A DNA stretch of 64,000 bases. Origin: Desulfovibrio sp. (GTDB lineage: Bacteria; Desulfobacterota; Desulfovibrionia; Desulfovibrionales; Desulfovibrionaceae). Of the stretch, positions 1-64,000 are shown piece by piece. The stretch is taken from positions 868,001-932,000 of the forward strand of contig JAQYWK010000001.1 in assembly GCA_030145055.1 (NCBI GenBank), read 5' to 3'. The notes beneath the pieces were generated by a model, which saw nothing but the letters and a program-made list of their open reading frames with translations, had not been told where the DNA came from and searched no databases. Positions within the stretch are counted from its first letter, which is position 1, and every line of letters starts with the position of its first letter. The translations under genes and the position numbers were made by a program.

Positions 1-1
1 A

Positions 2-250
2 CGCAGACTAACTCCCAATGACATGCTTGTTGCTATCAGCAGTTCCGGGGATTCTCCGAATGTTGTAAATGCTTGTCGTTTTGCTTCTGAGGTGGGCGCT
101 TCGGTGATCACTGTTACCGCTATGGGGGCAGAAAATAAAATGCGCCAGATTGGAGATCTTAATTTTTGGATTCCCGCAGATACTTACGGTATGGCCGAAA
201 CAGGTCATGCGTGTATTCTTCATTACTGGATGGACTCAGTTTCTATATAA
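2..250 (+). CDS. C-terminal fragment of SIS-domain sugar-phosphate isomerase-like protein
   Basis: The open frame enters from the left window edge and stops at a TAA, so the N-terminal half lies outside. The visible part reads LVAISSSGDSPNVVNA, the phosphosugar-binding loop (S-x-S-G-x-S/T) of SIS domains, followed by the typical V-I-T-V-T-A strand. SIS proteins such as GmhA (sedoheptulose 7-phosphate isomerase) or DiaA have this arrangement. The gene is followed 22 bp later by a radical SAM gene on the same strand, so it probably belongs to the sugar operon. A GmhA-like role would fit the transketolase and HAD genes downstream, but the missing half prevents a firm assignment. Confidence 0.75.
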   Translation, partial: RRLTPNDMLVAISSSGDSPNVVNACRFASEVGASVITVTAMGAENKMRQIGDLNFWIPADTYGMAETGHACILHYWMDSVSI

Positions 251-272
251 ATTTTAGAAGGATAGAGGGATT

Positions 273-1346
273 ATGTCTAACGATGAATTTCGTATAGATT
301 CTCATAAGTTACTGTTTCATCCACAAAGAGTCGCCAATTGGATGAATGGTGAAAATATTTATCCATTGTACATGGAACTTAGCCCCGCTGGAGCGTGCAA
401 TCACCGATGCCGTTTTTGCGGGCTTGATTTTGCGGGCTACAAACCTGTTTTTATGGACGGAGAGAAGCTTGGCGTCCGGCTCGATGAGATGGGTAAACTT
501 GGTGTTAAGAGCATCATGTATGCAGGTGAGGGTGAGCCTTTTCTGAACAAGAAGATGACAGATATTATTTTACGCACTAAAAATGCGGGGATTGATGTTG
601 CTTTGACCACAAATGGTGTGCTTATGACCCCTGAAATAAGCGAAAAAATATTGAAGGCTATGAGCTGGATTAAAGTTAGTCTTAATGCAGGAACGCCTGA
701 AACTTATGCTAAAATTCACGGGACAGACTCGGCTGATTTTGAAAAAGTGATGAAGAATCTTGAGGCCGCCGTTGCTATTCGCAAAAAGTTGAATGCAAAC
801 TGTGCTCTTGGTGCTCAGATTTTATTACTCCCTGAAAATTCAGGAGAAATAGAAACCCTTGCCGTGAGATGTAGAGATATCGGTTTGGACTATTTAGTTG
901 TGAAGCCATATTCGCACCATCCTCAGTCTGAAGGTCAGGAATATGCTGACATAGTCTATGAGGATTACACCGAACTTGCTGCGAAAGTTAACAGCTACAG
1001 CACAGAATATTTTAATGTCGTTTTCCGTCTTGATTCCATGAAATCATGGGATGAAAAAAAGCATACGTACAATCGCTGTCATGCACTGCCGTTCTGGTCC
1101 TATGTTGATTCATATGGAAATATCTGGGGTTGCAGTGTTTATTTGCAGGATGAGCGCTTTCTTTACGGAAATGTTTTCGAACAAAGTTTCGAAGATATTT
1201 GGACGGGCGAAAAACGAGCCGAGTCCATGAAGTGGTGTGCTGATAATCTTGATCCTCATAATTGCCGAGTTAATTGCCGTATGGATAAAATTAATACCTA
1301 TTTATGGGAGCTTGTTAATCCGAAAGCTCATGTCAATTTTATATAG
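273..1346 (+). CDS. Radical SAM/SPASM-type enzyme, first of two paralogues
   Basis: A 357-residue protein with the radical SAM cluster motif C-x3-C-x2-C at residues 42, 46 and 49 (CNHRCRFC), then G-E-G-E-P as the SAM-contacting motif. The C-terminal third has several cysteines (around CSVY and CADNLDPHNCRVNC) resembling a SPASM or twitch auxiliary-cluster domain. It ends in HVNFI, exactly as the radical SAM protein at 5630-6733 does, and the two align along their length, so they are paralogues. The start is supported by a strong AGAAGG/GAGGG ribosome site. It acts in the cytoplasm, probably on a sugar or sugar nucleotide given the neighbours; the substrate is unknown. Confidence 0.85.
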   Translation: MSNDEFRIDSHKLLFHPQRVANWMNGENIYPLYMELSPAGACNHRCRFCGLDFAGYKPVFMDGEKLGVRLDEMGKLGVKSIMYAGEGEPFLNKKMTDIILRTKNAGIDVALTTNGVLMTPEISEKILKAMSWIKVSLNAGTPETYAKIHGTDSADFEKVMKNLEAAVAIRKKLNANCALGAQILLLPENSGEIETLAVRCRDIGLDYLVVKPYSHHPQSEGQEYADIVYEDYTELAAKVNSYSTEYFNVVFRLDSMKSWDEKKHTYNRCHALPFWSYVDSYGNIWGCSVYLQDERFLYGNVFEQSFEDIWTGEKRAESMKWCADNLDPHNCRVNCRMDKINTYLWELVNPKAHVNFI

Positions 1347-1388
1347 TATGTTTGCCGCTATTTATTTGAATACATATTTGAGGATGCC

Positions 1389-2048
1389 ATGATTTTAGGA
1401 TCAGATTTCGACAATACTATGGTTGATTATAATGCGCTATTTTATCAAGCTGCGTTAGGAATCGGCTTAGTTGATGGTTCCGTAGCCGCGAATAAAACCG
1501 CAGTACGTGACCATATACGGAAATCTGATGGCGGGGAGATTCTATGGCAAAAGTTGCAAGCGGAAGTTTATGGACCTCGCATTAATGAGGCTGTTCTGTT
1601 TTTAGGTTTGTGTGACTTTTTGACCCTTTGTATCAAAAATAAAATCCCTGTGTATGTGGTGAGTCACAAAACCCGTTTTGCCTGCCGCGGAGATGTTGAT
1701 TTGCGCGAGGCTGCTCTCAGTTTTATGGAAAAGAACGATCTTTTCAATTCGTCTCCTTATGGGCTGAGTCTTGAGCGCGTTTTTTTTGTAGACTCCAGAT
1801 ATGAGAAGGGCGAAATTATAAAATCACTCAATTGTGATGTGTTTGTAGATGACTTGATTGAAGTCTTTTGTGAGTCTTCTTTTCCCGCTGATATTTCTAA
1901 ATTTATGTTTGCGCCGCAAGTAATAGAGACTCCGCTAGAAGTAGATAGTCTGCTTGAAATTGAGATGGTCAAAACATGGGACGAGCTGTCAGAGATTATT
2001 TTCGCCGAACCATTTATTTCTACTGTTGGGTTGAAAGATGGAAAATAA
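1389..2048 (+). CDS. HAD-superfamily hydrolase-like protein
   Basis: A 219-residue protein that opens with ILGSDFDNTMVDY, the HAD motif I (D-x-D-x-T/V) with the nucleophile and acid/base aspartates. A later segment FFVDSRYEKGEIIK and DVFVDDLIEV resembles motifs III/IV. HAD enzymes of this size are usually phosphatases; in a sugar operon the expected substrate is a sugar phosphate, as for GmhB. The start has GAGG seven bases upstream. The 3' end overlaps the next gene by 11 bp, so the two are probably translationally coupled. The substrate is inferred from context only. Confidence 0.75.
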   Translation: MILGSDFDNTMVDYNALFYQAALGIGLVDGSVAANKTAVRDHIRKSDGGEILWQKLQAEVYGPRINEAVLFLGLCDFLTLCIKNKIPVYVVSHKTRFACRGDVDLREAALSFMEKNDLFNSSPYGLSLERVFFVDSRYEKGEIIKSLNCDVFVDDLIEVFCESSFPADISKFMFAPQVIETPLEVDSLLEIEMVKTWDELSEIIFAEPFISTVGLKDGK

Positions 2049-3078
2049 GGATCTCATTCGCATATTCGGAGAAAATCCCATAGAAATTGTACCTATTGGT
2101 GGCGGCGGAAATAGCAAAGTTTGGAAAGTCACGCTTAAGTCTGGTCAGATCCGGACCGTGAAAGAGTATTATCTTTTATGTGCGGATTGGCAGGATCGCA
2201 TGAATGCAGAGTTCAAGGCCTTTTCGTTGGTACGCGAGCATGGGATTTTGTGTGTGCCTGAACCTTTGCGAATGGATCTTGAGGCAGGAGCAGCGGTCTA
2301 TTCTTTTGAAGTTGGTCGCAAGGTCGATGCTAATAATATTGAGCTTGAAAAATTGGATAATTTTGTCCAGTTTGCCGGGCAGCTATTTGAAATTTCAAAG
2401 GAAAAAGAAACTTCTTCCTATCGGGCGGCAAAAGCTAATTGCTTAACGCAAGCCGCGATTGAAGAACAACTTGAGTGCCGGATTAAAGCATTGAAAGATT
2501 TGGATGCAGGTGATGATGATCTTGCTGCGGAATTGAAATCGTTTTTGACGAGTGAGTTTATACCACTCTATCAGGAAATAGCTTTATGGCGGCGCGGCCA
2601 GCTACAACTCGCGGGGATTGATGGGTACGCGCTTAAGCAGGGCGAGTGGACTTTAAGTCCTTCGGACTTCGGTCTCCACAACGCGTTGTTAAAAGATGAT
2701 GGAACATTTGTTTTTGTAGACTTTGAATATTTCGGGCGAGATGATCCGGCAAAGATGGTCAGTGACTTTATGCTACATCCTGCAATGAGTTTAAGCTCTG
2801 AGCAAATCCGCAGAGTTTATGATGGGTTAGATAAAGTTTTTGGGTGCGAGGAATACCAAGTCCGGCTTAGGACTTTATTGCCGCTGGTCGGGCTTAAGTG
2901 GTGTACGATTTTTTTGAATGAATTTTTGCCGCATGGTTTAGCTCGCAGGGTCCATGCTGCCGGTAAAGATATAGAATTTCAGAGTGCAAGGCGACTTCAG
3001 TTAGATAAAGCTCTGAAACAATTCCAAATGATTAATGATGGATACGAGGATTATTTAGATGTCATTGTCAACAATTGA
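2038..3078 (+). CDS. Aminoglycoside phosphotransferase (APH)/choline-kinase-fold kinase
   Basis: A 346-residue protein with a kinase-like glycine-rich start (IGGGGNSKVWKV), a lysine strand (TVKEYYLL), and the APH catalytic loop LSPSDFGLHNALL followed by the metal-binding VFVDFEYFG. In the standard APH loop the sequence is H-x-D-x-x-x-x-N; here the position corresponding to His is Ser (S-P-S-D-F-G-L-H-N), while the catalytic Asp and metal Asn are kept. It overlaps both neighbours (11 bp with the HAD gene, 20 bp with the transketolase subunit). The likely role is phosphorylation of a small sugar or alcohol in the same pathway rather than antibiotic resistance. Confidence 0.75.
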   Translation: MENKDLIRIFGENPIEIVPIGGGGNSKVWKVTLKSGQIRTVKEYYLLCADWQDRMNAEFKAFSLVREHGILCVPEPLRMDLEAGAAVYSFEVGRKVDANNIELEKLDNFVQFAGQLFEISKEKETSSYRAAKANCLTQAAIEEQLECRIKALKDLDAGDDDLAAELKSFLTSEFIPLYQEIALWRRGQLQLAGIDGYALKQGEWTLSPSDFGLHNALLKDDGTFVFVDFEYFGRDDPAKMVSDFMLHPAMSLSSEQIRRVYDGLDKVFGCEEYQVRLRTLLPLVGLKWCTIFLNEFLPHGLARRVHAAGKDIEFQSARRLQLDKALKQFQMINDGYEDYLDVIVNN

Positions 3079-3892
3079 GCCGTCCTGCGGTGATGAACGC
3101 TCTTCTTCATTGCGCAGAACCATTTTGCACACTATGCGTTGCGGCGGTCGCGGTCATTTGGCGTCGGCCTATTCGCTGGTAGAAATTTTGCGTGTTCTCT
3201 ACGATGATATTTTAATATTTGATTCAAAAAATCCAGACTGGGTAGAGCGGGATAGATGTATTCTAAGTAAGGGGCACGGGTGTCTGGCTTTGTATGCAAT
3301 TCTCGCCGATAAAGGGTTTTTCCCGAAAGAAGAGCTGGAAAAATTTTGTTCAGGTGACACTATTTTGGGCGGTCATCCTGAGTATCATAAAGTTCCTGGC
3401 GTTGAGGCGACCACTGGCAGTCTCGGGCATGGCCCATCCATCGGAATCGGTTATGCCTTAAGTGCTCGAATGCGCGGAAACGATGCGCGTGTTTTTGTTA
3501 TTACCGGTGACGGTGAGATTAATGAGGGTTCTGTCTGGGAAGCGGCCATGTGCGCCAGTAAACATAAGCTTGAAAATTACACTTTGCTTGTTGATTACAA
3601 TAAATTGCAGTCGAGCGGACCTGTTGCTGAGGTCCAGCCTCTAGAGCCGCTTGTGGATAAGTGGAAAGCGTTTGGCTTTGCCGTAAGAGAAGTAGACGGA
3701 CATGATCCGGTTGCACTTAAAGAGCTACTAAGCTCAGTCCCTTTTGAAGCAGGTAAGTCTAACGCGATCATTTGCCATACCGTTAAGGGCAAGGGAATCA
3801 AAGACGTTGAACACAATCTTCAGTGGCATCATAAAGCGAACGTGGATTCTGAGCTTATGAACAGCATGTTTGCCGAACTGGGAGGCGAGTAA
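3059..3892 (+). CDS. Transketolase, N-terminal (thiamine diphosphate pyrophosphate-binding) subunit, copy 1
   Basis: A 277-residue split transketolase subunit. ThDP-binding signature GDGEINEGSVWE (G-D-G then N about 27 residues later in LLVDYNKLQ) is intact, as is the early SKGHG motif typical of this subunit. Transketolases move a two-carbon ketol unit between sugar phosphates; the stand-alone N subunit needs the C subunit encoded immediately after. Stop and next start overlap as TAATG, indicating coupled translation at fixed stoichiometry. GAGG lies upstream of the ATG. Its location in a glycan cluster, with a second pair at 17897-19665, argues for a specialised rather than pentose-phosphate role. 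Confidence 0.92.
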   Translation: MSLSTIEPSCGDERSSSLRRTILHTMRCGGRGHLASAYSLVEILRVLYDDILIFDSKNPDWVERDRCILSKGHGCLALYAILADKGFFPKEELEKFCSGDTILGGHPEYHKVPGVEATTGSLGHGPSIGIGYALSARMRGNDARVFVITGDGEINEGSVWEAAMCASKHKLENYTLLVDYNKLQSSGPVAEVQPLEPLVDKWKAFGFAVREVDGHDPVALKELLSSVPFEAGKSNAIICHTVKGKGIKDVEHNLQWHHKANVDSELMNSMFAELGGE

Positions 3893-4818
3893 TGCGTAAA
3901 GCTTGCCTACAGGAAGTTCACAGGTTGGCAGGAGTGGATGAACGCGTAGTATTTATAGGTTCTGACTTAGGGTTTGGAACCCTTGATGAAATGCGCAAGG
4001 ACTATCCCGAAAGATTTTTCATGGAAGGTATAAGCGAAGCTAATATTCTGGGCATGGCTGCCGGAATGGCTCTCGACGGTTGGATGCCGTACGTTAATAC
4101 CATTGCTCCTTTTATTACTCGCCGTGCATACGAGCAGGTCATAGTTGATCTTTGTATGCATAATGTTCCGGTCCGTCTCATTGGTAACGGAGGCGGTGTT
4201 GTTTATGCTCCTTTAGGGCCGACCCATCAGGCGATTGAAGATTTAGCTGTAATGCGGGCGGCTCCCAATATGACTGTTGTCGCTGTCGCTGACGCGGATG
4301 AAATGCGCAGGCTTATGCCGTTGACATTGAATGAATCTGGCCCGATCTATATTCGTCTTGCTAAAGGTTACGATCCTATTGTTACTGACGATTCACAGCC
4401 TTTTATTATCGGGCGAGGATTGCCGTTTCAAAAAGGAAAGGATCTCCTGCTCGTCACCACCGGAATAGGTCTCAGGCTTGCGCGGGAATCTATGTCTGCA
4501 CTTGAAGAAAATGGGCTATCCGTAGGTTTATTGCATATGCCTACAATCAAGCCTTTTGATTCAGAGATGCTTCTTGAAATGAGTTCGCAGGTAAAAGCTG
4601 TGATCAGTGTTGAAGAGCATTCTGTAATCGGAGGACTTGGCAGCGCCGTTGCTGAGGTACTGGCAGAAGCGTGCCTTGATAAGCCGTTACGATTTAAACG
4701 TCTCGGTTTGCCTGATTGTTTTGCTGATAGTTATGGATCGCAACTTTCACTTATGGCTGGCTACGGGCTTTCTGCAGATGGAATTGTTAAAGCTGCTGAA
4801 ACGCTGCTTGAAATTTAA
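3892..4818 (+). CDS. Transketolase, C-terminal subunit, copy 1
   Basis: A 308-residue partner of the preceding gene. It carries the pyrimidine-binding domain with FMEGISEANILGMAAGMAL, where the Glu of ISEAN is the cofactor-activating glutamate, followed by the transketolase C-terminal domain (ISVEEHSVIGGLGSAVAE). Length is usual for the split form. It overlaps the N subunit by one base. Family knowledge fixes the chemistry (ketol transfer with ThDP); the acceptor is unknown. It differs clearly from the second C subunit at 17897-18829, so the pairs are not a recent duplication. Confidence 0.92.
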   Translation: MRKACLQEVHRLAGVDERVVFIGSDLGFGTLDEMRKDYPERFFMEGISEANILGMAAGMALDGWMPYVNTIAPFITRRAYEQVIVDLCMHNVPVRLIGNGGGVVYAPLGPTHQAIEDLAVMRAAPNMTVVAVADADEMRRLMPLTLNESGPIYIRLAKGYDPIVTDDSQPFIIGRGLPFQKGKDLLLVTTGIGLRLARESMSALEENGLSVGLLHMPTIKPFDSEMLLEMSSQVKAVISVEEHSVIGGLGSAVAEVLAEACLDKPLRFKRLGLPDCFADSYGSQLSLMAGYGLSADGIVKAAETLLEI

Positions 4819-4840
4819 TACGGCGTAGGAGGATACTATC

Positions 4841-5614
4841 TTGGCTGATGATTTGTCCCTAAGACATGAGAATGAAAGAGATCAAAAGGATGAGTTAGAA
4901 AAAATATTTGCTGATACAGATCTCAGCGTATTTGATATGTTCAGGAATTTTCCTGTTTTTGCTCCAAGGTATAATCTTGCGCGGTTTTTAGTTCATTATG
5001 AGTTGTTTAAACGTATCGCCAACCTCCCCGGAAATATTATTGATTTAGGCGTTTTCAGGGGCGCCTCTACTTTTACCTTCGGTAAATTGGCGGAAATATT
5101 TTGCCCAACAGACGTTCGTAAGGTCGTCTACGGTTTCGATACCTTTGAAGGATTTCCTGACGTAGAAGACGTTGACGGCGGCGTTAGTGATGAATTGGAT
5201 CGCAAAAAGGGCGGGTTTTGCGGAGGTCAAAATATCGAACAGGATCTCTTGCAAGCGCGCACTGCCATGAATGCAGATAAACATCTTCGTCATATTGAGC
5301 GCATTCAGTTTGTTAAGGGGGATATGTGTAAGACCATTCCCCAGTTCGTTGAAGATAAGGGAAATGGACTTCGCATTGCTCTGCTAAATATTGATTGTGA
5401 TCTTTATGAACCAACCAAGGTTGCGTTGGAACACTTTGTTCCGCTGATGGTTCGTGGTGGTATTATCATGCTGGATGAGTATGCCCATGAAACTTTTGGC
5501 GGTGAATCCAAAGCTGTTGATGAATATTTCATAGCCAACTTTGGTAAACGTCCCAAAATAGAAAAATTTACATGGCACAGCGTGCCTTCGGGCTATATTG
5601 TTGTAGATTGGTAG
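4841..5614 (+). CDS. TylF/MycF-like sugar O-methyltransferase
   Basis: A 257-residue class I SAM methyltransferase. The SAM motif I is IIDLGVFRGAST, followed by VYGFDTFEGFPD, the pattern of the TylF (macrocin O-methyltransferase) family, and by metal-ligand-like NIDCDLYEPT and MLDEYAHETFGG. Those enzymes methylate sugar hydroxyls in a metal-dependent way. The start is a TTG, supported by an AGGAGG ribosome site eight bases upstream and no better candidate. It stands between the transketolase pair and the second radical SAM gene, so O-methylation of the sugar made by this operon is likely. Confidence 0.82.
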   Translation: MADDLSLRHENERDQKDELEKIFADTDLSVFDMFRNFPVFAPRYNLARFLVHYELFKRIANLPGNIIDLGVFRGASTFTFGKLAEIFCPTDVRKVVYGFDTFEGFPDVEDVDGGVSDELDRKKGGFCGGQNIEQDLLQARTAMNADKHLRHIERIQFVKGDMCKTIPQFVEDKGNGLRIALLNIDCDLYEPTKVALEHFVPLMVRGGIIMLDEYAHETFGGESKAVDEYFIANFGKRPKIEKFTWHSVPSGYIVVDW

Positions 5615-5629
5615 CTCCAGAGAAAAATT

Positions 5630-6733
5630 ATGAGTAAATTAATATTGGATGGAACAAAATTGGCTTGGCATAAGGAGCGTGTAGAGGCTCTGCTTGCCGG
5701 AGAGCGAGTTGCGCCTATAACTATTGACTGTGCGCTCACTAGGTCTTGCACTTACAACTGTTGTTATTGCATCGGGAAGTTGCAGGAGAACGAGAGGAAG
5801 AAGCTAGACCTAGACTCCATGTATCGTTTTTTAGACGATTCTGCCGAGATTGGAGTTAAAGGAATTAGTTTTGTAAGTGATGGGGAGTCAACTTGTAGCC
5901 CCCATTTGTACGAATCCATCTTGCGTGGAAAGCAAAATGGTATTGATATGGCTCTTGGGACTAACGGTTATTTGCTTCAAGATGAACGATTAGAAGATAT
6001 TCTTCCCGCATTGACCTACCTTCGGTTCAATATCTCAGCAGGTGAGCGGGAAAGATATGCAGAGATAATGGGAACTTCTCTAGAAGCGTATGATAAGGTC
6101 GTAAGTACCATAAAAAAATGTGTGGCGATCAAGCGGGAAAAAGGGCTTGATGTTACTATTGGCTTACAGATGGTGCTTATGCCTCAGTTGGCTGACCAAG
6201 TGCTCCCTTTAGCTCAGTTGGGTCTTGAGCTTGGCGCGGATTATCTGGTTATCAAGCATTGCAGTGATGATGATCAGGGAAATCTAGGGGTTGATTACGC
6301 GAAGTATTATGAACTGACAGATCTCCTTAAAGAAGCTGAAACTTTTTCTACTGATACATATTTGGTCCAAGCTAAGTGGTCTAAAATTATGAGCGGTGGT
6401 GACCGTAAGTATGAGCATTGTTACGGGGCTCCCCTTATGATGCAATTTAGCGGATCAGGTTTAGTCGCTCCTTGCGGTGGACTTTTTAATACCCGATTTA
6501 AAAAATATCATATCGGAAACTTGGCAGATATGTCCTTCAAAGAAATGTGGAAGAGTGACAAGTACTGGAATATATTAAGAGAGTTGTCCTCAGAAAAATT
6601 TGATTGCCGAAAATTGTGTGTTTCTCTGTGTCTTCAGCACAAAGTTAACGAAGTTTTGTGGGATATAAAGCACGGTAATTTAAAGCTCGAAACTCCAGAA
6701 GGAGATGCGCCGGGTCACGTTAATTTCATATAA
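5630..6733 (+). CDS. Radical SAM/SPASM-type enzyme, second paralogue
   Basis: A 367-residue paralogue of the protein at 273-1346. The cluster motif C-x3-C-x2-C is at residues 40, 44 and 47 (CTYNCCYC). The central strands ALGTNG, NISAG and DYLVIKH match those of the first copy, and both end in HVNFI. The C-terminal cysteines (CGGLF, FDCRKLCVSLC) suggest auxiliary iron-sulfur binding. Having two related radical SAM enzymes with different substrate-binding residues around a transketolase pair suggests two successive or alternative radical steps on related substrates. Its start lies 15 bp after the methyltransferase with only a weak ribosome site. Confidence 0.85.
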   Translation: MSKLILDGTKLAWHKERVEALLAGERVAPITIDCALTRSCTYNCCYCIGKLQENERKKLDLDSMYRFLDDSAEIGVKGISFVSDGESTCSPHLYESILRGKQNGIDMALGTNGYLLQDERLEDILPALTYLRFNISAGERERYAEIMGTSLEAYDKVVSTIKKCVAIKREKGLDVTIGLQMVLMPQLADQVLPLAQLGLELGADYLVIKHCSDDDQGNLGVDYAKYYELTDLLKEAETFSTDTYLVQAKWSKIMSGGDRKYEHCYGAPLMMQFSGSGLVAPCGGLFNTRFKKYHIGNLADMSFKEMWKSDKYWNILRELSSEKFDCRKLCVSLCLQHKVNEVLWDIKHGNLKLETPEGDAPGHVNFI

Positions 6734-6863
6734 AAGATACGCTGAAATGGTAGTTTGAATAAGGCTAAACCTAAAATGACATTAAGTAGAATAGTGTGTC
6801 AGTAGTAGTTTGCTCAGCTGAGGCAAAACGATAATTTATTAGAATGATATTAGAGCAGGATGC

Positions 6864-8750
6864 ATGAAGTTTTTAATAGTTATTCCAAGATTTATTGACC
6901 GTTTAGGCGATTACTATGACTTTCCATTGGGACTGGCTATCATCTCCGCTGTGCTTAAGAGAGACGGGCATGCTGTTGAGGTTCTGAACCTGAATCATTG
7001 TTTCACCGAGGATGTCGGTGAGCAACTTCGTCAGGCTATTGATGAGCGTGGCGCTGGGGTTGTTTGCTGCGGAGGTTTGTCCGCCCATTATCATGCAATA
7101 ATGGATGTGGTTAACGGAGCTCGGGGGGCAGAGAAGGATGTAACTTTGATCCTTGGTGGAGGTATAATCAGTAGTGAACCAGAACTAATGACAGCAGAGC
7201 TTGATGCTGATTATGCGGTCATTGGTGAGGGTGAACTGACCATGGCAGATTTGGCCAGGGCCTTATCCGCAGGAGAAGATGCCACTCAACTTTTAGGAAC
7301 ACTGCACAAGACTGCATCGGGCCGGGTTATTCGCAACGCACCTCGTCCCAATATTGAAGATTTGAACTATGTTCCCTTTCCAGATTATGAAGGGTTCGGT
7401 GTGGATGACTATCTTTCTTTTCAACGTCCGAGCGATAATGTTTATATGAATGTGCAGGATGAACCTAGGCTTCTTCCCGTTATTCTAAGCAGATCCTGTC
7501 CATACCAGTGCACATTTTGTTTTCATCCTCTTGGCAATAAATATCGCCGCAGTTCTCTTGATAATTTTTTTGATCAAGTCGACGTTCTCGTCAAAAAGTA
7601 TAAGATAAATATGTTGGCAGTCCTTGATGAATTATTTTCTTTGAATAAGGAAAATATGATCGAATTTTGTGAACGTATGAAGCCGTACAATCTCAAATGG
7701 ATTGCACAGTTAAGGGTTGATCAAGTAAGTCGCGAAATGCTTGAAATGCTGAAAGATTGTGGGCTTTTCTATATTAGTTACGGTCTTGAAAGTACGTCGG
7801 AAGTTGTGCTTAAATCCATGAAGAAACATATTACGGCCAAGCAGATTGAGGACGCACTTGCTCTGTCACGTGAGATAGGTATTGGTATTCAGGGTAATTT
7901 TATTTTTGGGGATCCAGCCGAGACTTTAGTTACAGCTAGAGAAACCATTGACTGGTGGGAAAAACATTATTTTTATCACATTAATTTGACCGCGCTTATA
8001 CCTTATCCCGGGTCACAAGTTTATGATTACTGTCTGGAACAAGGACTGATTCAGGACAAAATGGAATTTGTGAAAAAAGGGTGTCCTTCCCTTAATATGA
8101 CTGCTTTAAATAATATTGATTACGGAACTATCTATGCGGAAGCGAGAGATGCCCAAGCTAAGAATAGGCAGTTTGCGAAAAATATTTCAGCCGTGCAAAC
8201 AGGACATGATTCTTATAAAGCAGCACATGCTTATAGTCTAACAATGACCTGTCCGCATTGTGACACTGTTAATGTGTATAATAATTTCAGCTGTAATGAG
8301 TTGGGTGCATTCAAAATTGTATGTCGTCATTGTCATCAAAGAAGTGATGTTCCTTCGTCATATTTTGAACACCTGAATACGAGATGGAAACCTGTAGCCG
8401 CTGCCCTAAAAAAAATAGTGGATTCATCTGCTCCGGTATCGCTTACGCCGGTGGGGGATGTTCTTAATTTTAATGATGGCTTGTTAGCTTTGGGTATTGA
8501 TGTTGATTCACTCAATTTGCAGTACGTGCTTGATTACGATGTAAATAAGGAAGGGCAGACTCTTATGAACCTACCCGTTTTACACCGCAGCCCAAAAAAC
8601 TTAGCCGAGAAGTGCAAGGGGCATTCTTTTCTTATTCTTCCCTGTGAAAACCATCAGCGCATATATGAAGAGTTGCTCCGCTGCGGAGTTGAAAAGGGCC
8701 GTATTGTGTCCTTTGTCAGCCCTGAAGCTTATGAGCCTGAGCGTCCGTGA
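6864..8750 (+). CDS. Cobalamin (B12)-binding radical SAM protein with extra C-terminal region
   Basis: A 628-residue protein. The N-terminal ~150 residues form a B12-binding-like Rossmann domain (LGLAIISAVLKRDGHAVEVLNL, then LILGGGIISSEPE) without an obvious D-x-H-x-x-G base-off motif. The radical SAM core has C-x3-C-x2-C (CPYQCTFCF, about residues 211-218). After about residue 450 there is a zinc-ribbon-like element (CPHCDTVNVYNNFSC and CRHCHQR), then a Rossmann-like tail. Class B enzymes of this type methylate unreactive carbons or rearrange rings. The last gene of the plus convoy, it begins 130 bp after the second radical SAM gene and ends 3 bp from a converging gene. Confidence 0.85.
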   Translation: MKFLIVIPRFIDRLGDYYDFPLGLAIISAVLKRDGHAVEVLNLNHCFTEDVGEQLRQAIDERGAGVVCCGGLSAHYHAIMDVVNGARGAEKDVTLILGGGIISSEPELMTAELDADYAVIGEGELTMADLARALSAGEDATQLLGTLHKTASGRVIRNAPRPNIEDLNYVPFPDYEGFGVDDYLSFQRPSDNVYMNVQDEPRLLPVILSRSCPYQCTFCFHPLGNKYRRSSLDNFFDQVDVLVKKYKINMLAVLDELFSLNKENMIEFCERMKPYNLKWIAQLRVDQVSREMLEMLKDCGLFYISYGLESTSEVVLKSMKKHITAKQIEDALALSREIGIGIQGNFIFGDPAETLVTARETIDWWEKHYFYHINLTALIPYPGSQVYDYCLEQGLIQDKMEFVKKGCPSLNMTALNNIDYGTIYAEARDAQAKNRQFAKNISAVQTGHDSYKAAHAYSLTMTCPHCDTVNVYNNFSCNELGAFKIVCRHCHQRSDVPSSYFEHLNTRWKPVAAALKKIVDSSAPVSLTPVGDVLNFNDGLLALGIDVDSLNLQYVLDYDVNKEGQTLMNLPVLHRSPKNLAEKCKGHSFLILPCENHQRIYEELLRCGVEKGRIVSFVSPEAYEPERP

Positions 8751-8753
8751 CAT

Positions 8754-10277
8754 CTAAAAGAGTTCTTTTGCGTGTTTCCGTAAAAAATAAGAACTAATAG
8801 GTGTTTCGTAGCGACTATTAAACACTGAAGGTTTAAAAAGTGAGTGGTATTGTTCTTTAAGTTTAAGATCTTCCTCTGTGTAGGTCCATGTCCCATTAAC
8901 TTTTTGGTGCATTTCTTTCATGGCCTCAAGAATCTCTTCTTCGGTATTATCAATGAGTTCGATATCTGAGTTTACGAATTTATCAATTGGCCAACGCCCA
9001 ATTCCTGATTCGAGGAGTTCATGTACTTTTAGTAGTCTTTTTTCTTTTTTGCTCCATGTTAATTTAAACATGGCAAGGTCCTCAGGGTAACAATATTCAA
9101 TTTTTTCAAGCCGTATGGCATTGACCCGCAAACATGGAACTCTAAAAACTTTTGCTACGTGCTGCAATCCACTTTGTACCCCTACGAAAAATTTACACTT
9201 TGATGCTAGGTAAATGTCTAGGAAGTCAGACCTATGATTGCTTTTGGCGTAGTCAATAAAGTTTGGATGATCAATTTTAAGTGGATCTTTGACAATACTA
9301 CCCATTCTCAAAACATTATAGTTGAGATTCAGCAGTTCATTCACGCCTGATTTAAAATTATTGATATCCATGTTACGGGGTTCTTGGTGATCGGCATCAT
9401 TAAACTGAGGAATGGTTTGCTGCAGGAACATAGAGTCTCTGCCTAGGATACATACACTTGGGCGATCCTTATCAAGGTTCATTGCTTCGAAGTCTTTCTG
9501 CCCTTTATCGTTCTGTTCCGCTGTAAAGTGGATGTGACCCTTTGTATCATGCATAAGCCCGGTAGAATCTCGTGCGTGAGATCCTGCTCTGGTAGTTAAG
9601 AGCAACTCGTGTTTTGCTGTCATGTTGAATCGGCGAATTGCATCATGGATGTGCTCAAACCACTTGCTTGTATGCATTTTTTGAGAAAATAATTCGGCCA
9701 AAGTCTCATTTGAAACAGAGTTGTCTTTAAAATAAAATAAATCCAAATATGCGTGATGTTTCCCTAGAGATTTTTCAGATAGGTAAATGTCGCAGTCAAA
9801 AGCGAGATGTCCAATGCGGGTAGAATAAATTTCTGCAACACGTATGATTTTGAACATGGATGAAAATTTGATGATTAATGCGATTAGTCCGAGGCTTATG
9901 AATTGAGCAATTTCTTTGAGCACAGAGGGCTTGGGGGGAGATGTTATGAAATCTTCATTTCTCACCGAGGTTTTAATAACTAGATCTTTGAAGTTGGAAT
10001 AAAAATTTACAGAATTTACAATATTATCATGGTCATAGGTGGCTCCGCATACAATAGTAATCTCTTCAGGCTTAAAGAGGAGCATCGCTTTTATTAGTGG
10101 AGGAAAAAAGGGATTAAAGGTGCCTTTGAAGTAGCTTGTATTTTGATCTGGATATGCACCACGATCTCTTTCTGGAACAAGTAAAAGTACTTCGGCATCT
10201 GCAAAGCTAGCTTTAGCAATGTATTCTTTAATAAGATGTTGCGGGGCCGCGCCGATGATAAGTGTTCTTTTTTTCAT
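8754..10277 (-). CDS. TIGR04372-like putative glycosyltransferase
   Basis: A 507-residue protein at the end of the minus convoy. The C-terminal half carries features I associate with the TIGR04372 glycosyltransferase family: NYNVLRMGSIVKDPL, a segment with DYAKSNHRSDFLDIYL, CKFFVGVQSGLQHVAKVF and PCLRVNAIRLE. This is a GT-B-like nucleotide-sugar pocket arrangement, found in surface polysaccharide loci. A short hydrophobic stretch near residues 125-140 (ISLGLIALIIKF) could anchor it to the membrane. The donor and acceptor are unknown. Family assignment is from memory of motif order, not from a search. Confidence 0.6.
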   Translation of the reverse strand: MKKRTLIIGAAPQHLIKEYIAKASFADAEVLLLVPERDRGAYPDQNTSYFKGTFNPFFPPLIKAMLLFKPEEITIVCGATYDHDNIVNSVNFYSNFKDLVIKTSVRNEDFITSPPKPSVLKEIAQFISLGLIALIIKFSSMFKIIRVAEIYSTRIGHLAFDCDIYLSEKSLGKHHAYLDLFYFKDNSVSNETLAELFSQKMHTSKWFEHIHDAIRRFNMTAKHELLLTTRAGSHARDSTGLMHDTKGHIHFTAEQNDKGQKDFEAMNLDKDRPSVCILGRDSMFLQQTIPQFNDADHQEPRNMDINNFKSGVNELLNLNYNVLRMGSIVKDPLKIDHPNFIDYAKSNHRSDFLDIYLASKCKFFVGVQSGLQHVAKVFRVPCLRVNAIRLEKIEYCYPEDLAMFKLTWSKKEKRLLKVHELLESGIGRWPIDKFVNSDIELIDNTEEEILEAMKEMHQKVNGTWTYTEEDLKLKEQYHSLFKPSVFNSRYETPISSYFLRKHAKELF

Positions 10278-10330
10278 GTATGGGTATTCTTAAATGTAAT
10301 TATGTTGAACTGTCAGAAATTTTTTAAACT

Positions 10331-11365
10331 TTATATTCCGTCGATTTCAAGCAACATCCGCTCCACTGTAGGAGCTTCATATTTTCGTGAAATATAATAA
10401 ACCGCTACAACTTGTCCTTTAGAATTTAGAGCTAAATCCCCGTATCCTCCGTGGAATCGTCCCCCTTTATACCATGCAAGGGTTTCGGGCCAACTCCATG
10501 TCTCTCCGTGATCTTTTGATATGGAAAGGGCGACTCGGCATTTGCGATTCTTACGGATCATACCTCGGTAAATCATCAGAATGGATTCATCCGGCATAAG
10601 TAATAAAGCGGGGGCTTCGCCATAGAGTCCGATAGGTTCCGGGGTGGACCATGTTAGTCCGTCATCATCTGAATGTGATTTAAAGATCCCTTCGTAGCAT
10701 GGCTGTTGTCTTATAAGTGCGAGAATTCTGTCGGATTTAAGACGTACAATGGACGTTTCATTCAGTCTATAATTCTGAGTGCTGAATTTAAACAACAAGG
10801 TTTGTGATGATATTTCAAGTGTTTCAGGATTGATCTTGAAAGTTCCACATCCGGGGCCGTTGTAAAAAGTACCTATGATATTTTTCCCGTCTAATGCGGG
10901 AATGAAGTGTCCGAATGATGCCCATTCTCCCGGAGGAAGATTGAGAGGTTTGCGCTCTTGAAATGTAATGCCGCCATCTGTGCTGAGTGACAAATAATTT
11001 TCTCTCAGTTCGGAGGAATGTGTGCGCGTTATTAACGCAACTCGGTTGTCACCGAGGGAAGTAACTAGCGCATCATGCTCATTCGTGTGGTTATTTTCAT
11101 GGCTGATGACTAATTTAGGCTGGTCGAAATTTTGTCCGTCATCACTTGAACGGGTGATATAAACATCCCCCGCCATTCCATGATCCATTACATTACGAAG
11201 GCTCGGATGGATGTTTACAGCTCTGCGAAATCCTACAAGTAAGTCAGTTCCGACCTTTGTTATGGTCGGGAAGGACTGGTACCCATCCCATTCAAGCGGT
11301 GTGATGCGTTTGGTATCTAATATTTTTATTGAAAGTTTTGGGCGTTTCATATTACTCACGGGCAT
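10331..11365 (-). CDS. Sialidase-like BNR/Asp-box repeat protein
   Basis: A 344-residue protein with four Asp-box motifs (S/T-x-D-x-G-x-T/S-W/F): SSDDGQNF, STDGGITF, SDDDGLTW and SKDHGETW, spaced as in six-bladed beta-propeller exo-sialidases. No export signal is visible, so it is probably cytoplasmic. In a pseudaminic acid locus it could be a nonulosonate-processing enzyme or a sugar-binding propeller; the FRIP-type catalytic arginine motif is not recognisable. The first ATG overlaps pseC by 10 bp; an internal ATG at 11350 is possible. Confidence 0.7.
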   Translation of the reverse strand: MPVSNMKRPKLSIKILDTKRITPLEWDGYQSFPTITKVGTDLLVGFRRAVNIHPSLRNVMDHGMAGDVYITRSSDDGQNFDQPKLVISHENNHTNEHDALVTSLGDNRVALITRTHSSELRENYLSLSTDGGITFQERKPLNLPPGEWASFGHFIPALDGKNIIGTFYNGPGCGTFKINPETLEISSQTLLFKFSTQNYRLNETSIVRLKSDRILALIRQQPCYEGIFKSHSDDDGLTWSTPEPIGLYGEAPALLLMPDESILMIYRGMIRKNRKCRVALSISKDHGETWSWPETLAWYKGGRFHGGYGDLALNSKGQVVAVYYISRKYEAPTVERMLLEIDGI

Positions 11366-12489
11366 GTTTTAAGGATTGCATCAAGGCCTTTGGCACAGGA
11401 ATCAACCTGACGCTCAGTCATTCCGGGATGAAGTGGGAGAGTCATAATCCCTTCGTAAACTTCTTCGGCAACAGGGCAAAGGCCGGGGCCGGTATTGAAA
11501 TTCTCCATATAATATGGATGGTAATGAACTGGTATATAATGAACGTTCACGCCGAATCCCTGATTGCGCATTCCTTCAAATGCAGCTTTTCGCTTATGAG
11601 CCGGAACTTTTACAATATAAAGATGAAAGGCATGCAGTGCGTCTTTTTTTGTTATGAGGGGCTTAATCTCGTGATGATTTAGAAATAGGGTTTTGTACTT
11701 GGCGGCATGTTGGCGGCGTATTTTTAAAAAATTATTCAGTTTTTTTAGCTGGCTGAGTCCGAGGGCGCATTGGATGTCTGTTATGCGGTAGTTGTAACCT
11801 AACTCCTGCATCTCGTAGACCCATGTGCATTTTTCTGAGCGGGCGGAGGCATCCATGTTAATGCCGTGATTGCGAAAGGATCGCATGCGTTTTGCAAGTT
11901 CTGGCTCGTCAGTAAGAGCCATTCCACCTTCGCCTGTGGTGATGTGTTTTACCGGGTGAAAACTTAGTACTGAAATATCTGCTAACGATCCGGCTGAGTT
12001 GCCGTGCTCATCTTTCGCGCCGATGGAGTGGCAACAGTCGCCTACAAGTTTGAGATTGTGCTCTTCACAAATAGTTTTAAGGGCTACGTAATCACAGGTC
12101 TGTCCCGCGAAATCAACAGCAATGATTGCGCGGGTTTTTTTAGAAATTTTATGAATAACACTTTCTGGATCTATCAGCAGGGTGTCAGGATGAATATCTG
12201 CAAAAATAGGGGTCGCGCCCATGTATACTATACAGTTTGCAGAGGCGGCAAAGGTGAGTGGTGAGACTATGACTTCGTCGCCAGGCTTGATCTCAAGAGC
12301 GTGCATTGCTGCGTGTAGAGCCGCTGTTCCACTTGAAACAGCAACAGCTTCATTTACGCCGATGTATTTTGCTACGCCGTGTTCAAAGTCTGTAACAATT
12401 GGGCCGGTTGTAAGCCAGTCTCCGCGTAGGACTTTAACTACTTCAGAAATATCATCTTCATCAATAATATGCTTGCCGTAGGGGATCAT
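11356..12489 (-). CDS. pseC: UDP-4-amino-4,6-dideoxy-N-acetyl-beta-L-altrosamine transaminase
   Basis: A 377-residue DegT/DnrJ/EryC1/StrS aminotransferase. It begins IPYGKHIIDEDDI and has RGDWLTTGP and SSGTAALHAAMHAL, the pattern of PseC. The PLP lysine lies in SFHPVKHITTGEGGM. PseC transfers an amino group from glutamate to C4 of the 4-keto sugar made by PseB, the second step to CMP-pseudaminic acid. It starts 3 bp after pseB, which supports the assignment. Confidence 0.9.
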   Translation of the reverse strand: MIPYGKHIIDEDDISEVVKVLRGDWLTTGPIVTDFEHGVAKYIGVNEAVAVSSGTAALHAAMHALEIKPGDEVIVSPLTFAASANCIVYMGATPIFADIHPDTLLIDPESVIHKISKKTRAIIAVDFAGQTCDYVALKTICEEHNLKLVGDCCHSIGAKDEHGNSAGSLADISVLSFHPVKHITTGEGGMALTDEPELAKRMRSFRNHGINMDASARSEKCTWVYEMQELGYNYRITDIQCALGLSQLKKLNNFLKIRRQHAAKYKTLFLNHHEIKPLITKKDALHAFHLYIVKVPAHKRKAAFEGMRNQGFGVNVHYIPVHYHPYYMENFNTGPGLCPVAEEVYEGIMTLPLHPGMTERQVDSCAKGLDAILKTCP

Positions 12490-12492
12490 CTT

Positions 12493-13464
12493 CTACACCA
12501 GATTAAGTAGGTCTTCTTTGCTGAGCCACTTGTCATTGTTGTCAGAACTGTATTCAAAGTCATCTGCTACGCTTACCCCTGAGCAATGTGATTTAGCTCG
12601 TTCAAAGAAACGGTAGGCAGGCTGGATTATGAAGTAATCGTCAAATTCGAAAGTGTTGCGAGCCTCGTTCATGGGGACCATGACTTCGTGCATCTTTTCG
12701 CCCGGGCGGATTCCTGTAATGTTCATTTCGCATTCAGGGCAAAGGGCTTTTGCCATGTCGTCGATGCGCATGCTTGGCAATTTGGGGATAAAAATTTCGC
12801 CCCCCTGCATAACTTCAAGACTGTTGCCGACAAATTCTATCGCGGCATCTAGAGTAATCCAAAAGCGGGTCATGGCGGGGTGAGTAATACGTACTGTGCC
12901 GGTTTCTTTTGCTGCTAGAAAACGAGGGACAACGCTTCCTCTGCTGCCAATCACGTTTCCATACCGGACTACTGCAAATCTCGTGGAGTCTTGTCCTGCA
13001 TAGCTGTTGCCATTAACGAAAAGTTTGTCCGAGCAGAGTTTTGTTGCTCCATACAGATTTGCCGGATTGGCGGCTTTGTCGGTGCTTAGAGCTATTACGC
13101 GGGAGACATTTTTATCAATTGCAGCTTCAACAATATTTTGAGCACCGAGAATGTTAGTTTTAACAGCCTCATAGGGGTTGTATTCACAGGCTGGAACTTG
13201 CTTTAAAGCCGCCGCGTGGATGACAATGTCAATTTTATTAAAAGCTCTGCGTAGTCTGTCCGCATCACGCACGTCTCCGAGGAAATAGCGCAAACATGGG
13301 TAGTCTTCTGCTGAAAACTTTTGCTGCATTTCATGCTGCTTAAGTTCATCTCTGCTGAAAATTACAAGTCTTTTAGGCCGGTATTTGTTTAGTGTCATTT
13401 CAACAAATTTCTGACCGAAGGAGCCTGTCCCACCAGTAACTAAAATTGATTTGTCATTAAACAT
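12493..13464 (-). CDS. pseB: UDP-N-acetylglucosamine 4,6-dehydratase (C5-inverting)
   Basis: A 323-residue extended SDR. NAD-binding motif is TGGTGSFG; the catalytic region reads STDKAANPANLYGATK, with the Asp-Lys pair and Y-x3-K characteristic of PseB/FlaA1-type inverting dehydratases. It makes UDP-2-acetamido-2,6-dideoxy-beta-L-arabino-4-hexulose, the first committed step of pseudaminic acid synthesis. It directly follows the GH57-like gene with no gap and precedes pseC by 3 bp, so it is within one operon. Confidence 0.92.
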   Translation of the reverse strand: MFNDKSILVTGGTGSFGQKFVEMTLNKYRPKRLVIFSRDELKQHEMQQKFSAEDYPCLRYFLGDVRDADRLRRAFNKIDIVIHAAALKQVPACEYNPYEAVKTNILGAQNIVEAAIDKNVSRVIALSTDKAANPANLYGATKLCSDKLFVNGNSYAGQDSTRFAVVRYGNVIGSRGSVVPRFLAAKETGTVRITHPAMTRFWITLDAAIEFVGNSLEVMQGGEIFIPKLPSMRIDDMAKALCPECEMNITGIRPGEKMHEVMVPMNEARNTFEFDDYFIIQPAYRFFERAKSHCSGVSVADDFEYSSDNNDKWLSKEDLLNLV

Positions 13465-15420
13465 TTATACAATGCCTGTTTTTGAATTCGGTTTAATGCT
13501 GAATCCTGTAGAAAAATTATATTGGTTGTCGTCACAGACTGAATGCACGCACGTTTCATCCATTTCCTGCATAGAAAATGAAACCCGCACAAATGGAGAA
13601 GGATTCGCCTGACGGCATGTTAACATTGCAATAAATGCATGTTCTTGCATTATTGGAGTAATTTCGAGAAAATTTTCTTCTCCCCCTAAGATTAATGCTG
13701 AATCCGTCATTCCCGTTGCTTGCGAGGACGATACCAAAAAAGACACATTATTGCTATGGTCAAAGGTTTTCCCTTTTAAGGAGAAAGTCTCGCTTTTTCC
13801 TCCACTTGCAACGCGGTAGAACAGCCCGTCCGGATTCAGTTGATCCGTCATCAACGTAATGTGCCCGAGCCTGATAATTCCTTGGGGTCTTGCTGTAAAA
13901 TTGAATCTGTAAAGTATATCAATTTGTGCTTTGTCCTTGTGAATTCTAACAGCCTTATCAAGGTGTCCCTGATGTATTTCCATTCCGCATGAAATTTGTG
14001 TGTATTCGTCCAGTTCCAAGACCTTAGGGGTAATCTTGCAAAGGTCCGTCTCTTTCGGACTTCCTGGACCTTCAATGATCAGGTGGCCGGAAAAGAAGTC
14101 TGCGCCCAAATCTATATCGTCAAAATATCCATGCTCCTTGGTTCCGAATAAAGGAACATGGCCGTGATCTGCAAAACTGGCTTTGTGTATAGCCAGCCCT
14201 TTTGCTGTGTTTAAAATAACAGAGGTTGAGGCTGTTTTAATATTTAAAAGCCGGCTCTCATGTGTAGAGATATCTCCTTTAACATCAAATTGCGGACCTC
14301 TTACCGGGGCTCTGACTGACTCAGCTAGTTTGCTCAGCCTCGTAGTCATTTTATTAAATCTGTCTTGCGTAATATGCGTTCTGAAATCACTGGACCAGCA
14401 AAAGCAAAGCTCCTTCCATTTTTTTTCAGTTCCGGCGATAGATTGATCTGCCTTTTCAAGTTTAGCCGCAATGGCGCGGCATAGTGAGTTTATAAAAAAG
14501 TCATTCTTCCCGCTAACTGCCCATCGGGTAAGATTATATTTACTTTGTTTTTTTACAGGCACGGGCTGTTCGGTTGAACCTAAAACTAGTTTTTTCCCTG
14601 CAGACTTGTGCCCTAAATCGTTTAAAGCTTGTGAAGGCAAATAAAAATGATGGTCTCTCTCGCGCAGAGCATTGAATGCTTCTGAAATGCGATTCCACTC
14701 GCTTTCATCACTTGTCCTTGCTTCGGTTTTGTATCTTCCCGGTCTGAAATCAAATATCTCGGCGTCGTTGCCATAAATGGGCAACCACCCATTCCCCGTT
14801 CCCATGTTTTCAATGTAATCTAGGTACTCAGGTAATTCCAAATCGCCATGTACTAGCCGTTGTAGCTTCTGGAATATCATGGAACGACTCCATAAAATGG
14901 GAATAGATTCCCCCGAAACACCTAGTGCCCGTTGCGGGAAATGTTGAAGCTGATCGTCCCAGTTATCTGCAAAACGGGCAGGATTATCATAATCCATGAA
15001 TACGCCTTTGTATCCAGCCTCGAGGTAATGGGCGACAAGCCCTGCGGACCATGCTTGCTCATTCACGAGCGCAATTACTGGCGTCAGTCTAAGAATCTCT
15101 TGATATACTTGGTTGCCGATTCGAAGGTTCGCTTTGTTCACAGATGCTGGAACAAGCGGGCCGATTACCTGCCCATATCCGCTGCCGATGAATTCACATT
15201 TGCCAGAATCAAGCAGGCTGCGAAATTTGTCGATCCATGCGGGATCAATATCTTGGATTATTTCAAGCGTAATAGCTGATGCTTCAATTCCAAGCGGAAA
15301 CCCTTCATATTCAATGAGACGTAATAAAGGCCAATAGCATCGTTCTATGACTTCCGGTCTGCTTTCTACCGGAATGGAGGAGAACATGAGATTGAGATGA
15401 AATATCGCAAAATGTTTCAT
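13465..15420 (-). CDS. Glycoside hydrolase family 57-like protein
   Basis: A 651-residue protein. The N-terminal 300 residues look like the GH57 (alpha-amylase/4-alpha-glucanotransferase-like) barrel: AIFHLNLMFSSIP near the start, a central CEFIGSGYGQVIGPLVP, and LVNEQAWSAGL, where the Glu would be the catalytic nucleophile of GH57 motif 3, followed by GYKGVFMDYDNP. The remaining half is beta-rich and not recognised. No signal peptide is visible. Its position directly before pseB is unusual. It may process a glycan precursor or be catalytically dead; the activity cannot be read from the sequence. Confidence 0.65.
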   Translation of the reverse strand: MKHFAIFHLNLMFSSIPVESRPEVIERCYWPLLRLIEYEGFPLGIEASAITLEIIQDIDPAWIDKFRSLLDSGKCEFIGSGYGQVIGPLVPASVNKANLRIGNQVYQEILRLTPVIALVNEQAWSAGLVAHYLEAGYKGVFMDYDNPARFADNWDDQLQHFPQRALGVSGESIPILWSRSMIFQKLQRLVHGDLELPEYLDYIENMGTGNGWLPIYGNDAEIFDFRPGRYKTEARTSDESEWNRISEAFNALRERDHHFYLPSQALNDLGHKSAGKKLVLGSTEQPVPVKKQSKYNLTRWAVSGKNDFFINSLCRAIAAKLEKADQSIAGTEKKWKELCFCWSSDFRTHITQDRFNKMTTRLSKLAESVRAPVRGPQFDVKGDISTHESRLLNIKTASTSVILNTAKGLAIHKASFADHGHVPLFGTKEHGYFDDIDLGADFFSGHLIIEGPGSPKETDLCKITPKVLELDEYTQISCGMEIHQGHLDKAVRIHKDKAQIDILYRFNFTARPQGIIRLGHITLMTDQLNPDGLFYRVASGGKSETFSLKGKTFDHSNNVSFLVSSSQATGMTDSALILGGEENFLEITPIMQEHAFIAMLTCRQANPSPFVRVSFSMQEMDETCVHSVCDDNQYNFSTGFSIKPNSKTGIV

Positions 15421-15422
15421 AG

Positions 15423-16658
15423 CTATATTTTACTTGTAGTTATTTTGATGCAGTTGACGGCTTTTTTGACTTTAATAAGCGCATTTTCGCGGGTATCTGC
15501 CACTGCGATAACGACCCCTGCGCGGGCGGGATGGCTGATTGTCGGCGGAATGATTTCGCCAACTTCGCATCTTATTTCAACCATACGGACCCCTTCGATT
15601 TTCTTGGCAGCTTCAACTCCGTCAATGGCGACAACTTTGCCTTGCTCGGGGAAGAGGTAGCGCTGGGCGACCCCGTGTTGGTATTCAGGAATCATTTCTT
15701 CGGGAGTGGGAGTTTCTCCCATGGCTAGCTTGATTGCCACGCCGACAAAATCCACTCCGGTATTCCAGGGGATTTCGTGCGAGCAAAAATATCCTCCAGA
15801 AAGTCTAGCCGCCATTTCAATAACGTACGGTTTACCGTTGTGAACGACCATGTCTCCTTTTGCTACACCGTTCTCAACGCCGAGAGCTATTGCTGCTTTT
15901 CCAGAAAGATCTTTCACAGCCGTTTGAATATCGCCCGGTAGAAAGGAGGGAAGTTGCCCACCGTTTTCAATGATGTGGGGCGCAAACTTATCTAAAAATT
16001 CGTAGTTTCTATCAGAGAATCCGGGTGTATAAGCCTGGCCATTCACCACGAAACCTTCGGTACTGATTTGCGGTCCGTCAAGGTAGGTTTCCACCATGAC
16101 GCGTTTGGTGGGGGATTCGTTTTGTGCTTGCTCAAAGGCCCATTCGTGGGTTGGCATGTTGTCCGATCCGTAAGTCAGTCGTAAAACTCCTCTTGCGCCG
16201 CGACTATCTACAGGCTTTATTACAAGGGATTCTTTGTGGTCGCTAAGGATCAGCTTCAATTCTGGTGCGCTAAATATTTCTTTATACCAAGGAATGGGTA
16301 TGCCCGCTTCCTTGAACCTGTCTTTCATCGCAACCTTGTCGGTGGCAAGTGCCGCAGTTGCTATGCTGACTGCGCGTAGCCCGAACTCTTTTGCCACAGC
16401 CGCAACTGTGTGGGGAGCATCAACAGCCGCGCACATAACTCCATCAGGTTTGGCCCCTTTTGCCGCCCATATTTTAAGCGCGGCGACCGTTTTTTGGGGA
16501 GTATAAACGCATCCTATGATAGATTCATCTGCATGTTCAAAACCGGGCGCGTTTGGGTTCAGGTCGGTGGCGACCACGTATATACCCATTTGCTTAGCCC
16601 TAGTTATGGCTGGGATAGTTTCAAGCCCTGCGCCGACCATGATTAAAATCTTTTTCAT
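15423..16658 (-). CDS. ATP-grasp carboxylate-amine ligase-like protein
   Basis: With the start at the ATG giving MKKILIMVGAGLETIPAI, the product has 411 residues; a longer in-frame extension would run into the upstream gene and lacks similarity. The N-terminal Rossmann-like pre-ATP-grasp domain is followed by the ATP-grasp core with LVIKPVDSRGARGV (ATP-binding lysine and glycine-rich loop), PTKRVMVETYLDGPQISTEG and YVIEMAARLSGGYF (metal-binding Glu, Asn replaced by Ala). Such enzymes join a carboxylate to an amine or carbonate. In a nonulosonate locus it might attach an amino acid or acyl group to an amino sugar. It starts 4 bp after the upstream gene. Confidence 0.8.
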   Translation of the reverse strand: MKKILIMVGAGLETIPAITRAKQMGIYVVATDLNPNAPGFEHADESIIGCVYTPQKTVAALKIWAAKGAKPDGVMCAAVDAPHTVAAVAKEFGLRAVSIATAALATDKVAMKDRFKEAGIPIPWYKEIFSAPELKLILSDHKESLVIKPVDSRGARGVLRLTYGSDNMPTHEWAFEQAQNESPTKRVMVETYLDGPQISTEGFVVNGQAYTPGFSDRNYEFLDKFAPHIIENGGQLPSFLPGDIQTAVKDLSGKAAIALGVENGVAKGDMVVHNGKPYVIEMAARLSGGYFCSHEIPWNTGVDFVGVAIKLAMGETPTPEEMIPEYQHGVAQRYLFPEQGKVVAIDGVEAAKKIEGVRMVEIRCEVGEIIPPTISHPARAGVVIAVADTRENALIKVKKAVNCIKITTSKI

Positions 16659-16662
16659 CTTT

Positions 16663-17874
16663 TTATTCCGACTTTTGGCAGACCATAAAAGTGTTTTGCC
16701 CCTTTGAGTCGTCTGGGAAAATAACTCGTCCCTGCTTAATTCCGATGATTTTATGAATGGTGAAATGTTTGGAAGCAAGCTCCGTAATCTCATCTATAGA
16801 AAATTCTCGAAGGTGCTGAAAATTGACCGGAATGTGCCCTAGAATGTTTTGCGGTGTACTTAAAATGAGGAATCCCCCGGGACGTAGCACTCGGTGCATT
16901 TCCGCAAAATAGGGAACAGGATCAACATGCTCGACAGTTTCAAAGCTTGTGACCGCATCGAAGGAGTTGTTTTCAAAGCTGAGTTCTGTCACATCGGCTG
17001 TCTGGAAAGAAAGATTGTCAGGATTAGCGCTGCTAGATGCCTCATTTTTAACTGTTTCTTCGTCAAGATCTGCCGCAATGACAGAAGCCGCTTTACCTGA
17101 CAAGATACGCGCTCCGTATCCGGGCCCGCAAGCGCAATCGAGCATTTCTGTTTGCGGGGTGATAAAATCAAGGGCGAGTTCGTAGTGGAAAGTTAACTGA
17201 TCGCCAGCCTTGATTCCCTCATTTTTGCCCACAAGCATTCTACCTTCTACATATACACCCTCTGCAATCTTGCGACATGCTTTGAGCCAAGTGTCGGATA
17301 CTGGAGGGTAGTCTGTGAAGTGTGAGCATTTGAAATTGTCAGGATTTTTGAGCATGAAAAATTTTGGATGTACTCTGAAAATACCTGCACTCGGTAATTC
17401 TCCGAGCAGGGCAGAAGCTTTTTTTAGCGCGCTAAGTCTGTATACATCTGAGGTCAGTTGTATGGGGAAATCATCCGGCATTTTCATGCAGTCCAGCTGG
17501 TTTAGGTTGGCCGATTCTAACATGGCGGTGCCGTGTTTCGGTAGCCATCCAAAATGCAACCCATCTACGCGGAGAACGAGAGTTTCATCTGCAAAACCTT
17601 CAAGAGCCGCGATCATGCGATCCAGTGGACTTGCATCAAATCCGTAGTAGACACTTATTTTATTGTCTGGAAACATGGCCGGAAGATCGTCTAAGCGTCC
17701 GCCCTTATCAAATTCGGGCGCAACTATTCTAATATCTGCATCGGGGAATTCTTTCAGCCCATTCTCAATAGTAATTGCCACAACGGGGCGTCCGTCAATT
17801 TCATTCATGCACCAGTCCGGCGCACCGCTCCATGCTCGGGATGCGGCCTGTACTAAGATTATGGGTCCGTTCAT
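16663..17874 (-). CDS. Fusion: nucleotidyltransferase-like N-terminus with class I SAM methyltransferase C-terminus
   Basis: A 403-residue protein in two parts. Residues 1-180 begin GPIILVQAASRAWSGAP and contain VVAITIENGLKEFPDADIRIV and ETLVLRVDGLHFGW, a layout resembling GT-A/cytidylyltransferase folds, although the usual glycine/arginine/lysine signature is weak. Residues 225-400 are a clear methyltransferase: EMLDCACGPGYGARIL (motif I), VIAADLDEET, FDAVTSFETVEHV and MHRVLRPGGFLILSTPQ. The order of domains suggests coupled activation and methylation of one sugar. It lies between the transketolase C subunit and the ATP-grasp gene. Confidence 0.75.
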   Translation of the reverse strand: MNGPIILVQAASRAWSGAPDWCMNEIDGRPVVAITIENGLKEFPDADIRIVAPEFDKGGRLDDLPAMFPDNKISVYYGFDASPLDRMIAALEGFADETLVLRVDGLHFGWLPKHGTAMLESANLNQLDCMKMPDDFPIQLTSDVYRLSALKKASALLGELPSAGIFRVHPKFFMLKNPDNFKCSHFTDYPPVSDTWLKACRKIAEGVYVEGRMLVGKNEGIKAGDQLTFHYELALDFITPQTEMLDCACGPGYGARILSGKAASVIAADLDEETVKNEASSSANPDNLSFQTADVTELSFENNSFDAVTSFETVEHVDPVPYFAEMHRVLRPGGFLILSTPQNILGHIPVNFQHLREFSIDEITELASKHFTIHKIIGIKQGRVIFPDDSKGQNTFMVCQKSE

Positions 17875-17896
17875 GTGTTCCTCTGAGTTCTCTTAT

Positions 17897-18829
17897 TTAC
17901 AGCTTGCGGCTAACAGCCTTACGCACAGCCTTAACAATATCATCCGGCATTAGTCCGTATTCTTTTGCAAGGTCTTCCGGCTCGCCGGATGCTCCGAAAA
18001 TGTCGTTTACAGCTACGCGCTCAACAGGAGCAGGGCAGCATTCGCACACAATTTCCATAACAGCCCCGCCGAGTCCACCATACTTGTTGTGATCTTCACA
18101 GGTAACGATTGCGCCTGTCTCTTTTGCCGCTTTGATTACTGCGGATTCGTCCATAGGTTTTAGCCACGACATGTTTAACACGCGGCAGGATATCCCTTCT
18201 TTTGCAAGTGCGTCCGCTGCGATAAGAGCGCGGTGAACCATAACGCCTACAGCCATAATGGTTGCATCGGTTCCGTCTCGGAGAACCTGTGCTTTGCCGT
18301 GTTCGAAAATTGTGTTTTCGTCAAAAACATTCGGCAGTGGACTGCGCCCTGTTCTCAAATATAAAGGGCCTGTATTGTCGAGCAAATAGGGCATCACGGC
18401 TTTTAGCTCTATTGGGTCGGCAGGGGAAACTACGCTCATTTTTGGAATGCTGCGGTAAATGGCGATGTCTTCAAGTGCCTGATGAGTTGCCCCGTCTGGA
18501 CCAACGTCTAAACCTAAATGACTGGCTGCAATTTTTACATTGAATTCTGGGTAAGCGATAGAGTTGCGAGCTTGTTCGATAGCGCGCATGGAAGCAAAAA
18601 CTGCATAGCAGGTAACAATCGGGATAATGCCTGATTCCGCTAAACCTGCCGCCATTGAGAACATGTTTTGCTCTGCTATTCCGCACTGAATGAATCTGTC
18701 TGGATAAGCTTCACGGAAATGATAGGTTCCTGTTCCGCCGGCTACGTCTGCGTCAAGAACAACGAAATCGTCTCGCTCTGCCGCAAGTTCAGTTAATATT
18801 TTGCCGAAGGCGTCTCTCATATTTTCCAT
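17897..18829 (-). CDS. Transketolase, C-terminal subunit, copy 2
   Basis: A 310-residue split subunit with the cofactor-activating glutamate in FIQCGIAEQNMFSMAAGLA and the C-terminal domain segment TCEDHNKYGGLGGAVME. I place the start at the ATG giving MENMRDAF because GAGGAG lies eight bases upstream and this ATG overlaps the stop of the N subunit as TAATG; the longer frame begins inside the previous gene. The fold and ThDP chemistry are as in copy 1, but the two pairs differ widely, so they may serve different acceptors. Confidence 0.92.
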   Translation of the reverse strand: MENMRDAFGKILTELAAERDDFVVLDADVAGGTGTYHFREAYPDRFIQCGIAEQNMFSMAAGLAESGIIPIVTCYAVFASMRAIEQARNSIAYPEFNVKIAASHLGLDVGPDGATHQALEDIAIYRSIPKMSVVSPADPIELKAVMPYLLDNTGPLYLRTGRSPLPNVFDENTIFEHGKAQVLRDGTDATIMAVGVMVHRALIAADALAKEGISCRVLNMSWLKPMDESAVIKAAKETGAIVTCEDHNKYGGLGGAVMEIVCECCPAPVERVAVNDIFGASGEPEDLAKEYGLMPDDIVKAVRKAVSRKL

Positions 18830-19665
18830 TATATTAACTCCTCGCATCCACATTCACGCATGGCGCATTCTCTTTCTTTTCCGGTGGGGCAGAGGCTACC
18901 GTGCCATTTCGGCACATTTTCCATGTACGAGATACCCTTACCTTTAATGGTATGGGCAATGATCATAGTCGGCTTGCCCGACATAGCTCTTGCGCGGGTA
19001 AATGCGTTTTCGATTTCGCGGAAATTGTGACCGTCTATTTCTATCACGTGCCATCCGAAAGCTTTGAACTTGTCATTCATAGGCTCAATGGCTGTGATGT
19101 TAGTGTTCAGGTCATCACTTTGAAATTTATTGTAATCGACGATGCCGACCATATTGTCTAGGCGCTGATGTGCGCCGAACATGCACCCTTCCCAAATTTG
19201 CCCTTCGTTTAATTCGCCGTCACCAAGCAGGGCATATGTGCGGTTTTTCCGGCCTGCTCTTTTCGCTCCGAGAGCGCAGCCGAGTGCAAAAGAAAATCCT
19301 TGCCCGAGTGAACCAGAGTTGAATTCAACTCCCGGGGTTTTCAAGCGGTCGGGGTGTCCTTGTAGAATTCCGCCAGCGTGGCGAAGTGTCTTGAAAGCTT
19401 CCTTGGAGAAAAAACCTTTTTCCGCAAGTGCGGCGTAAAGAGATAGACAAGAGTGTCCTTTAGAAAGAATAAATCTATCGCGCTCGGGATCATTCATATT
19501 TTCAGTAGAGTAGTTCATTTCGTTGCAGTAAAGCCAGCTGATGATTTCCACACATGACAGCGACCCGCCCGGATGGCCTGATCCCGCATGGCAGTTCATT
19601 ATAATGATTGATTTTCTTAACTCTGCGGCAAACTTTTCAAGTTCGTCATACTTGGACACGCTCAT
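18829..19665 (-). CDS. Transketolase, N-terminal subunit, copy 2
   Basis: A 278-residue N subunit with SKGHSCLSLYAALAEKGFF, FNSGSLGQGFSFALGCALG and the ThDP motif GDGELNEGQIWEG ending with VDYNKFQ. HAGSGHPGGSLSCVE at the start carries the substrate-phosphate and ThDP contacts (G-H-P-G-G). Its C-terminus carries extra cysteines (SLCPTGKERECAMRECGCEEL). It follows an SDR gene by 26 bp in the same operon. Confidence 0.92.
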   Translation of the reverse strand: MSVSKYDELEKFAAELRKSIIIMNCHAGSGHPGGSLSCVEIISWLYCNEMNYSTENMNDPERDRFILSKGHSCLSLYAALAEKGFFSKEAFKTLRHAGGILQGHPDRLKTPGVEFNSGSLGQGFSFALGCALGAKRAGRKNRTYALLGDGELNEGQIWEGCMFGAHQRLDNMVGIVDYNKFQSDDLNTNITAIEPMNDKFKAFGWHVIEIDGHNFREIENAFTRARAMSGKPTMIIAHTIKGKGISYMENVPKWHGSLCPTGKERECAMRECGCEELI

Positions 19666-19691
19666 TATTTCTCCTCTCGATCTTTTGAAAA

Positions 19692-20441
19692 TTAGAAATA
19701 TAGTCCGCCGTTAACGTTGATCGTTTGTGCGGTGATATAAGAAGAGTCATCGGAAGCTAGATAGACAACGGTGTCTGCCACTTCTGTTGCTGCTCCGAAT
19801 CTCTTCATAAGTACATTTTCAGCGGCTTTCTGAACAGCCGGATTCTTAAGTCCTTCGTCTGCCATTTCGGAAGCGATAAGACCCGCAGAAATGGTATTGC
19901 AGCGGATATTCCATTCTGCTCCGAAGCGAGCGGCGACCTGCCCGAGGGATATCAATCCCGCCTTACTTGCTGCGTAATGTGCGGTCCGTGGCCCGCCGTA
20001 CTGCCCGCTGACAGAACCAATGTTGATGATGCTGCCAGCCTGGCTTTTTTTGAGCAGATCAAGGCAACGCTGGGTACATAGAAACGGCCCTTTGAGGTTC
20101 ACGTTTAAAATTTTATCCCAATCGTCCGAAGTTATCTGATCAAAATCAGTGGGATTGTTAATTCCGGCATTGTTAACCAGAATATCTAAGCGTCCTTCTT
20201 TGTCTGAAATGTTTCTAGCGACAACGTCAACTGAGGTCTCATCACTAACTTCAAGTTGAAGAGCACGGGCTTTGCCGCCGCTTGCAATTATGGAAGCGAC
20301 TGTTTCATCCGCACTTGCGCTGTCCGAAACCCATGTGAGAATTACTTCCGCTCCGTTTTCGGCAAGTTTGGTGGATATGGCTTTACCAATTCCTCGTCCG
20401 CCGCCTGTAACCAATGCAATTTTATTTTCTAGTCTGCTCAT
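19692..20441 (-). CDS. Short-chain dehydrogenase/reductase, FabG-like
   Basis: A 249-residue classical SDR: TGGGRGIG nucleotide-binding motif, NNAG, catalytic Ser in IINIGSVSGQYGG, and Y-x3-K in HYAASKAG. It ends INVNGGLYF, typical of FabG-type enzymes. Set between a methyltransferase and the second transketolase pair, it more likely reduces or oxidises a sugar keto group than a fatty-acyl-ACP. Transketolase products are ketoses, so a ketone reductase next to the pair is a sensible partner. Confidence 0.85.
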   Translation of the reverse strand: MSRLENKIALVTGGGRGIGKAISTKLAENGAEVILTWVSDSASADETVASIIASGGKARALQLEVSDETSVDVVARNISDKEGRLDILVNNAGINNPTDFDQITSDDWDKILNVNLKGPFLCTQRCLDLLKKSQAGSIINIGSVSGQYGGPRTAHYAASKAGLISLGQVAARFGAEWNIRCNTISAGLIASEMADEGLKNPAVQKAAENVLMKRFGAATEVADTVVYLASDDSSYITAQTINVNGGLYF

Positions 20442-20447
20442 TGAAAT

Positions 20448-21386
20448 CTATTCCTTTTCGCTGTTCTTTTGCGCAATTACAAGTACGGTTCGTCCCATTC
20501 CGACCTCAGCAAAACAGCCGTATAGTTTATCTAAAAAGTCTTTATTGCCGGACTTGGTAAGTTTCAGCTCAAGTTCTTTACGCATGGCATGGCATTCACG
20601 CCCGAGTGAGGGGTCATCCAGATAATTTTTGCCCATAAGCAGGAACAGTTCCATTGGGAATGAAACGTCTGAATGGCAGGGCGTAAATCCAGTGCGGGAG
20701 AGTAACCCCTCGAGGGATTCTTTATCAAAGTAATTGAGGTGATGGGGAGGAGCAACCCACCAAGGGCGCACATCCATATCTTCGGTTAGAATCTTTTGGA
20801 TTGGTGTGTATTCGTTTGGAACGGATACCGCAATAAGTCCGCCTGGGCGCAAGACTTGATTACATAGATCAAGTATGTCTTTGGGGGATGGCACATGTTC
20901 CATAACATCGCCCAAATGAACCACGTCGAAAAGCTCCAGACTGTCCGCACATTCTTTATCAAAAACAGAGCACGTAACATCAAGCCCCTGCGAACATGAG
21001 TACTCAGCAGCCTTATCGGAAGGCTCGATGCCTTTTACAGTCCATCCTCGCTTTTGCGCCTGCCCGAGCAGGAATCCGTTGCCGGAACCTATATCAATAA
21101 ATTTACCTGTGGAGCCTAAAATTTTCTCTAGTGTGGCAAGACGCGCATCATTCACGCTTTCAAGCCACTCTTTATCTTCGAGCTGATGTTCAAGCATGAG
21201 CGGTTTATCTTTTACATGATAATCGTGTTTGTAAATTTCACGCAGTTCATCTTCGCTAGGGATTGGAATGATGTGCTTAAAACCGCAAGTGTTGCAGTCA
21301 ATTACATCAAAACTGTCCACGCTATGCAGGACTGTTCCCTTGTGCTCTTTCCAGTTTTTTCTGTTGCTCACGAGATCGTTGCTCAT
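20448..21386 (-). CDS. Class I SAM-dependent methyltransferase with N-terminal Cys pair
   Basis: A 312-residue protein. It has CNTCGFKHIIPIPSEDEL near residue 30, an N-terminal element seen in sugar C-methyltransferase-like proteins (one Cys pair; a second pair for zinc is not evident). SAM motif I is FIDIGSGNGFLLGQAQKRGW, followed by GIEPS, VVHLGDVMEHVPSP and LRPGGLIAVSVPNE. The C-terminal region (HLNYFDKESLEGLLSRTGF) is typical of methyltransferase domain 23 proteins in polysaccharide loci. The substrate is unknown. Confidence 0.82.
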   Translation of the reverse strand: MSNDLVSNRKNWKEHKGTVLHSVDSFDVIDCNTCGFKHIIPIPSEDELREIYKHDYHVKDKPLMLEHQLEDKEWLESVNDARLATLEKILGSTGKFIDIGSGNGFLLGQAQKRGWTVKGIEPSDKAAEYSCSQGLDVTCSVFDKECADSLELFDVVHLGDVMEHVPSPKDILDLCNQVLRPGGLIAVSVPNEYTPIQKILTEDMDVRPWWVAPPHHLNYFDKESLEGLLSRTGFTPCHSDVSFPMELFLLMGKNYLDDPSLGRECHAMRKELELKLTKSGNKDFLDKLYGCFAEVGMGRTVLVIAQKNSEKE

Positions 21387-21387
21387 T

Positions 21388-22455
21388 TTATTGGGCCAGT
21401 CGTTGGATTATGGTGGAAACGATGTTTGAGGATCCGTCCCCTATACCGAGTTTTTGGGCATTGGAACTCATTTCAGATCTTAGACTTTCGTTTGAAATAA
21501 GTTTGCGCAGATTCTCAATCAAAATTTGTTCGCTGACAAGATCATATCTACCGAGTGAAATTGCTGCCCCGGCATCGTGTAAGGCGGATGCTGAGCGTTC
21601 ATGGTCATCTGTCAAACACATGAGTAGCTGCGGAATTCCGCATGCGGCAAGTTCATATGCCGTCATACCGAAAGACCCCACCGCGATATCGCTTTCTCGC
21701 ATAAGTTCAGCCATTGTTTTTACGTTGCTGAGCACCCCAATTTTGTCTAGAAAAGTTGTAGATATTTTCTTGATTTTATCTATATCATTAAACATAGGGC
21801 CGATTATTACTTTTGCATGGAACGGCTCATTTAACTTCCGTAAAGCTAGTAACGTTTTTAAGGTAATATTAGCAGGGTCGCTTCCGCCCGCTGTGATTAG
21901 AAGCTTAGGTGGCGCAGAAGATTTTGAATGATGCGCAAGACTTGGGGTGTTGGCAAATTCTTTTCGCAAAGGGATGTAGTCCCAATCACAAAACAATTCG
22001 CCAGCGTGGTTTTCCCACCCAAGTTCTTTCACTTGTGGGACGGGCGGGTAGAAAGCTAAATCAGATTTAAGTCTATTAGGCGTGGGATCATCAAGTGTGC
22101 AAATTAAAATATTTTTACTTGATGCGGTTTCAAAGAATGTATCTTCGAGCGGTATAAGTAGATCAAGAATAACTGCGGCTTCGTTTGAAAATTTGTAATT
22201 GCTAAAATCCGGTTCGTTAGCCACTTCGATAACTTGAAATCCAGCTTCGGATATTTTATTTCGTGCGGCTTCGTTTCCTCTGAATACAAAGATGCAGTTG
22301 CGGCTGTGTTCTTCTTTTAATTCTGCGGCAAGAGCAAGGCATCTACCAACGTGCCCAAAACCTCTCTCCGGTGAACCTTCACAAAAGAACAGAATACTGC
22401 CGTGTGCGTTGTTTGCGCATGTGGCGTATTGATCTTTCGGAGCTGGTTTATGCAT
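21388..22455 (-). CDS. pseG: UDP-2,4-diacetamido-2,4,6-trideoxy-beta-L-altropyranose hydrolase
   Basis: A 355-residue protein with the PseG/GT28-type start ILFFCEGSPERGFGHVGRCLALA, where the His of GHV is the catalytic residue, and a UDP-binding C-terminal half (LLITAGGSDPANIT, SDIAVGSFGMTAYELAACG). PseG removes UDP from the diacetamido sugar before condensation with phosphoenolpyruvate. The start at 22455 overlaps the 3' end of pseF by 8 bp; a longer frame from 22512 is open but lies deeper within pseF. The adjacent pseF and the pseBC pair support the function. Confidence 0.85.
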   Translation of the reverse strand: MHKPAPKDQYATCANNAHGSILFFCEGSPERGFGHVGRCLALAAELKEEHSRNCIFVFRGNEAARNKISEAGFQVIEVANEPDFSNYKFSNEAAVILDLLIPLEDTFFETASSKNILICTLDDPTPNRLKSDLAFYPPVPQVKELGWENHAGELFCDWDYIPLRKEFANTPSLAHHSKSSAPPKLLITAGGSDPANITLKTLLALRKLNEPFHAKVIIGPMFNDIDKIKKISTTFLDKIGVLSNVKTMAELMRESDIAVGSFGMTAYELAACGIPQLLMCLTDDHERSASALHDAGAAISLGRYDLVSEQILIENLRKLISNESLRSEMSSNAQKLGIGDGSSNIVSTIIQRLAQ

Positions 22456-23131
22456 TGGTTGCGAAGGCCTTGTAGAGTCGCTCGGCAATTTCCCAATCTT
22501 CAGGGGTATCAATGTCTACCGCCATATGGCGCGGCAGGAAGTAGGGCAGGTTCAGCCCTTCAGTTCTATCAGCGGGAAGGTCTGTCAATTCATGCCAGTA
22601 AAATTGGGCCGCATCGTGGAAAAATGTAGGAAGATCTTGTGATCTGCTTTGGCTATATTCGGGGAAAGCATAGGCGACGCCTCCCTGATCATTTAATTTA
22701 AAGGAGCGTAGTATTGGGTAAGCAAATTCGGTTACACCCAAAACGCAGTTCGCCTTTTTCTCGCGCAGGAGCTTATATCCTCCACGAATATTCTCGGTCG
22801 TGACAAACGGGTTTGCGTAAAACTGGCAATATCTTTCGGGTTCGCCAAGGTTTTCCCGCACCCAGTTAAGGGCATGCTCGATGACGGGGGCCGTTGTGGC
22901 AAAATCATCCGCAAGTTCTGCCGGACGCATGAAAGGAACTTCGGCGCCATATTCTCGTACTACTTCTGCGAATTCTTCGCTGTCCGTGCTTACTATAATA
23001 TGGTCAAAAAAACCGCTGTCGCGAGCGGCCTCAATCGCATAGGCGATGAGCGGCTTCCCCAAAAAAGGACGGATCGATTTTTGGGGAATACGTTTACTTC
23101 CAGCGCGAGCAGGGATTATTGCGACCTGCAT
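22448..23131 (-). CDS. pseF: Pseudaminic acid cytidylyltransferase
   Basis: A 227-residue CMP-sugar synthase. It begins MQVAIIPARAGSKRIPQKSI, the CTP-binding motif of the NeuA/PseF family, followed by DHIIVSTDSEEFAEV and FMRPAELADDFATTAPVIEHAL, which is characteristic of PseF. It activates pseudaminic acid as CMP-Pse. The longer upstream frame overlaps the preceding gene and is not family-like. It starts 2 bp after the upstream gene stops and is followed by pseG. A NeuA specificity is not excluded but the neighbouring pseB, pseC and pseG favour PseF. Confidence 0.88.
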   Translation of the reverse strand: MQVAIIPARAGSKRIPQKSIRPFLGKPLIAYAIEAARDSGFFDHIIVSTDSEEFAEVVREYGAEVPFMRPAELADDFATTAPVIEHALNWVRENLGEPERYCQFYANPFVTTENIRGGYKLLREKKANCVLGVTEFAYPILRSFKLNDQGGVAYAFPEYSQSRSQDLPTFFHDAAQFYWHELTDLPADRTEGLNLPYFLPRHMAVDIDTPEDWEIAERLYKAFATNA

Positions 23132-23133
23132 GT

Positions 23134-23817
23134 TTATTGTCCCGCAGTTGTGAAGGTTGCCTGAGCGGAAACCCAGTCTTCTTCGAAATCGACTTCGATG
23201 CATTTGTGATCAGAGATATCTACCGGCTTAATTTGGACGCCGTCGTGAATTATCATTTCAATTGCTTTTTCGAAGTAATCGTCATCGTCGCATTTGCGAA
23301 GGGCTTCTGCGTAGGTTTTGAGGTCACGCTTGCGGATCATATTGATACCGACCGCTTCCCCTTCTGCGTTCACAACTTCTTTGGAAATTTCGTTTATGTA
23401 CCCATGTTCATTCCGGGTGTATTTTACTTCTTCTTCTCCGCAGGATTTTCGGTCTACGCAGACGAAATTGTCATCTTTAATGCTGAGAACTTCGCGGATA
23501 ATTGCTTTATCAAATACAACGTCACCGTTCATCCAGAGAATGTCATCGTCTAAGTCTTCAATGGCGCAAAGCAGACTTTTGGACGTGTTGGTGATGTAGT
23601 AATTGGGATTGTATTTGTAGTAAACATTCGGGAAATTTTCCATGATCAGAGTCATTTTAAAACCAACCACAATGATGATTTCAGTTACGCCCAGATCCTT
23701 TAGTATTCTAACCTGTCTACCGAGAATTGTTTCTCCGTATGGCAATACTGAAAGTGATTTCGGGAAAGGTCTGCTGAGCCTACTGCCGATACCTGCTGCA
23801 AGGATAATAGCTTTCAT
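23134..23817 (-). CDS. Sugar-phosphate/alcohol-phosphate nucleotidyltransferase (LicC-like)
   Basis: A 227-residue NTP transferase: KAIILAAGIGSRLSRPFPKS is the NTP-binding loop, then YYITNTSKSLLCAIEDL and ILWMNGDVVFD with the metal-binding Asp. The length and NTSKSL segment resemble LicC choline-phosphate cytidylyltransferases and related enzymes. GGAGG precedes the ATG. It is followed by pseF and preceded by a CDP-glycerol-transferase-like gene, so it may supply a CDP-activated alcohol (glycerol-, choline- or aminoethyl-phosphonate type) for that transferase. The substrate is inferred. Confidence 0.78.
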   Translation of the reverse strand: MKAIILAAGIGSRLSRPFPKSLSVLPYGETILGRQVRILKDLGVTEIIIVVGFKMTLIMENFPNVYYKYNPNYYITNTSKSLLCAIEDLDDDILWMNGDVVFDKAIIREVLSIKDDNFVCVDRKSCGEEEVKYTRNEHGYINEISKEVVNAEGEAVGINMIRKRDLKTYAEALRKCDDDDYFEKAIEMIIHDGVQIKPVDISDHKCIEVDFEEDWVSAQATFTTAGQ

Positions 23818-23836
23818 ATTGTACGCCTCCGTTTAT

Positions 23837-25012
23837 TTATAGAAAGTTAGAAACTATGTGTTCGCCAAGTCGTTTGGCGGCCTTACCGTCAGCATTACTG
23901 AAAGATAAGTCCCGCATTTTCTGTCTTACTACCACGAACTCATCAATATTTTTTAGCATGATATCTTCAAAAGCGGTATAGAGTTCATCCTCGGTCATTA
24001 CTTTTTTACCCGGAGTCATTGCATCGTAATCGAAAAGAAGTTCGCGGTTTTTACTGACATATTGCTCATAATCGTACGGATAGAAAACCATGGGATTGTC
24101 CACCAGTAAGAAATCAAAATATACAGAGGAGTAATCAGTTAACAACAGATCGCAAAGCGGGAGAAGCGGGTATGCATCACTCTTGGAATCCACCAGCCTG
24201 ATGTTGTCAGGAAGTGTTACGTTGCCAAGGGTGAGATATGGATGAAATTTACAGACGAACAGCAGATTATTCTTTTTACAAAATGCCGACATGCGCATCA
24301 TGTCTATTGCGCCATCCTCGAAAGGTCCACCGCCCATGTCTCGGAATGTAGGCATAAAGAAAATGACCTTGCCGCCCATTTTGCGGAATTTAACAAGCTC
24401 GCCATACATATCGCGGTCAGTGTTGATCATATCAAATTTGGTAGGACGGCGTTTGAAAACGTCATTACGCGGGTAGCCGGATTCAACGAATTCTTTCGCC
24501 TTGAACGCTTGCCCGAAAGCTTTTTCCGTAAAAAATGGAGAAGTGGAAACGACTGCATCGTACCCAGAGTACATAAGTGACAGATGTTCGGCCTTTTTAG
24601 GGGTCATGTTCACTGTAGAGTTTATCTCAGGAAAGCCGATGGCTTTTAGTGGAATGCCATGCCAGAGTTGAACAGTTTTGGCGGATGATAGTAGCGCCCA
24701 CAGAAATTCTTGATCTTTCCAATGGAAATCATCGGATACGACTATACTGGTTCGTGCCATAAGATCAGCGGAGTCGGGATGGTTCACCCATGTTGCAGGC
24801 AATCCTTGTTCTCGCAAGATGTCTGCTTCTCTTTTGTCAAAAGCCATGAAATGGCATTCCAGTTCCGGCTGATTTTTTACGCAATGCAGGAAGAAATATT
24901 TAACATTGTCCATAAAGTAGCTTCCAGCCCGACCAAAAAATATGGTGAGATTTTTCTGCTTTGGTATGGAAGAGGCCAGTTCGCGAAGTTTTTGCATTTC
25001 TTTTTGCTGCAT
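23837..25012 (-). CDS. CDP-glycerol glycerophosphotransferase family protein (TagB/TagF-like)
   Basis: A 391-residue protein. Segments QLWHGIPLKAIGF and LLTDYSSVYFDFLLVDNPMVFYPYD are the two signature motifs of CDP-glycerol:poly(glycerophosphate) glycerophosphotransferases. In Gram-negative bacteria such proteins transfer alcohol phosphates to capsule or LPS sugars. I use the ATG at 25012; the open frame extends to a TTG at 25054 with no better ribosome site. It is the first gene of the minus convoy, so its upstream 373 bp should hold the promoter of the pse operon. Confidence 0.82.
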   Translation of the reverse strand: MQQKEMQKLRELASSIPKQKNLTIFFGRAGSYFMDNVKYFFLHCVKNQPELECHFMAFDKREADILREQGLPATWVNHPDSADLMARTSIVVSDDFHWKDQEFLWALLSSAKTVQLWHGIPLKAIGFPEINSTVNMTPKKAEHLSLMYSGYDAVVSTSPFFTEKAFGQAFKAKEFVESGYPRNDVFKRRPTKFDMINTDRDMYGELVKFRKMGGKVIFFMPTFRDMGGGPFEDGAIDMMRMSAFCKKNNLLFVCKFHPYLTLGNVTLPDNIRLVDSKSDAYPLLPLCDLLLTDYSSVYFDFLLVDNPMVFYPYDYEQYVSKNRELLFDYDAMTPGKKVMTEDELYTAFEDIMLKNIDEFVVVRQKMRDLSFSNADGKAAKRLGEHIVSNFL

Positions 25013-25385
25013 GAATATATCTCTTGTGTGCTTAATTGGGCCGGTTTGGTTCAAAATATCTCAGAAAATAGGGAAAATTACACCACAATGTGAGCTTTTT
25101 GATACTTCGATTAAGTTTATTCAAAATAAATGCCAAAAACAATGGAAAATTAGTAATGTACGATATTTTATGTGTTTAAAATATCGAGCTTAATTAGAGC
25201 CGTGGTGGTTAGTTGTTTGGCGAAGTGAGGAATGGCTGTCTGGCAAAGTTAATGACGTTTAATTTTGTCTTCTTTGTTTTTCTTGGTTAGGCAAAGTCTA
25301 TACCAAGTCAAGTGTCTTTAATTGTTGATTAATTTGTTTTTTAATAAGCTTGTTAAGTCTGGATGTTCTAGGTTATTTACCTCTC
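25013..25385. other. Divergent intergenic region, AT-rich, with a perfect inverted repeat
   Basis: No gene is supported in this 373-bp gap between the minus glycan convoy and the plus-strand PACE gene. It is AT-rich, holds the inverted repeat at 25161-25186, and two GGCAAAGT copies at about 25240 and 25292. It must hold the promoters of both divergent units; I could not choose definite -10 and -35 boxes. Confidence 0.6.
25161..25186. repeat. Perfect 10-bp inverted repeat in the divergent promoter region
   Basis: CGATATTTTA and TAAAATATCG flank a 6-base spacer (TGTGTT). There is no following T tract on either strand, so it looks more like an operator or structured leader than a terminator. 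Its centre is about 160 bp from the CDP-glycerol-transferase-like start and about 210 bp from the PACE start. Confidence 0.6.
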
Positions 25386-25817
25386 ATGAGAACAACAGCA
25401 GACAGACTTAGACATACCATACTATTCGAAACAATTGGACTCCTGACTTGCGTTCCACTTGCATCATGGATCTTGGGCCGGGGGCTGGTGCAAATAGCCT
25501 CGCTCAGTATTGTGTTGTCGATTACGGCAATGGTGCTAAATTATATATTCAATTTGCTATTTGATAAGGCGCTAGTGAAACTTGGAAGACCCATAAATAT
25601 TCGGCCCATACGGTTGCGCGTACTTCATTCTGTGATGTTTGAAGTAAGTTTACTTTTTCTGACATTGCCGATGGTGGCGTGGTGGCTGAAGATGACTCTG
25701 TGGGATGCGTTCCTCACAGACATTAGCTTCGCGCTGTTCTTTCTTGTCTTTGCGTTTGCTTACAACTGGACTTATGATGTTGTTTTTCCGATGCCTGTTG
25801 CTGAGGGAGAGGCGTAG
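25386..25817 (+). CDS. PACE-family (AceI-like) proteobacterial antimicrobial efflux protein
   Basis: A 143-residue integral membrane protein with four predicted helices. It has the PACE tandem bacterial-transmembrane-pair layout: RLRHTILFE in the first repeat, LNYIFNLLFD at the end of helix 2, RLRVLHSVMFEV in the second repeat, and FAYNWTYDVVFP at the end. PACE proteins export chlorhexidine or, physiologically, short diamines. The ATG chosen fits the family length; a TTG-initiated extension from 25350 is possible. The gene sits divergently from the pse operon; the usual LysR regulator is not next to it. Confidence 0.85.
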   Translation: MRTTADRLRHTILFETIGLLTCVPLASWILGRGLVQIASLSIVLSITAMVLNYIFNLLFDKALVKLGRPINIRPIRLRVLHSVMFEVSLLFLTLPMVAWWLKMTLWDAFLTDISFALFFLVFAFAYNWTYDVVFPMPVAEGEA

Positions 25818-25872
25818 GGCTTATAGAGTTACACTTGCGTGTATTCGTTGCGAGTTAATTTCTATAATACTA

Positions 25873-27582
25873 TTATTCAACCCCCAAGCTAAAACAAATA
25901 TACGTATACTCGCCCATATTTTGGAGGGTGATGTCTGAAACAATCTTTGCTAGCAGTACTAGCCCCAGATTGTTTAATTCTTCTTCACTTATTTGTTCAA
26001 TGTTCTTGGGTATTGTACATGGATTGTCCAAATCACTGTGCAGTCTTGAACCAAAAGAAATTTCGACAGAAACCCGCTTATTTAATCTATGGATTTTGTA
26101 TCTGATTTTTCCCTGTATATTTTCACGCTCAAGTTCTGTTAAGGCATGAACAAAAATCTCTTCACAGGCAATGTCCAGATAATTTGATTTTTTCATGCTC
26201 ATTCCAGCATTTGCAGCAAATGAGGATATCTTATTTCGTATGGTTACAATCTCATCTGGAACAGGCTTTACAAAGAAAAGCAAAGAATGCTTTATGCTGA
26301 AACGAGTAAGGATGGTTAAGCCTACGGCAATCAACCCACCAACAGCAAAGCCGTTTGTTGTTAGGGGGCGGATAAATTCGGGAAATGCTTCGGGATAAAA
26401 AATATCATTTTCAGCTATTAGGCCAAAACATAGTGAAAGTCCGGCAATTACTCCGTTGCGATAATCCAGCTCTGTGGCAAGCATGCGGATACCTGTTGAG
26501 AAAAGGTGTGCAACAAGCACAACTCCTACAGCCCCCATTACTTCACCGGGAATTGAATTGAAAAAATAAGCTGTCTTAGGTGATAAAATTAACGCCATGA
26601 GCATAATTGCTGCTACTACAGCAACTTTGCGGCTTGCAATACCTGTCATTTCCATCAGTGGAATATTGGGTGAATGTGATGAAGACGGCATTCCACCAAA
26701 CAGAGACGTTACTGCCATACTTACACCATTAGAATACAGGCCACCTTGAATTGCGTCAAAATCAGTTCTTTTCTGGCCTGGACTTACGATTCTTTGAAGT
26801 GCCATTGCGTCACCGACATATTTGATGCTTGTAACTTGTATTGAAACGACAAAAGTAAAATAGGTCGCCCAGTGTCCCAGGTTAGTAAAATCAAAACTGA
26901 ACTCAGGTAAATGTAAGGGGGGGAGTCCAATCCAAGGCGCTTCCATAACCTGTGAAAAATCGAAGTCACTAATTAAGATTTTAACTAAAATCCCTGAAGC
27001 AAGCCCCATGAAAAGACCCCATGGTCTTAATTTTTCTCTGCCAAACCATTCGACAAAGATCATGACCAAGATAGTGGTCATGCCTATTAGAATATTCAAA
27101 ATGCCGGTTTGCCCTACGGATTCGCCCGCCCCGACCCAAGTAAGCACCGAATCTTTTAGTAGTCCTGTCATGGCGAGCATTATGATCACTCCCCCGACAG
27201 TTGGAGTGAGAATATGGCGCATAAACCGTATTCCATAGCTGAATAGAATCTGAATTGGTGCAGACATGAGTGTTAGTGATGAAAAAAGAGGAAAACCTCC
27301 TAGGCCTATTGCTGCATGGGCGCATGACATGAATGCCCCGGATGTTCCCATGTACATGGGCATACCGAGACCGAATTTTTTAAATCTGTAGGGCTGGAGG
27401 AGGGTTGAAATACCTGCTCCGATGGTGGTCATGAAGATTAAGTAGTGTGTTTCACCCGAACTGAGCCCGTATAGTTGTGCGAGCATTGCAGGGGTAATGA
27501 TGATGCCTACAAAAAGAATGATTACATGCTGTAGACTTAATATCCCAGTGATAAGGTGGTAATATATGCTAGTGTGGTTCAT
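25873..27582 (-). CDS. NCS2-family (uracil/xanthine-type) permease with C-terminal RsbW-like ATPase domain
   Basis: A 569-residue protein. Residues 1-430 are a nucleobase-cation symporter-2 permease: QHVIILFVGIIITPAML at the start, MPMYMGTSGAF, a central DFDAIQGGLYSNGVSMAVTSLFGGMPSSSHSPNI region and about twelve to fourteen hydrophobic segments. After about residue 435 there is a soluble ~130-residue domain with LDIACEEIFVHAL, VSVEISFGSRL and LGLVLLAKIVSDITLQNMGEYTYICFSL, resembling the anti-sigma-factor (RsbW/HATPase) fold but with a degenerate N-box. The expected asparagine is Val-His. The fusion suggests the permease is regulated or signals. Substrate unassigned. Confidence 0.8.
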   Translation of the reverse strand: MNHTSIYYHLITGILSLQHVIILFVGIIITPAMLAQLYGLSSGETHYLIFMTTIGAGISTLLQPYRFKKFGLGMPMYMGTSGAFMSCAHAAIGLGGFPLFSSLTLMSAPIQILFSYGIRFMRHILTPTVGGVIIMLAMTGLLKDSVLTWVGAGESVGQTGILNILIGMTTILVMIFVEWFGREKLRPWGLFMGLASGILVKILISDFDFSQVMEAPWIGLPPLHLPEFSFDFTNLGHWATYFTFVVSIQVTSIKYVGDAMALQRIVSPGQKRTDFDAIQGGLYSNGVSMAVTSLFGGMPSSSHSPNIPLMEMTGIASRKVAVVAAIMLMALILSPKTAYFFNSIPGEVMGAVGVVLVAHLFSTGIRMLATELDYRNGVIAGLSLCFGLIAENDIFYPEAFPEFIRPLTTNGFAVGGLIAVGLTILTRFSIKHSLLFFVKPVPDEIVTIRNKISSFAANAGMSMKKSNYLDIACEEIFVHALTELERENIQGKIRYKIHRLNKRVSVEISFGSRLHSDLDNPCTIPKNIEQISEEELNNLGLVLLAKIVSDITLQNMGEYTYICFSLGVE

Positions 27583-27652
27583 GTTTTTTTCATTTATGCA
27601 GCTACTTGTTTAAAATTGTATGATTAAGAATTAGTTTTTTCTAGCCTTATGC

Positions 27653-28858
27653 CTATTTGTCTTTACGAAATATCTTACCCAGCAACGCTTTACCTTTGCT
27701 CTTAATACTTTCGCGCGGGGATTCTTTTTCTGTCCCTGTTATATATGCATGTACTGAACGGTCTGATTGTTTTGAATGGCCTGATTGATTTTTATTCACA
27801 GTTTTCTCTCCATTTTTCCCATTTTCACTGCCAGAAAAGCTCGCAAATTTAGCGACCTTCTGAGCTTGCTTAGCTGAGAATCTTGCGGCCTTACCTGTTG
27901 CTTCGAAGGCTTTGTCTTTGGAATCCACAACTTTTCGTGCTGCGTTCATAGCCTTATCACCAACTGAGCTGGTGATTGTTTTCAGGTAGGCAGAAGTAAT
28001 CATCTTGGTTGAATCTACTGCGATACTCAACAGAAGTTTCGCGGCTTCCTTTAGCACTGCTCTGCGAAATTCAGGCGTTTTTTTGTCCGCTCTGTAGCTG
28101 AAGTGGTTTCGCGTAATGATGCCCACGCGCAGGGCGAGGAATGCATTGGTAGATCCATCGAGAATGGAGGCTGTAACTATAGAGGTTAGGCCGCTTGCAC
28201 CGGGAATCATGCCTAGAGCTGAACCTGCGAGTACGGGGGACATGATCGCTTCAATCTGTGATTGAATATCGAGATCTTCTATTGCGCTCGCAAAAAACGC
28301 TGTAACCGCCACATTCGAATATACCGAAACCATGTCCCGCAGTGAAGGGCGTTGGTTATATATTTTTGATACATCCCACACCAGTTTGGTAAGTGAACCG
28401 AGAACTATGAATGAGTCTAGTTTGCCGTTTTGCGAAATGGCGGTGGATAGGAATATTCTTGAGGCTACAGACTTCATTTTTGCGGTAGAAATTTCATCGA
28501 GCTGATAGAGGGCTATGTCGAGCTCCTCATCGCGGGAAAGATTCAGATTCATGGCCCGCACATTTTTATTGGTCCGCAATCTTTTGCGTAGCTTGTGCAT
28601 GAATTTTACTTGCTGGGAGGGCGTAGGATTGTCCGGCAATGTCAGCGGACCGGGGCGGAAAAAAAATATTAATATAGGGCTGATGATCATGATCAAAAAC
28701 AGGCCGCTCAATCCGAAAAGTACGTAGTCATATGACTGCGGAAAATACACAGCGCAAAGTTCCGCTAGCGCCGAAATCTGATTCAACATAAAGAGCACAA
28801 ATCCCGCAAGTAGCAGGAATATTCCAATTGAAATTAGTCTGGTCAGTGTTTTAGTCAC
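27653..28858 (-). CDS. DUF697/YcjF-like membrane protein
   Basis: A ~401-residue protein with two N-terminal transmembrane helices (about residues 7-29 and 45-68), then a helical central domain with VLAGSALGMIPGASGLTSIVTASILDGSTNAFLALRVGI, the DUF697/YcjF pattern, and a hydrophilic lysine- and serine-rich tail of about 100 residues. YcjF-type proteins usually accompany the GTPase-like YcjX, which is not here. The start is a GTG; GAGG six bases upstream favours the second of two in-frame GTGs. Confidence 0.65.
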   Translation of the reverse strand: MTKTLTRLISIGIFLLLAGFVLFMLNQISALAELCAVYFPQSYDYVLFGLSGLFLIMIISPILIFFFRPGPLTLPDNPTPSQQVKFMHKLRKRLRTNKNVRAMNLNLSRDEELDIALYQLDEISTAKMKSVASRIFLSTAISQNGKLDSFIVLGSLTKLVWDVSKIYNQRPSLRDMVSVYSNVAVTAFFASAIEDLDIQSQIEAIMSPVLAGSALGMIPGASGLTSIVTASILDGSTNAFLALRVGIITRNHFSYRADKKTPEFRRAVLKEAAKLLLSIAVDSTKMITSAYLKTITSSVGDKAMNAARKVVDSKDKAFEATGKAARFSAKQAQKVAKFASFSGSENGKNGEKTVNKNQSGHSKQSDRSVHAYITGTEKESPRESIKSKGKALLGKIFRKDK

Positions 28859-28944
28859 GATTTGCACCTCGATAAGGGCTGTATTGATCTAGATTCATTA
28901 AACTGTATCTATATAATTACTCGTAACTACGTCAAACAGTCTCT

Positions 28945-29880
28945 ATGGTATTAAATCACAAATTCAAATCGGCTACAGGGCTGGGAGTGGCGCAGGTTCT
29001 TACTGGATCCGCGCTGATTGCTCTTGTCGGTATTTTTATAAAAATTTTGTTGGTTGATTATGGTTTGCCAATTCTGGTGGTAGCATTCTGGCGCAATCTG
29101 TTTGTCTGCATAGCTTTGCTGACGGGGTTATCATTATTTAAGCCCGAACTGCTTCACGCGGGCAAGAAGAATCTCCCCTTTCTTGCTGGATACGGATTCA
29201 TATTGACCATGCTGAATGGCGTATGGGGTGGCTCTGTTTATTTTAACGGGGCAAGTGTAGCAACGGTTCTGGTATATATTTCGGTTCCACTGACAGTAAT
29301 AGGGCAATGGTGGCTTGGCGGCGAGAAACCTTCGGCGCGGCTCATTCCTTCTACCCTACTTTGTTTATCCGGGTGCGCGCTAGTTTGCGGCATTCAGGGT
29401 GTATCAGATTTCTCCCTTACGCCTATGGGGCTGTTTTTAGGTTTATTTTCTGGATTATTCTATGCGGGATATGCGCTAATGGGGCGGGCGTGTGCGCTCA
29501 GAGGAATTAATCCCTTCACCGTCTTGATGTATATTTTCGGATTTGCCGCCTTGTTTATGCTAACGGCAGATCTCTTTTCAAATGGACTGATTCCCGGCGC
29601 GGCGGCTTCTCCTACGGATATTCTGTTACCGGGAGTACCCCTAAAAGTGTGGGGCTTGATTCTTACTTTAGCTATGGGGCCGACCATGGCGGGTTGGCTG
29701 CTCATTAATATGAGTTTGTCCAAATTAACGCCTTCCGTGGCATCAGTACTGCTAACCACCGAACCTATGATAACGGCTCTTGTAGCCATACCGACTCTTG
29801 GTGAATATATGAATACTCTGCAATGGGCAGGATGTTTTTTGATTCTGGGCGGGGTCATTGTACTTAAAAAGAGAGGTTAA
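28945..29880 (+). CDS. EamA-domain DMT-superfamily transporter
   Basis: A 311-residue ten-helix protein with two EamA repeats. The first contains ALIALVGIFIKILLVDYGLP and AFWRNLFVCIAL; the second contains LGLFSGLFYAGYALMGRAC and VLLTTEPMITALVAIPTLGE, the classical conserved Glu-Pro before the last helices. It is a probable metabolite exporter; substrate not readable. It faces ychF and is closed by the terminator at 29911-29944. Confidence 0.85.
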   Translation: MVLNHKFKSATGLGVAQVLTGSALIALVGIFIKILLVDYGLPILVVAFWRNLFVCIALLTGLSLFKPELLHAGKKNLPFLAGYGFILTMLNGVWGGSVYFNGASVATVLVYISVPLTVIGQWWLGGEKPSARLIPSTLLCLSGCALVCGIQGVSDFSLTPMGLFLGLFSGLFYAGYALMGRACALRGINPFTVLMYIFGFAALFMLTADLFSNGLIPGAAASPTDILLPGVPLKVWGLILTLAMGPTMAGWLLINMSLSKLTPSVASVLLTTEPMITALVAIPTLGEYMNTLQWAGCFLILGGVIVLKKRG

Positions 29881-29910
29881 CCTCTTCTATATATATTGCT
29901 GATGAAGCAC

Positions 29911-29944
29911 AAAAAAAGGGAGCCGCTAACGACTCCCTTTTTTA
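29911..29944. terminator. Bidirectional intrinsic terminator
   Basis: A7-GGGAG / CTCCC-T7 hairpin with an inner CG pair. It lies between two genes that converge (the EamA gene and ychF), so it probably stops both. Confidence 0.88.
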
Positions 29945-29963
29945 TTTGATATTTTTCTAAGCT

Positions 29964-31064
29964 CTATACGTTGAATAGGAAGTGAACGACGTCGCCATCT
30001 TTGAAGACGTATTCTTTTCCTTCGGAACGTAGAACGCCAGCTGCGCGGCAAGCTGCTTCTGTGCCGTGCTTGATGTAGTCATCGTAGCCGATGACTTCTG
30101 CGCGGATGAATCCTTTTTCGAAGTCGGTGTGAATCGCGGCGGCGGCGCGTGGTGCTTTGTCGCCATCGTTGATGGTCCAAGCGCGGACTTCTTTTACTCC
30201 GGCAGTAAAGTAGCTGATCATGCCGAGGGTCAAGAACCCTGTGCGAATGATTTTAGCTAGGCCGGATTCGGTTACGCCATATGATTCAAGGAAATCTTCA
30301 TATTCGTCATCTTCAAGGCCGATAAGCTCTTCTTCCATCTTGGCAGAAATTTTCACGAACGCGGCGCCGCGCTCTTCTGCAAGCTTCATTACGGATTTAA
30401 CGTAATCATTATCTTCGGTCAGGCCGTCTTCGTCGACGTTTGCACAGTAGATAACTTTTTTCTCAGTGATGAAACGAAACTCTTTGAGCATCTCGACCAT
30501 GATATCGGTGTCGAGCTTGTCGTAAGTGCTAACGGGGTTGCCTTCGTTCAGGTGCTCAAGAAGTTTTTTGCACTCCTCGACTTTAGGGCCCATGGATTTG
30601 TCGCCTTTAACCTGTTTAGCCATGCGCTCAACACGGGTATCTAGAACCTGAACATCTGAAAGAATCAGCTCAGTTTCAATGATATCAATGTCGCGGATAG
30701 GATCGACAGAGTTGGAAACGTGGATAACATCATCGTTATCGAAACAGCGGACAACATGAAGAATTGCCTGTGTTTCGCGGATGTTACCAAGAAATTTGTT
30801 ACCGAGTCCTTCACCCTGACTAGCTCCGGCAACTAGGCCGGCAATGTCGATGAAGTCTACAGTAGAACTTTGAGTGCGCTGAGGCTTAACAAGCTCAGAA
30901 ATTTTATCAATGCGTTCGTCCGGTACTGGGACGACTGCTTTGTTTGGTTCGATGGTACAGAATGCGTAGTTTGCACTTTCTGCGTTCTGAGCTTTTGTAA
31001 GGGCATTAAATAGTGTGGATTTGCCGACATTTGGCAAGCCCACGATTCCTATACTGAGGGCCAT
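29964..31064 (-). CDS. ychF: Redox-regulated ATPase YchF
   Basis: A 366-residue Obg-family P-loop protein beginning MALSIGIVGLPNVGKSTLFNALTKAQNAESANYAFCTIEPN; the NxxE replacement of the NKxD motif seen in YchF fits its ATP preference. DIAGLVAGASQGEGLGNKFL is the switch II region, and a C-terminal TGS domain (GVKEVRAWTI) is present. YchF binds ribosomes and modulates the oxidative stress response. The start has AGGAG. Full length and well conserved. Confidence 0.95.
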   Translation of the reverse strand: MALSIGIVGLPNVGKSTLFNALTKAQNAESANYAFCTIEPNKAVVPVPDERIDKISELVKPQRTQSSTVDFIDIAGLVAGASQGEGLGNKFLGNIRETQAILHVVRCFDNDDVIHVSNSVDPIRDIDIIETELILSDVQVLDTRVERMAKQVKGDKSMGPKVEECKKLLEHLNEGNPVSTYDKLDTDIMVEMLKEFRFITEKKVIYCANVDEDGLTEDNDYVKSVMKLAEERGAAFVKISAKMEEELIGLEDDEYEDFLESYGVTESGLAKIIRTGFLTLGMISYFTAGVKEVRAWTINDGDKAPRAAAAIHTDFEKGFIRAEVIGYDDYIKHGTEAACRAAGVLRSEGKEYVFKDGDVVHFLFNV

Positions 31065-31177
31065 ATCGGTGGTACTCCTGAATTATTTATTGTGGGGGCA
31101 GGGTGATAAAATCAGCCCTACGCGGCCCTCAATACCTTTCTTCGCTGTGTTGGGCAAGGGAAGAATGGGGGCGGTGG

Positions 31178-32314
31178 TTACCTTAAAGTTACTATTGGGG
31201 AACTAGAAGGCAAAGGGGACGGTTCTAAAGAGGCGATTATGTCATTTGTAACCCCTTGTTCTTTGAGAAGAGATTTTATATCCGACTCACTTAATCCAAG
31301 ACTTTCTGCAATTGTTGGTAAAGATAAATCTTTACTTATTAATGATAGAGCTTGGTTTAGTAGTGAAGGGTGAGCAATCGTAAATTCGCCTTTTTCGTTT
31401 GTGCGTTGCCCTGTTTTAGAGATTTGAACCATGCCCCATCTAAAGCTAGATTCTGATATTTTCCCAATTTGCCTTGCTCGGTAAAGAGCCGCTTGCATAG
31501 ATATATGCCAAACTTCTTTTATATCTAAAAAGGCTTGTTCATTCCATCGAGCAGGACAGTCTGCTGCAAAGCTTCTTGATGGCGCTAAAAGAGCTCCGGC
31601 AAAGCGGTTTGCTTCTCTTTCAATGGATAGGTCTCCCGTATCGTCTTCTGAATGAAGAACTAAGTGAGCAAGCTCGTGTGCTAAATCAAATTGTATTCGG
31701 CTGCCTTTGTGAAGGTTCGGAACCAATGCAATAAAGGGCCTTTCGTCATGCCAAAAGCTAAATCCGTCTAAACCCGCAAGGGCTTCTTTTAAGAGAATTA
31801 CGCACACGCCTTTACTTTCAAGTAAATTCAAAACATTGGGAATGGGGCCTGTACCAATTCCCCATTCTTCTCTAACTGCGTGCGCGAGATTTTCAATTTC
31901 AACTCCCGATCTGCTTTCAAGCTCATATTGAGGTATTTGAACAGGGGGTAATTTGATCCCTTCACTTTCGAGTAGTTGGTATAGTGATACTCCAATTTTA
32001 ATGTATTGAAGAGATTTGCGTTTGGCTGTTTGTGATGTCTTCCGGTTCGCTCTAAAATGACACGCTAAGAGATCAATTTCTGGTGTGTTGTGGATTGCAA
32101 AAAAAATCGTAGGTACACCTAAGGCTAAGGCAATAGCGCAAAAAGTATTGAGTTCTGGTTTTGTTTTTCCAGATTCATACTGAGTCACAGCTGAAGGCGT
32201 CTTAGCAATACGTTCAGCTAATTGCTTTTTGGTAAAGCCCTTAAGCTCTCTCGCAAGAGTGATCCTTGCAGGATTAAGCTGAGATAAATGGTATTGGTTA
32301 GTCTTTCCCTTCAT
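31178..32314 (-). CDS. XRE-family HTH with ImmA/IrrE metallopeptidase domain
   Basis: A 378-residue protein. After an N-terminal segment, residues about 17-70 form an XRE helix-turn-helix (TLARELKGFTKKQLAERIAKTPSAVTQYESGKTKP). Around residue 210 the zinc-protease motif HELAH occurs within FDLAHELAHLVLHSEDD, with a downstream Glu-rich helix (EREANRFAGALLAP). Such proteins cleave or displace phage-type repressors in response to stress, as in ImmA or IrrE/DdrO systems. I start at the ATG giving MKGKTNQYHLS, overlapping the upstream gene by 17 bp; the longer frame runs into that gene. Confidence 0.85.
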   Translation of the reverse strand: MKGKTNQYHLSQLNPARITLARELKGFTKKQLAERIAKTPSAVTQYESGKTKPELNTFCAIALALGVPTIFFAIHNTPEIDLLACHFRANRKTSQTAKRKSLQYIKIGVSLYQLLESEGIKLPPVQIPQYELESRSGVEIENLAHAVREEWGIGTGPIPNVLNLLESKGVCVILLKEALAGLDGFSFWHDERPFIALVPNLHKGSRIQFDLAHELAHLVLHSEDDTGDLSIEREANRFAGALLAPSRSFAADCPARWNEQAFLDIKEVWHISMQAALYRARQIGKISESSFRWGMVQISKTGQRTNEKGEFTIAHPSLLNQALSLISKDLSLPTIAESLGLSESDIKSLLKEQGVTNDIIASLEPSPLPSSSPIVTLR

Positions 32315-32996
32315 TATCTTTTCTGTCTTTTTTGCGGTCATATTGAGTTGAAATATCTTGCTCAGGGACAGGTTTTTCTTTGCTGCTCGGAGAAACATAT
32401 TCAGTTTGAATAGTTTGGTCTGGGACTGGTACAGCATTGCTTATTGTTGAGTCAAGCTGACTGTCGAATAATAGGGCTTCATTTATAGTATAAACTCTTT
32501 TCCCTTCACTGAACACACGGTCAAGAGTTATTTTACCTACGCCTGTTGCGATACTGACGTCATAACCAATGTTGAGCTCAAAGTTTGAAATTTCAGTTTT
32601 AATGTATTTACCAAGACCTGGTAGAAGGTTGCCGTCAAGAAGTCGTTTTTTTAGGGATTTAGCACTTGTAGGAACTCTCGTTTTAGCATCAACTTTTGAA
32701 ACGTTTATTGGAACATTAATTCCTTGTACTTTCACTGTAACTTGGCATCCCTCTTTATTGCTAGGGGGGGATTCCGTCCAGTCTATGTCATAAAATTGAG
32801 AGTATAAATGTATATAGCTATTAACGCCTATTATGTAGTTGGGGTTTCTGCTAGTTATCGCTTCGTCTAACTCATAAACTGTGAGAGCGAAGTCAGCTGC
32901 TTGATTTATACATGGAACTATCTTTTCTGAAAGAATGTTGATTAGTTCTTCTTTGGCCTCAGTAAGTGTTGGATCAATAAATATTTTTTTTCCCAT
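32298..32996 (-). CDS. Hypothetical protein paired with XRE-ImmA/IrrE
   Basis: A 232-residue protein that I do not recognise. The N-terminal half is mixed alpha/beta, from residue 100 a basic loop with TRVPTSAKSLKKRLLDGNLL, and the last 30 residues are charged and low in complexity (QYDRKKDRKDNEGKD). No signal peptide, membrane segment or known motif is visible. Its 3' end overlaps the peptidase gene by 17 bp, so the two are almost certainly one transcription and translation unit, probably with linked functions such as sensor and effector or toxin and antitoxin-like regulator. Confidence 0.6.
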   Translation of the reverse strand: MGKKIFIDPTLTEAKEELINILSEKIVPCINQAADFALTVYELDEAITSRNPNYIIGVNSYIHLYSQFYDIDWTESPPSNKEGCQVTVKVQGINVPINVSKVDAKTRVPTSAKSLKKRLLDGNLLPGLGKYIKTEISNFELNIGYDVSIATGVGKITLDRVFSEGKRVYTINEALLFDSQLDSTISNAVPVPDQTIQTEYVSPSSKEKPVPEQDISTQYDRKKDRKDNEGKD

Positions 32997-33118
32997 GGAG
33001 AGAAGTTTTCATTTTTTTTGTGCGTTTGTCAAGCTGTACACAAAAATACGTTTCAAAATTAAGTAAAACTCTTAAAATAAGTCTTTACGCAGTCCCACAA
33101 TAATTCTACAAAGCGCAG

Positions 33119-34306
33119 ATGAACAACTTCGAAATTAACACTGACTACGACGTAATTATTTTAGGCGCTGGCGCATCCGGTCTCTACTGTGCCATGCATG
33201 CAGCCAAGAATGGCAAACGTGTGCTGGTTCTGGACCATGCGGGCAAGGCTGCCCGTAAGCTCCGGGTTACCGGTGGCGGAAAATGTAACTTTACTAACTT
33301 GAATGTTGGACCTGAGAACTTTATCTGCTCCAACCCTCATTTTACTAAATCAGCGCTGGCTCGTCATAACCAGTGGGACTTTATAGAATTTATTACTGAA
33401 GCCGAAATCGCATATGAAGACCGTAACGAAGGTGAACTTTTCACTTTGGACGGAGCAGGGCAGATTGCCGGACTTCTCGTTTCTAAGTGTCATCGTTTGG
33501 GCGTAGACACCTTGCTCGACCGCAACATTGATTCCGTTGAAGGGCGCGGGCCTTTTACCGTGAAAACTGGTGTGGAGATTTTTGAAGCTCCATCACTTGT
33601 TGTGGCGCTCGGCACACCTACTTTCCCATCTGTTGGCTCAACGGCTCTCGGCTATAATATTGCTGACCAGTACGCGCACCGCATTGTTTACCCTCACCCC
33701 GGTCTTGTTCCACTTATGATCGGCGGCCCGAATGGTAAAATTTGTGAAGAGCTTAGCGGCAATTCATTGCCTGTCCGCATCAGTTGCGAAGGGCAGAGCT
33801 TTGAAGGCGATATGCTCTTTACTCATAAAGGGATTTCCGGCCCCGCGGCATTACAGATTTCATCCTACTGGCGCAAAGGTTCCAGCGTAGATATTGATCT
33901 TTTGCCCGGTCAGAATTTTGGTGATATTTTGGAAGATTACCGCACTGAGAATATTGCTCTGCATTCTTTCATGCACAGATATTTCACACGCAAATTAGTA
34001 GAAGTTCTGCTTACCGGTGAAGATGATGAGACTCCGGTCAGCCAGCTTACTAAGGTGCGTCGTCTTGCTTTATCTGAGCGCATTCATTGCTGGACACTTA
34101 AGCCTGAAGGAACCGAAGGGTTTTCTAAAGCTGAGGTTGTTGTCGGCGGTGTGGATACTAATCAGGTTTCGTCTAAGACTATGGAATCAAAGAAAGTTCC
34201 GGGCCTTTACTTCATAGGTGAAGTGCTGGATGTAACGGGCTGGCTTGGTGGTTATAATTTGCAGTGGGCTTGGTCTTCTGCTTTTGCTGCAGCTGAGTAT
34301 GTATAG
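33119..34306 (+). CDS. HI0933/BaiN-family NAD(P)/FAD-dependent oxidoreductase
   Basis: A 395-residue flavoprotein. FAD-binding Rossmann motif YDVIILGAGASGLYCAMHAA at residues 8-27, then RKLRVTGGGKCNFTN (the signature of HI0933-like proteins), VALGTPTFPSVGSTALGY, and the closing GEVLDVTGWLGGYNLQWAW, which contacts FAD. The family reduces a range of substrates, including bile-acid steroids in BaiN; the bacterial housekeeping role is undefined. The gene stands alone, ending in a bidirectional terminator. Only a weak ribosome site precedes the ATG. Confidence 0.88.
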   Translation: MNNFEINTDYDVIILGAGASGLYCAMHAAKNGKRVLVLDHAGKAARKLRVTGGGKCNFTNLNVGPENFICSNPHFTKSALARHNQWDFIEFITEAEIAYEDRNEGELFTLDGAGQIAGLLVSKCHRLGVDTLLDRNIDSVEGRGPFTVKTGVEIFEAPSLVVALGTPTFPSVGSTALGYNIADQYAHRIVYPHPGLVPLMIGGPNGKICEELSGNSLPVRISCEGQSFEGDMLFTHKGISGPAALQISSYWRKGSSVDIDLLPGQNFGDILEDYRTENIALHSFMHRYFTRKLVEVLLTGEDDETPVSQLTKVRRLALSERIHCWTLKPEGTEGFSKAEVVVGGVDTNQVSSKTMESKKVPGLYFIGEVLDVTGWLGGYNLQWAWSSAFAAAEYV

Positions 34307-34333
34307 ATAAGAATTAAGAATTGGTGAAATTAC

Positions 34334-34376
34334 AAAAGCGGCTTTGAGTTATTTTACTAACTCGAAGTCGCTTTTT
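34334..34376. terminator. Bidirectional terminator overlapping the response-regulator stop codon
   Basis: A long stem AAAAGCG..CTT.GAGTTA with TAACTC.AAG.CGCTTTTT, with mismatches, loop TTTTAC. It serves the flavoprotein on the plus strand and the response regulator on the minus strand; the regulator's TAG at 34357-34359 is inside the stem-loop. Confidence 0.8.
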
Positions 34377-34728
34377 CTATGGTCTGCATTAAAATTTCTA
34401 TATCGAAGGGCTTGCTGACATAATAATTTATGCCTGATTTCTCAAGTAGGTACCGTTTCTCTTTGAGAGAGTGGCCCGTCATGGCTATTATGGGAATGTC
34501 GGATTTATCTCCGAAAACTGAGCGATCGTGTATTCTTTTAGTTGCCTCTAATCCGTCCATTTCAGGCATTTCCAGGTCCATAAGAATACAGTCAAAGTTC
34601 TCTTCTTTTAGCAATTCAAGAACCTGCCACCCACTTGTTGCTGTGGTCACAGTGTGGTTTCTGTTTTCGAGCAGGCGTGATGCAGCCAATAAATTTATTT
34701 TTTCGTCGTCTGCTATAAGTATATTCAT
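34357..34728 (-). CDS. Single-domain response regulator (CheY-like)
   Basis: A 123-residue receiver domain: acidic pair ADDE at residues 6-9, phosphoacceptor Asp51 in ILMDLEMPEMDGL, Thr in IIAMTGH, and conserved Lys in YYVSKPF. No output domain follows. It is transcribed in the same direction as the flx-hdr operon but is separated from flxA by a hairpin, so it may be independent. A partner histidine kinase is not in the window. Confidence 0.9.
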   Translation of the reverse strand: MNILIADDEKINLLAASRLLENRNHTVTTATSGWQVLELLKEENFDCILMDLEMPEMDGLEATKRIHDRSVFGDKSDIPIIAMTGHSLKEKRYLLEKSGINYYVSKPFDIEILMQTIEKATSS

Positions 34729-34753
34729 CCGGCTCGTTTATTTAATTATTATT

Positions 34754-34782
34754 AGTGCCCCGCTCTTTACGAACGGGGCACT
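34754..34782 (-). terminator. Hairpin terminator after flxA
   Basis: AGTGCCCCG and CGGGGCACT stems, starting four bases after the flxA stop in the direction of transcription, followed by AT-rich sequence rather than a pure T run. The end of the flx-hdr operon is likely here. Confidence 0.7.
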
Positions 34783-34786
34783 GTTT

Positions 34787-35617
34787 TTACATTTCGTTAG
34801 GTAGTTCTTTTAGCTGTGCGTATGTGTAAACCGGGCCATCCTGACAAACATAGCTGGTTCCGATGTTACAACGTCCGCAGATACCGATTCCGCATTTCAT
34901 GCGCTTTTCAAGAGTTGTGTAGATCTGCTCATCCTTGAAACCAAGTTTAGCCAGTGCCTGAACAGTGAATTTAATCATGATAGGCGGGCCACAGGTTACA
35001 GCGACACAGTTTTCAGGAGAAGGATTAATGTCCAGAAGAACGTTCGGGATAAGCCCTACGTTGTGCTCCCAACCTTCGAATTCTGCATCGATTGTCAGAT
35101 GAGTATCCAGATCGTCTCTTTCGAGCCACTCAGGGAGTTCATAGCTGAACGCCATATCTACCGGGCTTCTTGCTCCGTAGAGTAGAGTGATTTTACCGTA
35201 ATCTTTACGATTATCAAGCATGAAAAGCAGCAGTGTGCGAAGCGGCGCCATGCCGATTCCGCCACCGACGAAGACGATGTCTTTGCCTTTCATATCTTCG
35301 TATGGGAATGCGTTACCAAGTGGTGCGCGAACACCAATCTGGTCGCCAGCGCTTAAGGTGTGAAGCATAGAAGTTACTTCACCAGTCTTCATTACGCTGA
35401 ATTGCAGGTAATCCATGCGGGTAGGAGGGGAATTAATTACAAAGGTAGCCTCTCCGATCCCGAATGCAGACAACTGTCCGACCTGACCTGGCCCGAAATT
35501 AAAATCTTTTTTTATTTGCGGGTTGTTCAGTGTCACACGGAACGTCTTAATAGTCGGGGTTTCTTCGATTACTTCCTGAATTGTCGCCATTGCCGGCAAG
35601 TAAGGATTACTAGTCAT
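34787..35617 (-). CDS. flxA: FlxA, FAD/NAD(P)-binding ferredoxin-reductase-like subunit
   Basis: A 276-residue subunit resembling AsrB/HydG-type diaphorases. It has a FAD-binding beta-barrel (residues 10-100), an NAD(P)-binding motif VGGGIGMAPLRTLL, and a C-terminal 2Fe-2S site with CGIGICGRCNIGTSYVC. Known family role: the NADH dehydrogenase module of the FlxABCD-HdrABC complex, which couples NADH oxidation to reduction of ferredoxin and DsrC by flavin-based electron bifurcation. Its ATG overlaps the flxB stop as TAATG. Confidence 0.92.
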   Translation of the reverse strand: MTSNPYLPAMATIQEVIEETPTIKTFRVTLNNPQIKKDFNFGPGQVGQLSAFGIGEATFVINSPPTRMDYLQFSVMKTGEVTSMLHTLSAGDQIGVRAPLGNAFPYEDMKGKDIVFVGGGIGMAPLRTLLLFMLDNRKDYGKITLLYGARSPVDMAFSYELPEWLERDDLDTHLTIDAEFEGWEHNVGLIPNVLLDINPSPENCVAVTCGPPIMIKFTVQALAKLGFKDEQIYTTLEKRMKCGIGICGRCNIGTSYVCQDGPVYTYAQLKELPNEM

Positions 35618-36819
35618 TATTTAGCCCCTTTTTTCTTGGATGCAGGCTTTTTACTCTTTTTATTCTTTTTGGCTTTGGCGCTAGTATTTTCAGCTTTGAC
35701 GCTAGTTTCTTTCGGCGCTGGCTTTTCAGTTGGAGCCGCTTTAGGTTCCTCGGCAGGAACTTCTTTAGCTGTAGGGTCTACGAAGGCGATTGCACTCTTA
35801 ACCATTTCGCGGATATCAACACCTACCGGACAGCTCTTTATGCAACGTCCGCAACCACAGCAGGAGATAACTCCGCCGTGAATGTCTGGATAGTAGCTGA
35901 ACTTGTGTCCGACTCTATTTTTGAGTCTGTTCGCCTTGGCAGGACGCGGATTGTGTCCGCTTGCTTCAGATGTGAACATGGATGACATACAGTTGTCCCA
36001 TGATCTGATGCGTGTGCCCTTAAGTCCGTTGGCTTCATCTGTGATATTAAAGCAGTAGCAGGTGGGGCACAGGTATGTGCACGCGCCACAGCTGATACAT
36101 TTATCTGACATTTCTTCCCAGAACGGTCCGTTATCAAAAACAGCCAGAAGTTTTTCTGGGCTGCCTGTGAAATCAGGTGCTTCGTTCATGGATGCGTCAG
36201 CGGCTTGTTTGTATTTAGTTGCTTCGCCTTCCATCGAACTGCCGTCAGTAAGCAGAGAACTGGCTAGCAGTCCTTCACCTTTTGTGCTGACACATTCGAT
36301 GTAATAGCCGTCTGTTACAGGGGTGATGAGAAGATCTGATCCATCAGGATCAGATGGTCCGCTTCCAACCGCATTACAGAAACAGGTGGTTTCACCTTTT
36401 TCGCAAGTAAGGGTTATGAAACAGGTGTTTTCTCTACGAGCCTTGTAATAAACGTCGACTTGGTCGCCATCTAGGTAAACACGGTCAAACATGGTGAAAC
36501 CGCGTGCATCACATGGGCGTCCACCGAAGACTACATAAGTCGTTGTCGGAATGGTTTCCTTAACGTCTATAGCGATCTTGGTGAGGTTTTCCATGTCTTT
36601 GATCTGGCTATATTCAAGAAGGGTTTCACTTTGCGGGAAGATTGCCTTTTTAGGAGGGGCAGTTGCTTCGCGGTCAATGAAGACTCCTTTCTCTGAATCA
36701 TAGGGCCGGAAAATGATAGAGTCACCTTCGAATCTTGGAGCCAGCACGGTATGCGCCTGTCCAAGTTCTTCCAGCCATGCCGACAAACTTTCTTTTTTTA
36801 TGAATTTAGTCTGCGCCAT
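35617..36819 (-). CDS. flxB: FlxB, two-[4Fe-4S] cluster subunit
   Basis: A 400-residue protein resembling anaerobic sulfite reductase A and HydB. Cluster motifs are C241-x2-C-x2-C-x3-C (CISCGACTYLCP) and CCGCGRCIKSCP near residues 320-331. Residues 351-400 form a low-complexity tail of Ala, Pro, Glu and Lys, with 16 lysines. I use the ATG at 36819 because it overlaps the flxC stop as TAATG and has GAGG upstream; the longer frame starts two codons earlier. It relays electrons between FlxA and the Hdr part. Confidence 0.9.
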   Translation of the reverse strand: MAQTKFIKKESLSAWLEELGQAHTVLAPRFEGDSIIFRPYDSEKGVFIDREATAPPKKAIFPQSETLLEYSQIKDMENLTKIAIDVKETIPTTTYVVFGGRPCDARGFTMFDRVYLDGDQVDVYYKARRENTCFITLTCEKGETTCFCNAVGSGPSDPDGSDLLITPVTDGYYIECVSTKGEGLLASSLLTDGSSMEGEATKYKQAADASMNEAPDFTGSPEKLLAVFDNGPFWEEMSDKCISCGACTYLCPTCYCFNITDEANGLKGTRIRSWDNCMSSMFTSEASGHNPRPAKANRLKNRVGHKFSYYPDIHGGVISCCGCGRCIKSCPVGVDIREMVKSAIAFVDPTAKEVPAEEPKAAPTEKPAPKETSVKAENTSAKAKKNKKSKKPASKKKGAK

Positions 36820-37778
36820 TACCATTTCCTCTCTGTGATCTTATCTTCCTCAGCTTTGAAGGTCATCAGCGGAGGCGTAGCATCCGGGTTGATTCCAGCT
36901 TCATAGTCGAAGACCTCTTTGATCTCTTTGTTCATTTTTTTCTTGAACAGGAGGATGGGGATATCTACAGGACATGCCCGCTGACATTCTCCACACTCAG
37001 TACAGCGACCGGCAAGATGGTAGGCATGGATAACCTGAAACATCCATTTGTCACGAACATGGGCTTCCTGACTCAACCAGTGAGGATCGCGGCTTTGAGC
37101 TACGCAGTGATCGCGGCATACGCACATCGGGCATGCATTTCGGCATGCATAACAGCGGATACAACGGTCCATTTCTTTGAGCCAGAATCCGAATTTTTCT
37201 TCCTCAGGCTTTTCTTCAAATTCGACTACATCTTTGTAACCGTCTTCAAAGGTTGCTGTGGAAGTTATTTCGGCTCCGGCAAAGTGGTCGCTGAGCACTG
37301 CGTTGGGGTAGCGGCAGGTTGCGCATTTTTCGGAAAGAACATCACTCATGGCGAGTTTATGTTCTGTGCCGGATGCGCTGACCTTGACTTCAGATCCGGA
37401 TACTTCACAGGAATCGATGTTTCCAACGTCTCCTACAATTCTACGGATCTTGGTCTGATCTACGACGCCGGTACAACCGAACCCGAAGATGGTGACATCT
37501 TCACGGTCGATTAATTTTTCCTGTAGTAGTTCAACTACAGAACGGCTATCGCAACCTTTCACTATGATGCCGACCTTTTTGCCGCGCATGCTTGGCAGAT
37601 AGGTGGCAAGGTTATGAACGCAAAGCGCGTTCACTTGAAGTTTATCAATATCTTCATCCCTGCGAATGAAATGTGGTGTGGCGTGAAGTGGGTCGTAACC
37701 CCCTGTCCAGCCAATCACTACATCTAATTCCGGCAGGGCTTTCCTGACTTGTTCTTTTAGGTCTTCCAGATTTTGCAC
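36819..37778 (-). CDS. flxC: FlxC, iron-sulfur subunit
   Basis: A 319-residue subunit. The N-terminal part resembles the FrhB/FpoF N domain (VIVKGCDSRSVVELLQEK, FGFGCTGVVD). It then has CATCRYP and two 4Fe-4S motifs: CIRCYACRNACPMCVC and CTECGECQRACP. It has an AAGGAG ribosome site and a GTG start. It is known as part of the electron relay of the Flx complex. It ends by overlapping flxB. Confidence 0.9.
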   Translation of the reverse strand: MQNLEDLKEQVRKALPELDVVIGWTGGYDPLHATPHFIRRDEDIDKLQVNALCVHNLATYLPSMRGKKVGIIVKGCDSRSVVELLQEKLIDREDVTIFGFGCTGVVDQTKIRRIVGDVGNIDSCEVSGSEVKVSASGTEHKLAMSDVLSEKCATCRYPNAVLSDHFAGAEITSTATFEDGYKDVVEFEEKPEEEKFGFWLKEMDRCIRCYACRNACPMCVCRDHCVAQSRDPHWLSQEAHVRDKWMFQVIHAYHLAGRCTECGECQRACPVDIPILLFKKKMNKEIKEVFDYEAGINPDATPPLMTFKAEEDKITERKW

Positions 37779-37808
37779 CCTGTATCTCCTTGGTTGAAAC
37801 TGGCTCTA

Positions 37809-38273
37809 TTAAAGAGCTGCTTCCATCAATTTGAGTGTCTCTTCTGCTTCCGCTCCAACAATTTTGGGGGCGGCACCAAGCTCATGAATCTGCTCGGTGA
37901 ACTTCGTCACGACTTCCTGCCAGCGTTGCCCTTCTGAGGCTGAAACCCAAGTGTATTCAAAACGCTTGGCATCAATCCCCATGATCGGAAGGAACCTTTT
38001 GAGCATTTCCAATCTGCGGCGTGCGTAGAAGTTACCTTCTGTGTAGTGACAGTCTCTAGGGTGACACCCGGAAACGAGTACACCGTCCGCGCCAGCTAAG
38101 AGAGTTTTGACGATAAACAGGGGATCTATTCTCCCTGAGCAGGGAACCTTTATAACGCGTAAATCAGTCGGCTGTTTGAATCTTCCTACTCCGGCGGTAT
38201 CAGCACCACCATAGGAGCACCAGTTACAGAGAAAACCGACGATTCTAAGTTCTTTACCTTCTAGAATCGGCAT
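37809..38273 (-). CDS. flxD: FlxD, MvhD-like hydrogenase iron-sulfur subunit
   Basis: A 154-residue MvhD-family protein (FLCNWCSYGGADTAGVGR, then VSGCHPRDCHYTEGN). In methanogens MvhD bridges hydrogenase and HdrA; here it links the Flx module to HdrA. The start overlaps the hdrA stop by 13 bp, so the two subunits are translationally coupled. Confidence 0.92.
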   Translation of the reverse strand: MPILEGKELRIVGFLCNWCSYGGADTAGVGRFKQPTDLRVIKVPCSGRIDPLFIVKTLLAGADGVLVSGCHPRDCHYTEGNFYARRRLEMLKRFLPIMGIDAKRFEYTWVSASEGQRWQEVVTKFTEQIHELGAAPKIVGAEAEETLKLMEAAL

Positions 38274-40219
38274 ATTGCGTTAACCTCCGCGAGAATCTGG
38301 TTGTCAGTGAAATGCTGGAGCTGAACTGCGCCTTGCGGACAGGTGGAAGTACAGATTCCGCAACCCTGACAAATGGTTTCGATTACATCAGCCTTTTTCA
38401 TGCCGCGGAAATCAATTTCCTTGATGGCTCCGAATGGACATGTCTGGATACATTTTCCACATCCGATACAGCGTTTGATGTCAACAACTGAAACCTGTGG
38501 GTCACTTGCAAGCATATCCTGAGAGAACAGGCCAAGTACTTTTGATGCTGCCGCGCTACCTTGCGCAACTGATGCAGGGATATCTTTCGGCCCCTGACAT
38601 GCTCCCGCCAGATAAACTCCGGCAGTGTTTGTTTCAACAGGCTTAAGTTTTGGATGTCCTTCCATGAAGAAACCGTATGCATCGTATGAGATACGAAGCT
38701 TTTTAGCCAGATCCGTAGCTCCCACAGAGGCTTCTGCGCCTACAGCAAGGACAACTAGATCCGCATCAATTTCAACCTGAGCACCCATGAGGGTGTCTGC
38801 GCCGCGAACAACTAAGTTGTCACCTTTCGGGTAAATCATAGATACGCGACCGCGGATGTAATTGGCTCCATATTCTTCCATGGCTCTGCGGGTGAACTCG
38901 TCGTACAATTTCCCCGGTGAGCGGATATCCATATAGAATACATGTGACTGGGAATCTGGAATGTGATCTTTGGTCAGAATTGTTTGTTTCGCTGTGTACA
39001 TACAGCAGAAACCTGAACAATAAGGGCGACCGACAGATTTATCTCTAGACCCTACACATTGGATGAACACAACGTTCTTAGGTTCCTTGCCGTCTGATGG
39101 ACGTTTAATGTGTCCTTCGCTCGGGCCGGAAGCTGAAAGCATGCGTTCGTATTGCAGGGAGGTGATAACGTCAGGGTATTTCCCGCCGCCGTATTGACCG
39201 TAAACAGTCCAGTCGAAGAGGTCAAAACCGGTGGCGGCAACAACTGCGCCGACATTTTCAGTTATAAACTCATCTTTCTGGGTAAAATCAATAGCTTCCG
39301 AAGGACATACCTTGGCACAGACTCCACACTTATCTTTCTGGATTTTCATACAGAAATCGGGGTCGATTTTAGCTTTTTTAGGAATGGCCTGTGGAAACGG
39401 AATGTTGATAGCTTTTGTTGTTGCAAGTTTTTCGTTAAAGAAGTCAGTCGCTTTTCTGCTAGGACATTTTTCCACACACAAACCACAGCCTGTGCAAGCG
39501 TCCCAGTCAACGTAGCTGGCTTTCTTTTTAACTTTAATCTCGAAGTTTCCGACATAGCCGTTAACTTCTTCGATTTCTGAATAAGCGTGCAGATTGATGT
39601 TCGGATGCTGCGCAACATCAACCATGAGAGGTCCAAGGACACAACTGGAACAATCCACAGTAGGGAATGTTTTATCCAGTTTAGCCATCTTACCGCCGAT
39701 GGTAGTGTCTTTTTCAACGAGGACTACTTTGAGTCCACCGTTAGCACAGTCCAAAGCGGCCTGGATGCCGGCGACACCGCCACCAACAACCATGACACTC
39801 TTGTTTACAGGGAATTGCTTAGAGAATAGTGGACGGTTTTTGAGCAGTTTTGCAGCCGCCATACGAACAAGATCCGCAGATTTGTTAGTATTAGCTTCTC
39901 TGTCTTTTCCAATCCATGAGACGTGTTCTCTAATATTAGCCATTTCGAAAAGGTAGCGGTTCAGACCCGCTCTTTCCAGAGTACGGCGGAAAGTAGGTTC
40001 ATGCATTCTTGGAGTACAAGATGCTACAACCACACCATCGAGCTTATGCTCTTTAATTGCTTCTATTATACCATCCTGTCCGGGTTCGGAGCAGGCGTAC
40101 ATTGTATCTGTTGCGAACACTACGCCGGGAAATTCCCGGGAAGCTGCAGCAACCGCGGCAGTATCCACGGTCCCTTCAATATTAGTTCCGCAGTGGCAGA
40201 CAAAGACTCCTATTTTCAT
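38261..40219 (-). CDS. hdrA: HdrA, electron-bifurcating flavoprotein
   Basis: A 652-residue HdrA. It has an N-terminal CHCGTNIEG, an FAD-binding Rossmann motif VVGGGVAGIQAALDCANGGL at about residue 145, CTGCGLCVEKCP and CGVCAKVCP ferredoxin-like clusters, the central SSCVLGPLMVDV and CVGSRD, and two C-terminal ferredoxin motifs CIGCGKCIQTCP and CQGCGICTSTCP. The FAD is the site of bifurcation. A conserved Cys replaces the selenocysteine found in some homologues. It lies between flxD and hdrB, as in Desulfovibrio. Confidence 0.95.
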   Translation of the reverse strand: MKIGVFVCHCGTNIEGTVDTAAVAAASREFPGVVFATDTMYACSEPGQDGIIEAIKEHKLDGVVVASCTPRMHEPTFRRTLERAGLNRYLFEMANIREHVSWIGKDREANTNKSADLVRMAAAKLLKNRPLFSKQFPVNKSVMVVGGGVAGIQAALDCANGGLKVVLVEKDTTIGGKMAKLDKTFPTVDCSSCVLGPLMVDVAQHPNINLHAYSEIEEVNGYVGNFEIKVKKKASYVDWDACTGCGLCVEKCPSRKATDFFNEKLATTKAINIPFPQAIPKKAKIDPDFCMKIQKDKCGVCAKVCPSEAIDFTQKDEFITENVGAVVAATGFDLFDWTVYGQYGGGKYPDVITSLQYERMLSASGPSEGHIKRPSDGKEPKNVVFIQCVGSRDKSVGRPYCSGFCCMYTAKQTILTKDHIPDSQSHVFYMDIRSPGKLYDEFTRRAMEEYGANYIRGRVSMIYPKGDNLVVRGADTLMGAQVEIDADLVVLAVGAEASVGATDLAKKLRISYDAYGFFMEGHPKLKPVETNTAGVYLAGACQGPKDIPASVAQGSAAASKVLGLFSQDMLASDPQVSVVDIKRCIGCGKCIQTCPFGAIKEIDFRGMKKADVIETICQGCGICTSTCPQGAVQLQHFTDNQILAEVNAICRF

Positions 40220-40259
40220 TTAAGTCTTCTCCTTGACGTTCTTGACCGGTTGGGTAGCT

Positions 40260-41150
40260 CTAGGAAGCGTCTTCCGCGCCGATGTCATTAATGACTTTGC
40301 GAGGGGATACGCAGAGCTTATCAATTCCGAGTTCCTTCTCATCTAACCCAAGAGCTAGTCCAATAAGCTGGGTGTAATAAAACACCGGGATATTGTGCTT
40401 TGCTCCGTTAGCTGAGTTGATTTGATCCTGTCGCAGATCAAGATTCATCTGGCAGAGAGGGCAGGCTGTAACCAGCGCCGTAGCTCCGATGTCTTGGGCT
40501 GCATCAAGGAGTTTGCCGGACAGGCTCATAACAATATCCTTACGAGGAATACCGAATGAAGCTCCGCAGCATTCAACTTTCAGCGGGAATGGAAGGACAG
40601 TCGCTCCCAGAGCTGTAAGGATATTATCCATAGCCATAGGGTGTTCGGGGTCGTCAAAGTTCATGACTTCCGGCGGGCGGTTCATAATGCAACCGTAATA
40701 TGCCGCAACTTTCAGCCCCTTAAGAGGCTTTACTACCTTTGACTTAAGCGCATCAAGTCCCATGTCTTCAACAATAATCTGTAGTACAGACTTGGTGTCA
40801 ACTCCGCCATTGTATGGAGTATCCAGCAGTTTGTTGACGTCATCTCTAAACTCGTCTTTGCCCATTCTATGGGTGGCGGTTTTGAGGTTGGTCAAACAAC
40901 TTGGACAGGGAGTGATAGCCGTGCTCAGATTCATCTTTTCAACCAGCGCAAGGTTACGCGCTGAAAGAGCTGAGGACAAAGTGTGGTCGACTGTGTGTGC
41001 CGGAGTAGAACCGCAACAGCTCCAATCCGGAATCTCGTTCAAAGTTATACCCAGCTTGGCGCAGATTGCGCGGGTGGACATATCATATTCAATAGATGTT
41101 CCGGTTCCAGAGCAACCGGGATAGTAAGCATAATTTAAGGAATCACTCAT
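40260..41150 (-). CDS. hdrB: HdrB, heterodisulfide reductase-like subunit with CCG domains
   Basis: A 296-residue protein with two cysteine-rich CCG domains: WSCCGSTPAH at residue 43 and the second ending VECCGASFG; CPSCLTNL and CPLCQMNLD are the preceding Cys-x-x-Cys pairs. In methanogens this subunit carries the noncubane 4Fe-4S clusters that cleave the heterodisulfide; in sulfate reducers the likely partner is DsrC. Its ATG overlaps the hdrC stop (ATGA). Confidence 0.94.
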   Translation of the reverse strand: MSDSLNYAYYPGCSGTGTSIEYDMSTRAICAKLGITLNEIPDWSCCGSTPAHTVDHTLSSALSARNLALVEKMNLSTAITPCPSCLTNLKTATHRMGKDEFRDDVNKLLDTPYNGGVDTKSVLQIIVEDMGLDALKSKVVKPLKGLKVAAYYGCIMNRPPEVMNFDDPEHPMAMDNILTALGATVLPFPLKVECCGASFGIPRKDIVMSLSGKLLDAAQDIGATALVTACPLCQMNLDLRQDQINSANGAKHNIPVFYYTQLIGLALGLDEKELGIDKLCVSPRKVINDIGAEDAS

Positions 41151-41707
41151 TTTCGAGACTCCTCTTTAAATCGGTTGAATATTTTTTGGACTTCTTCCTT
41201 CCCTTGAATCTGGGGAGGCTTGAAGTGCATTTTGCCCTTAGGCAAAACTTTCGGTCCAAGGTCCACATCTGTCCAGAACCGTCCTGTTTTCGCAATGTAA
41301 GAGGCTAAAAGGCCAATTTCAAAAACGCGTCCATGTTTTTCAACAGACGATAGGAAGCTGTCCCAAAACGATTTGACTGTAGGCACAGGAGCGTAACCCT
41401 CACGGCGAGCCATGTGGCGTAATACGTCCATGATGTGTGCTACATCAATGTTGTTGGGGCATCTGGTTGTGCATGATTCACATGTGGCACAGAGCCAAAG
41501 AGACTTGGATTTTAAAACAGTCTCTTTCTGACCTGCTTGCACAAGGCGCATAATCTGATTCACAGGCTGGTCATATACAAATGTATATGGGCAACCTGCG
41601 GTGCAGTTACCGCATTGGTAGCAGTGGCTCATGTTCTGGCCGCTTTCTTTTTCGACCTGCTTTACGAAGCTAGAGTCGTAAGACTTAGTAATATTAACTA
41701 TTTCCAT
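41147..41707 (-). CDS. hdrC: HdrC, 4Fe-4S ferredoxin-like subunit
   Basis: A 186-residue first subunit of the operon. It carries two four-cysteine cluster motifs: CYQCGNCTAGCPY and CATCESCTTRCPN, spaced as in HdrC. It passes electrons from HdrA to HdrB. The last 40 residues are charged. It is preceded by a short stem-loop at 41734-41753 and a long upstream region. Confidence 0.94.
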   Translation of the reverse strand: MEIVNITKSYDSSFVKQVEKESGQNMSHCYQCGNCTAGCPYTFVYDQPVNQIMRLVQAGQKETVLKSKSLWLCATCESCTTRCPNNIDVAHIMDVLRHMARREGYAPVPTVKSFWDSFLSSVEKHGRVFEIGLLASYIAKTGRFWTDVDLGPKVLPKGKMHFKPPQIQGKEEVQKIFNRFKEESRK

Positions 41708-41733
41708 AAATGAGTAGCCGCCTTTCCGCTTTG

Positions 41734-41753
41734 AAGTCCGGTGGAGCGGACTT
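41734..41753 (-). promoter_or_regulatory. Stem-loop in the hdrC leader
   Basis: AAGTCCG and CGGACTT arms with a GTGGAG/CTCCAC loop, placed 27 bp upstream of the hdrC ATG on the minus strand. No T run follows, so it may stabilise or regulate the flx-hdr mRNA rather than end transcription. Confidence 0.45.
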
Positions 41754-41882
41754 GCTTTGTGTAGATTGGCTTAAAGATTCATAACAGAGGATGGATTCTT
41801 AAGATGAGGTATACTGCCAGAAGATGTATCCTTACCGCAAGTGATAATCGAATGATTTGAGCGTTTATATAAAACTATTTTT

Positions 41883-41911
41883 TTGTCAAAGTACTAAATT
41901 GATTGTATAAT
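41883..41911 (+). promoter_or_regulatory. Sigma70-type promoter for cytochrome-chemoreceptor operon
   Basis: TTGTCA, a 17-bp spacer, then TATAAT. The transcription start should fall near 41918, about 280 bp before the cytochrome ATG. Confidence 0.6.
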
Positions 41912-42196
41912 CAGGGGTAAAGCTTTTTTTGTGTCCTTGAAATTAAGCAAAGTTAACATTTTAGTAGATTAGAACTATAAGCATTGATGTGTTATTTATT
42001 CAGGAAGGCTTGCCTTCTACATTTTCCTTCACTTATTTATCGAAAGAGAGTAACGAAATATCAAATAAGGCTTTTTGAAGAATTTGATTAATTGGGGATA
42101 AGTTGATTCAAATTGCTTTAATAATTACTTTTTCGCTTATTAGATGGTGTGTCGGGGCTTGGTGATTGGGGTTTCCAAAAATTGGGGTGTATTTTT

Positions 42197-42676
42197 ATGC
42201 GAGGAAAATGTTATACCGTTCGAATTGCTGTGTTTTTAGCGGTGTTGACAGTCTTCGGACTATCGTTTGTTGACTATGGTGTTACAAATGATGCGACTTA
42301 TGTCGGGTCTGAAGCGTGCGGTGAATGTCACGAGAAAGAATTTTCAAACTATAGTGCGTTTTCTAAAAAAGCTCACTCTAGCAAGAGTATCAAGATAATG
42401 TCTTCTGATCTTGATCAGGATGAAGTCAAGGAATGTTATGCTTGCCATGCTACTGGATATGGTAAGCCGGGTGGGTTTGTTTCTTTTGCAGCAACTCCTC
42501 ATTTAGCTGATGCTGGTTGTGAGGTTTGTCATGGTCCTGGTTCTCTTCATGCTGAAGATGGAGACCCTGATCTCATTAAAGCTAAAATGGAGATCAAAGA
42601 TTGCGAAACTTGTCATAATGCTGACAGGGTCGAGAATTTCAACTTTAAGCCGCTGATCTACGGCGGAGCCCACTAA
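42197..42676 (+). CDS. Secreted tetrahaem c-type cytochrome (cytochrome c554-like)
   Basis: A 159-residue protein with an N-terminal hydrophobic export helix ([17 protein letters not shown]) and four CxxCH haem sites at residues 41 (CGECH), 80 (CYACH), 108 (CEVCH) and 136 (CETCH). Spacing and the [17 protein letters not shown] segment resemble the NrfB/cytochrome c554 group. I choose the ATG with GGGGTG upstream, since the longer frame adds 16 residues before the export signal. The gene is 10 bp from a chemoreceptor that itself contains a haem motif, so electron or ligand passing between the two is likely. Confidence 0.87.
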
Positions 42677-42686
42677 GGGAGGGAAT

Positions 42687-44690
42687 ATGAACTTTATCAA
42701 AAACTCCCTTGGTAACAAAGTTATGGTCTTGACCTCTTTGTTGACCGCAACTGTTTTCATTTGTCTTTTTGCCGCCAACTCATATTGGCAGAAAAATGCC
42801 ATGCTACACGAGATTGAAACTTCTGCCGTTCGGAACTCTGATTTAATTCAGCTCGCGATTCGTGAGCCGATGGCGAAAGGTAACAATAAAGGAACTACTG
42901 AGAAATTTTCCACGATTTCTAAACATTATGATGATGTAAGTGTTTATCTGACTAACTTTAAAGGTAATATCACTTATTCTACAACAAAAGCAGACTTGCG
43001 CTCTGAATTGTCCACTAAATTTGATAATGCAGATGTGGACAACCTTTTTCAGAGAAGCTTGAAATCTCCGATCAAAGAAGGAATGCTTTCTGAGATTGGT
43101 GGCAAGAATGTATTTGTAGAAGTTGAATCCATTAAAAATGAAAAAAGATGTTACCATTGTCATGGCAGCCGCAGACCAATTCTTGGTTCATTAGTAATGG
43201 TTCAGGATATTTCAAGTCAGTTCGGCGCCCTAGTTGATTCGCAGATTAAAGCCGCTATTCTTTCATTTAGTGGATTCGCTGTTCTGCTTGCCGCGTTACT
43301 TTTCTTTATGCGCAAGTCTGTTGTTAACCGCATTGAAGTCATTGCTGGTGCAACGGAAGAATTTACCAGCGGGAATCTTGATGCTCACTTTGATGTTCCT
43401 GGAAGTGACGAACTTGGGTCTCTCGGTAAAAATCTGGGAGAAATGGCCAGACAAATCAAGGATCAATTGCAGTACAATAAGGGCGTACTTAACGGTATAA
43501 CCGTTCCTCTTATCGTTACTGATGAAAATAACAATATCGGATTTGTTAACGGGCCGATGTTGAAAATACTTAAGAAGTCAGAAGAACACGTCATTGGTTC
43601 CGCTGTCGCAAGTTTCTTTACCAAAGATGGTAAGGCAATCACTGCTGATGCCCTTGAATCCAATGACTGTCCGGAGGGCTTGATTCGCTACATGCGCGAA
43701 GATGGCGTTGAGTTCCCATTACGTTATCAGGCTTGTGCTCTTCTTGATGCTGAAGATGAAATTGTCGGAGCAATTGCTGTGATGGTTGACCTTACTGAAG
43801 AAGAAAACAGTAGACAGCATATTGAGAAGCAGCAGGAAGCTCTTCTTGAGGTTGCCAATGAAGTTACTGAAGTTTCAACAAGACTGCTTTCTTACACAGA
43901 AGAGTTGTCGCAGCAGATGAATGAGCTGACAAGCGGAGTTGATACCACTGCAATGCAGACCGGACAGGTTGCTACTGCGATGGAAGAAATGAACGCAACT
44001 GTCCTGGAAGTAGCACGAAACACCGGCGAAACTGCTGAAGCCTCCGAAAGAGCTAACTCTGTTGCTCGTAATGGTGGTGTGATTGTAAGTGATACTGTAA
44101 AAGAAATACACATGGTTACCAATACAACGGATCGACTTGCGGGACTCCTCGAGGACCTTTCGGTCCGCGCTGTTAATATTGGTGAGGTTATGTCCGTAAT
44201 TAATGATATCGCTGACCAAACCAACTTGCTTGCTCTTAACGCCGCTATTGAAGCAGCTAGAGCTGGAGAAGCTGGGCGAGGGTTCGCCGTTGTTGCTGAT
44301 GAAGTTCGTAAGCTTGCTGAAAAGACAATGTCTGCAACTAATGAGGTTGAGGGCGCAATCGGTCTTATTCAACAGAGCACCACGAAAGTTGTAGAGGAAA
44401 TGAGCGATGCTCGTGAACGCGTAAGTAATACTGTTACTATGGCAGAGAACGCAGGTGGTGTTCTTGACGAGATCGTTAAGGAATCCGATGGTATCGCTGA
44501 CATGGTAAGAGCTATTGCAACTGCCGCAGAGCAACAGTCTGCTACTAGTGATGAAGTCAACAACAGTGTGACCGAGATCAACACCTTATCGCAGACTCTC
44601 TCACAGGGGATTATGAATGCAAACGAGGGAATTCAAGAAGTCTCGGAAATGGCTCAGCACTTAAGTGAGCTTGTATCCCGCTTCAAGTAA
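42687..44690 (+). CDS. Methyl-accepting chemotaxis protein with periplasmic c-haem motif
   Basis: A 667-residue protein. Layout: N-terminal transmembrane helix (~12-30); periplasmic domain to ~185 with CYHCH (haem c binding) at residues 155-159; second helix (~188-208); HAMP (~209-260); PAS (~265-375); methyl-accepting signalling domain with [20 protein letters not shown] at its tip. This matches the DcrA idea of a haem-c chemoreceptor that senses oxygen or redox state in Desulfovibrio. A GGAGGG ribosome site precedes the ATG. The co-transcribed tetrahaem cytochrome is an obvious candidate partner. Confidence 0.9.
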
Positions 44691-44723
44691 CAGACCGTTT
44701 ACATTCTGATTAGATTCAATAAG

Positions 44724-44766
44724 AAACGCCCCGGTTGAACTTTGGTTCAGCGGGGCGTTTTATTTT
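44724..44766 (+). terminator. Intrinsic terminator of the cytochrome-chemoreceptor operon
   Basis: AAACGCCCCG.TTGAAC with GGTTCA.CGGGGCGTTT, a long GC-rich stem followed by TTTTATTTTA. Confidence 0.9.
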
Positions 44767-44800
44767 ATTCGGTTAAATGTGATGCAGGATCTTGTAGCTC

Positions 44801-45220
44801 TTAGCGCCAGCCTTTACCTGAATTACTGAATATCTCGGTAATGCGGGTGCGCTTAACCGCTTTGAAGTTGCTCTGGCGAGCCGTTGCCGGACTGGAACCG
44901 ATGCTTTCGTAGACAGTCTCAATATATTTTAGAAGACCGACGAGCCCTTTGCGTTTGGAGCTTGTTTTTTTTACAATGCACGTAACGCTGGCGGGATCAA
45001 TGGCGTGGTATCTGGCGAGGTATGAACCGTCCTCGTTTGGCCTGATTTCCATATGCTGTATGCCTTTGATGTGACTTCTATTGAGTTTGGTTACCCATCC
45101 CTTGGCGAATATTTGAAAGCGATTGAGGTCTGTTTGGGCTGTCGCATCATTCGCAAAGGCTCCAGAAGATAAAACAAGGCATAAAAATATTGCTGTCAGT
45201 ACTATTTTGATTCTTTTCAT
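44801..45220 (-). CDS. Hypothetical secreted protein
   Basis: A 139-residue protein with a Sec signal peptide (MKRIKIVLTAIFLCLVLSSGAFA, probable cleavage after AFA). The mature part is basic and carries FAKGWVTKLNRSHIKGIQHMEIRPNEDGSYLARY, which I do not recognise. GGAG lies upstream of the ATG. The RNA hairpin at 45236-45271 is only 16 bases upstream of the start, so the gene has no room for its own promoter downstream of the hairpin; it may be read through from the VWA-OmpA gene. Confidence 0.7.
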   Translation of the reverse strand: MKRIKIVLTAIFLCLVLSSGAFANDATAQTDLNRFQIFAKGWVTKLNRSHIKGIQHMEIRPNEDGSYLARYHAIDPASVTCIVKKTSSKRKGLVGLLKYIETVYESIGSSPATARQSNFKAVKRTRITEIFSNSGKGWR

Positions 45221-45235
45221 TAAAGATCTCCGGCT

Positions 45236-45271
45236 AAAAAAAGGGTGGAAAGGACAACGCCCCTTCCACCC
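45236..45271 (-). terminator. Terminator or attenuator between VWA-OmpA and the 139-residue gene
   Basis: On the minus strand GGGTGGAAGGGG...CCTTTCCACCC is followed by seven T residues, a canonical intrinsic terminator. It comes just before the next gene's ribosome site, so it probably makes partial termination. Confidence 0.82.
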
Positions 45272-45335
45272 TATTGTTACCCCTTATTAGTCTTGAAAAC
45301 AAGAACCTATCAGGTGGCTATAATCTTTAGATTTT

Positions 45336-46400
45336 TTATTCTTCTACATCAATTTCAACACGACGGTTAAGCTTGCGGCCTTCCTTAGTCTTGTTGTCGT
45401 ACTTTGGATTCATTTCGCCGTAGCCCTGAATCATGATGCGCTCAGCAGGAACACCGTTTGCAGCCATCCAATCCGCTACAGACTTAGCTCTGCGTTCGGA
45501 TAGACCTAGGTTGTATGCTTCTGCACCAGTGCTGTCAGTATGTCCGCCAACCTGAACTTTAAGGTTCGGGAAAGACTCAAGCATTGCGGCAGCCTCTACA
45601 AGAGATGGTTCCATTTCTTCAGTGATCTGGAATTTGTCGAAGCCGAAGTTCAGATTACGGAAAACGATTTTTTCCTGAACTGGAGGAACTACAACAACAG
45701 GAATGATTTCAACAATAAGTTCCTCTTCCTGTGTGTAGAATACGTCCTGAGCGAATTTGTCTAGAACTGCCTTGTTTGAAAGGTCAGATGCTTCTACGAA
45801 AACTCCGCAAGGTGTAAGGGAAGCAAGACGTTTCATAACAGCGAGGCCTGCTGGTGTGTCTGCAACACTAACTGTGTGAAGGCAGAAACGATCTCCGTAT
45901 TTTTTGGACATGTTGCTGATAATTGCAGCAGGGTTTCTACCTGCGTTTGAAAGACCATCAGAAACAAAGATAACTGCAAGTTTGCCTTTCCATGTGGAAA
46001 GAGTTTTGTCTAGGTCAGAAAATCCAGTTCCCATTGGGGTCGACTGGAAGAAAGGAAGGTCAGTGGGTGTAGTATTCAGGCCTCGGGCAATAGCACCTTT
46101 ATTATAAGTTGCTTTCGGAGCGTATGTTGCGAAGTCAGGCATTGCGTAAATAGCTGACTGGTAACCCAGGTTAGGAATGACGTTATTCAATTTCTTGAGA
46201 GCGTTCAGTCCTTCAACAATTTTAGAATTACCTGTAGCTTTGTATGCTTCGTCCATAGAAGGGGAAGTATCTACAAATAATGCAAACGCATCCACTTTAG
46301 GTTTGAGAACTATTTTAGACTCGGCGGAAGCCATTGAACCCATGGCCATAAAAGCAATCAAAGTTAAGGTCAGAAGCGAAATTAGTTTTTTATTTTTCAT
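45336..46400 (-). CDS. VWA domain fused to OmpA-like peptidoglycan-binding domain
   Basis: A 354-residue exported protein (signal peptide to about residue 25, KLISLLTLTLIAFMAMGSMASA). Residues 30-210 form a von Willebrand A domain with the metal-binding FALFVDTSPSMDEAYK (D-x-S-x-S-like with Thr-Ser-Pro-Ser) and VIFVSDGLSNAG. Residues about 245-354 are OmpA C-terminal: QVGGHTDSTGAEAYNLGLSERRAKSVADW, with the peptidoglycan-contacting Asp and Arg. It is a cell-envelope protein, probably periplasmic, tethered to peptidoglycan; the VWA partner is unknown. Confidence 0.88.
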   Translation of the reverse strand: MKNKKLISLLTLTLIAFMAMGSMASAESKIVLKPKVDAFALFVDTSPSMDEAYKATGNSKIVEGLNALKKLNNVIPNLGYQSAIYAMPDFATYAPKATYNKGAIARGLNTTPTDLPFFQSTPMGTGFSDLDKTLSTWKGKLAVIFVSDGLSNAGRNPAAIISNMSKKYGDRFCLHTVSVADTPAGLAVMKRLASLTPCGVFVEASDLSNKAVLDKFAQDVFYTQEEELIVEIIPVVVVPPVQEKIVFRNLNFGFDKFQITEEMEPSLVEAAAMLESFPNLKVQVGGHTDSTGAEAYNLGLSERRAKSVADWMAANGVPAERIMIQGYGEMNPKYDNKTKEGRKLNRRVEIDVEE

Positions 46401-46514
46401 TATAAAATTCCTCCAAACAAATGGTTAATAGGTTTAATAAGATATACTTATACCTTAATTATTAAGGTATTATTTTTTCTTAAGCAATGCTTTTGTGTTA
46501 TTTTTATACAACTC

Positions 46515-47834
46515 TTAACTTACTGCAGAAGCAAAATGTTTCTCGAGCATGATTTTGAGGATTGTTCTATCAGTATCTATCATTCCCTGTGTGCTCAGTG
46601 TTCCAATGTTTTGCATGGTCTGTTCTGGTGATGTTCCGATAATACCATCTGTTGAATGAACATTCACACCATGAATTGCGAACAGTGCCGCTTGAACAGC
46701 CGTACCGGCTGCCGTTGCGAGCTTTAGAGCACAACCTGACTTAGCTCCGTCACAAATAATTCCGGCAAGATCCTCCGTTATATTAGTAATTGCTCCCGCC
46801 ATCTGAGATGATGTTCCACCCATTAAGTAAGTGGTGCCTGCTGTCGCGCCTGCACCTGCTGCTACTGAACATCCGCATACCGCAGATAATCTGCCAGTTT
46901 GAGCTTTAACATAAGCCGTGACAAGGTGACTAAGCGCGATGGCTTCAAGCAGAGTCTTTTCATCACAATCAATAAACTTGCTAACTGCATAGATTGGTAG
47001 AATTGCTGTAAGTCCGTGGTTGCCGGAGCCTCCTGAGCTCATAGCGGGAAGTTTAATTCCGCCCATTCTGGCATCAGAAGCCGCAGATGTGATAATCCTC
47101 GCAGATAGTATCATATCGCGGGTAAGAATTTTCAGTCTGGCGAGTCTTTCGAGTGTCAGCCCCACTCCGAGGCCTGAGCCATGCTTAAGTCCGTAGTCTG
47201 CAAGGCGCATATTATAGGTGATTCCTTCCTTCAGAAATACGAAATCATCATCATCAAGATCGCTAATCATATCTATAAGGTCATCAAGAGTAAGCTTTTT
47301 GATAAAGTCTTCAAGTTTGAAAACATCAGCTTTTTGGGCTTGTTTAGCTTTTACCAGTGGGGAGCTTGTAACAGGCGCTCCGTCCATGGTGATGGAAGTG
47401 ATGTTATCATGCACCCCTTTAATAATAGCCTCAACTTTATGCTCTTTGAAAGTTAGTAAAGCTTTAACGTAAATCCCTTTTTGATCAGCAAGGAGGTTTA
47501 CGGTGACTCTAGATTCCTGTTTGTATTTGCAGGCCAGCTCAACGCCATCTTCGGTGATAGGTTCTAAGACTTCTAGTCCAAGAGACGCATCGCCGCATAC
47601 CGCTCCGAGTGCAGCCGCCGTATCTAGTCCGTTCAAACCTCCGGTTCCAGGAATAATTACTGCGAGTCCATTTTTATAAATATTGGGATCAACCCATATT
47701 TCAATGTGATCTGGTCTTTCATCTTTTAGTACAGAAGCCGCTGCAGCTGTGGCGAGGGCTATGGCAACTGGTTCCGTACACCCAAGTGCAGGAGCGACTT
47801 CAAGATGGAGAATTTCTTTTACGGTATAGGCCAT
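46515..47834 (-). CDS. L-cysteine desulfidase/serine dehydratase alpha-like protein (UPF0597/YhaM family)
   Basis: A 439-residue protein with the family start EVAPALGCTEPVAIALATAAAA and the conserved LAGIICDGAKSGCALKLATAAG and AVCGCSVAAGAGATAGTTYLMGG, whose cysteines bind a 4Fe-4S cluster. CdsB-type members convert L-cysteine to pyruvate, ammonia and sulfide. The start at 47834 has AGAGGA 11 bases upstream; the longer frame from 47933 adds 33 atypical residues. It is a single gene with an AT-rich upstream region. Confidence 0.83.
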   Translation of the reverse strand: MAYTVKEILHLEVAPALGCTEPVAIALATAAAASVLKDERPDHIEIWVDPNIYKNGLAVIIPGTGGLNGLDTAAALGAVCGDASLGLEVLEPITEDGVELACKYKQESRVTVNLLADQKGIYVKALLTFKEHKVEAIIKGVHDNITSITMDGAPVTSSPLVKAKQAQKADVFKLEDFIKKLTLDDLIDMISDLDDDDFVFLKEGITYNMRLADYGLKHGSGLGVGLTLERLARLKILTRDMILSARIITSAASDARMGGIKLPAMSSGGSGNHGLTAILPIYAVSKFIDCDEKTLLEAIALSHLVTAYVKAQTGRLSAVCGCSVAAGAGATAGTTYLMGGTSSQMAGAITNITEDLAGIICDGAKSGCALKLATAAGTAVQAALFAIHGVNVHSTDGIIGTSPEQTMQNIGTLSTQGMIDTDRTILKIMLEKHFASAVS

Positions 47835-48464
47835 GTTCTGATTAATCCTCTTGTTGAGTGTGTTTAATTGTCCGAGGTTACTGACTAGAAAATATATATA
47901 ACGCAGTTGTTTAAAAAGTCTAGAGAAAATCATGATAAATGCAAACGTTTATACAAGTATAACATGAAATAAAATGCAGGCAAGCGCAAAGATGATGTAT
48001 CACAAATAATAATTATGATGGGCCGTGTTGTTTATGTTGTTTAAAGCAACTTTAATGCTATAAATACATCTATCTATCTGTTCAGACGTAGTTGTGTAAC
48101 ATAAACGAAGATTAGTACTGCGACATTTAATGCATTTTTTGTGATTTGTGCAGTTGTCAAATGTATTTATAGTTAATATGAAAAGGTTTTAATTAAAAAA
48201 GAATGATTACGTAGAACTAATAACTGATGCTTTGAAAATAAATTAAATAAATATTTTAGATGATTACGGTGCTTAATGTTAGTTTTATGTTTTAATTATG
48301 TACATGTAATTCGTTCGTTTTATTGATGAACATCAGTCAAATGTGATGTATAGAGCGAAATGTAGTTGAAAATTGTTAGAAAAATAAGTAACATCCGGCA
48401 TCTTGAACTGTGAAATGTTAAGTAGTTTAATCATATCTGCCTAAAAAAGCAGGAGAATTGATAT
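47835..48464. other. Long AT-rich intergenic region
   Basis: 630 bp without a convincing gene, between the desulfidase-like gene (minus) and hldD (plus). It holds the promoters of both. A FNR-like dyad (TTGAT-GAAC-ATCAG) is at 48323-48336. Confidence 0.6.
48323..48336. promoter_or_regulatory. FNR/CRP-family-like dyad
   Basis: TTGATGAACATCAG, matching the FNR half-site arrangement TTGAT-N4-ATCAA at nine of ten positions. Centre is about 135 bp before the hldD ATG. It may also be chance in such AT-rich DNA. Confidence 0.3.
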
Positions 48465-49442
48465 ATGTATATTGTTACCGGCGGTGCTGGTTTCATTGGT
48501 AGTGCCATGGTTTGGAAGCTCAATCAGATGGGGATTGACGATATTTTGATCGTTGATAATCTTGCTAAGAGCGATAAATGGAAAAATTTAGTTAATCTTC
48601 GTTACGAAGATTATGTACATAGAGATCAGTTCTATAGGTTGATTCTTGAAGGGGATGACCCGTTTGAAACTGATGCGATAATTCATATGGGAGCTTGTTC
48701 TTCCACCACAGAACTTGATGCTGATTTTTTGATGGAAAATAATTATCGTTATACGCAGATGCTTTGCCGTTTCTGCCTTAAGCATGACGTCCGCTTTATC
48801 AATGCCTCCAGTGCTGCGACTTATGGGGATGGCAGATTTGGGTTTAATGATAATCATGACGGCATTACTCAGCTACAGCCCATGAATATGTACGGGTACT
48901 CCAAGCAGCTTTTCGATTTGTGGGCGCTTCGCGGAGGAGTGCTGGATAAGTTGGTCAGTCTTAAATTTTTCAATGTTTTCGGGCCTAATGAATACCATAA
49001 AGATGACATGAAGAGTGTTATCTGTAAGGCGTTCCGCCAGATTTCAGATACAGGCGAGATGAAGCTTTTCAAGTCTTATAAAGATGAATACCCCAACGGT
49101 GGGCAGATGCGCGACTTTGTTTATATTAAAGACTGCGTGGATGTCATGTGGTGGTTTTTGCAGAATCCGGATAAGAACGGGATCTTTAATATCGGTACAG
49201 GTCAGGCTCGTCAGTGGAATGAACTGGCAAATTCAGTTTTTGCTGCAATGGGTGTTAAGCCTGACATTAGTTATATTGAAATGCCTGAGTCTATTCGTGA
49301 TAAATATCAATATCTTACTCAGGCAAATATGAGCAAGTTAGTTGAAGCTGGTTATGATAAACCGTTCACTTCACTTGAAGATGCAGCTAAAGATTACGTA
49401 CAGAATTATCTTGCTCAAGAAAATTCGTTTTTAAAAAGCTAA
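48465..49442 (+). CDS. hldD: ADP-L-glycero-D-manno-heptose 6-epimerase
   Basis: A 325-residue extended SDR. MYIVTGGAGFIGSAMVWKLNQMG is the NADP-binding motif, NASSAATYGDG and YGYSKQLFD the catalytic Ser and Y-x3-K, and NVFGPNEYHKDDMKSV is diagnostic for HldD. It makes the heptose for lipopolysaccharide inner core. A GGAG ribosome site precedes the ATG. It is followed 36 bp later by lptD, giving a small LPS synthesis and export unit. Confidence 0.93.
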   Translation: MYIVTGGAGFIGSAMVWKLNQMGIDDILIVDNLAKSDKWKNLVNLRYEDYVHRDQFYRLILEGDDPFETDAIIHMGACSSTTELDADFLMENNYRYTQMLCRFCLKHDVRFINASSAATYGDGRFGFNDNHDGITQLQPMNMYGYSKQLFDLWALRGGVLDKLVSLKFFNVFGPNEYHKDDMKSVICKAFRQISDTGEMKLFKSYKDEYPNGGQMRDFVYIKDCVDVMWWFLQNPDKNGIFNIGTGQARQWNELANSVFAAMGVKPDISYIEMPESIRDKYQYLTQANMSKLVEAGYDKPFTSLEDAAKDYVQNYLAQENSFLKS

Positions 49443-49478
49443 AAGTTTAAAATAGTTGAATATTAGAGGTAGATCGTT

Positions 49479-51791
49479 TTGAAATTAAGGCTAACCATAC
49501 TCATACTTTGCTTGCTAATGTGTTCCTCGGGCTACGCATTCGCGCAAGAGCATCTTGTTATTCCTGCGACTAAAAGTGATGTTGCCGGTAAAGGTGATAA
49601 GGAGTGGACGTTCTCTGCTGATAAAGTTGTCGCTGAGAATGATAGCGAGTATGTGCAGGCTTATGGAAACGTAACTGTTAAGAGTGGTGGAAGCTTCATT
49701 AAAGCTGATTTTGCGCGCTTTTATCAGGCTACCAAATGGATCTACCTTAAAGGTAATGTTCAAGCACAGTGGGAAGGCGATTTCTACGAAGCTGGCGAAG
49801 CTGAATTTGACCTCAATAGTATGGTCGGTTGGCTTAAAAAAGGCCGAGTCTTTGTTGCAAAACCGCATGTTTTTTTTGAAAGTGAATTTATAGAAAAGCA
49901 CAACGGTGCCACATATAGTTTTAAAGATGCAAAAGTGACTGCCTGTGATGGAGAGAACCCTCTTTGGTCCTTTGAGTCTGAAGAAGGGGATATTACTCTT
50001 AATGGAAATGCAAGACTTTGGCATTCTAAGTTTAAAATTAAAGGTGTGCCTGTTGCATACACCCCATATATGAGTCTCCCGCTTGAGTCTAAACGCCAGT
50101 CGGGGTTTTTAACGCCTTCAATTGGATCCTCAGAGAAGATGGGCTTCAAGGCCACTATCCCATATTACTGGGCTATTAATGATGAGACAGATCTGACTGT
50201 ATATGGTGAATATCTCGGAAAACGCGGATATAGACCAGGTGTTGATTTTCGCCATAGTGAAGATGCTAACTCCAAAGGGGAGTGGCGCGCTGATTGGTTG
50301 TACGATGGTAAAACGTACGACAATGCAGCTGACGGATCTAGCGTATTTGAAGATAACGGAATGGTTAGACCAAATCATAATAGATGGTGGGTAAGATCTA
50401 AATATGATGGTTATATAGGGTCGCCAGATTGGCAGACAATGGTTGATTTAGACTTGGTTTCTGATCAGGATTATCTTCGTGAATTCAGAGGTGGCTTGAA
50501 CGGATATGAAGAAACTCGTGAAGGATTCATTGATGAATTTGGTCGTGATATTGCAGCCATGGACGCCAATAATCGAATAAGTACAGCTCTTGTTGCGAAA
50601 AGCTGGGATGATTTTTCTGTTTCCGGCTTGGTTCAATATAATGAAAATTTACTCTATCGTAATGGCAATAACCCGGGGGATCTAAACCCTACGTTGCAGA
50701 AATTACCTGAGATTGATGCCTTTGCTTTCAAACAGCAGATAGGTGACACCCCCCTTGAATGGCAGGGTGATATGCGGACCAACTATTTCTGGCGTGAGTA
50801 TGGAATGTCTGGTGGACGTATTGATCTTCATCCAGAACTCAGCATGCCTGTAACTGCTGCAGGAATTACTTTTATTCCTCACGCAGGGGTTAGAGCTACA
50901 TCATATTTGATGGATTCTTTCCAGAACGCAAACTCAACAATTAAGCAAGATTCTACTCAGACCCGTATTATGGCCGATGCTGGAATCAGCGCATTCACCG
51001 ATGTTTTTAAAGTTTTCGAACTTGGTTCCGGTCCTGTTGTTTCCAAAGAGAATATTGGTCAAAGTAGCTGGACGAAAATGAAACATAATATCGTTCCGCG
51101 CCTCGATTACAACTGGATACAGGATGAATCTAACCAAGAAGAACTTCCTTATTTTGACTCCCGTGACCGCATCACAAAACAAAACGACATTGTTTTCTCG
51201 CTGACAAACGTACTTGACCGAAGTATGTCTACTGTTGTTGCAGGGGATGATGGACAAGCAACTCTTGAGAATGAATATTTAGAATTTTTCAGATTCCGTT
51301 TAGAACAAGGGTATGACATCGACGAGGCAAATCGCTCTTCCGATTTGAGTCAGTATGAGAGTCGCCCGTTCTCTGATGTTATGGGTGAAATTATTTTAAC
51401 TCCTTACGATTACGTAAATCTGACTTCGCGCACTTGGCTGTCTCCATACATGGGAGATATCACTGAACATGAAAATGTTCTCCGAGTTTTTGATGACTCA
51501 ATTGGTGAGGTTCTTTTCGGTTACGATTACCTTAGTAAGGTTGATGAGTATAAACGAAAACAAGCATCTAGTATGCAGGTTGTCCGGTACGGCGCTAAAG
51601 CTTATCTTCCATGGGGTCTTGAAGTCGGTGGTGAGTTTAGAGCAGATCTGAATAACAATCGTGATCTTGAAAAATCACTCTCCGTCGGCTGGAAACAGCA
51701 ATGCTTCTTCGTAGAATTCCTTGCATCCCAAACTACCGTTGACGAAAGTTACAGTGTGAATTTCAACTTAGTTGATTTCGGAGTGTTCTAG
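49479..51791 (+). CDS. lptD: LPS-assembly outer-membrane protein LptD
   Basis: A 770-residue protein with signal peptide (LRLTILILCLLMCSSGYAFA). The N-terminal OstA jellyroll (WTFSADKVVAENDSEYVQAYGNVTVKSGGS) is followed by an LptD barrel: PYMSLPLESKRQSGFLTPSIGSSEKMGF and many aromatic beta strands, closing near the C-terminus with FNLVDFGVF. It inserts LPS into the outer leaflet with LptE. TTG start, with AGAGGT as ribosome site. Terminator at 51818-51850 closes the unit. Confidence 0.88.
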   Translation: MKLRLTILILCLLMCSSGYAFAQEHLVIPATKSDVAGKGDKEWTFSADKVVAENDSEYVQAYGNVTVKSGGSFIKADFARFYQATKWIYLKGNVQAQWEGDFYEAGEAEFDLNSMVGWLKKGRVFVAKPHVFFESEFIEKHNGATYSFKDAKVTACDGENPLWSFESEEGDITLNGNARLWHSKFKIKGVPVAYTPYMSLPLESKRQSGFLTPSIGSSEKMGFKATIPYYWAINDETDLTVYGEYLGKRGYRPGVDFRHSEDANSKGEWRADWLYDGKTYDNAADGSSVFEDNGMVRPNHNRWWVRSKYDGYIGSPDWQTMVDLDLVSDQDYLREFRGGLNGYEETREGFIDEFGRDIAAMDANNRISTALVAKSWDDFSVSGLVQYNENLLYRNGNNPGDLNPTLQKLPEIDAFAFKQQIGDTPLEWQGDMRTNYFWREYGMSGGRIDLHPELSMPVTAAGITFIPHAGVRATSYLMDSFQNANSTIKQDSTQTRIMADAGISAFTDVFKVFELGSGPVVSKENIGQSSWTKMKHNIVPRLDYNWIQDESNQEELPYFDSRDRITKQNDIVFSLTNVLDRSMSTVVAGDDGQATLENEYLEFFRFRLEQGYDIDEANRSSDLSQYESRPFSDVMGEIILTPYDYVNLTSRTWLSPYMGDITEHENVLRVFDDSIGEVLFGYDYLSKVDEYKRKQASSMQVVRYGAKAYLPWGLEVGGEFRADLNNNRDLEKSLSVGWKQQCFFVEFLASQTTVDESYSVNFNLVDFGVF

Positions 51792-51817
51792 ACTTTAACA
51801 ACGAATTTTAGAATTTA

Positions 51818-51850
51818 AAGCCCCCCGTTCATCTGATGGACGGGGGGCTT
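51818..51850 (+). terminator. Terminator after lptD
   Basis: AAGCCCCCCGTTCATC with GATGGACGGGGGGCTT, a very strong stem with a tiny loop; the T run is poor. It lies 26 bp after the lptD stop. Confidence 0.75.
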
Positions 51851-52003
51851 GCCTTATTGTAAGTTGTTTTCACTAAAACACACATAATCTCTTGATTATC
51901 AGTAGATGAGACTTACTTGTATTGATCACCAATTGATTGGATACTTGAGGGGAAACTTTTGTTTGTTAATGCACCCAAGTGAATAAGGATACGTTAGCTT
52001 GCT

Positions 52004-53986
52004 ATGAGCAAAAATAAAATTCATGTTCTTCCTGCCGCGCTTAGAAACCAAATTGCGGCTGGTGAAGTTGTCGAACGTCCCTCTAGTGTGGTTAAAGAGC
52101 TTGTAGAAAACTCTATTGACGCCGGAAGCACTCAAGTTGATGTTGTTGTTGAGCGTGGCGGTCAGGGGCTTCTTTTTGTTCGCGATAATGGATTTGGCAT
52201 ATTGGCCGATGAATTGAATCTTGCAGTAACAAGGCATGCGACAAGTAAAATTTCAGGGGTTGAAGACCTTTCAACCATTACAAGCTTTGGATTTAGAGGT
52301 GAGGCTCTTCCAAGTATTGCTTCTGTCTCCAGATTTAAAATGAGTTCTTGCACTGCAGGTTCGCCCGAAGGGTGGTTCATAAATGTTGAGGCCGGAGATG
52401 TAATTGATGAAGGCCCAGCCGCTATGCCGGAAGGAACATCTGTTGAAGTTAAGGATCTTTTTTATAATGTTCCGGCTAGGCTTAAATTCTTAAAGACCGA
52501 GTCAACAGAAGCTCGTCGTTGTAATCAGGTTTTATTTAAAATTAGTCTTTCAAATCTGGAAGCAGGCTTTTCTTTCGTTTCAAACGGTAGAGAGCAATTT
52601 CGCCTTCCAGCGGCTCAAACTCTTCCGGAAAGATTATCCGTATTCTGGCCTCGTAATATATGCGAATCGCTATTAGATTTCTCTCATGAAGTCGGAGAAA
52701 TGAAAATTTCAGGATGTGCGGGGATTCCGTCTGTTGCGCAGGGGCGTGCTGATAGAATTATTATGTTTGTAAACGGACGACCAGTTCAGGATAAGTTGCT
52801 GCTTAGTGCCATTCGAGGTGCATACAAGGGCAGGCTCATTTCCCGCGAATATCCACAGGCGGTTGTTTTTCTTACCCTTCCACCCGAGTTGGTAGATGTG
52901 AATGTGCATCCTGCAAAGATGGAAGTTCGTTTTCAGGATGAAAGATCAATATACAGCATTATACACAATGGTATTTCTCAGGTGCTTTCACGCTATGAAC
53001 TTGGTGTCATTGAAGGTGATGATTCTTCCGGCTCGGAAGGTCTTTTCTCCGGAACACGTTCGGCAGTAAAAGAAGGGTCGAGGGCAACGCACACTTCTCT
53101 GCCTATTGAGCCGCGAGCCAAATTTCCCAGTTGGAATGAGTTTAAGAATACGGATTTTTCAAATGAACCTGATTCTGACTCCCAAGCGAGATCTCAGCCA
53201 GTTGATGATCGTTTTGGACGCACTGATTTTACCGCTCTGGGTCATGCCGGGAGTAATTATCAGCCTGCATATGTAAACGAACAGTATGTGGGTTATAACG
53301 CGCATGGCGGTCAGGGGGCACAGATTGAATCACCAAATAGGGGGTTCACGGAAGCTTTAGAAAAATCAGGAGCGGTTCCCGTTGAGGTTTCTCTTCGTGG
53401 TTCTGGAGAATCCGCGCCCCGGAGCCTGTACGTACCAGGAACGTTTATCGAGTATTTAGGACAAGTTGCCGATACTTATCTGGTACTTAAACTTGTAAAC
53501 GGGTCACTTGGTCTGCTTGATCAGCATGCTGCCCATGAGCGCATCATTTATTATAATATGCGTGCTGAGCGGACGAAGGGCGATTCACGCCCACTTGCAA
53601 TCCCGATTGAACTCACTCTGCATACAAGTGAAGTTCCAAAAGTGCAGGACATGTGGGAAGAATTGCGTAGTGCCGGATTTATGCTCGAACTTGAGGGTGG
53701 CTTGAGTCTTTCTATGCGGGGTATACCTCCATCGCTTGAAACTGGTGAAGCTAAAGAGTATCTAAAAGCAGCTATCAGTGGACAGGCCAAGAGTCTGGAT
53801 GACTTGTGGATCATGCTTTCATGTAAATCTGCTATTAAGGCGAATCAGTCTTTGGCGGTTGATGAGGCTCTTGCCTTACTTGAGGCTTGGGTAAAATGTC
53901 CGCAACGGGAGTATTGTCCACACGGCAGGCCTGTTATGATTAGTTGGTCTTTTTCCGATATGGAAAAATTGTTTAAGCGCAAATAG
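52004..53986 (+). CDS. mutL: DNA mismatch repair protein MutL
   Basis: A 660-residue GHKL ATPase: ENSIDAG (motif I), DNGFGI (II), and GFRGEALPSIAS (III), then a long Pro/Ser-rich linker (about residues 340-480) and a C-terminal dimerisation domain. The endonuclease motif D-Q-H-A-x2-E-x4-E is present only as DQHAAHERIIYY, with Tyr at the last Glu position, while SCKSAIKA and CPHGRP match the other endonuclease motifs. AAGGA lies upstream of the ATG. Confidence 0.93.
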   Translation: MSKNKIHVLPAALRNQIAAGEVVERPSSVVKELVENSIDAGSTQVDVVVERGGQGLLFVRDNGFGILADELNLAVTRHATSKISGVEDLSTITSFGFRGEALPSIASVSRFKMSSCTAGSPEGWFINVEAGDVIDEGPAAMPEGTSVEVKDLFYNVPARLKFLKTESTEARRCNQVLFKISLSNLEAGFSFVSNGREQFRLPAAQTLPERLSVFWPRNICESLLDFSHEVGEMKISGCAGIPSVAQGRADRIIMFVNGRPVQDKLLLSAIRGAYKGRLISREYPQAVVFLTLPPELVDVNVHPAKMEVRFQDERSIYSIIHNGISQVLSRYELGVIEGDDSSGSEGLFSGTRSAVKEGSRATHTSLPIEPRAKFPSWNEFKNTDFSNEPDSDSQARSQPVDDRFGRTDFTALGHAGSNYQPAYVNEQYVGYNAHGGQGAQIESPNRGFTEALEKSGAVPVEVSLRGSGESAPRSLYVPGTFIEYLGQVADTYLVLKLVNGSLGLLDQHAAHERIIYYNMRAERTKGDSRPLAIPIELTLHTSEVPKVQDMWEELRSAGFMLELEGGLSLSMRGIPPSLETGEAKEYLKAAISGQAKSLDDLWIMLSCKSAIKANQSLAVDEALALLEAWVKCPQREYCPHGRPVMISWSFSDMEKLFKRK

Positions 53987-54016
53987 AATTTTTTGAAACA
54001 GGCATACGGTAAATTT

Positions 54017-55141
54017 ATGGCAATTGAATATAACACATTTGAAGTCGAAGTTGATCTTGGCGCAATACGCAATAATTATAAATTTCTTTGCGAGAAAGGG
54101 CATAATGTCTACGGCGTTATTAAGGCGGATGCTTATGGTCACGGGTTGATTCCTGTTGCGCGCGCCCTAGAAAGTGAGGGAGCTGATACTTTCGCCGTTG
54201 GCACAGTCGCAGAGGGTGTAAAACTACGTACAAGCGGGTGTAGTAAACGGATTATTGCCTTGCTTGGACCTCTCGATGAGGCCGATTGTATTGGGATTGT
54301 TGATAACAGAATAATCCCTTTTGTCGGTTGTTTTGAGCAGCTTGAATTACTGGGGTCGGTTGCTAATAATCGAAAATCGGAGATTGGAGTAAGCTTAAAA
54401 TTCGATACTGGAATGGCGCGTCTGGGATTTAGTTCAGCTGATTTGCCGGAGCTGATTGAAAGGCTTAAAGAGTTGCCGCTAATCCGCCCAGTAATGGCTA
54501 GTTCGCATCTTGCAACCTCTGATGATCCGGCATACGAAGAGTATGTTGAAGAGCAGGTAGCGAAGTTTCGACGTGTTTTGGATCTGCTCGATTCTTCAGG
54601 GTTTTCCGTGGAACCTAGTCTAGCTAATTCCGCCGGAATTTTGAAACATGATCAAATAAATTTTTGTGCACAGCGTGGTGGCATCGCTTTATATGGTGGA
54701 AATCCTTTTTGCGGAACAGAATGGGAAAATCTAGGGGCGCGGCTGAAGCCTGCTATGCAAGTCAGCACAAAGATAGCTTCTGTTCATAAGCTCAAAAAGG
54801 GGCAGACAATTAGCTACGGATGCACATATACAGCCGAGAAGGATATGACTGTTGCTATTGTCTGCGCTGGGTATGCAGACGGTTACAGTAGAAATCTGTC
54901 AAATAACGGTTGGATGTGTATTAATGGTCAGCGGGCAAAGATTTTGGGCCGTGTGTGCATGCAGCTTACTGCCGTGGATGTCAGCTCTATTTCTGATGTT
55001 AAATTCGGGGATATTGCTTATTTGCTTGGCGGCGAAGGGCACGGGGCTATAAGTCCCGAAGAATTGGCCACTTGGTGGGGAACAATTACTTATGAAGTTT
55101 TCTGTATTTTGGGTCTGAACCCGAAGAGTTATATAGAATAA
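54017..55141 (+). CDS. alr: Alanine racemase
   Basis: A 374-residue PLP enzyme. The cofactor lysine lies in VIKADAYGHG and the second catalytic Tyr lies in the region ISYGCTYTAEKDM; CAGYADGYSRNL is the conserved follow-up. It makes D-alanine for peptidoglycan. I start at the ATG, although the frame is open to a TTG at 53993. It is 30 bp downstream of mutL, so the two may share a transcript. Confidence 0.93.
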   Translation: MAIEYNTFEVEVDLGAIRNNYKFLCEKGHNVYGVIKADAYGHGLIPVARALESEGADTFAVGTVAEGVKLRTSGCSKRIIALLGPLDEADCIGIVDNRIIPFVGCFEQLELLGSVANNRKSEIGVSLKFDTGMARLGFSSADLPELIERLKELPLIRPVMASSHLATSDDPAYEEYVEEQVAKFRRVLDLLDSSGFSVEPSLANSAGILKHDQINFCAQRGGIALYGGNPFCGTEWENLGARLKPAMQVSTKIASVHKLKKGQTISYGCTYTAEKDMTVAIVCAGYADGYSRNLSNNGWMCINGQRAKILGRVCMQLTAVDVSSISDVKFGDIAYLLGGEGHGAISPEELATWWGTITYEVFCILGLNPKSYIE

Positions 55142-55192
55142 AATGCGAAGACGCTTCGATCGGAAGCAAAACTGTTTCAGGAGGATATTACT

Positions 55193-55384
55193 ATGAGTGC
55201 TTGGAGAGTAGCTGAAAGCCATCCCCTTAAGGATGTTGATCCCGCAGAGCTTAGATACAAATGGGAAGAAGTCGCGATTGATATGGCTCTTATTCCTGCA
55301 AACAATGTCCGCGTTTATATCGAAGACGGAATTGTCCGTATCGAAGTAAGCACAGAGCTATACAACTGTATGGCCGGAATTTAG
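55193..55384 (+). CDS. Small hypothetical protein
   Basis: A 63-residue protein (MSAWRVAESHPLKDV... ending ELYNCMAGI). A strong AGGAGG ribosome site sits seven bases before the ATG and a hairpin follows, so this is a real, well-expressed small gene. It is acidic, without membrane helix, and has mixed beta strands (NVRVYIEDGIVRIEVS). I do not recognise a family. Confidence 0.75.
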   Translation: MSAWRVAESHPLKDVDPAELRYKWEEVAIDMALIPANNVRVYIEDGIVRIEVSTELYNCMAGI

Positions 55385-55387
55385 TTG

Positions 55388-55421
55388 TTAAGGGGTAGTT
55401 CTTTACGGAACTGCCCCTTAA
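55388..55421 (+). terminator. Terminator-like hairpin after the small gene
   Basis: TTAAGGGGTAGTTC and GGAACTGCCCCTTAA, 5-base loop; only a weak T run follows. Confidence 0.65.
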
Positions 55422-55465
55422 TGCTTTAATAAGAAAAATAAATCTTATCGGAGGCTATTCCACCC

Positions 55466-56620
55466 ATGTTTATGAAAAAAGCAGTTATTATTTCATGTTT
55501 GATTATGATGATGCTTTCCGCTTTGGGTGGATGTTCCGGTGAAAAAGAAGCCAGTGGGCCCGAACTTCGAGTTGGGGTGATTGGTGTCACCAGCGGTGAG
55601 TTGTTCCGAAAAGGTACATATATACTTGCCGCTGCAAGATACGCCGTTGATGAAGTTAACGCTGAGGGCGGTGTTGATATTTCCGGCGTTAAGCATTCTG
55701 TAAAAATATTTCCTGTTGATAGTGGTGGCTCTCCAGAAATTGCCACACAAATGGCCTTACGCCTGATTGATCAGGATAAAGTCTCTGTAATAATTGGCGG
55801 AGCAAGTAGCGGCGTTGCTTTAGCCATAGCCGAAGTTTGTGAGAAAAAGAAAGTTCCGTTCATCACTCCTGTTGCCAGCACGAATAAGCTCACTGCATAT
55901 AAATACGCATTTAGAGTTTCATATACTAATTCCGTACAGGCTTCGGCTCTGGCACAGTTTGTCAGTTCAAAGCTTAAAAACGAATCTGTGGCTATTTTAT
56001 ATGGTGTAGAGAACCCCTATAGTGTTGAATTAGCGACCCTTTTTAAAAATAATTATGCCAAGCGTGGTGGGGCTGTAGTTGCTTTTGAAAGCTATCCGGC
56101 TGGGTCTCGGAAATACGAAGTGCAATTAAAGAAGATAGTTGCGGCCAAGCCTAAAATTTTATTCCTGCCGAATAATACGAAAAAAATACAGATACAGGCT
56201 CGTCGGGCTAGACAGTTGGGGTTTAAGGGAATCCTCCTAGGCAGTGATTCATGGGATCCTGTGGATTTGCTTAGAAACGATATTTTCAAAAATAGCTACT
56301 TCACCGATCATTGGTTTCCAGGTCTTCCAATTCCCGGTTCCGCAAAATTTGAAGCTGACTATAAGAAAAAGAATGGTGTGGACCCAACTGAGCTGGAAGC
56401 ATTGACTTATGATGCTGCCATGTCCGTTTTCGCCGCTATCAAAAAGGACCATTCTGATGATCCTGTCGCCATCCACGATAGTTTAGTGGATATGCCACCA
56501 TTTGCCGGAGTGACGGGTAAATTTGACTACAACAATAACGGTGATCCAGCTAAAGATGTGTTTATCTCACACCTTAAAGATGGTCATGTCGTTCTTGCTG
56601 ATACTGTTTTTGTAGAATAG
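55466..56620 (+). CDS. Branched-chain amino acid-type ABC substrate-binding lipoprotein
   Basis: A 384-residue periplasmic binding protein (Peripla_BP_6/LivJ-like). It begins with a signal peptide ending in the lipobox LGGC (Cys about residue 23), then RVGVIGVTSGELFRKG and AVDEVNAEGGVDI. The middle part contains VSVIIGGASSGVALAIAEV and FITPVASTNKLT. A lipid anchor in the inner or outer membrane is expected. GGAGG precedes the ATG. No permease or ATPase genes are next to it, so it is an orphan binding protein. Confidence 0.88.
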   Translation: MFMKKAVIISCLIMMMLSALGGCSGEKEASGPELRVGVIGVTSGELFRKGTYILAAARYAVDEVNAEGGVDISGVKHSVKIFPVDSGGSPEIATQMALRLIDQDKVSVIIGGASSGVALAIAEVCEKKKVPFITPVASTNKLTAYKYAFRVSYTNSVQASALAQFVSSKLKNESVAILYGVENPYSVELATLFKNNYAKRGGAVVAFESYPAGSRKYEVQLKKIVAAKPKILFLPNNTKKIQIQARRARQLGFKGILLGSDSWDPVDLLRNDIFKNSYFTDHWFPGLPIPGSAKFEADYKKKNGVDPTELEALTYDAAMSVFAAIKKDHSDDPVAIHDSLVDMPPFAGVTGKFDYNNNGDPAKDVFISHLKDGHVVLADTVFVE

Positions 56621-56637
56621 TTAATTTATATTTTAAA

Positions 56638-57219
56638 CTATAGAGCTTCCGCAAGAGTTCTTCCTGCAAGTCTAGCTTCTTCCATGATATTTTCATGGTT
56701 GGCTATTATCCCTTTGTCGAAGAGGTTCAGGACTGAAATTTCGCTCACTATCTCGTATCCGAAAGCTTCGAGTGGAAGGCGCATTGCCTCTAAAGTAAAT
56801 CCCATATCTTTTTTGTGTGCCTGTTCGGCGACTGCTCCGATTACTGCTTTTCGTCCTTGTCCAGCAAGTCTGCTTGACCAGCCTCTAGGGCGCGAGTCCG
56901 TGAAATCATAGTAACAATACATGCGGTCGATAAAAGCTTTTATCCATGCCGTTACATTATAGTTATGTACGGGTGAGATAAGAACCAATCCTTTGGACTC
57001 TTCAATAAGCGGATATAATGTAGTCATGCCATCATCAAACATGATGCAGGCTTTTGCTTTTCGGCACGCTTCGCACCCTACGCATGGGTCATATTTCAGA
57101 TCGCGCAAATGAATCGCATTGGTGGCAACTCCAACTTCCTGCGCACCTGCTAACACGGCTTGAAGCATGGTGTGCGAATTTCCTTTCTTTCTTGGGCTAC
57201 CTTCAATTGCGGTGATCAT
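56638..57219 (-). CDS. Iron-sulfur flavoprotein / NAD(P)H-dependent FMN reductase-like
   Basis: A 193-residue flavodoxin-fold protein. Phosphate-binding loop GSPRKKGNSHTM, then YDPCVGCEACRKAKACIMFDDG carrying a compact four-cysteine cluster motif, and SPVHNYNVTAWIKAFIDR for FMN. Such iron-sulfur flavoproteins transfer electrons or reduce oxygen and peroxide in anaerobes. I start at the ATG with AAGGAA upstream rather than six codons earlier. It converges with the ABC binding-protein gene. Confidence 0.85.
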   Translation of the reverse strand: MITAIEGSPRKKGNSHTMLQAVLAGAQEVGVATNAIHLRDLKYDPCVGCEACRKAKACIMFDDGMTTLYPLIEESKGLVLISPVHNYNVTAWIKAFIDRMYCYYDFTDSRPRGWSSRLAGQGRKAVIGAVAEQAHKKDMGFTLEAMRLPLEAFGYEIVSEISVLNLFDKGIIANHENIMEEARLAGRTLAEAL

Positions 57220-57291
57220 TATATTTCCTTGCTGCAATTGTTTGAACGGTTGTAGGCGAATGCTATATCTTGAGCTCGCGTGGCAAGAGGA

Positions 57292-57329
57292 AAATCGGCT
57301 TCAACCACAGTTGTAGTTGAAGCCGATTT
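57292..57329 (-). terminator. Strong hairpin terminator after the SDR gene
   Basis: A perfect 14-bp stem (AAATCGGCTTCAAC with GTTGAAGCCGATTT) with a 10-base loop, TTTT follows on the minus strand. It separates the SDR gene from the flavoprotein gene downstream. Confidence 0.8.
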
Positions 57330-57354
57330 GAGAATCGATATGTGATTTATATTT

Positions 57355-58077
57355 CTATTGTGGTTGCCCTGTAGGGGCGATTACTATTTCGCGTACACAT
57401 ACATTCTGCGGCTGTTGATATGCGAACATGATTGCGCCCGCAATATCATTCGGCACAAGAACAGAGCCCATCGCCTTTTTAAATTCGTTATATCCACTAA
57501 TGATTTCGTCTGATGTTGTATGGCTGAGTAGTTCAGTTTCAACAACGCCGGGCGCGATGGTGACGAGGCGTACATTTGATCCGCAAACCTCTTCGCGAAT
57601 GTTCTCAGTCATTGCGTGCACGGCAAATTTAGTACCGCAGTATGCAGCGTGTTCGGGAAAAGTTTTTCTTCCTGCGACAGAACTGATATTTACGATAGTC
57701 CCGCCTTGTCTTGCTTTCATCTCTGAGATGACAGCTTTAACTCCGTTCAAAACGCCCATTACGTTCACATCAAACATAGCTTTCCATTCAGATGGATCTT
57801 GGGTGTCTATAGCGCCAAGAAGCATTAAGCCCGCACAGTTAACGAGGCAGTCTGTTTGACCATATTTCGCTTCAGCTTTTTTTACAGCTGATTTGAACGA
57901 TTCGAGATTTGTAACATCAACTTTTTCGCACATGGTGTTTGGTAAGCCAAGAGCTTCCAACCTTTCAACCCGGCGAGCCAGCAAAAGCAGAGGATGCCCG
58001 GCAAGTGAAAATACTTTTGCTGTTGCTTCTCCGATGCCTGAACTTGCTCCGGTAATAACTATAAGTTCTTTGCCCAT
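57355..58077 (-). CDS. SDR-family oxidoreductase (YdfG-like)
   Basis: A 240-residue classical SDR: ITGASSGIGEATAKVF, NCAGLMLLG, IVNISSVAGRKTFPEHAAYCGTKF with catalytic Ser, Tyr-x3-Lys (Y-C-G-T-K). The C-terminal part (PNDIAGAIMFAYQQPQNVCVREIVIAPT) is typical of YdfG-like enzymes acting on hydroxy acids such as L-allo-threonine or 3-hydroxypropionate. The substrate is not readable. Well-separated single gene. Confidence 0.88.
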   Translation of the reverse strand: MGKELIVITGASSGIGEATAKVFSLAGHPLLLLARRVERLEALGLPNTMCEKVDVTNLESFKSAVKKAEAKYGQTDCLVNCAGLMLLGAIDTQDPSEWKAMFDVNVMGVLNGVKAVISEMKARQGGTIVNISSVAGRKTFPEHAAYCGTKFAVHAMTENIREEVCGSNVRLVTIAPGVVETELLSHTTSDEIISGYNEFKKAMGSVLVPNDIAGAIMFAYQQPQNVCVREIVIAPTGQPQ

Positions 58078-58212
58078 TTAATGGATCCTTTTGTTTATGT
58101 TAAATGTGAAATTATAAAATTAAGAAAAACTAGTATGTGATAGATGAATTAACGCGTCAACAAAGATAGGAATAAAATGGGGAGTATCTTGAAATAGTGG
58201 AGAATAAAAGAG

Positions 58213-58248
58213 TAATGGCTCGCAAAAGATGAATTTTGCGAGCCATTA
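58213..58248 (-). terminator. Terminator after mrpORP
   Basis: TAATGGCTCGCAAAA and TTTTGCGAGCCATTA around a 6-base loop; a T-rich tract (CTCTTTTATT) follows on the minus strand. It ends the orp operon. Confidence 0.85.
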
Positions 58249-58298
58249 ACACTTATGGAGTAAGGATGCGGTGAACTAGTAAACTTTGAATGGCTGAA

Positions 58299-59552
58299 TT
58301 AGTGATCGCAGGTGTTCTGACCTGTGACAAGAGAGCCTGCCAAGTAATTGGCAACTACGTTTTCAGGTGATTCAGCTGGAGCGCCGACAACGACTCTTAC
58401 GCCGGCATCAGTAAACATGGTCTGCGCTTTTGCGCCCATGCCGCCAGCAAGAACAAGGTTGACGCCCTGCTCTGCAATCCACTTAGGGATAACGCCAGGT
58501 TCGTGTGGTGGAGGAGTTTCCATGTTTGTGGCAACAACTCCTTTTGTCAGGGTATCAACGTCAACCATTGCAAACTGTTCGCAATGACCGAAATGCATGG
58601 CAAGCTTACCTGCTGCAACAGGGACAGCGATTCTGACCATGCCGTTTTTGCCTGAGAGATCTTCTAGAGTAGGCATTTTTAAATTTTCTTGTAAAGTTTC
58701 AGCAAGGTTTAGCAAAGGCTTGATAATCGCACCTAATGCTTGGCCTGTTGCTCCGTCATGATCAACTCTGACAATAGGGTAGCCCTCATCGCCTGAACGA
58801 CCAACTTCAGGGTCGAGTGGGATTCTTCCGAGGAAGTTTACGCCCATTTCTTTTGCGAGATCTTCTCCGCCGCCAGTATTGAAAATGTTGTGAATGCTGC
58901 CGCAATCAGGGCAGACGAATCCACTCATATTTTCAACAATACCAAGGACTGGATTCCCGACCTGTTTGCAGAAGTTCACAGAGCGGCGAACATCATCAAT
59001 GGCCACGCCCTGCGGAGTTGTTACAATGATAGCCTGTGCATCTGGTCCTAATGTCTGCAATGCGGAAAGAGGCTCGTCGCCTGTTCCAGGAGGGCAGTCA
59101 ACGATGAGGAAATCAAGATCATTCCACGCTACGTCCTGAACGAATTGCTTGATCATGCCGATTTTAACAGGTCCACGCCAGATAACTGGCTCATCTTTGC
59201 TAGGGAGCATGAATCCGAGGGACATAACCCACAGGTTTTTGCTGTATGAAATAGGTTCGATAATTTCGTGACCGATGTGAGGCTGCTGGCCTTCTAGGCT
59301 CATTAATCTAGGAATACTTGGTCCGTGAACATCAATGTCAAGTAGTCCGACCTGTTTGCCTGTAAGAGATAAAGCTACGGCAATGTTTGTTGCCACGGTG
59401 CTTTTACCTACGCCGCCTTTACCTGAGATAACGACGATCTTGTGTTTAATTCTGGCAAGTGTCTTTTTCATTTTCATATCTTCAGGGCTGCAGCCTTCAG
59501 ATGAACATCCTGAACCGGAGGAAGAACAGCTTCCGCACGCTTGATCGCTCAT
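58299..59552 (-). CDS. MrpORP: Mrp/NBP35 ATPase fused to an ORP/NifX-like domain
   Basis: A 417-residue protein. The N-terminus is cysteine-rich (CGSCSSSGSGCSSEGC), followed by the Mrp P-loop VVISGKGGVGKST at residues 41-52, DIDVHGPSIPRL, and the CxxC cluster site VCPDCG near residue 215. Residues about 305-417 form a dinitrogenase iron-molybdenum cofactor-like domain (VRIAVPVAAGKLAMHFGHCEQF). Known family: MrpORP of Desulfovibrio, an iron-sulfur cluster carrier. The GGGAG ribosome site supports the start. Last gene of the orp1 operon. Confidence 0.93.
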   Translation of the reverse strand: MSDQACGSCSSSGSGCSSEGCSPEDMKMKKTLARIKHKIVVISGKGGVGKSTVATNIAVALSLTGKQVGLLDIDVHGPSIPRLMSLEGQQPHIGHEIIEPISYSKNLWVMSLGFMLPSKDEPVIWRGPVKIGMIKQFVQDVAWNDLDFLIVDCPPGTGDEPLSALQTLGPDAQAIIVTTPQGVAIDDVRRSVNFCKQVGNPVLGIVENMSGFVCPDCGSIHNIFNTGGGEDLAKEMGVNFLGRIPLDPEVGRSGDEGYPIVRVDHDGATGQALGAIIKPLLNLAETLQENLKMPTLEDLSGKNGMVRIAVPVAAGKLAMHFGHCEQFAMVDVDTLTKGVVATNMETPPPHEPGVIPKWIAEQGVNLVLAGGMGAKAQTMFTDAGVRVVVGAPAESPENVVANYLAGSLVTGQNTCDH

Positions 59553-59628
59553 TTATAATCTCCCGCCCCTGAAAGTAGGGGGTTATGTTTAGTAGCTAAA
59601 GAAATATCCAGTAGAAAGTAAGACTTGT

Positions 59629-59654
59629 CGTGGTGATGTCAATGCATCACCACG
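59629..59654 (-). repeat. Perfect 10-bp inverted repeat between orp and mrpORP
   Basis: CGTGGTGATG and CATCACCACG around a 6-base loop, with no T run on the minus strand. It may set the mRNA ratio between ORP and MrpORP by processing or partial termination. Confidence 0.6.
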
Positions 59655-59669
59655 TTTGAATCTATTCGC

Positions 59670-60029
59670 CTACCAATGTCCGTCTTTGTCTGCGCCTGCT
59701 GCGGCTACAAGTTTGCCGTCTTTATATGCCGCAAAAGCTTCGGCAACTGTTCCGCCTTCGATAAGGTGAACTGAGATTGAGCCTTTGTCTAAAGCAGTAA
59801 AAGCCTTCGGGCCGACGTGACCTGTGATGATGGCCTTTGCGCCTGTTGCTGCTACATTCTGTGCAGACTGGATTCCTGCACCCTGAGCAGCATTCAGATT
59901 CTGAGTGTTGTCTATGAATTCATGTGAATCATTTTCGGTATCAAAAATCATGAAACCTTTTGCCCGGCCAAAACGAGGATCGACAAGGTTTGTTAGTTCG
60001 CAGCCTTGGCAGCTAATTGCAATTTTCAT
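59670..60029 (-). CDS. orp: Orange protein ORP (NifX/NifB-domain molybdenum-copper cluster protein)
   Basis: A 119-residue small NifX-like protein: ISCQGCELTNLVDPRFGRAKGF, where the two early cysteines and the fold match ORP, and HVGPKAFTALDKGSISVHLI. ORP of Desulfovibrio carries a Cu-Mo cluster and is part of a complex suggested to influence septum placement. AAGGAG precedes the ATG, one base after the preceding gene. Confidence 0.9.
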   Translation of the reverse strand: MKIAISCQGCELTNLVDPRFGRAKGFMIFDTENDSHEFIDNTQNLNAAQGAGIQSAQNVAATGAKAIITGHVGPKAFTALDKGSISVHLIEGGTVAEAFAAYKDGKLVAAAGADKDGHW

Positions 60030-60030
60030 T

Positions 60031-60474
60031 TTATTTCTCCTTGAGCCTGTGGTTGGAAGGATTATTTTGGGTGCGGTTTTGTTTGCACCGGCCGTTTTGC
60101 CTTACTCTGCCAGAGCAGCCCGGCATTATGAATTTCTCAAGCTGTCCTAGTCTGTAAGCTTCAAGAACTTCATTAATTGTTCCCCTGACCCAGGGGATAA
60201 CTTTAATTCCGGCTTGTTCCAGAGTGTTTCTGGTGCAGCCGCAAATTGCTCCGCATATTAAAGATGTTGCCCCGCAGGTCAAAGTGGCGGATGTCCTGTC
60301 CTTTGGGTCTTTTGAGGGAAGGGATAGGAGACCTACGGGGCAAATTTTATGGTCGTTAATCTGGAACATCTGGAGTTCCGTAGTACTGTCAAATACAGAG
60401 GCCAGCCTGTCTTCGTAGCAGGCCAAACAAAGCGTTTCCGCATTATTTGTTGTGTATTGTTTTTGTCCTCTCAT
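60031..60474 (-). CDS. DVU2107-like NifX/NifB-domain protein, first gene of orp1
   Basis: A ~147-residue protein with a NifX-like fold: CYEDRLASVFDSTTELQMFQI, then CGATSLICGAICGCTR (three to four cysteines that could bind metal), and FIMPGCSGRVRQNGRCKQN at the C-terminus. The ATG at 60474 is the first codon compatible with the sigma54 promoter at 60488-60501; the frame is open upstream to a TTG at 60519, which would place the promoter inside the gene. The gene corresponds by position to DVU2107 of D. vulgaris. Confidence 0.75.
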   Translation of the reverse strand: MRGQKQYTTNNAETLCLACYEDRLASVFDSTTELQMFQINDHKICPVGLLSLPSKDPKDRTSATLTCGATSLICGAICGCTRNTLEQAGIKVIPWVRGTINEVLEAYRLGQLEKFIMPGCSGRVRQNGRCKQNRTQNNPSNHRLKEK

Positions 60475-60487
60475 GGTCTTGAGTAAA

Positions 60488-60501
60488 GCATGAGGCGTGC
60501 C
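60488..60501 (-). promoter_or_regulatory. Sigma54 promoter of the orp1 operon
   Basis: GGCACGCCTCATGC on the minus strand: the invariant GG and GC with ten bases between, close to the TGGCACG-N4-TTGC consensus. A transcription start near 60476 follows. The neighbouring sigma54 activator supports it. Confidence 0.78.
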
Positions 60502-60568
60502 TGAACAAACAATGTTCAATATTGTAAGTGTTTAGCTGTATATATAGGTGGAGGGGAAGTTGTCTCGA

Positions 60569-60583
60569 GGCGTTTTATGCGCC
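60569..60583. promoter_or_regulatory. Possible activator-binding dyad upstream of the sigma54 promoter
   Basis: GGCG-N7-CGCC dyad, about 70-80 bp upstream of the -24 element, where enhancer sites for sigma54 activators usually lie. It lies just outside the 3' end of the activator gene. Confidence 0.45.
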
Positions 60584-60605
60584 GCATGTTTTTAGAGTGG
60601 GCTAG

Positions 60606-61940
60606 TTATGCGCCCTTTCCTTCGCAGCGGGCTATTGTCCTGCGCAAGGTATCTTTGGATATGCCGAGTTCTCGGCATGTGGCCATTTTTTTACCATTAT
60701 TTCTTTCAAGAGCGCGGCTAATTGCTACACATTTTATTTCTTCCAGAGTCATCGGATGATCTTCGGAAGATTGAGTATGCTGACTATGGGGCTGCAAGTA
60801 TTCCGGAAGATGTTCAATTTGAATAAATCCGGACGGGCACAGAATAAATGCAAATTCGAGGATGTTCTCCAGTTCCCGCACATTGCCCGGGAAGGGATGG
60901 CGCATTAGGATTTGGATTGTATCTTCGGAAAGACCATCAATGTTTTTACCCTGCAAGATGTTAAATCTACTTATGAAGTGATTAATTAACAGAGGAATGT
61001 CTTCAGGGCGTTCTTTAAGAGATGGAAGGTTGAGCGTAACCACATTCAGTCTGTAAAACAGGTCCTGACGGAAAACTCCGTTCTCTACAAGCTCAGCAAG
61101 GTTACGGTTGGTTGCTGCAACGATTCTAACGTTTGCTTTCACGCTTGCAACTGCACCAAGAGGCTCGAAAGTTTTTTCTTGTAATACTCTCAGGAGTTTA
61201 ACCTGAAGCTTGGCGGGCATATCGCCGATTTCATCGAGAAAAATTGTTCCGCTAGCGGCGAGTTCGAAACGGCCCGGCTTATCTTTGCGTGCATCGGTAA
61301 ATGCTCCGGCCTTATATCCGAAAAGTTCTGATTCGAGGAGATTATCCGGCAAAGCACCGCAGTTTACTGCTACGAAGGGGCTGTGTTTGCGGTCACTAAG
61401 GTTGTGGATCGCGCGGGCGAAAAGTTCTTTACCTGTGCCTGATTCGCCCAAGAGTAGAACGGTGGCTTCGCTCTTACTTACTTGCGGCATGATTGAGAAT
61501 ACTTTGGCGAGAGGCTTACTTTTGCCGATGATGTCTTCAAATCTCCATGATTCGAGCACTTCACGGCGCATGATTTGAATGTCGGTTAGATCTCGAAAGC
61601 TTTCGACTCCACCGATAATGTTGCCATCAGCATCTACGAGAGGGGCTGCGCTGATAGATACTGGTACTTTTTCGCCATCGGCATGGATGAAAAAAATTGA
61701 TTTGTTGCTGATGCGGTCATTGTGTTTCATGCAAGAGCGTAACGCGCAGTTTCCATCGCACAGGCTGGAGTGGAATACTTCCCAACACTTTGAGCCGACG
61801 GCAGCCTCTCCGGGAATTCCCGTTATTCGGCTGGCAGCTTCATTGAAGAAAGTAATGTTCCAGTCTTTGTCTACTGTGAAGACTCCGTCCGCAAGTGAGT
61901 CCAGTACAGCAGAACAGGGGAGGTTACTGGGAAATTTCAT
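60606..61940 (-). CDS. Sigma54-dependent activator with PAS domain (DVU2106-like)
   Basis: A 444-residue enhancer-binding protein. PAS domain (residues 9-125) with a cysteine-rich strand CWEVFHSSLCDGNCALRSC, then AAA+ ATPase: LLLGESGTGKELFARAIH (Walker A), GTIFLDEIGD (Walker B), and GAFTDA in place of the usual GAFTGA loop, and a Fis-type HTH at the C-terminus (CRELGISKDTLRRTIARC). In D. vulgaris the homologue DVU2106 drives both orp operons. Here it lies between hypBA and orp1. Confidence 0.92.
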   Translation of the reverse strand: MKFPSNLPCSAVLDSLADGVFTVDKDWNITFFNEAASRITGIPGEAAVGSKCWEVFHSSLCDGNCALRSCMKHNDRISNKSIFFIHADGEKVPVSISAAPLVDADGNIIGGVESFRDLTDIQIMRREVLESWRFEDIIGKSKPLAKVFSIMPQVSKSEATVLLLGESGTGKELFARAIHNLSDRKHSPFVAVNCGALPDNLLESELFGYKAGAFTDARKDKPGRFELAASGTIFLDEIGDMPAKLQVKLLRVLQEKTFEPLGAVASVKANVRIVAATNRNLAELVENGVFRQDLFYRLNVVTLNLPSLKERPEDIPLLINHFISRFNILQGKNIDGLSEDTIQILMRHPFPGNVRELENILEFAFILCPSGFIQIEHLPEYLQPHSQHTQSSEDHPMTLEEIKCVAISRALERNNGKKMATCRELGISKDTLRRTIARCEGKGA

Positions 61941-61980
61941 TTTCCGCTCCGCATGTTTCCAATTGTTTTGATCTAAATAA

Positions 61981-62016
61981 TGCGCCCCTATCGATTTGTC
62001 ATCTTCAAGGGGCGCA
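61981..62016 (-). terminator. Hairpin after hypB / in activator leader
   Basis: TGCGCCCCT and AGGGGCGCA arms with an 18-base loop, no strong T run. It lies 42-77 bases after the hypB stop and 41 bases upstream of the activator start. Confidence 0.55.
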
Positions 62017-62057
62017 GGGGTAGCTTTATTTAGCTTATTTGAGATCAGCTTTTTAAT

Positions 62058-62714
62058 TTAAGCTTTTGTAGCTCTAGCTTCTCTCAGCCACTGGTACCAA
62101 CCTTCAAGCCCTTCGCGTGAGCGGCAGGAAAGCGGGAATATTTTAATGTCGCTATTCAGTTTGCTAGCGTGCTTTTTAGCTTTTTCCATGTCAAAATCAA
62201 CATAAGGAAGAAGGTCAATTTTGTTCAGGATCATTACAGAAGAAATGTGGAACATGAGGGGGTATTTTTCTGGTTTGTCGTCACCCTCAGTTACAGTCAA
62301 AAGAGCAATTTTGTGATGCTCACCTACATTGAATTCGGCAGGACAAACTAAGTTTCCTACGTTTTCAACGAAAAGTATATCAAGCCCTTCAGTATCAATA
62401 AGGCTCAGAGCTTCTTTAACTTGATTTGAGTTAAGGTGGCATCCGCCTTCGGTGTTGATCTGGACTGCCTGCGCACCCGTTGCAGCGACGCGGCGTGCGT
62501 CATTGTCTGTCTGCAGGTCACCTTCGATAACAGCCATCTTGAACTCACCTTTAAGATCAGTGAGTGTTTTTTCCAAGAGACTGGTCTTACCTGATCCTGG
62601 AGAACTCATAAGGTTGAGGCAAAGAATGTTGTTATCTGTAAAAAATTTGTTTAGTTCGTCAGCAATTCTGTCATTTGCTTCTAAGATATTCCGAATGATA
62701 GGCACTTCACCCAT
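62058..62714 (-). CDS. hypB: Hydrogenase nickel incorporation GTPase HypB
   Basis: A 218-residue GTPase. P-loop LMSSPGSGKTSLLEKTL, VIEGDLQTDNDARRVAATG, the conserved NTEGGCHLN with zinc/nickel-binding Cys-His, and FVENVGNLVCP; NKIDLLPY is the G4 motif. No histidine-rich N-terminal stretch. It works with HypA to insert nickel into NiFe hydrogenases. It follows hypA by 20 bp. Confidence 0.95.
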   Translation of the reverse strand: MGEVPIIRNILEANDRIADELNKFFTDNNILCLNLMSSPGSGKTSLLEKTLTDLKGEFKMAVIEGDLQTDNDARRVAATGAQAVQINTEGGCHLNSNQVKEALSLIDTEGLDILFVENVGNLVCPAEFNVGEHHKIALLTVTEGDDKPEKYPLMFHISSVMILNKIDLLPYVDFDMEKAKKHASKLNSDIKIFPLSCRSREGLEGWYQWLREARATKA

Positions 62715-62734
62715 TTTGATCTCCTTATTTAGTC

Positions 62735-63082
62735 TTAATCAATCTCTATGCCTTCGATGTGCAGTTCCTTCCCTTGAAGGACTTTGTGGCCTATTTCTAG
62801 ACCGCAATCGGGGCATGGCATGTAAAGTTTATCTTCGGGGATGAACTCTTTCGAGCACCCACCGCAACTTACTTTTATTGGTATTTCATTAACAACGAGA
62901 ATCGATCCTTCAAGCGGAGTTTCCAGTGTAATGGCTTCCCATCCGAAGGTCAGAGCGTCTGATACGATTCCAGCGAGGGCTCCGTTAGCAATTGTAACTT
63001 TTTTAAGCTTTGCATCAGGGTGTTTCCTCAATTCCTCTTCCACTATGGCAAGTATACTTTGAGCTATTGACATTTCATGCAT
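62735..63082 (-). CDS. hypA: Hydrogenase/urease nickel incorporation protein HypA
   Basis: A 115-residue protein with the nickel-binding MHEMSIAQS start (His2) and a zinc site formed by CGGC and CPDC. It delivers nickel with HypB. No hydrogenase gene is in the window. Confidence 0.95.
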   Translation of the reverse strand: MHEMSIAQSILAIVEEELRKHPDAKLKKVTIANGALAGIVSDALTFGWEAITLETPLEGSILVVNEIPIKVSCGGCSKEFIPEDKLYMPCPDCGLEIGHKVLQGKELHIEGIEID

Positions 63083-63241
63083 GAATTTGGACTACCTCAA
63101 AAAAGTAACAGGGGCAAGATACTTCCTGTCATAACCCTTGCGTAAGTGGTGGGAGTGTTTTATCGACCATTAGTGCGGCGCAAAAGTTGAGCCATAAAAA
63201 TTTTACGAAACCGGGCTTCCCGGACTCTGGAGGACTTATAG

Positions 63242-63898
63242 ATGTATGTAGGACTGAAAATGCTTAAGGATTTTGTTACGGTAACTCCTGAAACTTTAGT
63301 GAAGGATGCGGACAAACTTCTAGAAGATAATCAGTTGTGGATGCTTCTTGTCAAAGAAGGTGAAGAACTTGTAGGTTATGTCACTAAAGAGGATGTCCGA
63401 GCAGCTTTACCTTCAATTATTACTTCTCTTGAGAAGCATGAATTGAACTATTTACTTGATAAAATCACTGTTAAAGATGTGGTTCGTAAAACTATAACAA
63501 CAATTCCTCCTGAAACAGACATAGAAGCTGCCGCAGATCTTATGTTTGAGATGAATCTTTCCGGTCTCGCTGTTGTCGACGAAAATGAAAAACTTATTGG
63601 CTATATCAACCGTAATAAGATGCTCGAAGTTCTTGTGGAAGAAATGGGCCTTAAGCATGGTGGATCGCGGATAGTTGTCGAAGCGGAAGAGCGGACAGGG
63701 GTTCTTTATGAACTTGCTGGAATTATTTCAAACATGAAATACAGTATTATCAGTACTGGTCTTTTTTATCATAAAAGTCGCAGAATGGTCGTGGTACGCA
63801 TAGATACTGAAGATCCTGCACCCGTCATTAGCGCTTTAAAAGAGCGCGGGCATAAGGTTGTCGGTCCTTCCGACTTCATGAGCGAGTGGAAAGTTTAA
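63242..63898 (+). CDS. CBS-pair and ACT-domain protein (AcuB-like)
   Basis: A 218-residue protein. Two CBS repeats fill residues 1-135 (VTVTPETLVKDADKLLEDNQLWMLLV; TTIPPETDIEAAADLMFEMNLSGLAVVDENEKLIGYI), followed by an ACT-like domain from about 145 (RIVVEAEERTGVLYELAGIISNMKYSIISTGLF). CBS pairs bind adenine nucleotides and ACT domains bind amino acids, so it is probably a sensor or regulatory partner. A GGAGG ribosome site precedes the ATG. Confidence 0.85.
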   Translation: MYVGLKMLKDFVTVTPETLVKDADKLLEDNQLWMLLVKEGEELVGYVTKEDVRAALPSIITSLEKHELNYLLDKITVKDVVRKTITTIPPETDIEAAADLMFEMNLSGLAVVDENEKLIGYINRNKMLEVLVEEMGLKHGGSRIVVEAEERTGVLYELAGIISNMKYSIISTGLFYHKSRRMVVVRIDTEDPAPVISALKERGHKVVGPSDFMSEWKV

Positions 63899-63922
63899 TT
63901 TAATCTTATTTATAAGACACAG

Positions 63923-63957
63923 AAAAGGCCGTTTCAATTAAGAAACGGCCTTTTTTT
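63923..63957 (+). terminator. Strong intrinsic terminator after CBS-ACT gene
   Basis: AAAAGGCCGTTTC and GAAACGGCCTTTTTTT, a canonical GC-rich stem with T tract. The last 43 bases of the window hold nothing I can support. Confidence 0.92.
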
Positions 63958-64000
63958 ATTTGGGTCTACGACCCTGAAAACCTTTATTGCGACTGATTAG

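Follow-up and report, generated by a model that had tools for sequence, protein, structure and literature searches.

A multi-phylum gene cassette that may direct the synthesis of a heptose-type surface sugar, with a radical SAM protein as the likely substitute for an NAD-dependent oxidoreductase

The ADP-/GDP-heptose pathway (GmhA, HldE or HddA/HddC, GmhB; HldD) shares with the gene cassette described here a SIS isomerase, a PfkB kinase together with a cytidylyltransferase-like domain, and a HAD-type protein; however, the cassette proteins fall below the curated cut-offs tested, the HAD protein has no NCBIfam match, the HldE-like domains occur in reversed order, and an APH kinase, a dedicated split transketolase and radical SAM enzymes are added. 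A similar logic is found in the lincosamide octose pathway, which uses a transaldolase and comprises chain extension, an isomerase, a kinase, a HAD phosphatase and a nucleotidyltransferase; we know of no radical SAM or SDR swap in that pathway. In the modification of capsular GDP-heptose in C. jejuni (the Cj1427 route), GDP-heptose is reported to be oxidised at C4, and the word ‘transketolase’ is absent from the main text of that paper (PMC10680097). An SDR with a profile match to the structure 6vo6 is present in 61 of the 97 cassettes analysed, whereas in the window (i.e. the whole stretch of 64,000 nucleotides of Desulfovibrio sp. that was analysed) the SDR slot is occupied by a radical SAM protein, rSAM_A.

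That the genes named in an earlier note are close or overlapping on one strand is borne out by open reading frames and Pfam matches, all of them lying on the + strand at the positions given there, and by motifs and a weak profile match in the case of the HAD-type protein. The operon is, however, longer than the note had it: the SIS gene begins upstream of the window, itself downstream of NeuB-like, HldE-like and GSU2086-family genes of the same orientation (L001:14220-18250, full SIS gene included). The features are:

L001:17693-18250, +, full SIS gene, 185 aa (Pfam SIS_2, 62 bits)
2-250, +, 3' end of SIS, GmhA-like sugar-phosphate isomerase (Pfam SIS_2, 29.8 bits on the fragment)
273-1346, +, rSAM_A, radical SAM/twitch protein, SPASM-type match (Pfam, 75.5 bits)
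1389-2048, +, HAD-type phosphatase candidate (invariant HAD motifs; weak PSP match)
2038-3078, +, APH-like small-molecule kinase, the cassette marker (Pfam APH, 25.3 bits; kinase fold)
3059-3892, +, TKN, ThDP-binding (N) subunit of the split transketolase (Transketolase_N, 131.5 bits; active-site His kept)
3892-4818, +, TKC, Pyr and C-terminal subunit of the split transketolase (Transket_pyr, 104.6 bits; Transketolase_C, 83.3 bits)
4186-4227, +, NGGGVVYAPLGPTH, TKC residues 99-112, where canonical transketolases have His and Asp (TKC alignment)
4841-5614, +, TylF-like O-methyltransferase (Pfam TylF, 52.0 bits)
5630-6733, +, rSAM_B, second radical SAM/twitch protein, SPASM match (54.6 bits; own clade)
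6864-8750, +, B12-binding radical SAM enzyme, accessory (Pfam B12-binding, 58.0 bits; Radical_SAM, 58.4 bits), with a tail that we read as zinc-ribbon-like

Adjacent genes overlap or are separated by gaps of 15-130 bases, and promoter- or terminator-like matches in the operon show no clear excess over chance. The dN/dS values of nine core genes (0.023-0.223 against a same-genus relative, L083) indicate purifying selection. PseB and PseC, both above their NCBIfam cut-offs, are encoded beside the operon; the GSU2086-family profile reaches only about 20 bits on ArgZ-type chains.

With virtual certainty, the operon represents one form of a real cassette that is scattered sporadically over many phyla and has the gene order HldE-SIS-X-HAD-APH kinase-split transketolase-methyltransferase-Z. 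Genes of relatives were labelled by six-frame profile search in 148 loci, L124 and L087 having been removed as duplicates before counting; five loci without an APH label were left out (L111, L113, L145, L146 and L223), 15 were merged with another locus of at least 90% APH identity (the later draws L208-L220 account for nine, chiefly named loci drawn a second time), and from the 128 that were left a further 31 were dropped for want of TKN, TKC or both HldE and SIS. The resulting 97 loci comprise 65 of a first set and 32 drawn later from an already sampled family, phylum and class; the latter are thus new as loci, but do not widen the taxonomic sampling. Judged by record titles, the cassette spans at least ten phyla; a lineage-limited operon was rejected, and the gene set is not peculiar to the source genome. 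Some titles of metagenome-assembled genomes seem to be wrong, for example Klebsiella (L129) and Chitinophaga (L107). In the best 80 named loci of the APH-seeded scan, TKN and APH were each found in 76, TKC in 75, HldE in 58, HAD in 53 and SIS in 46; the absence of SIS from 24 and of HAD from 29 of the 97 loci is perhaps due in part to contig ends and low sensitivity.

The earlier note had counted TylF, rSAM_B and the B12-dependent radical SAM enzyme as members of the pathway, but they turn out to be rare accessories (2, 3 and 8 of the 97 loci, respectively). Most cassettes carry a 220-aa methyltransferase, MT221, where the window has TylF; neither TylF nor rSAM_B ever occurs together with MT221, the cases being only 2 and 3. 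None of the three rSAM_B loci has ADH, rC or the 2OG pair, and rSAM_B may thus occupy the tailoring oxidoreductase slot Z, in which ADH is found in 24 loci, rC in 37 and both in none (independent pairs being too few), while rC is found together with the 2OG pair in three loci. A pathway core made up of radical SAM enzymes was rejected, since only rSAM_A is near-core, and that as an alternative.

Literature searches for this combination of genes listed no paper describing it, in agreement with the claim that no pathway with this exact set is described; that claim must nevertheless be narrowed, since representatives of the c18 and c20 clusters (20 and 22 of the 97 cassettes, respectively) match NCBIfam TIGR04323/TIGR04324, named ‘sporadic carbohydrate cluster’, and annotators had therefore noticed part of the cassette. 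The phrase was not found in the literature searched. The window's copy has no c18 or c20 label with our own profiles, the NCBIfam models having been run on 20 operon and neighbour proteins only.

The first enzymes of the cassette resemble those of heptose synthesis at a distance. The SIS gene product scores 67.2 bits on the GmhA equivalog TIGR00441 (cut-off 209.45), and the genome's other GmhA-like copy (C5:62524) is also under it with 187.6 bits; the HldE-like protein carries PfkB (56.0 bits) and CTP_transf_like (53.1 bits) domains, and reaches 118.2 and 96.4-99.7 bits on the rfaE_dom_I and rfaE_dom_II equivalogs, below the cut-offs of 345 and 181.5. Another HldE nucleotidyl domain sits elsewhere in the genome and, together with the second GmhA-like gene, makes it unlikely that the cassette is the housekeeping heptose set. 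The HAD protein has no Pfam or NCBIfam match at E ≤ 0.001, GmhB being thus not recovered (we take the library to hold GmhB models), and only weak matches to solved structures; it is assigned to the HAD type because of motifs invariant in 11 aligned proteins (D6/D8-N-T, S92-H-K, K140 and DD154-155) and a weak match to the phosphoserine phosphatase profile (18.3 bits, E 0.011). In the APH-like kinase D210, N215 and D228 are invariant, and the fold comes equally close to YtaA and to homoserine, choline and sugar 1-kinases.

Slot X holds either rSAM_A, as in the window, or an SDR of the NAD-dependent type. Across the 97 loci, rSAM_A only was found in 31, SDR only in 61, both in none and neither in five; the split was 18, 42, 0 and 5 in the first 65 loci and 13, 19, 0 and 0 in the 32 later ones. 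This pair is the most skewed of the 136 gene pairs tested, and raising the SDR cut from 200 to 500 bits (31, 54, 0 and 12) leaves the exclusion the same in kind. In the 31 rSAM_A loci no open reading frame exceeds 144 bits on the SDR profile. Both genes take the same place: the preceding gene is SIS in 22 of the 31 rSAM_A and 27 of the 61 SDR loci, and the following one is HAD in 18 and 25, respectively. Distant SDR relatives occur elsewhere in 7 of 21 rSAM_A genomes, the window's included (108-228 bits, A7 profile); that of the window's genome reaches 258 bits on the cassette SDR profile, the label cut being 200 and the lowest cassette label 275. The SDR profile has a sole PDB match under E 1e-40, 6vo6, which we take to be Cj1427, a GDP-heptose C4-dehydrogenase.

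rSAM_A combines the CX3CX2C motif (Cys 42, 46 and 49) with one four-Cys auxiliary site (Cys 269, 287, 331 and 335), as in BtrN-type twitch proteins, the three and four Cys being conserved across 20 rSAM_A sequences, and ends in HVNFI; its identity to BtrN, DesII and BlsE is only 16-18%. Its fold is nearest to DesII, with SkfB, SuiB and BlsE within 1 Z, so that the best folds tie across enzymes working on sugar nucleotides (DesII, BlsE) and on peptides (SkfB, SuiB). It is likely that rSAM_A functionally replaces the SDR, and there is an even chance that the slot-X enzyme carries out an oxidation on the nucleotide sugar. The swap with an NAD-dependent SDR makes an ordinary oxidation or epimerisation likelier than an exotic carbon modification, and, rSAM_A being the only radical SAM protein near the core, the radical-modified sugar previously proposed loses ground.

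The cassette transketolase has all of the TK_N, pyr and C domains, and its N subunit keeps the four active-site His. The window's TKC has G and L at positions which we take to be His461 and Asp469 of transketolase (E. coli numbering), presumably the residues that hold the ordinary phosphorylated, hydroxylated substrates; the His is missing in 91 of 92 aligned TKC, the Asp also in 91 of 92, with Leu in its place in 90. Judged from these alignments, the cassette transketolase is a distinct subfamily without two substrate-binding residues. The window's second split transketolase keeps both; it is one of three other TKC-like genes of the genome, the remaining two being longer and including a possible DXS. 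There is close to an even chance that the enzyme acts before nucleotide activation; action on a keto nucleotide sugar is suggested more tentatively.

On balance, we favour the reading that the cassette is dedicated to making an NDP-activated sugar of the heptose type (C7 or longer) for a surface glycan, with rSAM_A in the role of an NAD-dependent oxidoreductase. The APH kinase and the transketolase would supply a C2-extended ketose phosphate, which the GmhA-like SIS would convert to the aldose phosphate; the HldE-like protein would add the 1-phosphate, the HAD protein take off the terminal phosphate, and the HldE nucleotidyl domain activate the sugar. The slot-X enzyme would then oxidise the nucleotide sugar, or epimerise it via oxidation and reduction; in the window, the 5'-deoxyadenosyl radical of rSAM_A would abstract a hydrogen atom from the sugar, and an electron would go to the one auxiliary FeS cluster of the protein, in the manner proposed for BtrN. 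Tailoring would fall to TylF and rSAM_B, which would stand in for MT221 and for ADH, rC or the 2OG oxygenase, the usual enzymes of other copies. The surface-glycan sugar of the earlier note thus gains from a conserved heptose-type pathway (HldE-like and GmhA-like genes next door; PseB and PseC beside), while carbon extension by the cassette transketolase is something that we infer.

The same enzymes could be arranged otherwise. Possibly, though this is rather doubtful, SIS, HldE and HAD lead to an ordinary NDP-heptose, which the slot-X enzyme oxidises to an NDP-keto sugar; a two-carbon ketol unit placed on the ketone by the split transketolase would then yield a branched C9 sugar. Split ThDP enzymes with keto nucleotide sugars as substrates are known, the nearest solved relative of the SDR is presumably a C4-dehydrogenase, and the transketolase has lost the residues taken to hold ordinary substrates; moreover, C4 oxidation is on record for GDP-heptose (PMC10680097). 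However, the APH kinase is left without a clear role, and the divergence of SIS and HldE (67 and about 100 bits against cut-offs of 209 and 181) suggests a carbon skeleton changed from the start. If the transketolase made only sedoheptulose 7-phosphate locally, the product would be the common glycero-manno-heptose with methyl groups; the SIS and HldE families suit a heptose route and GSU2086-family genes adjoin SIS genes in 37 of the 40 phylum loci without the cassette, but the three other TKC-like genes and the special transketolase subfamily make this improbable.

As for slot X, two cassette lineages inherited as blocks, with enzymes of different function, would also explain the exclusion. 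The labels are indeed clustered on the tree (9 swaps, where shuffled labels give about 26 on average), and the careful tree yields five independent pairs (four opposite, none same, one without difference; p 0.125), short of 0.05. Nevertheless, both labels are present in far phyla as well as in the window's own family (21 and 12 of its 33 loci), supported branches force at least seven (quick tree) or at least five (careful tree) label changes, no pair in the small independent-pair tests (p 0.03 and 0.125) goes in the same direction, and the two genes share one position in the cassette, so that block inheritance appears improbable too. Finally, kinase, HAD and transketolase might recycle 5'-deoxyadenosine, the radical SAM by-product, as in the 7-deoxysedoheptulose route; three radical SAM enzymes lie in one operon, and a transketolase is mentioned with regard to that salvage (PMC8102628). 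This was rejected as highly improbable, since 46 of the 97 cassettes have no label of rSAM clades A, B or C or of the B12 family and still possess kinase and transketolase.

With the dedicated pathway as the favoured reading, a bolder version may be put forward tentatively: a widespread, undescribed pathway in which the special split transketolase would build a C8 or longer, or two-carbon-branched, NDP-sugar, a radical SAM plug-in would stand for an NAD-dependent dehydrogenase on the nucleotide sugar, and a second slot would take a radical SAM enzyme, a zinc alcohol dehydrogenase or a 2OG-Fe oxygenase.

For radical SAM proteins encoded in glycan loci a reaction has often not been assigned; since rSAM_A shares its slot with an SDR of recognisable type, there is a concrete reaction to test for one of them. 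A transketolase subfamily with an altered substrate pocket could, in turn, serve carbon-carbon bond formation. The cassette, widespread yet undescribed, points to an unrecognised sugar skeleton in at least ten phyla, and probably makes an unusual surface sugar of seven or more carbons.

Nine genes on one strand fill positions 2-8750 of the window, bearing out the gene set on which the earlier note had based a candidate undescribed sugar operon. The contig continues 5' of the window with further genes in this orientation, among them one for a class I methyltransferase, so that the set is the back half of a longer run; the complete SIS gene is reached only in this upstream part, which also encodes:

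Upstream of the window, same strand: NeuB-family protein of 288 aa (206 bits)
Upstream of the window, same strand: HldE-like fusion of cytidylyltransferase-like and PfkB domains, in reversed order
L001:16693-17688 (the stretch upstream of the window), same strand: GSU2086-family protein (NF052581, 368.5 bits, cut-off 250)

The next gene 3' of the run (8754-10277) is on the opposite strand, and dN/dS is 0.023-0.223 for the nine core genes versus L083, a same-genus relative.

The APH-like kinase served as marker of the cassette. A scan of GTDB species genomes gave at least 585 stretches (570 confirmed), and in the best 80 of these, queried with the proteins of the window itself, were found the N (TKN, 76) and C-terminal (TKC, 75) subunits of the split transketolase, the kinase (76), HldE (58), HAD (53), SIS (46), a protein like rSAM_A, the radical SAM enzyme of window 273-1346 (30), the upstream methyltransferase (11), GSU2086 (10), the B12-dependent radical SAM protein (9), NeuB (4) and rSAM_B (3). 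In even samples the distribution of the marker is sporadic: 8/395 genomes of the phylum (E <= 1e-20), 44/288 of the family and 20/289 of the class of L150's genome (both E <= 1e-40). Neighbour clustering of 95 loci brought in a 220-aa methyltransferase (MT221), a zinc alcohol dehydrogenase (ADH), SDRs of two types and the pair of a TIGR04324 2OG-Fe oxygenase and TIGR04323, representatives of which are named 'sporadic carbohydrate cluster' in NCBIfam.

Three clades can be told apart among the cassette radical SAM proteins: window 273-1346 belongs to clade A, window 5630-6733 to clade B, and clade C has no member in the window. One SDR type, SDRc, lies mostly between SIS/GSU2086/HldE and HAD/APH/TKN, and never shares a locus with rSAM_A. 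Extra loci from the family, phylum and class samples were chosen on no criterion but the APH marker; all were labelled with profiles trained solely on the earlier loci, and collapsed at 90% APH identity.

Occupancy of slot X (rSAM_A only / SDRc only / both / neither)
First count, 70 loci: 18 / 47 / 0 / 5
First set after collapse, 65 loci: 18 / 42 / 0 / 5
New set, 32 loci: 13 / 19 / 0 / 0
Combined, 97 loci: 31 / 61 / 0 / 5
Combined, SDRc cut 400 bits: 31 / 58 / 0 / 8
Combined, SDRc cut 500 bits: 31 / 54 / 0 / 12
Genomes of the window's family, 33 loci: 21 / 12 / 0 / 0

Among 136 gene pairs (each gene with at least 15 occurrences), rSAM_A/SDRc is the most skewed, with 19.5 co-occurrences expected and 0 observed. 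On the SDRc profile, ORFs of the 31 rSAM_A loci reach at most 144 bits; on the rSAM_A profile, the top score in SDRc loci is 273 (L105, its clade B protein) and the next is 154. L133 and L173, which are among the five loci lacking both genes, carry between SIS and HAD a B12-binding radical SAM gene, which might be a third occupant of the slot.

On the TKN+TKC+APH tree the label changes 9 times, with at least 7 (quick tree) or at least 5 (careful tree) changes forced by supported branches. Independent pairs were 6 opposite, 0 same and 1 without difference in the quick tree (median p 0.03), and 4, 0 and 1 in the careful one (p 0.125); the swap is always reciprocal in direction, yet the independent events are few. 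At genome level, an SDR match occurs in 7/21 rSAM_A-type genomes searched, the window's included, all at <=228 bits, and cassette SDRc proteins score 275-595 bits (median 558) on a sister profile; the distant SDR of the window's genome (L230, 258 bits on the cassette profile) belongs to a different glycan locus, one that also has NeuB and DegT genes. No rSAM_A match above 140 bits was present in 21 SDRc-type genomes searched, and cassette rSAM_A proteins score 470-627 bits on their sister profile.

In slot Z, which follows TKC, the 97 loci carry clade C alone (34), ADH (24), the 2OG/LIC12192 pair (19), clade B (3: the window, L090 and L105), clade C plus the pair (3) or none of these (14); TylF occurs in 2/97 (the window and L090) and MT221 in 77/97. 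In the close relative L083 the core is identical in kind and the tail holds MT221 together with a radical SAM protein whose start resembles PglD_N (slightly below the Pfam cut-off), which indicates that the tail is modular. Since 46/97 cassettes have no clade A, B, C or B12-family radical SAM label, radical chemistry is not their defining trait. The SPASM/twitch proteins of window 273-1346 and 5630-6733 share the C-terminal end HVNFI; H-x-N-F-I is kept in 20/20 A-clade proteins, as if, to judge from this conservation, their C-terminus were itself functional. In a different locus of the window's genome, L002:6727-8553 encodes a 608-aa protein with a radical SAM match, a putative paralogue of the B12-radical SAM protein; further genes for radical SAM and methyltransferase-like proteins lie close by.

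Both cassette transketolase subunits have the Carboxydothermus split enzyme (6yaj/6yak) as closest solved structure, and the N-subunit histidines are kept. In TKC, a His is missing in 91/92 aligned sequences and Leu replaces an Asp in 90/92, at positions that we equate with His461 (phosphate) and Asp469 (C2 hydroxyl) of the E. coli enzyme; in 7/92, including Chlorobiaceae, the segment at this site is shorter and the alignment therefore less sure. Both residues are retained in the Carboxydothermus chain, in the window's second transketolase (17897-19665, minus) and, among the 92, solely in a second, non-cassette-type gene of L094. Their loss makes a changed substrate likely for the cassette enzyme. 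The window's second split transketolase lies in a separate minus-strand run, beside an SDR (19692-20441) and a methyltransferase.

The surrounding surface-glycan region includes PseC and PseB above curated cut-offs (window 11356-13464 and 21388-23203, minus), GH57-like and BNR-repeat (sialidase-like) proteins (13465-15420 and 10331-11365, minus) and, farther along from PseC/PseB, a Glyco_tran_28_C protein; another gene beyond them is read as a putative cytidylyltransferase. Together with PseC and PseB, these last two perhaps form a pathway for a pseudaminic-type acid, which the 288-aa NeuB-like gene of the cassette run may serve instead.

The cassette probably differs from the housekeeping heptose set, because another GmhA-like gene (187.6 bits, below the 209.45 cut-off; cassette copy 67.2) lies elsewhere in the genome, as does an HldE nucleotidyl domain (197.5 bits, above its cut-off; cassette copy 99.7). 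The GSU2086 family (NF052581), for which no function was found, is present in 250/395 genomes of the phylum and adjoins SIS (gmhA-like) genes in 37/40 cassette-free phylum loci. Transposon data link GSU2085-2087 (hldE, unknown, gmhA) to electrode growth of Geobacter (PMC5585712).

Literature searches covering titles, abstract openings and few subscription-journal papers found no described pathway with such a gene set, in line with the earlier note. The cassette is real and widely conserved; with no earlier description found, it is a predicted variant of heptose-type nucleotide-sugar biosynthesis.
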